Positions 1 to 33,409 of a DNA stretch of 33,409 nucleotides are shown one piece after another; the stretch's first letter is position 1, and each line of letters opens with the position of its first letter. A program made the position numbers and the translations under genes. The DNA comes from Deltaproteobacteria bacterium. GTDB taxonomy: Bacteria > Myxococcota_A > Polyangia > JAAYKL01. Below the pieces are notes generated by a model. That model worked only from the letters and a program-made list of their open reading frames with translations, searched no databases and was not told the DNA's origin. The stretch spans positions 1 through 33,409 of the forward strand of contig JAFGQN010000092.1 of the NCBI GenBank assembly GCA_016935665.1. Direction: 5' to 3'.

Positions 1-1
1 G

Positions 2-85
2 GATACGGATTCAGATGGGGATACGGATACGGATGGGGATACGGATTCAGATGGGGATACGGATACGGATGGGGATACGGATTCA
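2..85 (+). repeat. 36-bp perfect tandem repeat encoding an Asp-rich linker
   Basis: Two identical 36-bp units (2-37 and 38-73) and a 12-bp start of a third (74-85). Each unit is made of two nearly identical 18-bp halves encoding DTDSDG and DTDTDG. The array continues past the left edge, so the copy number is unknown. It encodes the flexible acidic linker of the esterase. Because unit length is a multiple of 3, gain or loss of units would keep the frame. Confidence 0.9.
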
Positions 86-916
86 GAGTCGGATTCTGAT
101 TCAGGTGGTCCTCCCGAAGAAGAGCTGCATGTGTATCTGTGTTTCGGTCAATCCAATATGTCTGGTCAGGCCACCATTACTGATGCCGATAAAAATCCGC
201 CCGAACGTTTGAAAATTCTGGCGGCTGGTAAACACAGCAACCGCACTGTGGGGGAATTTTATCCTGCCGTGCCACCCCTTGCCCACAGCGGCTCGCAGAT
301 GAGCCCAGCGGATTTTTTTGGTCGTAAAATGGTGGCGGAATTACCTGAGCATATTTCGGTGGCTATTGTGAATGTGTCCATCGGCGGTCAAAGCATTCAG
401 CTGTTTGATCCCGCCACCGATGATGCCTATATCAGCCGAGCGCGGGGTAACGCGGATGACAACTGGTGGATGGGATATCTCGACGAATTTGGTGGGAATC
501 CCTATGACCGCCTGGTGGAGATGGGCAAAATTGCATTGGAACACGGTAAGATTAAGGGGATTCTATTGCATCAGGGCGAATCGGATGGTGGCAGAGAGAG
601 CGTTTGGCCAGGACAGGTTAAAAATGTGTACGACAACCTGCTGAAAGATTTGGGATTGAAGGCCGAAGACGTGCCATTGCTGGTGGGTGAATTGCTTCAG
701 GAAGGGGATGCGTCCGCGGGAAGTCCCTGCTGTTCCGGATTTAACAGTGCGGCCATCGCTAAGATTCCAGGGCTCATACCCACCGCATATATTATTTCCT
801 CAAAAGGATGTCCCATGATGATTCCCGATGACTACAATGCCCATTTCAACAGAGAAGGGTATGAAATTCTCGGTGAGCGCTACGCCGAAAAAATGCTTGA
901 GCTGCTGGGTTACTAA
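2..916 (+). CDS. Sialate O-acetylesterase-like (SASA/CE6-type) esterase, 5' end missing
   Basis: The reading frame is open from the window edge, so the N-terminus (probably with a signal peptide or lipobox) is missing; 304 residues are visible. It begins with an Asp/Thr/Gly/Ser linker of about 40 residues, which separates a secretion signal from the enzyme domain. The domain opens with FGQSNMSG, the nucleophile-Ser block of the SASA/carbohydrate-esterase-6 branch of SGNH hydrolases. It also has the LLHQGESDG block and ends with an Asp and His in DDYNAHFNREGY that fit the C-terminal acid/base pair. The family removes acetyl groups from sialic acid or from polysaccharides such as xylan; the substrate here cannot be told. 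It converges on the fibro-slime lipoprotein gene, which has the same kind of Asp-rich linker. I infer a cell-surface or secreted enzyme. Confidence 0.85.
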   Translation, partial: DTDSDGDTDTDGDTDSDGDTDTDGDTDSESDSDSGGPPEEELHVYLCFGQSNMSGQATITDADKNPPERLKILAAGKHSNRTVGEFYPAVPPLAHSGSQMSPADFFGRKMVAELPEHISVAIVNVSIGGQSIQLFDPATDDAYISRARGNADDNWWMGYLDEFGGNPYDRLVEMGKIALEHGKIKGILLHQGESDGGRESVWPGQVKNVYDNLLKDLGLKAEDVPLLVGELLQEGDASAGSPCCSGFNSAAIAKIPGLIPTAYIISSKGCPMMIPDDYNAHFNREGYEILGERYAEKMLELLGY

Positions 917-1004
917 ATTCATCAACGCCGCCGTTTTTCTTCCGAAAAGTCATCCAAAACGTCATTGAGAGAGCCATTTGTGGCGTTGTTCCGCTTTTAT
1001 AATA

Positions 1005-2864
1005 TTACTCCACGATGACCAGGCGACACGATGAAGGACAATCGTCGTTGTTTAATGTGTTACCGTCGTCGCACGCTTCGAATTCTTCCTGAACGATGCC
1101 GTCACCGCAATACGCGCCCAGCTTGCAGCCCTTGTCGCATTCCCCGTACCCGCCGTCGTTCACGCCATCGTCACATTCCTCGCCCAGGCCAATCATGCCG
1201 TCGCCGCACTCGGGGCGACATTCTGAACGCGTCATCGTGAATCCACTTAAGGTCAGCCTATAGCTGGAACCGTTGGTTTGCCGCTCGGCCTGAAAGACGA
1301 CAATCTCATACACTTTGCCATCGTCCAGTCCCAAATCATTGATGATGACTTCGCCTTCTTCCGGTGAATGGATGCCCCCGAGGTCAACCACCAGTTTATT
1401 GTTGATAAAGACCCATACATCATCATCACCAAGGAATTTAAACGTTTGGGTGGTGCTGTTATCGTACTTGAACCAGAAGCGTACCTCGCTGGTGAAATGA
1501 AAGTTGTGTTCCAGGCTGTAATCGTCGGGCAACGGGATTCGGGCGATGGTGGACGCCAATTCCTCATCGTTCCAGTATTCATCATAAGGAGGCGCGGTTC
1601 CAGCCAGAGCGTATTCAGAGACGTCGGTGATTCCCTTTCCATCCAGTGGGAAAAAGTGAGGTTCGCCATCGGTGTAGGTAACTTCTGCGCAACAGGCGGT
1701 TTTCTGTTCAACGTCCCAGCAAAAATCGTCCACACACAATCCCGGACACGCCTGACATCCCTCAGCATCACAGGAATCATTGTCACACCATTCGTATTCA
1801 TACCAGCCCCAGCGATTTCCCTCATCGTCGGCCCGGTTTACAAAGGCGCCATCTCCATTGTTAAACAGCGTAATGTAGTCGGTGACGACTGCTAAATCGT
1901 CGGCATCTGAGTTGTCGTACCATGAATCAAAATCGAATAGCGCGTCACAGGCAATGGTGTAAGGATCTGCATTTGCCACTGCGGCCACTGGCTTTCCATT
2001 GGGACCGAGTGTGTCTTTCACCATACCGGGGCTCACTTCGCCACAGTTGGTGAGGCCGGGTTCGAAATCCGGGTGCTCCGCCAGAAAATCCTTGTAAATG
2101 ACGGGAACCCTGATGGAGTCGCTGTTCGAATCGGGAATGGTGCAGGTGTAGCCTTCTTCCTGTTTGCAGTTCGCAGAACAGCCGTCGCCGTCCACATTGT
2201 TGCCGTCGTCGCATTCCTCGTCGATGACCACTCCGTCACCGCAACTGGAGGTGCAATTGCCGCCATCTTTGCAAACGGGTTCCAACTGACACTGGGCGTT
2301 GCATCCGTCGAACGGCATGCTGTTGCCGTCATCGCATCCTTCGGCGCCTTCAATCTTATTGTCGCCACAATCCGCCTCGGTGCAGACACTGGGGGATTCC
2401 TCGGTGCATTTATAACCAATTTCAATCATGCACAAATCGTTGCAACCATCGCCTCTATCCATATTCCCGTCGTCACACAGTTCCGGTTTTGATAACTGGC
2501 CATCGCCGCATCGGGCCACCTGGTGACAGGGAAAACCGGGCGGATTGCAGGACCAGCCTTCTTCGGTCTGCCTGCAGTCGCCGGTGCACCCGTCTCCCGA
2601 TTCCGTATTGCCATCGTCGCATGCCTCAGTTTCAGCGAGCCTGCCGTCCCCACACACCGGCGGTTTATCTGCATCGCCGTCTGCATCGCTGTCTCCGTCG
2701 GCATCGCCATCACCGTCCCCATCTGCGTCCCCGTCTGTGCTGCCGCTATTGTCTCCATCGTGACGCCTGCCTGCGGGAGAGTCCGGGACGGATTCACAGC
2801 CAAAGGCCGGCAGGTAAGTGAGCATTAAAAGGAAGCCCCATAAATAATAAGTTATTGTTTTCAA
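1005..2864 (-). CDS. Lipoprotein with six DUF4215 (Myxococcus cysteine-rich) repeats and a fibro-slime domain
   Basis: About 619 residues. I start it at a TTG with AAAGG 9 nt upstream, because this places a signal peptide (hydrophobic GFLLMLTYLPAFG) directly at the N-terminus, ending at Cys23 as a probable lipobox. An in-frame ATG 153 nt further upstream would bury the signal. Residues 24-68 are a linker rich in Asp-Gly and Asp-Ala. Four cysteine repeats (CGDG...CDDGN...DGC...C) fill about 71-250. The fibro-slime domain spans about 251-545 (YKDFL, FKFLGDDDVWVFINNKLVVDLGG, VFQAERQTNGSSY). Two more cysteine repeats close the protein from 553. Fibro-slime domains occur in Dictyostelium, Fibrobacter and myxobacterial surface proteins and may bind carbohydrate or matrix. 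The exact ligand is unknown. Confidence 0.88.
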   Translation of the reverse strand: MKTITYYLWGFLLMLTYLPAFGCESVPDSPAGRRHDGDNSGSTDGDADGDGDGDADGDSDADGDADKPPVCGDGRLAETEACDDGNTESGDGCTGDCRQTEEGWSCNPPGFPCHQVARCGDGQLSKPELCDDGNMDRGDGCNDLCMIEIGYKCTEESPSVCTEADCGDNKIEGAEGCDDGNSMPFDGCNAQCQLEPVCKDGGNCTSSCGDGVVIDEECDDGNNVDGDGCSANCKQEEGYTCTIPDSNSDSIRVPVIYKDFLAEHPDFEPGLTNCGEVSPGMVKDTLGPNGKPVAAVANADPYTIACDALFDFDSWYDNSDADDLAVVTDYITLFNNGDGAFVNRADDEGNRWGWYEYEWCDNDSCDAEGCQACPGLCVDDFCWDVEQKTACCAEVTYTDGEPHFFPLDGKGITDVSEYALAGTAPPYDEYWNDEELASTIARIPLPDDYSLEHNFHFTSEVRFWFKYDNSTTQTFKFLGDDDVWVFINNKLVVDLGGIHSPEEGEVIINDLGLDDGKVYEIVVFQAERQTNGSSYRLTLSGFTMTRSECRPECGDGMIGLGEECDDGVNDGGYGECDKGCKLGAYCGDGIVQEEFEACDDGNTLNNDDCPSSCRLVIVE

Positions 2865-3015
2865 CGTGCTCTGCCTTTCATTGGAAACAGTGGGAATCAA
2901 CCCGCCTGTATATCGAGTATAAAACATTTCAAAGTGTATCTCCACTGGCAAAGCAGGGGCCACTTTTCCTTTATTTTTGATGTTGCTTCCTCCGGGTGCA
3001 TTCCGAAAACAACTC

Positions 3016-3043
3016 AAAAATATCCATTCGTCTGGCTATGGAT
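3016..3043 (-). terminator. Possible weak terminator downstream of glmS
   Basis: On the minus strand an ATCCAT/ATGGAT stem (3038-3043 and 3022-3027) is followed by A and five T (3020-3016), 55 nt after the glmS stop codon. The stem is only 6 bp and AT-rich, so this is a tentative call. Confidence 0.3.
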
Positions 3044-3097
3044 GCGGTAATTGTTTAGCTTTTTAGATGTGTGAAAATACGGGAAATGCGGGGGGCG

Positions 3098-4927
3098 TTA
3101 CTCAACTGTCACCGTTTTAGCGAGATTTCGAGGCTGATCCACATCAGTGCCTTTAAAATCCGCCACGTGGTATGCCAGCAACTGCAATGGCAATACGCTG
3201 ATGATGGGACTGATTTCCGGTGGACAGGCAGGAATTTCGAGCCGCGCCATATCGATGCTGGCGCTTTCCTGTTCGTCTTCGCTGACAATCCCGATGACCT
3301 TGCCACCGCGCGCCAACACTTCCTGCACGTTGCCCACGATTCGTTTTAGGGAGTCGTCATTGGGCATTACCACCACCACCGGCATGTTTTCATCGATGAG
3401 CGCGATGGGGCCGTGTTTCATTTCACCGGCGGCATATCCTTCCGCGTGCATGTACGAGATTTCCTTTAGCTTCAACGCGCCTTCCAGGGCGATGGGGAAC
3501 GATAAACCGCGGCCGAGGAACAGGGCATCGCGGTAGCCGGCGATGCTTTGTGCGAGGGCTTTGATTTCCTCATTTTTTTTCAGCACTTCCACCATGAGTT
3601 TGGGAACGCGCAAAAGGTATTCCAGCAATTCCCGCGCCTGATCTTTAGTCAATGTCAGTCGACGTCGCCCCAGATGAACTGCGAGCATGTACAACGCAGC
3701 CAGCTGCGCGGTGAAACATTTTGTGGAGGCCACGCCAATTTCGGGTCCGGCGTGGGTGTAAAGGGTGCCGTCACTGGCGCGGGGAATGGCGGAATCCACC
3801 ACATTGCTGATTGCCAGGATTCGCGCGGCGCCCGCCTTGGCGATTCTAATGGCTTCCATTGTATCCAGTGTTTCTCCGGATTGAGAAATCGGAATGACCA
3901 GGTCATTGGGGTCTACCAGCGGTCCTCTGGCGCGATATTCGCTGGCGAGTTCCACTTCTGTGGGAACCTGGGCCAGTTTTTCCAACCAGTATTTGCCCAC
4001 CAGGGCCGCGTGATAGGACGTCCCACAGGCAATAAGAACAATGCGCCGGATGCGTCGGGCAGTGGCATCGTCGAAGCCCATTAATTCGGTCGCCACACCA
4101 GAGCCTTCGATGGAGACACGGCCGCGGAGGGTGTCTTCAATCACTGTAGGTTGCTGAAAAATTTCTTTCAGCATGAAGTGTTTGTATCCCTCTTTTTCCG
4201 CCTGAATATGAGACCATGTAATTTTTTTGACGTCGCGAACGACTGGTTCGCCGTCCAGTGTTTCCAAAGTGACGGCATCTTTGGTAATGACTGCCAGCTC
4301 CCCGTCCTCCATAAACATTACGTCGCGTGTGTATTTCAGAATAGCAGGTACATCGGATGCAGCAAACATCTCGCCGTCCCCCATTCCAAGCACCAGAGGG
4401 GATGCATTTTTAGCCACTATCAGCTCATTGGGATTGGCTTCGCACATGACCACGATAGCATAGGAGCCCTGCACTCGCTTAAGCGCCGATTTGACCGCAT
4501 CCTTCAAGCTGGTTGTGCTTTTAATATTGCGAGAAACAAGGTGGGCCAGAATCTCGGTATCGGTTTCAGAAGAGAAAACGGCACCGGCCCGTTCCAGTTC
4601 AGCGCGCAACTCGAGGTGATTCTCTATGATTCCGTTATGAACGACCACGGTATCGTCCACCCGGTGAGGATGCGCATTATTTTCCGAGGGTCTGCCGTGA
4701 GTGGCCCAACGGGTGTGCCCAATACCAGTGGTTCCGGGAAGAGGAGAGTCTTTCAGTCGTTCTTCCAGACCGGAGAGTTTGCCTTGCTGTCTGACCACTT
4801 TAATGTCTTTTTGATTGTGTACTGCGATGCCGGCGGAATCATAACCGCGATATTCCAGATGACTTAGTCCATCCAGAATAATTCGGCTGCAATCCTGATG
4901 TCCGACGTAACATACAATTCCGCACAT
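3098..4927 (-). CDS. glmS: Glutamine--fructose-6-phosphate aminotransferase (isomerizing)
   Basis: 609 residues, the usual length of GlmS. It makes glucosamine-6-phosphate from fructose-6-phosphate and glutamine, the first step towards UDP-GlcNAc for peptidoglycan and LPS, in the cytosol. The N-terminus MCGIVCYVG supplies the Cys nucleophile of the class II glutaminase domain. GIGHTRWATHG and the later HNGIIEN also belong to that domain. Two SIS sugar-isomerase domains follow (ACGTSYHAAL, ISQSGETLDT; then LGRGLSFPIALEGALKLKEISY). The C-terminus LAKTVTVE is the typical GlmS end that shapes the active site. AGGGAGA lies 7 nt before the ATG. It is read away from the peptidase gene, with a 476-nt intergenic region upstream. 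No glmS ribozyme core was recognised there. Confidence 0.98.
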   Translation of the reverse strand: MCGIVCYVGHQDCSRIILDGLSHLEYRGYDSAGIAVHNQKDIKVVRQQGKLSGLEERLKDSPLPGTTGIGHTRWATHGRPSENNAHPHRVDDTVVVHNGIIENHLELRAELERAGAVFSSETDTEILAHLVSRNIKSTTSLKDAVKSALKRVQGSYAIVVMCEANPNELIVAKNASPLVLGMGDGEMFAASDVPAILKYTRDVMFMEDGELAVITKDAVTLETLDGEPVVRDVKKITWSHIQAEKEGYKHFMLKEIFQQPTVIEDTLRGRVSIEGSGVATELMGFDDATARRIRRIVLIACGTSYHAALVGKYWLEKLAQVPTEVELASEYRARGPLVDPNDLVIPISQSGETLDTMEAIRIAKAGAARILAISNVVDSAIPRASDGTLYTHAGPEIGVASTKCFTAQLAALYMLAVHLGRRRLTLTKDQARELLEYLLRVPKLMVEVLKKNEEIKALAQSIAGYRDALFLGRGLSFPIALEGALKLKEISYMHAEGYAAGEMKHGPIALIDENMPVVVVMPNDDSLKRIVGNVQEVLARGGKVIGIVSEDEQESASIDMARLEIPACPPEISPIISVLPLQLLAYHVADFKGTDVDQPRNLAKTVTVE

Positions 4928-5403
4928 AATTCATTCTCCCTGTCGAAGAGTTGCCTGCAACAGCCAACCTTTTTTTGAAGTCCGTTGTTTTTTAGCAATT
5001 ACTTCATCCAATGTACAATAAAGATTGAAAATCCCTACGTACACTGGATGCGTTTTTCCGCCAATGTTAGACTCCAGTGTTCGAATTCCACGCGGATTAT
5101 GTCCCATGGAATGGATAATAACCGGATTATCAAAGCCCGGACGTCCACGACTACCGAAATTATTATAATCATGAAATTTTTCAACGTACCGAGGCTGCTG
5201 AGATATCTGGGTGCGCCCAGAACAGTGCCTGACAAAAGGACAATCCTAAAACATCTGCTGCTGTTGTATAATATGGATAATGCGAATTTTAAGATATGTT
5301 TTTTAGTGCATGATTGCCTTTCTGATGCGAATGCGGTATAAGTATTTATGTAAAATTCCGTCTATGCGGGATTTGTTTGTTTTCAACTGGGGCATGAAAT
5401 TTC
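4928..5403. promoter_or_regulatory. Divergent intergenic region of glmS and the C25 peptidase gene
   Basis: No convincing gene lies in these 476 nt. It must hold the promoters of both flanking genes. Visible structure: a 12-bp inverted repeat with one mismatch (5005-5016 with 5039-5050), a perfect 8-bp inverted repeat (5041-5048 with 5073-5080) that shares the middle arm, and a direct repeat CGGATTAT at 5093-5100 and 5123-5130, exactly 30 nt apart. A TATAAT occurs at 5267-5272 on the plus strand, but I found no good -35 partner for it. Confidence 0.6.
5005..5080 (-). promoter_or_regulatory. Two mutually exclusive hairpins in a possible glmS leader
   Basis: Read on the minus strand towards glmS, three segments follow each other: ACACTGGA (5080-5073), CATCCAGTGTAC (5050-5039) and GTACATTGGATG (5016-5005). 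The middle segment can pair with the first (8 bp, no mismatch) or with the third (11 of 12 bp), but not with both. That arrangement is typical of leader RNAs that switch. No U-tract follows the distal hairpin, so control by transcription termination is not supported. The arms could equally be protein-binding half-sites. Confidence 0.35.
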
Positions 5404-8367
5404 ATGAAGCACAAAATCACTATTCTAATTTCCGGCATAATTTTATTTTTACAGGGCGCAGGCGTACATGCAGAAACTGTGATTGATATAGACGGCAGCC
5501 TGAGTGACTGGGACGCCAGCGATGCGCAATGCATGTTGAACCAGACCGATCCCCAGGGCTCCGATTTTGTCGATGTGGTGCAGATTTGCGTCACAGACAG
5601 TTTTTCCAGCGACGGATATTTTTATTTGCTGATGGAATTTGTGTGGGACAAACCCAGCAGCTCCCTGAATCGGATATGGCTGCAGAATGCGGATGTTATC
5701 CTGAGTGTGGATACCAACAGTGATGGCGTTTTTGACACCGAAATCGATTTCGTGAATGACCCTGCGGAGGACGTGTACGGCATCCTGAGTTTCCCTTATC
5801 TTGAGTTGCGAATCGATTACGACCTGGTGGATCCGGATGGAGATCGGGAGTTTTCCTTTTTTATCGATACATACTGGCGCAGCAGCATTCAGGACAGAGT
5901 TCCCCTCGAAGACGGCAGTTCGGTGGATTACTCAGTGGACCCGGTTACCGGTTCGCCCCGTTCTGTTCGTATGCTGGCTCAGTCAGCCCTTGCCGGCGAT
6001 GAAGGCGTGACCGTTTCGTGGGTCACCGCGTCTGAACGCGCCAACGCCGGTTTTCATGTGTATCGCTACGATGCCTCCATGCAACGGTGGACTCGCCTGA
6101 CAGACCAGCTGATTCCTGGTCTTGGGGATGCGCCATTTGGCAGGCAATACAGTTATGTGGACAGCCAGGGATTGCCCGGAGATGTATATCTTATTCAAGA
6201 TGTGGAGTTCTCTGGAAAACGAAGGGGCAATGGAAAATTTGTGGCACGGGTGGCCACAGATCTGGTGGACGAGTACCTGCCACCAATGGTCTCCAAAACA
6301 GAACGCCCGTTCAATTTCGCAAATCGAATTCAAAAAGCCTTTGAAAAATTGCGTATTGCTTCGACCCCCAGGGGGGCATCGGAAACTTTTTTATTCCAGC
6401 TGGACGAAAAGGGGCTATATCAGATTTCAGGAGATACTCTGCGCTCATTGAATTACAATCCCCAGCGAACCGGACTGTCCATCAATGGAAAACGAATTCC
6501 CGACTTTTTTGTGGACGATAAATTATTTTTCTACGATGCCCCCATTGCCGATCGGTATGCCGACTATGACACGGTCGTCGCAGCCGAAGGTCGTCGTTCC
6601 CCGATGTCAATGAAACGCGCGCTTATTCGGAACAGATGCGATTCGCACGTGACATCTCTGCCCTATACAGAAACTTTTGAAAATGATGTCAATTACTATG
6701 TGGCGACACCGACAGATGATCCGTTCTTCTGGACGATGGTGTTTGGCAGCGCACCGGCGACAATTCCAATTCAACTAACGGATGTCGTCTCTGGCCCTGG
6801 AAAATTGACCGTTTCGCTGGTGGGATTTGCCACTGTGGCAGATGGGGATGATCATATCGCATCATTTATTCTTAATGGCCAGCCTCTGGGGGAATGGCGG
6901 TGGAATGGCAAAAATGTGGCAACTGCGGAATTTGATGTACCGGAAGGAATTTTGCGAGCGGAAAATGAGTTGGTGGTTGAGATGTCCAAAGAGCGTGGCG
7001 CCGACATGTTATCCATTGATAAAGTAACATTGACCTACGCGCGCCGGTTGGCTCTGAACGGCGGAATGCTCGAATTTACTGCTTCCCCAGGAAGCTGTGT
7101 TTCCATTCTGGTGAATGCCACAGACGTGGTGGTTCTCGATGTCACCGCCCCATCATCTCCTGTGAAACTGGAAGGCGCCGTGTCAGATGGTCGCCAGCTG
7201 CTGTTCGGAGTACCTCGTGGCCGCGATGGTAAAAAAATGCGTACATTGCTGGTGGCGAACAGCGACCAGGCACTGACGCCGGTTCCCGAACGCCATGGGA
7301 TGCCGACGCAACGGTTGAAGAATGCTGTCGGCGCACAGTACATTGTAGTGACACATCCGCTGTTTGCGGATGCGGCCGCGCAACTGGCCCAGTATCATTC
7401 TCAGGTGATGAGCACCTTTGTGGTCACAACCGAAGAACTGTATGATAAATATAATGGTGGGCGCCCCCATCCGGGTGCCATTCGCCAATTCCTGCTGGAT
7501 GTGGCGAATGCGGATAGAAGTGCATTGCAATACGTACTGCTGCTGGGGAGCGCCACTGTGGACAGTAATGATGTAATGGGAATCGGCGATGAAGACTATG
7601 TGCCCACCTACTACTATCGAACCAATCTGATGGGGTATGAGGCCGCAGCGGATACGGTTTTTGTTGCGGGTCTTTCGGATGTTGCGCTGGGGCGGCTGGC
7701 GGTGCGAAACATAAACGAAGCAAATGTCGTGGTGGACAAATTGATTTCCTGGTACGAGACGGATGCACCCGCAAAAGCCAATAGTGTGTTCATTGCCGAC
7801 CGTGAAGATGGCAGTGGCCGATCTTTTGTTGATGATATGAATGCGCAAATAGCAGCGGGCGGACCATTTTCAGACCATGCGGAACGTATCGTTCTGGATG
7901 ACGTCCAGAGACCTTCGGACGCCCTCTACTCTCTGCTGCAAAAAGGCGCGGATTTCCTCAATTATCACGGGCATGCATACGTCAGCGGCTGGTCGAGTCC
8001 AGAGATTGCCAATCTGGGCGTGGCAAATCGCCTGCAAAACAGTCATCTCTTTTTTGTGATGTCCTGGTCCTGTTTCGATGGCATGTTCTCCGGACCATGG
8101 GACGAAGCGCTGGCATGGCAGTTTGTGGCGAATCCATCCGCCGGGGCATTTGGCGCACTGGCCGGTTCAAGTTTGTCCGATCCAGCATTTGTCGAAGAAT
8201 TTGCTTTGATGGTAACAAAAGAGCTGGCATCCGGCGTTCCAACAATGGGTGAGGCGGTCGTGATTGCCCGCCGTCAAATGGCTCAGCATTTGAGTAAGGG
8301 CGCGATGGATACTATTTATACCTACAATCTGCTTGCGGACCCCGCAGCCCCCAATCCGTGGTACTGA
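5404..8367 (+). CDS. Secreted gingipain-type cysteine peptidase (C25 family), multidomain
   Basis: 987 residues. An N-terminal signal peptide (hydrophobic ITILISGIILFLQGAGVHA, cleavage near residue 24) is followed by a domain starting IDIDGSLSDW that resembles CBM9-like beta-sandwiches, and by an FN3-like region with VTVSWVTASE near residue 206. The peptidase C25 domain occupies roughly 640-985. The catalytic pair is intact: His857 in NYHGHAYV aligns with the gingipain His block and Cys890 in MSWSCFDG with the nucleophile block. It should cleave proteins outside the cytoplasm; specificity cannot be read from sequence. I see no recognisable type IX secretion C-terminal sorting domain after the peptidase domain; the protein ends LADPAAPNPWY. 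The ATG has only a weak upstream GGGG, about 12 nt away. Confidence 0.88.
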   Translation: MKHKITILISGIILFLQGAGVHAETVIDIDGSLSDWDASDAQCMLNQTDPQGSDFVDVVQICVTDSFSSDGYFYLLMEFVWDKPSSSLNRIWLQNADVILSVDTNSDGVFDTEIDFVNDPAEDVYGILSFPYLELRIDYDLVDPDGDREFSFFIDTYWRSSIQDRVPLEDGSSVDYSVDPVTGSPRSVRMLAQSALAGDEGVTVSWVTASERANAGFHVYRYDASMQRWTRLTDQLIPGLGDAPFGRQYSYVDSQGLPGDVYLIQDVEFSGKRRGNGKFVARVATDLVDEYLPPMVSKTERPFNFANRIQKAFEKLRIASTPRGASETFLFQLDEKGLYQISGDTLRSLNYNPQRTGLSINGKRIPDFFVDDKLFFYDAPIADRYADYDTVVAAEGRRSPMSMKRALIRNRCDSHVTSLPYTETFENDVNYYVATPTDDPFFWTMVFGSAPATIPIQLTDVVSGPGKLTVSLVGFATVADGDDHIASFILNGQPLGEWRWNGKNVATAEFDVPEGILRAENELVVEMSKERGADMLSIDKVTLTYARRLALNGGMLEFTASPGSCVSILVNATDVVVLDVTAPSSPVKLEGAVSDGRQLLFGVPRGRDGKKMRTLLVANSDQALTPVPERHGMPTQRLKNAVGAQYIVVTHPLFADAAAQLAQYHSQVMSTFVVTTEELYDKYNGGRPHPGAIRQFLLDVANADRSALQYVLLLGSATVDSNDVMGIGDEDYVPTYYYRTNLMGYEAAADTVFVAGLSDVALGRLAVRNINEANVVVDKLISWYETDAPAKANSVFIADREDGSGRSFVDDMNAQIAAGGPFSDHAERIVLDDVQRPSDALYSLLQKGADFLNYHGHAYVSGWSSPEIANLGVANRLQNSHLFFVMSWSCFDGMFSGPWDEALAWQFVANPSAGAFGALAGSSLSDPAFVEEFALMVTKELASGVPTMGEAVVIARRQMAQHLSKGAMDTIYTYNLLADPAAPNPWY

Positions 8368-8502
8368 CAGTCGCCACGAGCATTCCTTGGGGCGGCCGAA
8401 TGAGTGGCACAGGGATGGCCCAACATGGTTTTTGGCCATGCTGGAGACCGCTATATCAGTCATTTTCAGCTATCTGGGCTCTGGCATGAGTGTTGCGTCG
8501 TG

Positions 8503-8529
8503 AGCGTTCCCGCTTTGAAAGGGAACGCT
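8503..8529 (+). promoter_or_regulatory. Perfect 9-bp hairpin covering the dprA ribosome-binding site
   Basis: AGCGTTCCC (8503-8511) and GGGAACGCT (8521-8529) form a perfect stem with a 9-nt loop that contains GAAA. The purine run AAAGGGAA, the only ribosome-binding-like sequence before the ATG at 8533, is split between loop and 3' arm. The stem ends 3 nt before the start codon. No U-tract follows, so it is not a terminator. A fold of this kind would reduce translation initiation. Confidence 0.45.
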
Positions 8530-8532
8530 TGC

Positions 8533-9423
8533 ATGCTGATACGCACCGTAGATAAAAATTCACTCGAATATCCACGCCGTTTGGATAAATTGCCCGACGC
8601 ACCACCGGCACTTCGTGTAGTGGGACGTATTCCGGATATGCCCCTGGTGGCGCTGGTGGGTACCCGAAATGCGGACACGAGAATGAATCGGTTTGCCACA
8701 GAACTGGCATCCGGTCTGGTGTCCCGTCGTATTGGCGTTATATCCGGTGGGGCGTTGGGAATAGACTCCGCTGCCCATGAAGGCGCTCTTGCGGCAAACG
8801 GAAGTACTGTTGCAGTGCTTGGATCGGGATTTGAGCATATTTTTCCACAAAAAAACAAAAAACTTTTTGAACAAATCGCAGCATCTGGAGCAGTGATATC
8901 GGAATTTCCAGACCGTACTCCCCCAGCGCGATGGACTTTTCCCAAACGGAACAGGCTGGTGGCGGCCATGGCTGGCGCAGTGGTGGTTGTTCAGGCGCCG
9001 ATACGCTCTGGTTCAATGATAACTGCCCGTATTTCCAAAGAAATTGGTGTTCCCCTTGGCGCTGTGCCAGGTGCGCCCACCGACCATTTGGCCATGGGAT
9101 GCAACCAATTAATTCGCAACGGCGCCGCATTAATTTCTTGTGTCGATGATATTGTTGATCTACTTGGGTGCGATACATATTGTCAGCAACTTGACTTGCC
9201 TGGAACAGTGAAGCAGGTTATGCAGTCAACAGAAAAAGCGCCGCTGGGGCTTTCTTCGACAGAGCAGCGGATATGGGACCAATTAAGCTTGGATGCGACC
9301 CATATTGATGATATTGCACTGGGGACCAAAATGCCCATGCAGGTCGTAAATGCGGCTGTCTTGAGTATGGAACTATCCGGACTTATTGAAGATTTAGGCG
9401 GGCGGCGGTTTGTGCGCAAGTAA
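8533..9423 (+). CDS. dprA: DNA-processing protein DprA (Smf)
   Basis: 296 residues from the ATG at 8533; the frame stays open upstream to 8404, but that part has no DprA character. DprA binds incoming single-stranded DNA and loads RecA during natural transformation, in the cytosol. The Rossmann-like core shows ALVGTRNA, SGGALGIDSAAH (usually SGxARGID), FPKRNRLVAAM, SGSMITAR and GAVPGAP. A C-terminal winged-helix-like region (about 230-296, SSTEQRIWDQL to LGGRRFVRK) matches the DprA tail domain. The N-terminal SAM-like domain of longer DprA proteins is missing or very short. The gene lies 24 nt before topA, a common neighbour. The start could also be the GTG at 8500, inside which case the hairpin at 8503-8529 would be coding. 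Confidence 0.9.
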   Translation: MLIRTVDKNSLEYPRRLDKLPDAPPALRVVGRIPDMPLVALVGTRNADTRMNRFATELASGLVSRRIGVISGGALGIDSAAHEGALAANGSTVAVLGSGFEHIFPQKNKKLFEQIAASGAVISEFPDRTPPARWTFPKRNRLVAAMAGAVVVVQAPIRSGSMITARISKEIGVPLGAVPGAPTDHLAMGCNQLIRNGAALISCVDDIVDLLGCDTYCQQLDLPGTVKQVMQSTEKAPLGLSSTEQRIWDQLSLDATHIDDIALGTKMPMQVVNAAVLSMELSGLIEDLGGRRFVRK

Positions 9424-9447
9424 CTTTTGAGGAGAACCAGGTACGAT

Positions 9448-11724
9448 ATGTCGAAATCGCTAGTGATTGTCGAGTCCCCGGCAAAGGCTCGAACCATCAG
9501 AAAATATTTAGGACCTTCTTATACAGTAAAGGCCTCTTTGGGGCATGTGAAAGACCTGCCCAAATCGAAAATGGGCGTATCCATTGATAAGGATTTTTTA
9601 CCGGAATATCGAATTATTCCCGGGAAAAGGAAAATTCTTAACGAATTGGTGAAATCTGCGCGGACGTCGGATCATGTGTATCTCGCACTCGACCCTGATC
9701 GCGAGGGAGAAGCAATTGCATGGCACATTTACGAGGAGTTGGATGCGCCCTCTGAGAAAGTGCACCGCGTTTTGTTTAACGAGATTACCAAAAAAGGAAT
9801 CACCGAAGGGTTGGAACATCCCCATCCCATCAACCTGCGTCGTTTTGAATCACAGCAGGCCAGACGTATTCTCGATCGATTGGTGGGGTACGAAATTTCG
9901 CCCATCCTGTGGAAAAAAGTGCGACGTGGGCTGTCTGCAGGGCGCGTGCAATCTGTTGCATTGCGTCTGGTGGTGGACAGGGAAGCGGAAATCGACGCTT
10001 TTGAACCGCAGGAGTATTGGAAAATCGCTGCCAATCTCGAAGCGGGAACACCGCCTGCGTTTTTGGCGCGCTACTATGGTCGCAACGGTAAAAAACTCGA
10101 TATAAGTGAGGGCGAAACCGCTTTGCAGATAAAATCAGAGTTGGAAGCTGCCGATTTTGTTGTCAGTAAAATCGATCGCAAAGAGCGCCGCCGCGCCGCA
10201 CCGCCGCCTTTTATTACGAGTCGATTGCAGCAGGAGATGGCGAGACGCTTTCGATTTACGGCGAAACGAACCATGATGATTGCCCAGCAGTTGTACGAGG
10301 GTGTGGACATTGGGGACGATGGTACGGTGGGTTTGATTACCTATATGAGAACGGACTCGGTTCGACTCAGCGATGACTCTGTTGCCGAGGCGCGGATGTT
10401 TATCGAAAATACCTTTGGCAAAGAATATGTTCCCACCAAACCCAATCAGTTCAAAACACGCAAGTCCGCCCAGGACGCACATGAAGCGATCCGTCCCACC
10501 TCCACCAGTTATCATCCGGATGTGGTGGGCAAGTTCCTGTCAAGAGATCAGAAGAAACTATACAAGGTGGTTTGGGAGCGATTCATTGCCTGTCAGATGA
10601 AACCGGCTGTATATGATCAGACAGTGGTCCATATTACAGCTGGGGAGCATGCATTGCGGGTGTCGGGTTCCATATTGAAGTTTTCCGGATGGCTCGAAGC
10701 GATGGAAGGCAAGGATGCGCCTCCGCAAACGTCAGGCAAAAAAGAAAAAGAGGATGACGACGACATGCCCACCGAACTCCCCATGATGAATGAGGGCGAT
10801 GTGTTAAAGCTGGTGGGGGATGGTGTGTTGGCGGAGCAGAAATTTACGCAGCCCCCCCCCAGATTTACGGAGGGAACACTCATTCGCGAGTTGGAAGAAC
10901 GGGGCATTGGCAGACCGTCCACGTATGCCACCATTTTGTCCACCATTCAGGATAGACGATACGTTGAAAAGGATGAGGGCAAACTGCGTCCGTCGGAATT
11001 GGGCGTGATAGTGACAGAGCGTCTGGTTTTGCATTTTCCGCGTATTCTCGATGTGGATTTCACTGCGTCCATGGAGGAATCTCTCGACAAAGTGGAAGAT
11101 GGCGCTCAGGACTGGGTGGCATTACTGGCCGATTTTTACACACCGTTTCAGGATGAGGTTAAAACGGCCCTGAAGAATATGAAAGATGTGCGGGAGCTTA
11201 CCCGGGAAACCGATAAAGTGTGTGAAAAGTGTGGCGCAAAGATGGTGGAGAAATGGGGGCGAAATGGTCGCTTCCTCGCATGCAGCGCATATCCGGAATG
11301 TCGCAATACCATGGAAGTGGAGGAGAAGGCTGAAACTGAAGCAATGGTGGTGGATGTTAAATGTGAGCTCTGTGGCAAGGATATGGTGAAAAAGCGCGGC
11401 CGATTCGGTGACTTCCTCGCCTGCAGCGGCTACCCGGAGTGTAAAGCCACGCGTTCAATGCCCACTGGGATTAATTGCCCCGTAAAAGATTGCAAAGGTG
11501 AACTGGTGGAGCGCAGAACACGGCGCGGCCGGTTGTTTTACGGTTGCAGCGAATTCAATAAAACCCAATGCAATTTCGTGGTTTGGGGAACGCCGGTCAA
11601 AGAAGAATGTCCCGAATGCCATGCGACTTTCCTGGTGGCTGCCAATCGGAAAAAGGGCGGGCGCAATCTGAAGTGCGTGACCGAAGGCTGTACGTTTACC
11701 AAAATTGACAGTTCCGGCGCCTAG
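9448..11724 (+). CDS. topA: DNA topoisomerase I (type IA)
   Basis: 758 residues from the ATG with GAGGAGA upstream; the frame is open 21 nt further back. It relaxes negative supercoils by cutting one strand. The TOPRIM domain has VIVESPAKA and ALDPDREGEAIAWH. The active-site tyrosine is Tyr299 in TYMRTDS, followed by AHEAIRPT and by GRPSTYATI. Between about 420 and 450 there is a charged insert (KKEKEDDDDMP). The C-terminus carries four cysteine zinc-ribbon modules: CEKCG...C-x4-C, CELCG...C-x4-C, a third beginning CPVKDC, and a fourth beginning CPECH. This is a full-length bacterial enzyme with a typical tail. Confidence 0.98.
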   Translation: MSKSLVIVESPAKARTIRKYLGPSYTVKASLGHVKDLPKSKMGVSIDKDFLPEYRIIPGKRKILNELVKSARTSDHVYLALDPDREGEAIAWHIYEELDAPSEKVHRVLFNEITKKGITEGLEHPHPINLRRFESQQARRILDRLVGYEISPILWKKVRRGLSAGRVQSVALRLVVDREAEIDAFEPQEYWKIAANLEAGTPPAFLARYYGRNGKKLDISEGETALQIKSELEAADFVVSKIDRKERRRAAPPPFITSRLQQEMARRFRFTAKRTMMIAQQLYEGVDIGDDGTVGLITYMRTDSVRLSDDSVAEARMFIENTFGKEYVPTKPNQFKTRKSAQDAHEAIRPTSTSYHPDVVGKFLSRDQKKLYKVVWERFIACQMKPAVYDQTVVHITAGEHALRVSGSILKFSGWLEAMEGKDAPPQTSGKKEKEDDDDMPTELPMMNEGDVLKLVGDGVLAEQKFTQPPPRFTEGTLIRELEERGIGRPSTYATILSTIQDRRYVEKDEGKLRPSELGVIVTERLVLHFPRILDVDFTASMEESLDKVEDGAQDWVALLADFYTPFQDEVKTALKNMKDVRELTRETDKVCEKCGAKMVEKWGRNGRFLACSAYPECRNTMEVEEKAETEAMVVDVKCELCGKDMVKKRGRFGDFLACSGYPECKATRSMPTGINCPVKDCKGELVERRTRRGRLFYGCSEFNKTQCNFVVWGTPVKEECPECHATFLVAANRKKGGRNLKCVTEGCTFTKIDSSGA

Positions 11725-11820
11725 CAAACGCTGGGTTCTCTGTTTATTGGGGATGGTCGACGCCCTTTGTTTTTTTTCAACTTTTTCGATTCCAGTTTTT
11801 AAATCAGGTAGAATTGCGCA

Positions 11821-12738
11821 ATGACCATCAGCATGGACCAGTCCGTCGACCTGTATCTCGGCTATCTTGCCCACCAGCGGCGGTGCAGTGACAACACAAT
11901 AAAAACATATAGTGGCGTCCTATGTGAGTTTATTACCTATATTTTTGAACTTCGACAGATAGATTCCCCGGAGCGGGTTGACCCAATGATGCTGCGTGCT
12001 TACCTTGGGCACCTGTATGAGCGGAACGAGGCGGCAAGCATTGCAAAAAAACTGGCCGCATTAAGAAGTTTTTTTGCGTTCCTGAAGAAAAAAGGGCTGG
12101 TGTCGCAGAATCCAGCGATGACAGTAAAGACGCCGCGTGTGAAACGGAAGTTGCCGCATTTTGTGTCTGTTGATGAAGCAGTTCGTCTGGCAGAGCTGGG
12201 ATGGGAAGAAACGCCATTGGGATTTCGGGATCGGACAATAGTTGAGCTGCTGTATGGAAGTGGACTGCGCGTGAGTGAGCTGGTGTCAATCAACATGGAT
12301 ACCATCGATGTGGCCACCCGGCAGATGCGAATAGTGGGTAAGGGGAATAAAGAGAGAGTTGTCCCGGTTGGTTCCCATGCGTTGGACGCCGTCCAGCGCT
12401 GGATGACCCATCGCGCGAAGATTGTGCGAAAGGGTGGGCAAATTGACGAGAAGGCATTGTTTATTAACCGGGACGGGGAGCGGTTGAATGTTCGGAGTGT
12501 CCAGCGAATGATTAAGAAAAGAGGCATTTTGGCAGGAACCAGAGAGTCGCTTCATCCTCATGCATTGCGACACTCTTTTGCCACTCACCTGCTGGATGGC
12601 GGCGCGGATTTGCGGATTATTCAGGAACTTCTGGGCCATGCCAGTCTTTCCACCACACAGAAGTATACCCACGTGAGTATTGATGGATTAAGTCGGGTGT
12701 ACGACGAAGCGCATCCGTTGGCGAAACGGAAACATTAA
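11821..12738 (+). CDS. xerC: Tyrosine recombinase XerC
   Basis: 305 residues. With XerD it resolves chromosome dimers at dif during division. All catalytic residues are visible: Arg150 (GSGLRVSEL), Lys174 (GKGNKER), His247 and Arg250 (HALRHSF), His273 (LLGHAS) and nucleophile Tyr282 (KYTHVS). The N-terminal SAM-like core-binding domain covers about 5-90. The position between topA and hslV is that of xerC (codV) in the conserved topA-xerC-hslVU cluster, which favours XerC over XerD. Only AGGT, 11 nt away, precedes the ATG. A TAGAAT at 11809-11814 would put a transcript start almost on the ATG, so a leaderless mRNA is possible but unproven. Confidence 0.93.
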
Positions 12739-12766
12739 ATTCTTAAATGGAATTTGGAGAAATCGA

Positions 12767-13324
12767 ATGAATGACGACGACAGAAAAATCAGAAGTACGA
12801 CAATTATTACGGTGAGAAAAGGAAAAGAAGTGGCTGTTGCCGGCGATGGACAGGTTTCCATGGGATCTACGGTTATGAAAATGTCTGCTAAAAAGGTGCG
12901 TCATCTGGCAAATGGCAAAGTGATAGCGGGTTTTGCAGGAGCCACAGCTGATGCGTTTACGCTTTTTGGACGTTTGGAAGAAAAACTTGAGGAGTTCAAC
13001 AACAATCTTCTACGCGCCGCAGTGGAATTGGCCAAGGATTGGCGCACCGACCGAATGCTGCGTCGACTCGAAGCGTTGCTGGTGGCGGTAGACAGTGAAA
13101 CATCTTTGCTGATTTCGGGCACCGGAGACGTGATTGAGCCGGAAGATGGCATTCTGGCTATTGGCTCGGGGGGAAACTTTGCACAGGCGGCAGCCAGAGC
13201 ATTGAACCGGCATACCGACCTTTCCGCCGCGGAAATCGCACGGGAAGCGTTGGACATTGCTGCGTCCATTTGTATTTACACTGGCGGGCAGGTAACCATT
13301 GAAACTCTGGAATCCAAACAATAA
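12767..13324 (+). CDS. hslV: ATP-dependent protease peptidase subunit HslV (ClpQ)
   Basis: 185 residues. HslV forms the double hexameric proteolytic core of the HslVU protease. A ten-residue propeptide [10 protein letters not shown] precedes the mature TTIITVRKG start, giving Thr11 as the N-terminal nucleophile after processing. AVAGDGQVS and AIGSGGNFA, with the Gly-rich loop, are typical of the family. TTGGAGA lies about 8 nt before the ATG. It sits 28 nt after xerC and 12 nt before hslU, an operon arrangement. Most characterised HslV proteins expose the threonine after Met removal or a short propeptide, so a ten-residue leader is within the known range. Confidence 0.97.
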
Positions 13325-13336
13325 GGGGCGTTGCAG

Positions 13337-14722
13337 ATGGCGAAAGTAACCAATTTATTAGCGGGCACATCGTTGACACCTAGAGAAATTGTCGGCGAAC
13401 TGGACAAATACATTGTAGGACAGCATGCAGCCAAACGCGCAGTGGCGATTGCACTTCGAAACAGATGGCGTCGCCAGCAGGTGCCTGCAGAACTTCGGGA
13501 GGAAATTTCCCCCAAGAATATTATTATGATTGGCCCAACCGGCGTTGGGAAAACCGAAATCGCCAGGCGTTTGGCGAAACTGGCACAGGCGCCATTTGTT
13601 AAGGTGGAAGCATCAAAATTTACCGAAGTGGGATACGTGGGTAGAGACGTGGATTCCATCGTACGCGATCTGGTGGAGGCGTCCGTGTCGCTGGTGAAAA
13701 AAGAGGAGGAGGAACGTGTCGCTGCCAAAGCTGAGCAGTCTGCCCGAGAGAAAGTATTTCACAAAATCGTGGAAGAAGAAACGCCACGGCCCAAACCTGC
13801 GGCGCCGTATGAATTGCCGGATCCCACCCCTGCGGCCCCGGATACCAGCCATCTGAAAGCACAGTTCGAAAAAGGTGAATTTGACGAACGCTATGTGGAG
13901 ATGGACGTGCCGGATAACGCCATGCCAATGGTGGAGGTGTTTAACATGGCGGGACTGGATGAAGTGAATCTGCGGGATATGTTTCAAAGTCTTCCGGGAT
14001 TTCGGGGGCGCAAAAAGAGCCGCAAGTTGAAAGTGAAAGAAGCTATCGAGATTTATCGCGCCATGGAATCGGAAAAACTGATTGATATGGACGCCGTGCA
14101 GCATGAAGGTCGCACACGCGCTGAGCAAAGCGGGATTGTGTTCATTGACGAAATCGACAAGGTTGTGGGGAAGAGCCGCGGAGGATCGGGGAACGGTCCG
14201 GACGTTTCCCGGGAAGGGGTGCAGCGGGATTTGCTTCCGCTGGTGGAGGGCTCAACCGTCAATACAAAATATGGACCGGTAAAAACCGATCACATGCTTT
14301 TTATTGCAGCTGGCGCGTTTCATGTAAGCAAGCCGTCTGATATGGTTCCCGAGCTGCAGGGGCGGTTTCCCATCCGTGTGGAGTTGACTTCCCTTGGGGC
14401 GGATGATTTTGTGCGCATTTTAACAGAACCCAAAAATGCACTGTTGAAACAATACACGGCCCTGATGCAAACCGAACAGGTGGAGCTGATTTTTAAAGAT
14501 GATGCCATCGGTGCCATCGCTAAGGTGGGTGCGTCCGCCAATAATACACTTGAAAACATTGGTGCACGAAGACTTCATACTATTATGGAGAAACTGCTTG
14601 ATGATATATCGTTTTCTGCTTCTGAAAAAAGTGGGCAGAAGATTGAGATAGACGCTGCAAAAGTTCACCAGGCATTGAGCGATATTCTGAAAAACGAGGA
14701 CCTTTCAAGGTTCGTTCTTTAG
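13337..14722 (+). CDS. hslU: ATP-dependent protease ATPase subunit HslU (ClpY)
   Basis: 461 residues from the ATG with AAGGGG upstream; an in-frame TTG lies two codons earlier. HslU is the AAA+ unfoldase that feeds substrates to HslV. Walker A is GPTGVGKT (66-73) and Walker B is [10 protein letters not shown]. The I-domain occupies roughly 110-240 and contains a Pro/Ala-rich stretch ([19 protein letters not shown]). GRFPIRVEL and the conserved [18 protein letters not shown] follow. The C-terminus EDLSRFVL is the tail that inserts between HslV subunits. Complete and expected to be active. Confidence 0.98.
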
Positions 14723-14908
14723 CGGTTGCACCGTTTCTTACCAGGTAAAAGTGCTTGCAGGTCGCAGTCGATGAGTCGTCTGGCTGGACCAGGCGAGCCG
14801 CCGGTGAGTCCTTTTATATATTGATTTAGAAAATCGATGTGTCTTTCGTAAAAATATGTATTATGCTTACTGTCCAAGTTGTTGAATTTTCAGTCAGAAG
14901 GCAAACCC
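14723..14908. other. Intergenic region with an 8-bp GC-rich hairpin before the chaperone operon
   Basis: A stem TCGTCTGG (14776-14783) / CCAGGCGA (14789-14796), with one G-U pair and a five-base loop, lies 54 nt after the hslU stop. The next T-run (14813-14816) is too far away for a classic terminator. Towards the J-protein gene there is a TATTAT at 14859-14864 without a convincing -35. I saw no CIRCE heat-shock operator. Confidence 0.35.
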
Positions 14909-16534
14909 ATGGACTTCGTAGCAGAGATACATATGATCCCCACACTGCGTTCAGGGGATGCACTTCAAGTTGCCACAAACGGTGTTGAAAAATTATTACT
15001 GAATGCAATCGATGGAAAACGGGATGTTCAGCAGCTCGCGGAGCAGTGCGGCATTGAACAGGATATGGTCTGTCGTATGGTTGGCAGATTATTGCAGGCG
15101 GGCGTATTGGATGTGGCAATGGGAGGACAAAATAATGACCGTTCAGATGTGGAAAACCCGGTGAAGGATGATGTTCATTTGATTTCTGAACCAAAGATAA
15201 GCAGAGAAGATGAGACACCCCAGAACCTGTCTGAAGACGCGGTAACAGAGATGTATGAGAAATTGGAGAATTCGAACTGTTACGAAATACTGGGTGTGCC
15301 TCCGATTGCCCAGCGTTCGGAGATACGCGCTGCGTATTTTGCTCTTTCGAAAAAGTTTCATCCGGATACACATTTTCGCCAAGGCAGTGATGAGCTGAAA
15401 AAAAAGTTGAGTTATATATTCGACAAGCTTACCAACGCATACGATACGTTGTCCGGGAAATCCAAGCGTAGTGCGTATGATGAATCGATTGCCAGCGAAA
15501 TTGAACTCTGGAAAATGGAGCAGTCGATTCGTCGGTCCCTACAGCCCCAACAACAGCGCAATGATAGTTCTGCCAACACGGAGGATTCTGCGCACGGAAG
15601 GCCCCGAAGGGGAACTGAAGCGGTGTCGGTGAATGTTTCGAAACCGGAAGCGGATAATTCGGTGCGTTACTCCATTCCCCAACGCGTCTCCGCAACAAGT
15701 TACCGACGTACTCCGGTTCAGGACAAGGTGTCCGTTGGCGCGGGCGCACGAATCTCCAGGGGGCCGGTGACTCGCTCGTCATACTTGTCCGAACCGGGGT
15801 CTGCGCCATCCTTCAACGGTGCTGTGTCGGTGAAAGTGGAACGTTCGCCTTTGCAATCGCAGCCGACATCAGCGGACCCGCCGCAGGAAAGCGAAGCGTC
15901 ATCGAAGGCGGTGGAGCGTCGCCGGCAGCAATGGAAGCGTGAACGATTAAAAAAGGTGCTGGGCGTGGGGGGGGGCATTCCGGCTACGGCGCCGGACCGT
16001 CGCACCGGTGGTGATATGGGGTCTCAAAGTGAAGTGTATTTGCTGGATCACGCGCGAATCGCCATTGAAAAACATGAGTTTGGGATGGCGATTCAATTTG
16101 TTCAGGAAGTATTGAGAAGAGACGGTGAAAATTCGAATGCAAGTCAGTTGTTGCGGCAGGCGCAATCTGGTAAAGTCAAATCCGATATAAACGAATTGGT
16201 AAGACGAGGACGTTTCGAGCAAAGCAGCGGAAATGTGTCCGCAGCGCTGGAACTTTACGAAAGAGCATTTAAACTAGACATCAGGAATGTGGATGCCAAA
16301 TATCACGTTTCAGTCGCCTTGCTGGAGATGCGCAAGGATTTGCGCCGAGCGTTGATGCTTTGCAGGGAAATTGTGGCAATGGGTGGCAGGAAGCCTCAGT
16401 ATTTCGAGACGTTGGGTCTTCTGTATGAGCAATTGCATGACCAGGAAAGAGCTGGTGAAATGTACCGGAGGGGACTTGAGCTGGCTCCTTTGGACCGGGA
16501 ATTGAAAAAGCGACTGAAAGCTTTGTCAAAATAG
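14909..16534 (+). CDS. J-domain / TPR protein with an N-terminal winged-helix-like domain
   Basis: 541 residues from the ATG with AGAAGG 9 nt upstream. Residues about 14-72 are a small helical domain (VEKLLLNAIDGKRD, CRMVGRLLQAGVLDV). A J domain follows at about 120-195 with NCYEILGV and the HPD motif at 151-153, which stimulates Hsp70 ATPase activity. The Gly/Phe region, zinc fingers and C-terminal peptide-binding domains of DnaJ are absent. A long disordered, Arg/Ser/Pro-rich middle (about 210-350) leads to TPR-like helices (about 375-541, e.g. GNVSAALELYERAFKLD and AGEMYRRGLELAPLD). It lies 30 nt before the dnaK-like gene and is its likely co-chaperone. The TPRs probably recruit a specific client. 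Confidence 0.85.
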   Translation: MDFVAEIHMIPTLRSGDALQVATNGVEKLLLNAIDGKRDVQQLAEQCGIEQDMVCRMVGRLLQAGVLDVAMGGQNNDRSDVENPVKDDVHLISEPKISREDETPQNLSEDAVTEMYEKLENSNCYEILGVPPIAQRSEIRAAYFALSKKFHPDTHFRQGSDELKKKLSYIFDKLTNAYDTLSGKSKRSAYDESIASEIELWKMEQSIRRSLQPQQQRNDSSANTEDSAHGRPRRGTEAVSVNVSKPEADNSVRYSIPQRVSATSYRRTPVQDKVSVGAGARISRGPVTRSSYLSEPGSAPSFNGAVSVKVERSPLQSQPTSADPPQESEASSKAVERRRQQWKRERLKKVLGVGGGIPATAPDRRTGGDMGSQSEVYLLDHARIAIEKHEFGMAIQFVQEVLRRDGENSNASQLLRQAQSGKVKSDINELVRRGRFEQSSGNVSAALELYERAFKLDIRNVDAKYHVSVALLEMRKDLRRALMLCREIVAMGGRKPQYFETLGLLYEQLHDQERAGEMYRRGLELAPLDRELKKRLKALSK

Positions 16535-16564
16535 CGGTTAGGGAATGTAGAAAAGGAACGGTTT

Positions 16565-18385
16565 ATGGGAAAAGTAATTGGAATCGATTTGGGAACAACA
16601 AATTCATGTGTAGCGGTGGTAGAGGGGGATACGCCGACTGTGATACCCAATCGCGGCGGATATAAAACAACGCCTTCCATGGTTGCCATAACAGAAGCAG
16701 AGAAACGTCTGGTGGGACACATCGCCAAGCGGCAGGCGATTACCAACGCTGAAAACACCGTTTTTGCAGCAAAGCGCCTGATTGGAAGAAATTGGGAGTC
16801 CGCGCCGGTGATGGCAGCGAAGGAAACCGCACCGTATAAAGTGGTGGAAGGTCCACATGGGGATGTTCGAATAGATTTGCGTGGAAAATTGTATTCTGTA
16901 CCTGAAATTTCGGCAATGATTCTGGTGGAAATGAAGGTGATTGCCGAGGATTATCTGGGAGAGCCGGTGGATCAGGCGGTCGTCACAGTACCCGCCTATT
17001 TTAACGACAATCAGCGCCAGGCGACCCGGGATGCGGGAACGATTGCCGGGTTGGAAGTAATACGGATTATTAATGAGCCCACATCAGCGGCATTGTCATA
17101 CGGTTTTGGCAAAAAAATGGACAGACTGGTGGCGGTGTACGATTTGGGGGGCGGCACATTTGATATTTCCATTTTGGAGATTGGTTCGGACGAGGTATTT
17201 AAGGTCATATCCACCGCCGGAGATACGTTCCTTGGCGGTGAGGATTTCGATACGCGGATTATGGATTGGCTGGTGCAGGGGTTTCTGGATGAGCACAATG
17301 TGGATTTGCGTCAGGATCGCATGGCGCTTCAGCGACTAAAGGATGCGGCTGAAAAGGCCAAGATTGAGTTGTCCAGCCAAACCGAAGCGGAGATTAATCT
17401 GCCGTTTATCATTTCTGTTGGACAAAACGAAGCGCTTCATCTGCAGCGGACGCTTCGGCGGGAAGTGTTGGAAGAACTCTGTGAAGATCTGATTTCCCGG
17501 ACCATTGATATTTGTCAGGCAACCATCAACGAAGCGGATTTGGATTCCAGTGAAGTGGAGGAAGTGATTCTTGTAGGTGGAATGACGCGTATGCCCCTTG
17601 TGCAGCGTCGCGTGGGAGAATTTTTTGAACGAGATCCCTGCAAAGGCGTGCATCCCGATGAGGTGGTGGCGCTGGGGGCGGCAATTCAGGCGACGGCATT
17701 AACGGATGAAGCCAGTGATATGTTGCTGCTGGACGTCACACCGCATACTCTTGGAATTATGATTGCCGGTGGCCATTTTGAGGGGTTGATTCCTCAAAAT
17801 TCGACGGTTCCCACATCGCGGTCAAAGATTTTTACCACTGTGCGCGATGACCAGACTGCGGTGAAGATTCTGGTATTCCAGGGAGAAAATGAACGGGCGG
17901 AATTGAACGAGGCGTTGGGAGAATTCGTGTTGACGGGCTTGAGAAAAGCCCCCCGTGGTCAGGTGGAAATCGAAGTGATTTTTGATATTAATGCCGATGG
18001 TATTGTGAGTGTTTCCGCCAAGGATTTGGAAACAGGTATGAAGCAATCCATTACCGTGACAGCATCTTCCGGATTGACCGAGGACGAAATTCGAAAAATG
18101 GCAGAGGACAGTCAGGACTACATGGTGGACCGGCGCGCGTCAGAGGAGTTCGAAGCAGCGCGTCAGGAGGCGGAGCGACTCATCCGCGAGTTGGACCGGA
18201 TGTATGTGAAGGTTGAAAAAATGGTGACCGGATCGGAGTTTGGCAATGAAGCGCTCCTGAAAGCAAGGGATTTGATTAACACAGCAAAATCCGCGATTTC
18301 AGAAAAAAACCTGGAAAAAGTAACGGATTCGATCGAAACTCTGAAAAGGACGCAGCGCATGTTCAAAGGCGTGCTCGCGAAATAG
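16565..18385 (+). CDS. DnaK-family Hsp70 chaperone, probably a specialised paralogue
   Basis: 606 residues, AAAGGA upstream. The ATPase domain is complete: GIDLGTTNSCVAVVEG, AYFNDNQRQATRDAG, IINEPTSAALSYGFGK, VYDLGGGTFDIS, LVGGMTRMPLVQ. The substrate-binding domain (LLDVTPHTLGI..., FDINADGIVSVSAKD) is also present, with a helical lid. The protein stops at MFKGVLAK, about 30 residues short of canonical DnaK (about 638), so the flexible tail is missing. The neighbours are not grpE or dnaJ but a J-TPR protein and a TPR/winged-helix protein. This points to a dedicated Hsp70, as known for DnaK homologues involved in motility and development in Myxococcus. I cannot exclude that it is the only DnaK of the organism, so I leave the symbol empty. 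Confidence 0.93.
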   Translation: MGKVIGIDLGTTNSCVAVVEGDTPTVIPNRGGYKTTPSMVAITEAEKRLVGHIAKRQAITNAENTVFAAKRLIGRNWESAPVMAAKETAPYKVVEGPHGDVRIDLRGKLYSVPEISAMILVEMKVIAEDYLGEPVDQAVVTVPAYFNDNQRQATRDAGTIAGLEVIRIINEPTSAALSYGFGKKMDRLVAVYDLGGGTFDISILEIGSDEVFKVISTAGDTFLGGEDFDTRIMDWLVQGFLDEHNVDLRQDRMALQRLKDAAEKAKIELSSQTEAEINLPFIISVGQNEALHLQRTLRREVLEELCEDLISRTIDICQATINEADLDSSEVEEVILVGGMTRMPLVQRRVGEFFERDPCKGVHPDEVVALGAAIQATALTDEASDMLLLDVTPHTLGIMIAGGHFEGLIPQNSTVPTSRSKIFTTVRDDQTAVKILVFQGENERAELNEALGEFVLTGLRKAPRGQVEIEVIFDINADGIVSVSAKDLETGMKQSITVTASSGLTEDEIRKMAEDSQDYMVDRRASEEFEAARQEAERLIRELDRMYVKVEKMVTGSEFGNEALLKARDLINTAKSAISEKNLEKVTDSIETLKRTQRMFKGVLAK

Positions 18386-18407
18386 AAACCCAGGCGGTAC
18401 TGGCTGA

Positions 18408-19604
18408 ATGACTGGTGATAAAAAGAAAGAGAACAGATGGGCGAGGGTGTTGGATGACGCTGGGCTTCTCGATGAGGTTGAGGATGCATGGGAACTGCCG
18501 GAGGGTGGGCGCCTGAACGACGGTGCAACGCTGGAGGTCCGCACCAGTGTGCCTTCGGGGCCAACAGTTCCTGTTATAGAATCAAAATCCGAGCAAAGAG
18601 TGTCCAGGGACGATGAAACACAAAAGGTTATCACGGTGATCAGTGCTGATCCGACGAGCGGTTCAGAAGAGGATACGGTGCGAGTGTCGTACGCGGATGG
18701 GGGGCGAAAGCGGGATTTGACCGGCCGTCGACCGGAACGTGGCAGTCTGCCTTTGTCGCCGGTAACACCGGATGCCATGGTTGCGGAGTCAGAGAAAAAG
18801 GACCCGGCACCGCATTCGGATACAGATCCGGGACAATTCGCTTACCATACCCGTAACAGTTGGGACCAGTACCACGATGCGAAGCAACCCGAATACGCAT
18901 CCACCATCAACGAGGATGATGGATGGGCTACGTTAATGGATGACGACCGGGATACCCGGGAGGTGCCTACATTCTCTGAACGGCCTGCGACCAACCTCGT
19001 TTCGACGGCGGATGACGAAATTGATTTGGAATTCGACATATCCAGTCCGCTGGAGCCTGGCGAGCAAAGTGCGCTTTCGTCTGAATTCAACAATGGGCGG
19101 GAACGATTTGAACGTGGCAGCGCCCCTCGTGTCTCTATTCCCGATTTGCATGGTAATTTGGATGAACCGGCCGAGGACGGGATGATAATGGATGTCCCAA
19201 TGGCCTCGATGATTCCGGAACCCATCGAGCTGACTCCACCCAGTATGCACATTCAGATGGCCGAAAAATACGACATGAACGATTTTTCCGGCGCATTGGC
19301 CATTGCAGAGAAAATTCTGGAAACGTCGCCAGATGATATTGATGCATTTCAGTATAAAAAAAGCTGTCGCGACTGGTTGCTGCAGATGTACGAATCGCGT
19401 ATTGGCGATATGGAGAACATTCCTTCGTTGATAGTGTCCACCCATGAACTGATGTGGCGAAATCTGGATGCTGCTGCCGGTTTTGTACTGTCTCGAATTG
19501 ACGGTGTCAGCTCTTATTCTGATATTCTCGATATTTCCGGAATGCCGAAATTTGAAACCTGTCGCATCCTTTTCCAACTCCTCGAAGATGGCTTGATTAA
19601 GTAA
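18408..19604 (+). CDS. Acidic protein with TPR-like helices and a C-terminal winged-helix-like domain
   Basis: 398 residues, starting 22 nt after the hsp70 gene; the ribosome site is poor (AGGCGG about 11 nt away). Not recognised as a named family. The first 280 residues are acidic and low in hydrophobics, so probably disordered. A TPR-like pair lies near 285-325 (AEKYDMNDFSGALAIAEKILETSPDD). Residues about 340-398 (LSRIDGVSSYSDIL, CRILFQLLEDGLIK) resemble the N-terminal domain of the J-protein two genes upstream. There is no signal peptide or membrane segment. I infer a cytosolic partner or client of the Hsp70/J pair. A transcription-factor role is less likely, as the wing lacks obvious basic residues. 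Confidence 0.75.
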   Translation: MTGDKKKENRWARVLDDAGLLDEVEDAWELPEGGRLNDGATLEVRTSVPSGPTVPVIESKSEQRVSRDDETQKVITVISADPTSGSEEDTVRVSYADGGRKRDLTGRRPERGSLPLSPVTPDAMVAESEKKDPAPHSDTDPGQFAYHTRNSWDQYHDAKQPEYASTINEDDGWATLMDDDRDTREVPTFSERPATNLVSTADDEIDLEFDISSPLEPGEQSALSSEFNNGRERFERGSAPRVSIPDLHGNLDEPAEDGMIMDVPMASMIPEPIELTPPSMHIQMAEKYDMNDFSGALAIAEKILETSPDDIDAFQYKKSCRDWLLQMYESRIGDMENIPSLIVSTHELMWRNLDAAAGFVLSRIDGVSSYSDILDISGMPKFETCRILFQLLEDGLIK

Positions 19605-19662
19605 TTGCGTCGGTTATCGCTACTCCACAGGTTAGTCGCGCCCATTTCATATCCGAAGAGCC

Positions 19663-20529
19663 TCACACGTATCGATATACAATAGATGACACACCTCCCA
19701 TGTATCCACTGCCAAACAGATTCACGTGATTCAGCATGTGATACAGGTTGTACATATCCATGCGATCCTGCCAACCGTTTTGCATCGGCCAGTATTCGTT
19801 GTAGGCGGCGTAAAAGTGCCCCCCAAATCGTCCGAATAGCTGGGTCATGGCAATTTCCGCTTCCCGGTGACCGAAGTATGGCGCCGGGTCGATGATAACC
19901 GGTTCGCCATTCGGCCCGGTCATGGCGTTGCCGGACCAGAGGTCTCCGTGAATGATACTGGCGTTGCCCTCTGGCTCAATGATGAACTGGTCCAGTTTTT
20001 CCAGCAGTGTTGAAAGTGATTTTCGCAATTCACGTCCCAGCTGACTCGATGCCATTTTTATTTGAGGTTCCAAACGCATTTCCCCAAAAAAGTGTACCCA
20101 GCTGTCTCGATGCTCGTTGTACTGAGGTGTGGCGCCGATAAAGTTGTCGATGTCAAATCCGAAGCGGTCGCGACGAATCGTTTGATGCATATGGGCCAGT
20201 TGACGACCAAATTGTTCAAAGTAGTCCGCTACGCGCCCACTGCTGTCAAGGAATTCAAGCAGCAGGTATTGGCTCGAATTATCGCGAAATGCCGCTATCG
20301 GAGTGGGGATGCGGGGGCCACCATCACAGACCAGCATCTTTAACCCCATGGCTTCGGCCTCAAACATTTGCGGATGTGTCAGATTGTTCTGTTTTAAAAA
20401 CAGAGTTTCTCCATTGCTGAGATGCAATGTGCCAGTGTCGTTGATGCAGCCTCCTGCCACATTTTTTTTAGCGACGACTTGCACCGACTCGCCGAACAAC
20501 GTTTGAATTTTTTTTTGCAGTGTATTCAT
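19663..20529 (-). CDS. Fructosamine-3-kinase family protein
   Basis: 288 residues from the ATG with AAAGG 8 nt upstream (usual family length about 290); the frame is open further upstream without support. The family phosphorylates the sugar of glycated proteins at O3, after which the adduct falls off. Visible: the ATP-site lysine Lys46 (LFLKQNN), the catalytic loop HGDLWSGN (His194, Asp196, Asn201), the metal-binding Asp214 in IIDPAPYFGHREAEIAM, and ENFIGATPQ-like NFIGATPQYN. Bacterial members prefer ribulosamines and erythrulosamines where tested. It is the last gene of the minus-strand operon, 53 nt after the phosphatase gene. Confidence 0.93.
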   Translation of the reverse strand: MNTLQKKIQTLFGESVQVVAKKNVAGGCINDTGTLHLSNGETLFLKQNNLTHPQMFEAEAMGLKMLVCDGGPRIPTPIAAFRDNSSQYLLLEFLDSSGRVADYFEQFGRQLAHMHQTIRRDRFGFDIDNFIGATPQYNEHRDSWVHFFGEMRLEPQIKMASSQLGRELRKSLSTLLEKLDQFIIEPEGNASIIHGDLWSGNAMTGPNGEPVIIDPAPYFGHREAEIAMTQLFGRFGGHFYAAYNEYWPMQNGWQDRMDMYNLYHMLNHVNLFGSGYMGGVSSIVYRYV

Positions 20530-20582
20530 CCCGCAACCTTTTTCCATGGGGAGAGCCCCTTGCGGTGGCTCATAAATACATA

Positions 20583-21068
20583 CTATTTTTCTGGTGAAGC
20601 GGTATCTTTCAGCAGTTGTTCGCATGTTCTTTGAACAATCTGGAACACATGTTCGAATCCATCATCCCCGCCGTAGTATGGATCGGGAACTTCCGCACCT
20701 CCAGTCGCGTTGGGATCGAAATTTCGAAACAACTGAATTTTCTGTAAATGGGCCTCGCTGGTGGCAAGCTTGCGAATGTTGGAAAGATTCTCTTTGTCCA
20801 TGGCGAGAATCATGTCGTAATCATCCAGATCCTTTTTTTTCAACTGTCTCGCACGATGTATCATTTTCACGCCGTGGCGACGAGCCGTTTCCCGCATTCG
20901 AGCGTCGGGCAATTCTCCAACATGATAGCCGATGGTGCCCGATGATTCGATTTTGAACGCATCCTCCAGAGACGCTTTTTGCACCATATCCTCAAAGACC
21001 GCATGGGCAAGCGGGGAGCGACAAATATTTCCCATGCAGACAAACATGACATTGGTTTTGGTTTTCAT
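20583..21068 (-). CDS. Low-molecular-weight protein tyrosine phosphatase
   Basis: 161 residues starting MKTKTNVMFVCMGNICRSP, with AGGAAA just upstream of the ATG. The P-loop CMGNICRS (Cys11, Arg17) is the C-x5-R signature, and the general acid is in VPDPYYGG near residue 122. The family removes phosphate from tyrosine, and some members act on sugar phosphates attached to protein amines. The adjacent fructosamine-kinase-family gene is a recurring neighbour in bacteria and suggests protein repair rather than control of capsule kinases; no tyrosine kinase or capsule gene is nearby. It is 37 nt downstream of the SGNH hydrolase gene. Confidence 0.95.
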   Translation of the reverse strand: MKTKTNVMFVCMGNICRSPLAHAVFEDMVQKASLEDAFKIESSGTIGYHVGELPDARMRETARRHGVKMIHRARQLKKKDLDDYDMILAMDKENLSNIRKLATSEAHLQKIQLFRNFDPNATGGAEVPDPYYGGDDGFEHVFQIVQRTCEQLLKDTASPEK

Positions 21069-21105
21069 ATTACTTTCCTGTAAATTTACTTTTTGGCATT
21101 TTTCG

Positions 21106-21726
21106 TCAATCCAGTGCGCTACAGATTTCCAGCAATGCGTTTGCCATGGCGCGATACCCGTTGTCATTGGGGTGAACGCCATCGGGATAATAGAGCTGAT
21201 GTAAATCGAGCTGACCATTTTTCATATGGTCGGCGATGTCGGCCACAGGACAATTGGTTTCATTCGCCACTTTGTGAATCGCTCGGTAGTAGGGGGCAAT
21301 CCCCTTTTGCTGGTCGTTTGCAAGTAGTGGCCCTGAAGTGATCAACAGCGGCAATGTGTTGCAACGGATGGCTTTTTGAACAATGGTACGGAGTGACGCC
21401 TGGTACTTCTCCACCGAAACGCCGGCGTAAAAATCGTTTATGCCAAACTGGACGGTCAGCAGAACCGTTGGATAACCAAGAAGTGCGTCTGTCCGTCTCG
21501 CCCCACCGCTCGCTGTGTCGCCACAGACGCCTGCGTTCACCGCGGTAACAGTGGCATTTTGAAATGCCTGACGGATACCGGATATAAACAAATCAAAAAA
21601 ACTGCTTGTGGCTTCCCATCCGCAGGTGAGCGAGTCTCCAAGACCGACGATGCGGACACTATTGCCTTTTGCCAGCTGTTGGCGGACATTGCTGAAATGT
21701 TTTTTGCATTTGATTTCTGCGGGCAT
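21106..21726 (-). CDS. SGNH/GDSL hydrolase, cytoplasmic
   Basis: 206 residues; GGGAGGGGG lies just before the ATG. The four blocks are complete: GLGDSLT (nucleophile Ser32), NAGVCGDTASGG (Gly69), FGINDFYAG (Asn97) and DGVHPNDNGY (Asp182, His185). These enzymes are esterases or thioesterases, related to TesA/ArpE-like lysophospholipases. The substrate cannot be told. No signal peptide is seen, unlike periplasmic TesA. It sits between argF and the phosphatase gene, with gaps of 26 and 37 nt. Confidence 0.92.
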   Translation of the reverse strand: MPAEIKCKKHFSNVRQQLAKGNSVRIVGLGDSLTCGWEATSSFFDLFISGIRQAFQNATVTAVNAGVCGDTASGGARRTDALLGYPTVLLTVQFGINDFYAGVSVEKYQASLRTIVQKAIRCNTLPLLITSGPLLANDQQKGIAPYYRAIHKVANETNCPVADIADHMKNGQLDLHQLYYPDGVHPNDNGYRAMANALLEICSALD

Positions 21727-21752
21727 CTTCCCCCTCCCGGCGAAACCGGTGT

Positions 21753-22667
21753 TCAGCCCTTGATGAGTTTGACCAGGACGGCCTTTTGTGCGTGAAGTCG
21801 ATTTTCTGCTTCATCAAACACAACGGTATTGGGTAAATCCATGACGTCCGCGGTAATCTCTCTGCCCCGTTCCGCCGGGAGACAGTGCATCACGATGACA
21901 TCTTTTTTGGCTGCATTCACCACATCCATATTGACCTGGAATTTCTGCAGTTGCGCAACTTTGGTATCGATCTGATCCTTGGCGCCCATGGATGCCCACA
22001 CATCCGTGTAGATGACGTCGGCGTCTTTGACCGCTGCCTGGGCGTCGTGGTGAATGCTTACCTCTGAAATGCCACAGGCTTTGGTTTCTTTCAGAATCGC
22101 GGCATCGGGCAGCGTCTCGGGCGACGTTCCAATGCTTAAATGCATGGGAATGCGCTGAGCTGTGCGCAGCCAGGAGTTGGTCATATTGTTGCCGTCGCCA
22201 AGATAGGTCACCTTCAAATTGTCGAAATGGCCACGTTTCTCAAGAATGGTTTGCATGTCGGCCATCAACTGGCAGGGGTGCAGCAGATCCGTGAGCATAT
22301 TTACCACCGGCACTTCTGCATGGTGCGCCAGTTCTTCCACATCACTGTGGGAAAACGTACGGATGCAAATCACCGAAAAATAGCGACTCATCACTTTGGC
22401 CACATCGTGTATGGATTCCCGTTTTCCAAGTTCGATTTCCTGGTTGGTGATGTACACGCTGCTGCCGCCCAGCTGTTGAAAACCCACTTCAAAAGAACAC
22501 CGGGTGCGCAATGATTGCTTGTGAAAAATGAGGGCGCCCACACCCCCGTTCAGGATGTTCTGGTGTTCACCCCGTTTGGTTTTCTCTTTCATTTCAATGG
22601 CCAGATGCAGCGTCTCCAGCACTTCGTCGGTTGTGAAATCGGTTATGGAAAGAAAATCTCTTTTCAT
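21753..22667 (-). CDS. argF: Ornithine carbamoyltransferase
   Basis: 304 residues, normal length. It makes citrulline from ornithine and carbamoyl phosphate in arginine synthesis. The carbamoyl-phosphate motif reads SLRTR (52-56) instead of the common STRTR, HPCQ is at 130-133, the ornithine SMG loop at 226-228 (DVWASMG) and HCLPAERG at 261-268. DGNNMTNSW is also typical. The ribosome site GAGGAG is formed by the last two sense codons of the upstream gene, whose stop is 6 nt away, so the two are probably coupled. No other arginine genes are in the window. Confidence 0.96.
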   Translation of the reverse strand: MKRDFLSITDFTTDEVLETLHLAIEMKEKTKRGEHQNILNGGVGALIFHKQSLRTRCSFEVGFQQLGGSSVYITNQEIELGKRESIHDVAKVMSRYFSVICIRTFSHSDVEELAHHAEVPVVNMLTDLLHPCQLMADMQTILEKRGHFDNLKVTYLGDGNNMTNSWLRTAQRIPMHLSIGTSPETLPDAAILKETKACGISEVSIHHDAQAAVKDADVIYTDVWASMGAKDQIDTKVAQLQKFQVNMDVVNAAKKDVIVMHCLPAERGREITADVMDLPNTVVFDEAENRLHAQKAVLVKLIKG

Positions 22668-22673
22668 GACGGC

Positions 22674-23306
22674 TTACTCCTCGGCCCCCTCTATGATGTC
22701 AATTGCTTCCTGAGCGAGCATGCCGATGGTGACCGGGGCCTCGTCTTCATCATCGTCTTCAACTTCCACTTCTCTTTTATCCTCCACGAGTTTTTTGAGA
22801 ACTTCGACAGAATCAATGTCGCTGACTGACGCGCATGCTTCAATCGCTGCATAGACCACGTCGGTTTCTTCGAGCTCAAGGAATTTGTGAATGTGAGTGG
22901 TGGCAGCGGGGTCGTCAATCCAGGCTAGAATAAACGGCATCTCCAGCGCAGCACTGCCTTTGTTTTCGAGTGCATAGTCCACGGCAGCAGCGATGGAATC
23001 CACACCGTCTTCTGTGCCAAGTGAAATAATGGCTTCACCGAAGAGGTGACGGACCTCTTCATTGGGATGGGACAATGCCCTGGCCAGCTGGAGGGGACCG
23101 TCTTCGAGGGTGCAAATCATTTCTGCCACTCGAATCATGGGCAACGGTACAGAATCGTGTTCACCGGTTTTTTCAAGCAGGGTGTCTGCCAGTCCAACCA
23201 GTGCGGCTTTCCGATCCGCTTCAGGCTGGCCGTCAAAGTCGTCCTGCAGTGTCATGATTTTGGAATCCATTTCAAGGATTTCAGACAGAATTTTTGAAGC
23301 ATTCAT
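22674..23306 (-). CDS. Acidic alpha-helical (HEAT-like) repeat protein, unknown function
   Basis: 210 residues; AAGGAGAG precedes the ATG by 8 nt. No named family recognised. The sequence is helical and rich in Glu/Asp, with HEAT-like units (LARALSHPNEEVRHLFGEAI, IHKFLELEETDVVYAAIEAC) and a very acidic stretch VEVEDDDEDEA before a last helix. No signal peptide or transmembrane segment, so cytosolic. It is the first gene of the operon leading into argF. A role as a scaffold or adaptor is only a guess from the fold. Confidence 0.8.
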   Translation of the reverse strand: MNASKILSEILEMDSKIMTLQDDFDGQPEADRKAALVGLADTLLEKTGEHDSVPLPMIRVAEMICTLEDGPLQLARALSHPNEEVRHLFGEAIISLGTEDGVDSIAAAVDYALENKGSAALEMPFILAWIDDPAATTHIHKFLELEETDVVYAAIEACASVSDIDSVEVLKKLVEDKREVEVEDDDEDEAPVTIGMLAQEAIDIIEGAEE

Positions 23307-23349
23307 TGATTTGCTCTCCTTATTGGTTACAACCTTCTGGTGCGCGTTT

Positions 23350-23379
23350 CAGACCGGCTACCTTAGCAGACTCGGTCTG
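23350..23379. promoter_or_regulatory. 7-bp inverted repeat between divergent genes
   Basis: CAGACCG (23350-23356) and CGGTCTG (23373-23379) are perfect inverted arms 16 nt apart. They lie between the helical-repeat/argF operon (minus) and the Lpt permease gene (plus), about 10 nt upstream of the permease ribosome-binding sequence. They could be an operator serving both directions or a leader hairpin. Confidence 0.35.
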
Positions 23380-23400
23380 GATTGGCGAGAAGGAATTCCT

Positions 23401-24504
23401 TTGTCATTGATGAATCATATTGACAGTTACATCACAAAAGGAGTGGTGCGCTGGTGTATGACAGCACAACTGGGTGTATCGCTAATCTTTATCGTGACAC
23501 AATTGGTTCGTTTGGCCCCTCTGTTGTCCGGTGTGACTGTAAATCGAGACGTTCTTTTAATTGTTTTATGGGCGCTGGTTCCTCTGTGGGTTTGGTCACT
23601 TACGCCGGGATTTATGCTGGCGCTGTTTATGCAAACGGGCGCCATGGCTCAAAATGGAGAGTTCACTGCAATATACAGTACTGGGATTAGCCCGCGTCGG
23701 GCCATGCGTTGGCCCTTGATACTGGGAATTGTACTGTTTATATTGCATGTGCCTGTCTCTCTGGTGATAGCACCCATGGCTCAACAACGAATCGCGAACT
23801 CGTTGAAATCGCTTCTGGCAGAGGCAATCCCAAAGGCTCTGGAGAGCGGCACTTTTTCATATCCCGTTGAGGGACTTGTATTTTTTGCCGATGGGCGTAT
23901 GGGCCGTGGTCATTTTGCGGGAGTATATCTCGAATTTCAGCAGGGTTTGCAGCGACGCGTTCTCGTTTCTGAATCTGCCCAAATCGACGTTTTGGTACAG
24001 GATGAGGTTTTGCGGTTTGATATGTTTAACGGCGAGCTGTTTGACATATCAAACCCGCTTGTTACTTTGTCTTTTGAACAGTTGACAGTTCGCCTCCCGG
24101 TCCATTCGGCAGTTCAGTCCAGTATGGGGCTTTTTCACAGTTTTACAGCTGTTTCAACCGGTGGGTTGTATCAATCTGTTCATTCTGGCACGGCTTCACC
24201 TGGAGAGACTTTTGTTTTTTTTGACCGGTTGCTCAGTGCACCTGTTTTTCTTTTAACAATTATCATGTCCGCTTTTCTGGCGTTTTCCGTCCCCTGGAAA
24301 CACAGGTATGTGGCCGCTGTCATCGCAGTATTTATTTTTTTTATGCTGTATTTTGCAGCTCGCGTTGCACAGGTTTCAATGGCGTCGGGAATGATGGGCC
24401 CAATTGTCGCGGCCGGATTGCCTATGATGTTGATTTTGTGTTTCGTTGTTTTATGGTTTGTCATTGGATTGTTTGCCACGCGTTTTAAAAAAAGGTTCTA
24501 TTGA
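23401..24504 (+). CDS. LptF/LptG-family permease (YjgP/YjgQ)
   Basis: 367 residues from the TTG at 23401, which has AAGGA 6 nt upstream; the ATG at 23410 is the alternative (15 nt from the same site). The frame is open further upstream, but that part is antisense to another gene. The family forms the membrane part of the LptB2FG ABC transporter, which pulls LPS out of the inner membrane. The layout fits: two N-terminal membrane segments (GVSLIFIVTQLVRL, LLIVLWALVPLWVW), a third near ILGIVLFILHVPVSL, a periplasmic beta-jellyroll domain (about 130-260), then three C-terminal segments. GEFTAIYSTGISPRR is the coupling-helix region. LptF or LptG cannot be chosen. No lptB or second permease gene is in view. 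Confidence 0.88.
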   Translation: MSLMNHIDSYITKGVVRWCMTAQLGVSLIFIVTQLVRLAPLLSGVTVNRDVLLIVLWALVPLWVWSLTPGFMLALFMQTGAMAQNGEFTAIYSTGISPRRAMRWPLILGIVLFILHVPVSLVIAPMAQQRIANSLKSLLAEAIPKALESGTFSYPVEGLVFFADGRMGRGHFAGVYLEFQQGLQRRVLVSESAQIDVLVQDEVLRFDMFNGELFDISNPLVTLSFEQLTVRLPVHSAVQSSMGLFHSFTAVSTGGLYQSVHSGTASPGETFVFFDRLLSAPVFLLTIIMSAFLAFSVPWKHRYVAAVIAVFIFFMLYFAARVAQVSMASGMMGPIVAAGLPMMLILCFVVLWFVIGLFATRFKKRFY

Positions 24505-24584
24505 TTGTGAAATCCCCGGGTTTCGTGTAAATGTCGAGAAATCCGATTCCTCAAACGGAGGGGGGATTGCAGGGAGGACTGATT

Positions 24585-24794
24585 ATGTCATTATTTCCGA
24601 TGCTCGGAATGCCTGGAGCCACAGAGTTGTTAATCATCGCCGGAGTGATTGTTTTGATTTTTGGCGCAGCGAAATTGCCGAAACTGGGAAAAGGGCTGGG
24701 CGAGGGAATCCGCAATTTTAAAGATGGTTTAAAAGGCGGAGATGAGAAATCTTCAGATTCCACCGATTCCAAACCACCAAAGCTGGATGAATAG
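24585..24794 (+). CDS. tatA: Twin-arginine translocase subunit TatA
   Basis: 69 residues from the ATG with AGGGAGG about 8 nt upstream. TatA forms the pore through which folded proteins cross the inner membrane. It has the typical short N-terminus, one membrane helix (ATELLIIAGVIVLIF), the FGAAKLPKLGKGLG hinge and amphipathic helix, and a charged Ser/Asp/Lys tail ending SKPPKLDE. There is no tatB or tatC nearby. Length and the FGA-LP motif favour TatA over TatB. Confidence 0.92.
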   Translation: MSLFPMLGMPGATELLIIAGVIVLIFGAAKLPKLGKGLGEGIRNFKDGLKGGDEKSSDSTDSKPPKLDE

Positions 24795-24873
24795 AGAGTG
24801 ACACCGCCGAGAGTGGAATTCCCACAGGATGAATTCTGCCAATTCTGAAAATATTGCAAACGGGTATGTTCAA

Positions 24874-26058
24874 ATGAGTAAAATATCCACGCGTCTGGCT
24901 GCAATTGAGCCATCTGCCACTCTGGCAGTTACGCAGAAAACCGGAGAGCTGCGCGCCAAAGGCATTGACGTTATCGGGTTCAGTGCCGGAGAACCGGATT
25001 TTGCCACGCCGCAGCACATTATTGAGGCTGCCAAAGCCGCCCTCGATGCGGGCGCGACGCGTTACACACCAGCCGCCGGGACGGTGGCACTGAAGCGCGC
25101 GGTCGCGGCTCAAAACGAGCGGGTGCGCAAAATCTCCACCAGCGACGAGCAGGTCATCATATGTACTGGCGCCAAACACGTTTTGTATAATTTTTTTATG
25201 GCCGTGTTGGACGTTGGTGACGAAGTGTTGATTCCTTCGCCATTTTATGTGTCGTACCCGGACCAGGTGCGATTGGCAGGCGGTATTCCGGTAATGGTGC
25301 CCACATTCGCCCATGACAACTGGGTGATGGATCCGTCTCTGCTTGAAAAAGCAGTCACATCCCGTTCAAAAGTACTGCTTCTGAATTCGCCATCGAATCC
25401 CACTGGCGGTTTGTACAATCGGGACCAGATGAAGGCAGTCGTCGACAAGGCCATATCCCTGGGACTATATGTTATTTCTGATGAGATATATCGCGATTTG
25501 GTTTACGACGACCATGAATTTGTGTCTGCCATGTATTCGCCTGATGTCGATATGTCGCGCATTTTTATTGTAGACGGTGTTTCAAAGACTTACGCCATGA
25601 CCGGATGGCGTATTGGCTGGGGAATTGGCGATCCGGAAATAGTGGCCGCCATGACCAAGATTCAGGGGCAGGCGATTACCAATCCCACTGCCATTTCGCA
25701 GGAGGCCGCTCTGGCGGCTGTTGAGGGACCTCTGGATTTTTTGCCTGGATGGAAGCAGCAGTACCAGGCGCGTCGGGATGCGTTTGTTGCCGGGTTGAAC
25801 GCAATCGACGGCATGGAATGTAAAATGCCGCCCGGGGCGTTTTATGTGTTCCCGGATGTAACGCAGATTCTTCCGAAAATGGCGCCTGGCAGTACCGATA
25901 TTGATTTTGCCAAATGGCTGCTGGAAAACGCGAATGTGGCGGTAGTGCCGGGCACGCCTTTTGGCGCGCCTGGATATATTCGATTGGCATACGCTACGAG
26001 TATGGAATTGATTATCGAGGGGCTTTCCCGAATGACCATCGCCTGTCGCAAACTGTAG
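24874..26058 (+). CDS. Class I pyridoxal-phosphate aminotransferase (aspartate aminotransferase, subgroup Ib type)
   Basis: 394 residues from MSKISTRL (CGGG upstream); an in-frame ATG at 24829 would add 15 residues with a poor ribosome site. It transfers the amino group of aspartate to 2-oxoglutarate; some subgroup Ib enzymes also transaminate prephenate. The characteristic blocks are GEPDFATPQHI, AGTVALKRAV, LLNSPSNPTGG, SDEIYRDLVYD, the PLP lysine Lys238 in DGVSKTYAMTGWRIGW, and a substrate-binding Arg in IRLAYATS. It may be read with tatA, which ends 79 nt upstream. Confidence 0.93.
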   Translation: MSKISTRLAAIEPSATLAVTQKTGELRAKGIDVIGFSAGEPDFATPQHIIEAAKAALDAGATRYTPAAGTVALKRAVAAQNERVRKISTSDEQVIICTGAKHVLYNFFMAVLDVGDEVLIPSPFYVSYPDQVRLAGGIPVMVPTFAHDNWVMDPSLLEKAVTSRSKVLLLNSPSNPTGGLYNRDQMKAVVDKAISLGLYVISDEIYRDLVYDDHEFVSAMYSPDVDMSRIFIVDGVSKTYAMTGWRIGWGIGDPEIVAAMTKIQGQAITNPTAISQEAALAAVEGPLDFLPGWKQQYQARRDAFVAGLNAIDGMECKMPPGAFYVFPDVTQILPKMAPGSTDIDFAKWLLENANVAVVPGTPFGAPGYIRLAYATSMELIIEGLSRMTIACRKL

Positions 26059-26409
26059 CTTTTTGCGTAATAAATTTCCTGTTCGCGATCAGATTTAATT
26101 AGTTCGTAATTTTCTTAAAAAAAATTACATTTTTACTGACAGCCGTTGCCTACATCCAGCGAAAGTTGTGCTGTACTCGGATTATTTCGGTCTGCATAAA
26201 AGAAATGTCTGATTTTCTTCATGAAAATGACACGTGCGAGGAATTACTTCTCCCTTTTTTTGACTGGGATGGCACTATATCGGCGACTTTGGATTTGAGG
26301 CTTTTATCTGTTTTGAGCTTCTGTCAAATTTCATTTTCACTATAGTCTATTGGGGGGTGAAATGAAGATGGCAACTTGCATGAGTTGCATTGATGCAAGG
26401 ACGGGCTGC
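26059..26409. promoter_or_regulatory. AT-rich intergenic region upstream of the porin gene
   Basis: No gene is seen in these 351 nt. It contains a likely AT-rich terminator at 26106-26134, a possible -10 box TATAGT at 26341-26346 with no good -35, and a short ORF start (ATG 26362 after GGGGGGTG) that is in frame with the porin. A 7-bp hairpin CTTGCAT/ATGCAAG (26375-26381 and 26393-26399) lies directly before the chosen porin start and overlaps its ribosome site AAGGA (26397-26401). Confidence 0.5.
26106..26134 (+). terminator. Possible AT-rich terminator after the aminotransferase gene
   Basis: A perfect 8-bp inverted repeat GTAATTTT / AAAATTAC with a 7-nt loop is followed by ATTTTT, 48 nt after the aminotransferase stop. 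The stem has only two G-C pairs, so its stability is low. The location, before a long gene-free stretch and a new operon, supports it. Confidence 0.35.
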
Positions 26410-27831
26410 ATGGGAATAAAGAACGGGTTTCGATTTTTGAGTGTTGTGTTTCTGGTATATACGACACATTTGGGGGCTCAGGAAATTGACAATCAGCCGC
26501 AGAATGATACGGCGGGGGCGCGACTGGAAATCGGTGCTGAGGGGGTATCCGCGGACGGCCTCGAAGAGGACGCCGAGAGTGAAGAGAATGGAGCCGAGGG
26601 CGACAAGGATGGGGAGAAGGGCAAAAAGAAGAAAAAAAAGGTTCAAAATGATGCGCCGCGCTTCATAAAAAAGCTCTCCAATAAATCCAAACGCGAAATT
26701 AAAGGCCGCGTTTTCGCCTATTACCAATTCTCAGACCGGGAAGGAAAGCACAACCGACTCGTGCTGGATGTGGCGCGGTTGAATCTTGCGTGGCGATATG
26801 GTCGCGTTGCAGAGGCCGTCCTGAAATACGATTTTGCCGGACTGGTTAGGAATGAGGAAATAAAAGATGGATTGCGCGATGCGTATGTACGGATTGAGCC
26901 GGCGAAGTTTTTTGGTCTTCAGATGGGACAGTTTAAAAAGCCATTCAGCCGAATTGAGCTCACATCCCGAGGAAAACTGTCTGCGTTTTCGCGGGGGGCG
27001 GCCAATAGTTACGCGGTGGGCTTTCTCGGTTTCGGAGATCGGGATTTGGGACTGATGGTTAGCGGTCGATTGATTAAGCACATCAAACTCGATTATTTCG
27101 CGGGGATTTTTAACGGTGTGGCGGAGAACGGGATTGACGTGAAATCCTCCAGTTTTGACTACACATTCCGGCTGGAAGCGAGCCCGGCAAAATGGCTGGA
27201 ACTGGGGGCGGCGGCATCGGCGCATCGGGTCACAAAGAACGATTTCGGTGAGTTTTTTGATGCCTCCGAGTACGAGGAGTTGGATGACAACGATTTCCCC
27301 GACTGGATAAATCCGGATGAACGTTTAGTGTTTGGCAGTTATCAGGAGTATGCGCTGAAAAACTTTAAACTGGAGTATCCCTGGCTCTCGGGCACTCATT
27401 GGATGGGGGAGGTGGATGCCGAACTGGAGTTTGGTGATTTTTGTGCGCTGATTGAGTTCATGGGCGGTCAGAACTGGTGGTTTAAGTATTCGCCCTGGCT
27501 TTGGAGCATCACAACACTATTCAGTTATAAAATCCCCCTGTTTGATGGCGTCATGGCCGTGGAGCCGGTGTTCTTTGCAGAATTATTGAATATCAGTGAT
27601 GACGACTGGGCCTGGCGGGCGCGGATGCTGCAATTGTCGCCAGGGGTAAATGTGCATTTTGGAGATGATTTCAGGTTGATGGTGCATGGACAGATCACCC
27701 GGACGAAGCCCGGCAGTGACGCGGAAGATGAAATAAATGAGGCGGGGCTGGCGGGCTTTTGGCCCGGGGAGTGGCCCGGCAGTTTTGAATCCGCCAATGC
27801 GATTTACATCCAGCTGGGATTTGCGAACTGA
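26410..27831 (+). CDS. Phosphate-selective-type porin (OprO/OprP family)
   Basis: 473 residues from the ATG at 26410, chosen because it starts a compact signal peptide (MGIKNGFRFLSVVFLVYTTHLGA) and has AAGGA 8 nt upstream. ATGs at 26362 and 26368 would add a Cys-rich N-terminal extension. After the signal comes a charged linker (EEDAESEENG, then KGKKKKKK), possibly coiled. The barrel follows, with alternating beta strands typical of OprP-like porins: RVFAYYQFSDREG, LNLAWRYG, VLKYDFAGL, LRDAYVRIEP, LQMGQFKKPFSRIELTSRG, FGDRDLGLMVSG, and a final aromatic strand IYIQLGFAN. It sits in the outer membrane. Selectivity for phosphate or polyphosphate is a family property, not proven here. The CotH-fusion gene follows 26 nt downstream. 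Confidence 0.8.
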   Translation: MGIKNGFRFLSVVFLVYTTHLGAQEIDNQPQNDTAGARLEIGAEGVSADGLEEDAESEENGAEGDKDGEKGKKKKKKVQNDAPRFIKKLSNKSKREIKGRVFAYYQFSDREGKHNRLVLDVARLNLAWRYGRVAEAVLKYDFAGLVRNEEIKDGLRDAYVRIEPAKFFGLQMGQFKKPFSRIELTSRGKLSAFSRGAANSYAVGFLGFGDRDLGLMVSGRLIKHIKLDYFAGIFNGVAENGIDVKSSSFDYTFRLEASPAKWLELGAAASAHRVTKNDFGEFFDASEYEELDDNDFPDWINPDERLVFGSYQEYALKNFKLEYPWLSGTHWMGEVDAELEFGDFCALIEFMGGQNWWFKYSPWLWSITTLFSYKIPLFDGVMAVEPVFFAELLNISDDDWAWRARMLQLSPGVNVHFGDDFRLMVHGQITRTKPGSDAEDEINEAGLAGFWPGEWPGSFESANAIYIQLGFAN

Positions 27832-27857
27832 AGACTTATCTCGTCGAGGAATTTTGT

Positions 27858-30833
27858 ATGGACTATTTTTGGAAAAGATTGATTCGCATGCGACTGATGT
27901 CTGCGATTATCCTCTCATTACCGGGTGTCTTTTTATGCGTTTGGTATTCCAGCAGTGCGGTGCTGAAACTGTTAAGCTATCAGACGGCGCTCGGTGAGAA
28001 AGTGGCGATGGATTTTGAGCTGTTCCAGGTGTACTTACACGACATTCTCCAACGGGATGTCAACTGGATTGTGTACAGTGACGAACCCGAAAAATCGACT
28101 ATCGATCTGTTCAATCTGAATATTTCCAAAGGGGACTTGATAACCATGTATTCGCAGGCGGATAAAGACGATGATCGTCTGTACGTTCCCGCGAGATTAT
28201 GTTTGAACTATCAGGTGCAGTGTCGCGATGTGGAGGTGCGTCTTCGCGGCAGTCGCCACTGGCATCTTTTATCCAGAAAAAAATCCCTGAAAATACGCGT
28301 CACCGATGGGAAGCCCTTTCACGGACACGAGGTGTTCAATCTGGTGAATCAGGTATCGCCCATGGTGGTGGGACAAAAAGTGATTTCGGACGTGGCCGAT
28401 GAAAATGGCGTGATGGTGCCCACGTACTCATTTGTGCGATTGCTGTTGAATGGCGAAGATTTGGGGGTGCTGCACTTTCAGGCACAGCCGGACGATTCCC
28501 TGTTCCGCCGCAAGGCCATCATGTTTTCCGATTTTTATTCCGGTGACCTGAACAAAAAAGCCGACCCGATGGCATTGTGGAATGATGTGGCGTTGTGGAA
28601 CAAAGTTACCTCTCGTTTGCACTCCAACAAGCACGATGTGCAGCGTCTGAAGGAATTTTTGCACCATATTACTCAATCGTCGTATCATGATTTTGCCCGT
28701 TACGCCCGGCAGCATGTTAACTTTGAAGCGTTTGCCGCTTTCGAAGCCATTGATGTGGTGTGTGGTATTGAACAGCATGGTTTTCGCGAAAATCAGAAAC
28801 TGTATTTCGACCCCTATATCGGCAGCTGGGTGCCGGTAGCCTGGGATTTGGCAGGGTTTAAACACAGCGGTGTGATTAATCGCGTTGAAAATCCCATTAC
28901 TATTCGACTCAAGATGATTCCGGAATACCGCGCCATGCGCAACAAGGCTGTCTGGGAACTGCTCAATGGCGACGCCAACACCAATCGCATTCGCAAGCGT
29001 GCTCGAAAACAGCTGGAGAAAATTATTCCGGAACTCACCAATGACAGACTCTTTTCGGCGTACAAACTGCTGCCGAAAGTGAATGAATTTGCGTTTAAAA
29101 TGTTGCGCCCCATGGACATGGACAAACTGAATCTGGTGCTTGAATCGGAGATGTTGTCCTATGAACGCCGTCATGCATTTTTGCTCAATCAGCTTCAAAA
29201 AAACGAGTTTTATTATCAGCGCGGCGCGACAATGGAAGTTGCGCCCACACCAGTTGAGCCTGTATCTGCCGAGCCATCTGACTCAGATGTCACGGAAAGT
29301 GGCGAATTATCGGCGGGGGATACCGCCGCTTCTGATGCCTCGGTAGACGTCGCAAATGGCGAGACTGCTGAAGAAGATGCGCCAAAACCGGAAGCAGGCG
29401 TTTTATACCGCACGCCACTGGACATTATTGTGGCTGGCGAGACAGGCGTGACGTTAAGAGATATTTCGGTGGCGTTCGATACAGACTGCTGGCATCCCGT
29501 CTGGAAGATACTGATGGGGAATACGGTGGTTGCAACCGCAGACAAATCCACCTCGGCAACGTTTACCTTTGATGAAACTCTCTATGCGGCAGTGGCATTG
29601 ACTGAGCGAATGAAGGGGGATGCGGATTTGACGCGAATCGAGGTGGCAACCGTTCCAACCAGTTATCCGTTAATGATGGAATCCAGTTGCAAACCAGGCA
29701 ATGTGGATATTTTTGCCACCCATGAAATAACCCAAAATCGGATTCGGGCACAGAAACCGGACGCAGAAGTACTGGCGATGCTGCCTAAAACCTTTCCATC
29801 TGAACAGGACGTGCCGCAATTCAGTGTTGGTGTTCTGAGTCCCCATCCCCAAACAATGACCACGCCTGAGATTAAACAGATTCAATTGGGGCCGGGGATT
29901 GTCAAAGTGGTCAAAACACGCGTTTTCAACGAATATACACACGTCACCATTGCGCCGGGAACCACTTTCGAAATGGGCAACAATGTTTCCATGCTGTTTA
30001 AAGGCCAGGTGATGATGAACGGCGTCGCGGGCAACCCCATTGTGTTCAAACAAAGCGGTGAGAAGCCCTGGGGCGGCGTGGCGCTGCAGGGCCGCAACAC
30101 AGCCGGTTCGATTATATCCAATGTACAGCTGGAGGATGGGAGCAACATTGTTGGTCAGCCTGTTGTATATACATCCATGCTGAACCTCCACAATAGTGAG
30201 AATATAATTGTGCAGGGGTGCAAAATCCGCAACAACCATGGGCTTTGGGATGCCTTCCACGGAGCGTATGTGAAAAACCTGAAGATTGCTGATCTGACTG
30301 TGGAAAATGTGACGATGGACGCAGTGGATATTGAATTTTGTACGGCGGATATCACGCGGTTGTTTGTGAGGAAAACCGGCGACGATGGGTTGGATTTGAT
30401 GGATTCCGAGGTTCGGTTCAGCGATAGCGTGATCATTGGATGCAAACAGCACGGCATCTCCGCAGGAGAGAACAGTTGGTTGAAAGCCACCGATTTTCTG
30501 GTGGCAAGGAACGTCAATGGCGTGTTTGGCAAGGACGCTTCGAAAATTGAGATTGGGACGGGGCTGTTGATGCGAAACGAGACCGGTGTTCGTGTCGGCA
30601 AGCCAACCGGTTTGTATAGTGGTGACGTCGAAGTTGCGGCCAGTTCGCTCTATATATTGGGGGCAAAGAAACTGGTCACTCGAGCGGACCGTAAAAAAAA
30701 TCGCCTGGATGACGGGAAGATTCTTTTCGGATTTGTGGACGACAGACCCCTGCGTCATTTCTTTTCGGACGTCATTGATATCAGTGGCCCCGAGGCCCTG
30801 GATGAGTGGCTGTCAGAGAGAGAGGTTCATTGA
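27858..30833 (+). CDS. CotH-kinase-like domain fused to a right-handed beta-helix, membrane-anchored
   Basis: 991 residues. An N-terminal membrane helix (LMSAIILSLPGVFLCVWYSSS) anchors it, so most lies outside the cytoplasm. Residues about 95-450 are CotH-like: VEVRLRGSRHWHLLSRKKSLKIRV near 125-148, AFEAIDVVCGIEQHG, ENQKLYFDP, and VPVAWDLAGF near 330. Family members with kinase activity usually show WD-x-D; here the second Asp is Ala. A Pro/Glu/Ala/Ser-rich linker (about 459-510) and a beta-sandwich-like segment lead to a beta-helix (about 690-930) with repeated short strands (VKNLKIADLTVENVTMDAVDIE, GLDLMDSEVRFSDSVIIGC). CotH of Bacillus phosphorylates spore-coat proteins. The stop overlaps the next start by 1 nt (TGATG). 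Confidence 0.85.
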   Translation: MDYFWKRLIRMRLMSAIILSLPGVFLCVWYSSSAVLKLLSYQTALGEKVAMDFELFQVYLHDILQRDVNWIVYSDEPEKSTIDLFNLNISKGDLITMYSQADKDDDRLYVPARLCLNYQVQCRDVEVRLRGSRHWHLLSRKKSLKIRVTDGKPFHGHEVFNLVNQVSPMVVGQKVISDVADENGVMVPTYSFVRLLLNGEDLGVLHFQAQPDDSLFRRKAIMFSDFYSGDLNKKADPMALWNDVALWNKVTSRLHSNKHDVQRLKEFLHHITQSSYHDFARYARQHVNFEAFAAFEAIDVVCGIEQHGFRENQKLYFDPYIGSWVPVAWDLAGFKHSGVINRVENPITIRLKMIPEYRAMRNKAVWELLNGDANTNRIRKRARKQLEKIIPELTNDRLFSAYKLLPKVNEFAFKMLRPMDMDKLNLVLESEMLSYERRHAFLLNQLQKNEFYYQRGATMEVAPTPVEPVSAEPSDSDVTESGELSAGDTAASDASVDVANGETAEEDAPKPEAGVLYRTPLDIIVAGETGVTLRDISVAFDTDCWHPVWKILMGNTVVATADKSTSATFTFDETLYAAVALTERMKGDADLTRIEVATVPTSYPLMMESSCKPGNVDIFATHEITQNRIRAQKPDAEVLAMLPKTFPSEQDVPQFSVGVLSPHPQTMTTPEIKQIQLGPGIVKVVKTRVFNEYTHVTIAPGTTFEMGNNVSMLFKGQVMMNGVAGNPIVFKQSGEKPWGGVALQGRNTAGSIISNVQLEDGSNIVGQPVVYTSMLNLHNSENIIVQGCKIRNNHGLWDAFHGAYVKNLKIADLTVENVTMDAVDIEFCTADITRLFVRKTGDDGLDLMDSEVRFSDSVIIGCKQHGISAGENSWLKATDFLVARNVNGVFGKDASKIEIGTGLLMRNETGVRVGKPTGLYSGDVEVAASSLYILGAKKLVTRADRKKNRLDDGKILFGFVDDRPLRHFFSDVIDISGPEALDEWLSEREVH

Positions 30834-31375
30834 TGAAGCAAAGGTTTTCCCCCACACCGGGCTTTTGGTTGCTGATGGGAACATCATTGGCGGTATTGAT
30901 ATTTTTTATCTGGGGATTTTCCACGCCCAGGCTGGATCGGATATGGGAATTGGAGGAAGGGTTGAAGACCGGGCGTGTGACACAGTTATCCCGGTCCGAG
31001 AAAAACACATTTTACGATGTGTTCGAGGACTACCCCGATTATCTCGAAGAACTGGCGGGACGGCGCGGAATCGATTTGATGAGCTCCAATTCCGATGGCT
31101 TGTCGTTGACGGACAAACTGGTGCTGATTCGTAAGGCTGCTTTAAGTGATTGCGGAAATTTCGTTTTGGATGTGAGCGGTGAACAATCGGAATTCCCCAT
31201 CATCTTCAGTGTTCAGGGACGCAGTTGGCAAAAAGAAGTGGAGGTGAAGGTCAGTGGGCGCAATACAGTCTTGATGCCCAAAGACGTGCTGGTTCCGGAA
31301 TTCATCGAGGTCGCTCGAAAAAATAATAATGGGCAAATCGGCAATGTCGATGTGAAAGTCAGGTTTTGTGAATAA
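30833..31375 (+). CDS. Single-pass membrane protein of the CotH-VTC-DUF4956 operon, unknown family
   Basis: 180 residues. Not recognised. One N-terminal transmembrane helix (FWLLMGTSLAVLIFFIWGF) is followed by a soluble domain of about 145 residues, presumably periplasmic. The latter half looks like beta strands (CGNFVLDVSGEQSEFPIIFSVQG, WQKEVEVKVSG, VDVKVRF). Two cysteines (in SDCGNF and at the C-terminus, RFCE) might form a disulfide. The ATG overlaps the CotH stop (TGATG) and its own stop overlaps the VTC start (TAATG), so expression is tied to both neighbours. It may bridge the CotH-fusion protein and the cytosolic VTC/DUF4956 pair. Confidence 0.82.
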   Translation: MKQRFSPTPGFWLLMGTSLAVLIFFIWGFSTPRLDRIWELEEGLKTGRVTQLSRSEKNTFYDVFEDYPDYLEELAGRRGIDLMSSNSDGLSLTDKLVLIRKAALSDCGNFVLDVSGEQSEFPIIFSVQGRSWQKEVEVKVSGRNTVLMPKDVLVPEFIEVARKNNNGQIGNVDVKVRFCE

Positions 31376-32154
31376 TGGTAATTCGACGATTCAACAGATA
31401 CGAACTCAAATATATTATTCCAATCGAGGTCCGGGATCGACTCATTGAGGACATGTTAAAAAATGTCCAACCCGATCCCTATAGTGGTATGGACGGATAT
31501 CCACTGGTGAGTCTGTATTACGATAGCCCTGATTTGGAGTGCTATTGGAACAAAATTGAGGGGATTAAATTCCGGCGCAAGTTGCGGCTGCGCATCTATC
31601 CGGCGAACCCTATCGAAACCACAACCAAAGGCATGGTGGAAATTAAGCAGCGCATCAATCGCACGGTTCAAAAAAAGCGGGTGAAGATGCCGCTGGACAT
31701 GGCGCACACCTTATGCACCACCGGTTACATGCCACCGGATTTCGAATTGGATGAGCTGGATGAGCAGGTGGTCAATGAAGTGCAGTTTATGGTGCACCGC
31801 CTGCAACTGCAACCCGCCTGCATCACCGCATATCATCGGCAGGCCTTTATGGGGTCACAATACGAGCCGGGCCTGAGAATTACATTTGATACCAATGTTA
31901 GCTATCGATGCCATGAACTGATTGTAAATGCCAATACAAATAATCATCTGTTTCTCCCGAGGGGATGGACGATTTTGGAAGTAAAAGCCAACGACAGGAT
32001 ACCTGAATGGGTAACCACGATGCTGGGAAGACATAACTGTGAACTGCGCAGAGTAAGTAAATACTGTGCCGGAATTGCCATGGACAGGATGCAGGACATG
32101 ATGCATCTGGCCATGTCGCCAATTCCTGAATTGGAAGGAAAAAACAATGGATGA
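31375..32154 (+). CDS. VTC domain protein (polyphosphate polymerase-like)
   Basis: 259 residues. The VTC domain of yeast Vtc4 makes polyphosphate from ATP inside a basic tunnel. Here the family hallmarks are RRFNRYELKYIIP at the N-terminus, LYYDSPDLECYWNKIEG, the basic strand FRRKLRLRIY, EIKQRINRTVQKKR, and the C-terminal ILEVKANDRIPEWV (a Glu-x-Lys near the domain end). No membrane segment, so cytosolic and probably held at the membrane by DUF4956. Activity of bacterial standalone VTC proteins is mostly inferred. It starts in the stop codon of the previous gene and its end overlaps the DUF4956 start by 8 nt. Confidence 0.88.
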   Translation: MVIRRFNRYELKYIIPIEVRDRLIEDMLKNVQPDPYSGMDGYPLVSLYYDSPDLECYWNKIEGIKFRRKLRLRIYPANPIETTTKGMVEIKQRINRTVQKKRVKMPLDMAHTLCTTGYMPPDFELDELDEQVVNEVQFMVHRLQLQPACITAYHRQAFMGSQYEPGLRITFDTNVSYRCHELIVNANTNNHLFLPRGWTILEVKANDRIPEWVTTMLGRHNCELRRVSKYCAGIAMDRMQDMMHLAMSPIPELEGKNNG

Positions 32155-32842
32155 ACTGCTCAAAGATGTGGAACGATTTGGAGATCTGACAGGAACTTTC
32201 ACCCTTACCGACATGTTCCTGGTAATGGGGCTGAGCTTTGTACTGGCCATGGTGGTTGGGTATATGTACAAGATAACCCACCGGGGCATTTCTTATTCGC
32301 AGACCTACGTGCACACGCTGGTGATTATGGGAACCACCATCGCATTGATTATGTTGATTGTAGGCTCCAATATTGCCCGTGCGTTCGCTTTGGTTGGCGC
32401 GCTGTCCATTGTGCGATTCAGGAACGCAATGAAAGAGACCCGCGATATCGGATTCATTTTCATGGCCATGGCGGTGGGGATGGCAGTCGGTACACGGTTC
32501 TACATGCTGGCGGTGTTCGCGACGCTACTGCTGAGTGTAATGGTTTTCATTATGTTCAAATTCAATCTGTTTGCCAAAGTAATCAACGAACGCGTTCTGC
32601 GCGTGCAAATGCCTGTCGATCGCCAGTACGAGCAGGTTCTGGAAGAACCATTTCGAAAATATCTCGAAGACTATCGACTTATATCTGTGGAAACTGTTCG
32701 CGCCGGGGTTCTGCTGGAGGTGATTTACTCCATTACCCTTAAAAAGGGGCAGGAACCCAAAGACCTGCTGGAGAGCATCCGCAAATTCAACGACAATCAG
32801 AAAGTTTCGCTGGTCCTTGGACAACAGGAAATTGATTTATAA
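32147..32842 (+). CDS. DUF4956 membrane protein
   Basis: 231 residues. Four or five transmembrane segments occupy about 20-142 (MFLVMGLSFVLAMVVGYMY, TLVIMGTTIALIMLIVG, then two more), with the family-defining loop GALSIVRFRNAMKETRDIGF between them. A cytosolic domain of about 85 residues follows (VLRVQMPVDRQY, VLLEVIYSITLKKG, SLVLGQQEIDL), which looks ferredoxin-like, alternating strand and helix. DUF4956 proteins are commonly encoded next to VTC proteins. The conserved Arg/Lys/Asp loop could be part of an ion or phosphate path, but no transport function is established to my knowledge. Last gene of the operon. Confidence 0.9.
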   Translation: MDELLKDVERFGDLTGTFTLTDMFLVMGLSFVLAMVVGYMYKITHRGISYSQTYVHTLVIMGTTIALIMLIVGSNIARAFALVGALSIVRFRNAMKETRDIGFIFMAMAVGMAVGTRFYMLAVFATLLLSVMVFIMFKFNLFAKVINERVLRVQMPVDRQYEQVLEEPFRKYLEDYRLISVETVRAGVLLEVIYSITLKKGQEPKDLLESIRKFNDNQKVSLVLGQQEIDL

Positions 32843-32895
32843 GCCATCCATTTCGTTTCTTTCATTTTCTGAATCACCACAAAGTCTTTCGTAAA

Positions 32896-32922
32896 TGTTA
32901 CGTCGCCCTGTAGTGCGTAACA
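32896..32922. promoter_or_regulatory. Perfect 7-bp inverted repeat next to a promoter (possible operator)
   Basis: TGTTACG (32896-32902) and CGTAACA (32916-32922) are exact inverted arms separated by 13 nt; their centres are 20 nt apart, about two helical turns. The right arm ends one base before the -35 hexamer at 32924. No U-tract follows, so it is more likely a dimeric-regulator site than a terminator. Confidence 0.45.
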
Positions 32923-32923
32923 C

Positions 32924-32953
32924 TTGGACCATTGAAGCAAAGCGATGTATAAT
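32924..32953 (+). promoter_or_regulatory. Sigma-70-type promoter for the small gene at 33023
   Basis: TTGGAC (32924-32929) and a perfect TATAAT (32948-32953) are 18 bp apart. The leader to the ATG at 33023 would be about 62 nt. It is the best consensus-like promoter I found in the window. Confidence 0.6.
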
Positions 32954-33022
32954 TACACACAATGCAGAACATATTGCGCACTGCATGTTTATTAAATGGA
33001 ATCTGCTTTTGTGGGGTGACGC

Positions 33023-33322
33023 ATGAAAAAACAGTTGGAGACCAATGTGTTGGCAAACAATGGAAATTCATCGGATTTATCTGCTCAAATTCGGTTTAAG
33101 GAAGCCCTGCTTGAATGCGTACTTTCTCTTCAGGGAAAATTTAAAAATCGATCCGACCTGGGCTGGTTACTTTCCATAGCTGCCGGAAGCGCTGGAACTC
33201 TGATGGCGGTTTTAAATGGCAAAAAAGCACAAAATTTCAATCAAATCATTCGAGAACTGGAACAGCATATTATGCTGTTGAAAGTCGAAGAAAAATTCAT
33301 GAAATCCCGGTTTGAATCATAG
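33023..33322 (+). CDS. Small protein of unknown function
   Basis: 99 residues; GGGGTGA lies 3-5 nt before the ATG. No family recognised. It is helical: IRFKEALLECVLSLQGKF, then a weakly hydrophobic Gly/Ala stretch (LGWLLSIAAGSAGTLMAVLNG) that may be an amphipathic or membrane-associated segment, then a charged helix (FNQIIRELEQHIMLLKVEEKFM) likely to form a coiled coil. Its own promoter with an adjacent inverted repeat suggests separate regulation from the DUF4956 operon. The next gene follows 37 nt downstream and may be co-transcribed. Confidence 0.7.
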   Translation: MKKQLETNVLANNGNSSDLSAQIRFKEALLECVLSLQGKFKNRSDLGWLLSIAAGSAGTLMAVLNGKKAQNFNQIIRELEQHIMLLKVEEKFMKSRFES

Positions 33323-33359
33323 CCATCTGTAAGGTCTCTTTCTGGAGGAAGGCACCAAT

Positions 33360-33409
33360 ATGGATTTTGCGGGAGTCAGGGCAATCGCAAGAATGAAATG
33401 TTTTCTAAA
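33360..33409 (+). CDS. Start of a further gene, cut by the window edge
   Basis: An ATG at 33360 with an excellent ribosome site GGAGGAAGG (33344-33352) opens a frame MDFAGVRAIARMKCFL with no stop before the end of the window. Sixteen residues are too few to identify it. The alternation of hydrophobic and basic residues would suit the N-terminus of a membrane protein such as a transporter permease, but this is a guess. Confidence 0.5.
   Translation, partial: MDFAGVRAIARMKCFL

Follow-up and report, generated by a model that had tools for sequence, protein, structure and literature searches.

A low-molecular-weight phosphatase gene and a fructosamine-3-kinase-family gene form a conserved pair, putatively a protein deglycation module, in a deltaproteobacterium

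A gene of the low-molecular-weight tyrosine phosphatase (LMW-PTP) family and a gene of the fructosamine-3-kinase (FN3K) family lie next to each other in the window, the whole stretch of 33,409 nucleotides of DNA analyzed. Each gene has an open frame in which the mapped catalytic residues are preserved, and the evolutionary linkage between the two is strong. The pair probably makes up a protein-repair (deglycation) module for damage caused by ribose 5-phosphate and erythrose 4-phosphate, a reading drawn from the sequences to which we assign a probability of about 0.78. According to this scheme, lysine side chains would be modified spontaneously by the two sugar phosphates, yielding the phosphorylated ketoamines ribulosamine 5-phosphate and erythrulosamine 4-phosphate; the LMW-PTP-family phosphatase would take off the terminal phosphate of the ketoamine; the FN3K-family kinase would then use ATP to phosphorylate the ribulosamine or erythrulosamine at carbon 3; and this 3-phosphate would break down spontaneously, freeing the lysine. 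We infer the identity of the substrate, the order of the steps, and the action on proteins in the source organism. The genes and the residues discussed below are as follows.

20583..21068, minus strand: LMW-PTP-family phosphatase, 161 aa, proposed ribulosamine-5-/erythrulosamine-4-phosphatase (PF01451, 149.8 bits)
21015..21038, minus strand: phosphatase P-loop C11-MGNICR17-S18 (from the sequence)
20682..20684, minus strand: phosphatase Asp129 in the DPYYG loop (D129 invariant in 21 rows)
19663..20529, minus strand: FN3K-family kinase, 288 aa, proposed ribulosamine/erythrulosamine 3-kinase (PF03881, 285.4 bits)
20443..20454, minus strand: kinase P-loop G26-G27-C28-I29 (by eye, I29 = human I25 and C28 = human Cys24)
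19927..19950, minus strand: kinase catalytic loop HGDLWSGN, D196 = human D217 and W198 = human W219

A sequence-only reading had placed an FN3K-family gene directly behind an LMW-PTP gene. Its coordinates proved exact in our own check, both Pfam families were confirmed, and the phosphatase stop is separated from the kinase ATG by 53 nt, the kinase being downstream on the same strand. The phosphatase gene is immediately upstream of the kinase gene in the same orientation, which is how an FN3K/LMW-PTP pair is defined here, a definition reportedly going back to Gemayel and colleagues. Longer open frames containing these genes were the input of the Pfam scans. Plausible Shine-Dalgarno sequences, identified by eye, precede the phosphatase gene (AGGA, 21076-21079) and the kinase gene (AAAGG, 20537-20541). 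The kinase open frame runs upstream as far as 20625; the ATG at 20529 was taken as the start because it follows a good ribosome-binding stretch and agrees with the match ends in relatives of the same genus.

The phosphatase exceeds by far the cut-off of PF01451 (LMWPc; 149.8 vs. 23.2 bits). Two LMWPc matches were found in its own genome, the window gene (150.6 bits) and a gene on another contig (63.6 bits). Among solved structures the window phosphatase comes closest to class-I LMW-PTPs (yeast 1d1p, 128 bits; vertebrate chains; YfkJ; slr0328; organism names partly presumed); 2cwd, which we take to come from Thermus thermophilus, is of the same family and scores 106.1 bits. Scores are 58.4 bits with Wzb (2fek), 36.7 bits at most with YwlE, and only 68.2 of 243 and 67.2 of 247 bits with the Wzb-type NCBIfam models. 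These scores leave out both a Wzb-type capsule phosphatase and a YwlE-type arginine phosphatase as the nearest class, class alone not revealing function. The marks of class-I LMW-PTPs are all there, namely the CX5RS P-loop, the Asp of DPYYG, and a closer likeness to eukaryotic-type LMW-PTPs than to Wzb or YwlE. Residues C11, G13, N14, I15, C16, R17 and S18 are invariant in the 21-row alignment, as is D129. The P-loop presumably provides the nucleophile Cys and the phosphate-binding Arg, and Asp129 the expected general acid. Although it would be annotated as a tyrosine phosphatase, this protein more likely serves in protein repair. The sequence-only reading had also held that phosphatases of this type act elsewhere on ribulosamine-5-phosphates, and this agrees with a paper the title of which identifies human LMW-PTP-A as a protein-ribulosamine-5-phosphatase (Fortpied et al. 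2007). The human enzyme is of the same LMW-PTP class as the window phosphatase, vertebrate LMW-PTPs being among the best solved matches; the window phosphatase differs in coming from a bacterium and in having its gene next to one for FN3K.

The kinase, the single FN3K match in its genome, covers positions 3-283 of the 288 of the PF03881 profile (Fructosamin_kin; 285.4 bits, cut-off 22.4). An aminoglycoside phosphotransferase was ruled out, PF01636 scoring 38.2 bits vs. 285.4 for FN3K. The closest solved chains are a plant protein-ribulosamine 3-kinase (6oid, 205.6 bits), 3f7w (132.6 bits) and human FN3K (128.4 bits). When a profile of 29 relatives was used, 3f7w, a bacterial putative FN3K, moved slightly ahead of 6oid (256.8 vs. 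254.5 bits), the two being about level. The chloroplastic plant enzyme, eukaryotic unlike the window kinase, has GGCIN, HGDLWSGN and the C-terminal LYHxLNHxNLFGSGY in common with it. In human FN3K (chains 9cx8 and 8ue1), I25, D217 and W219 are essential, D217 being the catalytic base (PMC13223202), and all three are matched in the window kinase; a passage of PMC11754801 gives Cys24 as the P-loop Cys of the human protein. The marks of the FN3K family are all present, HGDLW, the DPA Asp (D214) and the P-loop Ile (I29, by eye). In the 29-row alignment G26 and G27 are invariant, I29 is nearly so, and D196 and W198 are shared by all 29 rows; the C28 position is Cys in 7 of 29, Asp in most others. 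Additional mapped positions are G132, D214, F232, N267, H268 and F272, and human H291 is replaced by L271.

Human FN3K also acts on fructosamines. Five positions distinguish fructosamine from ribulosamine kinases in vertebrates. At human positions 260, 284 and 291 the window kinase has Y, H and L vs. F, N and H of the human enzyme; Y240 (position 260) and H264 (position 284) are of the ribulosamine type, and three of the five positions are uninformative. Position 179 was given no weight, since the paper prints M179L and the human chain has L there. The two ribulosamine-type residues are no family-wide mark, as each occurs in 9 of 29 rows only. A substrate preference read from the five vertebrate positions was set aside as mostly uninformative. 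The kinase is proposed to be a ribulosamine/erythrulosamine 3-kinase, and many bacterial FN3K homologues are ribulosamine/erythrulosamine 3-kinases according to the title of an earlier paper (Gemayel et al. 2007, FEBS J 274:4360).

The two genes close a run of five minus-strand genes (HEAT-repeat protein, ornithine carbamoyltransferase, GDSL hydrolase, LMW-PTP, FN3K). The other members of the run, and a further gene of the window mentioned below, are:

22674..23306, minus strand: HEAT-repeat protein, first of the run (PF13646, 32.4 bits)
21753..22667, minus strand: ornithine carbamoyltransferase (NF001986, 397.1 bits, cut-off 306)
21106..21726, minus strand: SGNH/GDSL hydrolase (PF13472, 96.6 bits)
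3098-4927: SIS-domain protein with a glutamine amidotransferase domain, GlmS-like (Pfam)

In 14-kb stretches from two genomes of the same genus, the neighbours found in the window are kept on both sides of the pair. The HEAT, ornithine carbamoyltransferase and GDSL genes are matched beside the pair in both of these stretches, and in none of three from other genera of the family (G004, G005, G008), where only phosphatase and kinase match side by side; the G004 stretch yields, beyond the pair, one weak aminotransferase match (24% identity). In a fourth genus (G010) phosphatase and kinase lie on separate contigs, away from any other window gene. A larger functional unit including the carbamoyltransferase, the GDSL hydrolase and the HEAT protein was therefore discarded, its members matching in same-genus stretches only. 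The conserved unit is the phosphatase-kinase pair, without the GDSL hydrolase, the ornithine carbamoyltransferase, and the HEAT protein.

Searches of the window with Rfam (gathering thresholds) and for tRNAs gave zero hits. Scanning of the 19550-23500 interval for promoters and terminators gave 2 and 2 sites, vs. 3.6 and 4.6 on average after shuffling. A porin, a sialate-esterase-type protein and the GlmS-like SIS/amidotransferase protein are also encoded in the window, none adjoining the pair. Genes whose names we infer as tyrosine recombinase, HslV-like, HslU-like, DnaJ-TPR and Hsp70 are in a row on the plus strand (11821-18385), making up a protein-quality-control neighbourhood near the repair pair; both same-genus stretches have matches to Hsp70 and DnaJ-TPR, and one of them to HslU. 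A CotH-kinase protein, a protein without Pfam match, a VTC-domain protein and a DUF4956 protein are similarly in a row at 27858-32842. Further genes encode a 987-aa protein with a peptidase C25 domain at the C-terminus (5404-8367) and a 670-aa protein in which a PA14 domain accompanies five DUF4215 stretches (1005-3017).

Recurrence of the pair was monitored in 96 genomes (the source genome and 95 relatives). PF03881 matched 39 of these; leaving out G045 (20.7 bits, partial) and partial second matches near 20 bits, 38 FN3K genomes remain, the source genome included. A class-I PTP gene is directly upstream of the kinase gene, on the same strand and in one order, in 32 of the 38 (G094, with a kinase match broken into three, and G022, where the kinase is split over two contigs, were counted as adjacent). 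The genes are apart in five (G010, G055, G076, G091 and G037; in G055 they are 17 kb apart on one contig), and in G065 the kinase is cut by the contig start. Adjacency of the pair is far beyond chance. A strong class-I PTP is found in 37 of the 38 FN3K genomes vs. 13 of the 58 others (Fisher p = 2.7e-14, relatedness ignored, with the line for strong matches, 95 bits, set after the list was seen). In five of the 13 genomes with PTP only (G063, G043, G035, G019, G023) the scores are just 96.6 to 119.2 bits, and these PTPs may belong to another subgroup. As 13 genomes devoid of FN3K have a strong LMW-PTP, the link of the phosphatase to the kinase is not a strict one outside the family. Within the family of the source organism, seven of 14 genomes have both genes and seven have neither (completeness 71 to 96 per cent). 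A mirror comparison gave r = 0.80 over 42 pairs (2 of 44 were dropped for length), with 0 of 2000 permutations as high, and carries little weight because species relatedness is still in it. One TGA was observed inside the FN3K match of a relative (L007, G005:C124).

A wider scan of contigs found at least 585 stretches encoding an FN3K relative, of which the best 80 were kept. Among these best 80 of at least 585 loci, 12 have a class-I PTP in the same orientation no more than 400 bases away, and they spread over seven or more higher groups. The PTP is upstream in 11, four from Bacteroidota, two each from Spirochaetes and Planctomycetes, and one each from Balneolales, Sumerlaeota and Chloroflexi. 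At one locus of the same 80, from a gammaproteobacterium (L123), the class-I LMW-PTP lies downstream of FN3K, 50 bases away. No PTP was found in the stretch taken at 68 of the best 80 loci, two of which (L067, L077) have less than 1 kb upstream, and many FN3K genes are thus without a linked phosphatase. The claim that such pairs recur in bacteria, also made in the sequence-only reading, is borne out both by these 12 loci and by the relatives.

A second family, that of G059, was analyzed likewise; four genomes (G059, G070, G037, G065) belong both to this set and to the 96. PF03881 matched in 22 of its 30 genomes, 19 holding a real FN3K and three weak partial matches only. At 14 of the 17 loci examined among the 19, the PTP is within 160 bases upstream of the kinase, G059 being fused; it is 980 bases upstream in G101, and no PTP is present in the stretch for G037 and G065 (contig edge). 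In G059 (L033, G059:C2:105500-110500) phosphatase and kinase are part of one 504-aa open frame, a single assembled case. In G096, of the same genus, one stop codon separates the two, which share a frame; in G097 and G099, again of this genus, they are adjacent in different frames. No second PTP-FN3K fusion was found among the loci of relatives examined, the G059-family loci, or the best 80 of at least 585 loci.

Pairs of this kind appear to have been described already, and the idea is not new. LMW-PTP genes are said to occur immediately before FN3K homologues in 11 bacterial genomes; four of five bacterial homologues assayed by Gemayel and colleagues reportedly are ribulosamine/erythrulosamine 3-kinases, E. 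coli YniA being inactive on the substrates tested, and the LMW-PTPs, a Thermus thermophilus pair having been assayed, reportedly dephosphorylate protein ribulosamine 5-phosphates. The gene order reported for those pairs is that of the window pair, phosphatase then kinase; the window pair is from another lineage. None of the titles and abstracts listed in literature searches dealt with the gene pair or with a fused protein, a result of little weight as most subscription journals were outside the scope of the searches. Co-absence within the family, a pair kept without its neighbours, and one fused protein are what is added here to the known pairs.

The deglycation reading is favoured by the families and catalytic residues of the two proteins, their adjacency and co-presence, the keeping of the pair without its neighbours, the fusion, and the plant ribulosamine 3-kinase as nearest solved chain; the excess of strong PTPs in FN3K genomes, the 12 loci of the wider scan and residues Y240 and H264 were counted on the same side. 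Against it were counted the PTP-only genomes, the five genomes with the genes apart, the 68 loci of the best 80 without PTP, the uninformative positions, the slight edge of 3f7w, the eps_fam protein described below, and YniA. A different view of the same linkage, that the phosphatase is mainly a protein tyrosine phosphatase, the kinase repairing ketoamines alone and the two genes merely sharing regulation, is unlikely. It accords with a sequence which is that of an ordinary class-I LMW-PTP, with the strong LMW-PTPs of genomes lacking FN3K, and with a protein of the eps_fam (tyrosine-kinase) type in the genome, which makes a phosphotyrosine role possible; yet this protein, the sole one over the eps_fam cut-off (G000:C192:37918-38538, 210.4 bits), is encoded on a contig other than those of both LMW-PTP genes, the window gene included, and the phosphatase is bound to the kinase by their joint occurrence in the family, by the persistence of the pair where its other neighbours differ, and by the fusion. 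We take eps_fam to denote the BY-kinase type.

Considerably less probable is a catabolic or salvage role, in which the substrate of the FN3K homologue would be a small molecule, either a free sugar amine or some other metabolite, whose phosphorylated form the phosphatase would handle. FN3K falls within a wider APH-like group, to which the weak PF01636 match points, and derivatives of free lysine and of cadaverine are also substrates of bacterial FN3K homologues; however, none of the 24 Pfam-scanned window proteins was named as an uptake transporter for sugars or amino acids or as a second ketoamine kinase, and the neighbours of the pair differ in other genera of the family. FrlB/FrlD-type fructoselysine catabolism features clustered 6-kinase, deglycase and uptake genes. 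Phosphorylation by bacterial fructosamine kinases is at carbon 6 according to a passage of a 2025 review (PMC12735817). No FrlB/FrlD-type gene cluster was seen among the same 24 proteins, a search covering the window. The carbon-6 statement presumably refers to the FrlD type, a family other than FN3K. That the genes are chance neighbours with no functional relation is hardly credible, the five FN3K genomes with the genes apart being all that speaks for it, as opposed to the prevailing adjacency in one order, the co-absence in the family, and the fusion. The two-step deglycation pair put forward in the sequence-only reading is, given the families, adjacency, recurrence, co-presence and fused frame, the best supported of the explanations weighed.

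It is conceivable, and is advanced here tentatively, that the class-I LMW "tyrosine phosphatase" in this family, perhaps widely, is no signalling enzyme but a dedicated glycation-repair phosphatase, gained or lost as a unit with the kinase, at least one relative having a single bifunctional enzyme. If so, the fused protein of that relative would carry out both repair steps on one polypeptide. The pair is a clear case of an apparent tyrosine phosphatase more likely serving protein repair, and the fusion, along with the co-presence in the family, provides simple material for testing the two-step repair of ribose-5-phosphate damage in bacteria.

Follow-up and report, generated by a model that had tools for sequence, protein, structure and literature searches.

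In Gram-positive bacteria, cotH, VTC and DUF4956 genes have been described as accessory members of Pel polysaccharide loci (PMC7112168), and the same core trio, CotH-VTC-DUF4956, is found in C. perfringens NELoc-2 (PMC2879425). The operon studied here, which lies in a window of 33,409 nucleotides (the whole stretch of DNA that was analysed), shares this trio, and the VTC clade of its layout, termed type A below, groups with the VTCs of Nonomuraea and Bacillota. However, no pel or other polysaccharide synthase gene was found in the window, the operon has two extra genes, for a porin and a small anchored protein, and its CotH domain, which is joined to a beta-helix, has lost the catalytic Asp. 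The original prediction held that the trio recurs without an assigned role; the recurrence was borne out, whereas the second part needs some qualification in view of the Pel accessory description (PMC7112168).

The eukaryotic VTC complex (Vtc4 with Vtc1/Vtc3) likewise combines a VTC catalytic domain and its tunnel residues with a small polytopic membrane partner. In yeast, the complex couples synthesis to translocation via its membrane subunits. The window VTC differs in that it has no SPX domain, its partner is DUF4956 rather than a Vtc1-type domain and the system belongs to a two-membrane envelope with outer-membrane partners. Among export systems, tripartite conduits normally require an ABC-, RND- or MFS-like inner-membrane transporter (PMC8277102). 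Layout B, another arrangement found around VTC, resembles HlyD-TolC tripartite and type 1 secretion systems in its HlyD-type adaptor and TolC-type outer channel, but DUF4956/VTC stand where an ABC, RND or MFS pump would be expected; the window has neither an HlyD adaptor nor a TolC channel, and a porin is found there instead. This porin shares the Porin_O_P family and a phosphate gene context with the OprP/OprO phosphate and polyphosphate porins, yet it has no sequence match to their PDB chains, carries a lysine-rich linker and is not the Pst-linked paralogue of its own genome. The window protein also belongs to the family of the spore coat CotH kinase (PDB 5jd9, 1.1e-4), although its catalytic Asp is replaced by His307 and its WDxD site lacks the second Asp. 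No description of an outer-membrane VTC-DUF4956 system was found in the open-access literature searched.

Gene content of the operon

An ORF check confirmed five plus-strand genes at 26410-32842 with spacings of +26, -1, -1 and -8 nt, reproducing the ORFs, strand, coordinates and spacings of the original prediction, and each family was matched except for that of the small protein. The first gene (26410..27831, +) encodes a Porin_O_P outer-membrane barrel with a signal peptide (Pfam 3.5e-9, residues 122-285), and a run of six lysine codons (26623..26640, +) falls in a charged linker ahead of the barrel. An in-frame ATG at 26362, with a strong GGGGGGTGAA ahead of it, is a possible alternative to the start at 26410. 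The CotH/beta-helix protein (27858..30833, +) has an N-terminal membrane anchor (residues 13-31), a pseudokinase-like CotH domain (28236..29048, +; Pfam 3e-14), in which the His307 codon (28776..28778, +) aligns with the position of the catalytic Asp, and a right-handed beta-helix region, the best-matching part of which (30153..30512, +) scored 7.6e-5 against Beta_helix, slightly below the curated cut-off. The small protein (30833..31375, +) has an N-terminal transmembrane segment (residues 11-29) and a predicted periplasmic domain. It is followed by the putative VTC-family polyphosphate polymerase (31375..32154, +), a predicted soluble protein with a full-length domain (Pfam 1.1e-45, profile positions 1-232 of 235), and by DUF4956 (32147..32842, +; Pfam 6.3e-18), a predicted polytopic inner-membrane protein. 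Hydropathy gave no membrane segment in VTC, one N-terminal segment each in the CotH/beta-helix and small proteins, and four in DUF4956, followed by a soluble C-terminal part of ~85 aa. The upstream neighbour of the operon is an aminotransferase gene, and promoter and terminator scans of the operon were no better than shuffles. The genome (8.16 Mb, 249 contigs) has one VTC gene.

Conservation and layouts of VTC loci

Simple gene calling was used in GC-rich loci, with profile HMMs made for the present analysis. A search of 59 genomes of relatives found VTC in 19, and a VTC relative at 92 % was seen in a MAG labelled Deltaproteobacteria. The CotH/beta-helix, small protein, VTC and DUF4956 genes occurred together in 17 of the 79 VTC loci of the class, a distant look-alike (L093) being left out of this count, and a porin adjoined these four genes in 15 of the 17. 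In one of the two porin-less loci (L029) the contig stops at CotH, so the presence of a porin is not assessable; in the other (L052) it stops inside DUF4956 and the upstream side has no porin. The porin comes first in some genera and last, 3' of DUF4956, in others. The order seen in the window (porin-CotH/beta-helix-small-VTC-DUF4956) was also found in two genomes of one family from another class of the phylum. Conservation of the porin, which had been set as a check on the predicted system, therefore extends to 17 of 19 loci, two of these in the other class. As the five genes stay together across genera, families and another class, the arrangement is far beyond chance. The small protein, which has no Pfam match but whose family could be aligned, is a hallmark of type A, and members were found outside the class as well.

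Sorting of the 79 loci filed 18 rows as type A, 35 as type B and 14 as type C, with 12 loci matching none of these layouts; because the genomes are related to one another, these counts do not represent independent events. Type A is the window type, with a porin. Type B reads VTC-DUF4956-HlyD-TolC, with HlyD once or twice, and has both HlyD and TolC in 34/35 loci, DUF4956 in 33/35 and a separate CotH in 22/35. Type C has a thymidylate-kinase-like protein in all 14 loci, Porin_O_P in 10, DUF4956 in six and an Na/Pi cotransporter beside VTC in nine. These layout types cluster in the VTC tree. A chance neighbourhood was considered for the porin and rejected, since a Porin_O_P density of ~2.6 genes per genome leads to an expectation of ~0.6 % per 13 kb, compared with 15/18 type-A and 10/14 type-C loci. 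TolC was present in 34/79 VTC loci against roughly 2 % expected per 13 kb, based on a background of ~8-9 proteins per genome (two matches counted per protein).

Beyond the class, the core trio was found as VTC-DUF4956-CotH without outer-membrane genes in the monoderm Nonomuraea, as VTC-DUF4956-CotH-HEAT-glycosyltransferase in Planococcus and as GT2-CotH-VTC-DUF4956 in Pseudobutyrivibrio, and Hymenobacter has a DUF4956-TolC pair. In this sample, the trio is more widely spread than the outer parts, which occur only in didermal bacteria.

Several further proteins were observed in these neighbourhoods. The thymidylate-kinase-like protein, a fixed partner in type C, is ~560 aa long with a C-terminal repeat region (L038 9817-11493; L081 3916-5622). 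A PPDK_N protein of ~700 aa was repeatedly seen next to VTC/DUF4956 loci, whatever their layout (14 matches, such as L048 880-2904, L078 7153-9240, L133 12420-14513 and L180 4323-6443) and has a 60 % homologue elsewhere in the window genome (contig C25). A DUF3108-like protein of ~250 aa is common to types A and C (L025-L028, L040, L048, L049 and many type-C loci) and is absent from the genus of the window. In one type-B locus (L067 6890-8030), DUF4956 is split across three overlapping frames, reflecting a frameshift or assembly errors.

VTC and DUF4956

The VTC profile found yeast Vtc4 at 3.6e-23. Alignment mapping equated R8, K12, R71, E89, K91 and K100 of the window protein with Vtc4 R196, K200, R264, E279, K281 and K294, and R102, R155, R168, E202, K204 and K229 with R296, R361, R373, E426, K428 and K458. 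All 18 rows filed as type A share these 12 residues without exception, and most of the 12 do not vary in any of the 79 loci; the window VTC has all of the basic tunnel residues, the metal Glu and the equivalent of the catalytic Lys458. Basic residues lead the chain out of Vtc4, where a tripolyphosphatase has Glu (PMC4641920); in our own mapping of the four exit-path sites R8, K100 and K204 are basic, and E10 is acidic as in the tripolyphosphatases. The basic tunnel, another check set for the predicted system, is thus supported by sequence comparison through its invariant residues. Predicted models (pLDDT 29 for VTC and 42 for DUF4956, from two-row alignments) were set aside. Taken together, the window VTC appears to be a polyphosphate polymerase with intact active-site residues, and polyphosphate would be its product.

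DUF4956, which has a conserved Arg-Phe-Arg motif by alignment, is closely associated with VTC. Across 318 genomes, 96 had both, 16 VTC only, two DUF4956 only and 204 neither (Fisher 2e-61, kinship ignored), and 67/106 DUF4956 genes lay within 1.5 kb of VTC. Away from VTC, HlyD-TolC or a porin stood alongside DUF4956 in ~9/20 loci. PPDK_N-DUF4956-HlyD-TolC was found in four of them (L180, L181, L194 and L195), with CotH next in three, and a porin was alongside in L177, L183 and L196 and ~3.5 kb off in L192; L193 is an unlinked-looking type-B locus with a truncated VTC. The presence of HlyD-TolC or a porin beside VTC-less DUF4956 indicates that DUF4956 stays associated with the outer-membrane part when VTC is not there. 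A scan of 43 extra operon members turned up a single MFS transporter; ABC and RND types were absent. As layout B usually has no ABC, RND or MFS gene, DUF4956 is left in the inner-membrane slot, for which it is usually the sole polytopic candidate in that layout, and it may act as the translocator.

The CotH/beta-helix protein

In all 17 type-A CotH domains, the wDGy motif is without its catalytic Asp and the WDxD metal site is degraded, whereas canonical CotH proteins nearby mostly retain the catalytic residue. The window genome has an unusually large set of 22 CotH-family genes, of which that of the operon scores lowest. Given the loss of the Asp, the type-A proteins are probably not kinases and, as judged from their residues, probably represent a pseudokinase or binding domain, so a kinase role for CotH, as in the original prediction, was not upheld. 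An active extracytoplasmic kinase with polyphosphate as its donor was also considered and is rejected for the window protein in view of the missing Asp; for canonical CotH proteins in other layouts, the idea has its appeal.

Porin and phosphate genes

A profile of the window porin group matched no OprP/OprO chain in the PDB that could serve to place the arginine ladder; the description of the porin as OprP-type holds at the level of the Pfam family, Porin_O_P, and a stricter OprP identity is not supported by sequence. The genome has five Porin_O_P genes, including that of the window. One heads a Porin_O_P-PstSCAB-PhoU operon (L113) and one adjoins an ABC permease (L112). The other two (L110, contig C160; L111, contig C76) each form a pair with a canonical CotH gene directly 3' of the porin gene, and both pairs lack VTC and DUF4956. 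In the porin tree, types A and C intermix and are separated from the Pst-linked porin, with moderate support; as their VTCs are far apart, this indicates that the porin-VTC link was kept or re-made. Lysine clusters (≥5 K in 12 aa) before the barrel were present in 10/25 VTC-linked and 1/40 unlinked porins (p=1.5e-4), a contrast noticed post hoc with kinship ignored; a narrower region gave 0/40 for the unlinked porins.

The phosphate link gained further support from transporter genes. One type-A operon (L041/L136) encodes PPDK_N, porin, DUF47, PiT (PHO4), CotH/beta-helix, small protein, VTC and DUF4956 on one strand, which adds to the Na/Pi cotransporter of 9/14 type-C loci. A PiT-DUF47 pair, both members assigned by similarity to the L041 pair, flanks VTC in L057, an Na/Pi cotransporter is also found beside VTC in L097, and an alkaline phosphatase gene lies 5' of VTC in L039. 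In types A and C, PiT, the Na/Pi cotransporter and the porin speak for a system that moves phosphate, in one direction or the other.

Discussion

From a comparison of ~100 related loci, we suggest that a modular machine not described before makes a phosphate polymer inside the cell and carries phosphate or the polymer across both membranes. The interchange of porin and HlyD-TolC, the phosphate transporters and the monoderm versions without an outer part point to a system for a phosphate polymer in which the outer-membrane part can be exchanged. For the window operon, we favour an envelope-spanning polyphosphate machine that threads the polymer outwards and uses the porin as its pore, a reading to which we give close to an even chance. 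Cytosolic VTC would polymerise phosphate from ATP, and the growing chain would be threaded through the DUF4956 membrane protein, with yeast VTC as a parallel. In the periplasm, the polymer may be held or guided by the membrane-anchored CotH/beta-helix protein, acting as a non-kinase, and by the small anchored protein, and the Porin_O_P barrel would form the outer-membrane pore, in the slot taken by HlyD-TolC in layout B. We infer both the outward flow and the assembly of the parts into one complex. A generalisation to all layouts, by which a VTC-DUF4956 core polymerises polyphosphate in the cytosol and exports it through both membranes, DUF4956 serving as the inner-membrane channel and either Porin_O_P or HlyD-TolC as the outer part, seems somewhat less likely than not. 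As HlyD-TolC is export machinery, it argues for export in layout B. The phosphate-polymer guess of the original prediction was sustained for its phosphate link, porin conservation and VTC tunnel residues, but not for a CotH kinase or a strict OprP porin.

Against an export machine, the phosphate importers beside the type-A and type-C porins fit uptake as well as export, and the Gram-positive relatives in polysaccharide loci suggest another cargo. The acidic E10 of VTC and the negative result of the Pho-box scan upstream also count against a polyphosphate machine. Phosphate may instead be taken up and stored, with the porin and an inner-membrane Pi transporter importing it, VTC storing polyphosphate in the cell or periplasm and DUF4956 regulating or anchoring VTC. 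PiT-DUF47 inside a type-A operon, the Na/Pi cotransporter of 9/14 type-C loci and the use of the Porin_O_P family by the Pst operon of the same genome are all consistent with this. However, a Pi importer is missing from the window operon, the genome is already served by its Porin_O_P-PstSCAB-PhoU locus, the HlyD-TolC of layout B is export machinery and no Pho box above shuffles was found upstream of the operon or of the Pst-linked porin gene, so that we regard uptake and storage as unlikely, if still a serious competitor. A role as an exopolysaccharide accessory, in which VTC and DUF4956 supply phosphate to decorate or regulate a surface polysaccharide on which the outer proteins act, would account for the Gram-positive homologues that adjoin Pel, GT2 and other polysaccharide genes (PMC7112168, PMC2879425). 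With no glycosyltransferase in the window operon, only one among the 43 scanned operon neighbours and no catalytic Asp in the type-A CotH, we consider this role improbable, even though beta-helix domains are common in polysaccharide-acting proteins.

It is more improbable again that the genes share only a promoter, with the porin and CotH/beta-helix protein forming a surface structure and VTC/DUF4956 as passengers. The two other porin-CotH pairs without VTC in the same genome are in favour, but the intermixed A and C porins, despite distant VTCs, suggest a porin-VTC link that was kept or re-made, and conservation reaches another class.

The proposed outward-threading polyphosphate machine bears on how bacteria come to have polyphosphate on or outside their surface, and on the role of DUF4956. 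If it is correct, a common core is at work in the polysaccharide loci of Gram-positive bacteria and in didermal bacteria, the latter with either of two outer-membrane parts. DUF4956 would then have a role in polymer translocation that can be tested, and the bacterial VTC would become a model for the eukaryotic complex.

Other features of the window

A TatA-like short ORF (MSLFPMLGMPGATELLIIAG...) was spotted by eye at 24586-24793 (+), immediately 5' of the aminotransferase gene, and a 99-aa ORF with one hydrophobic stretch and no Pfam match lies 3' of the operon (33023-33322, +). Two further genes of the window encode proteins that are likely to be secreted, namely a DUF4215/PA14 repeat protein (1005-3017, -) and a C25 (gingipain-family) peptidase (5404-8367, +).
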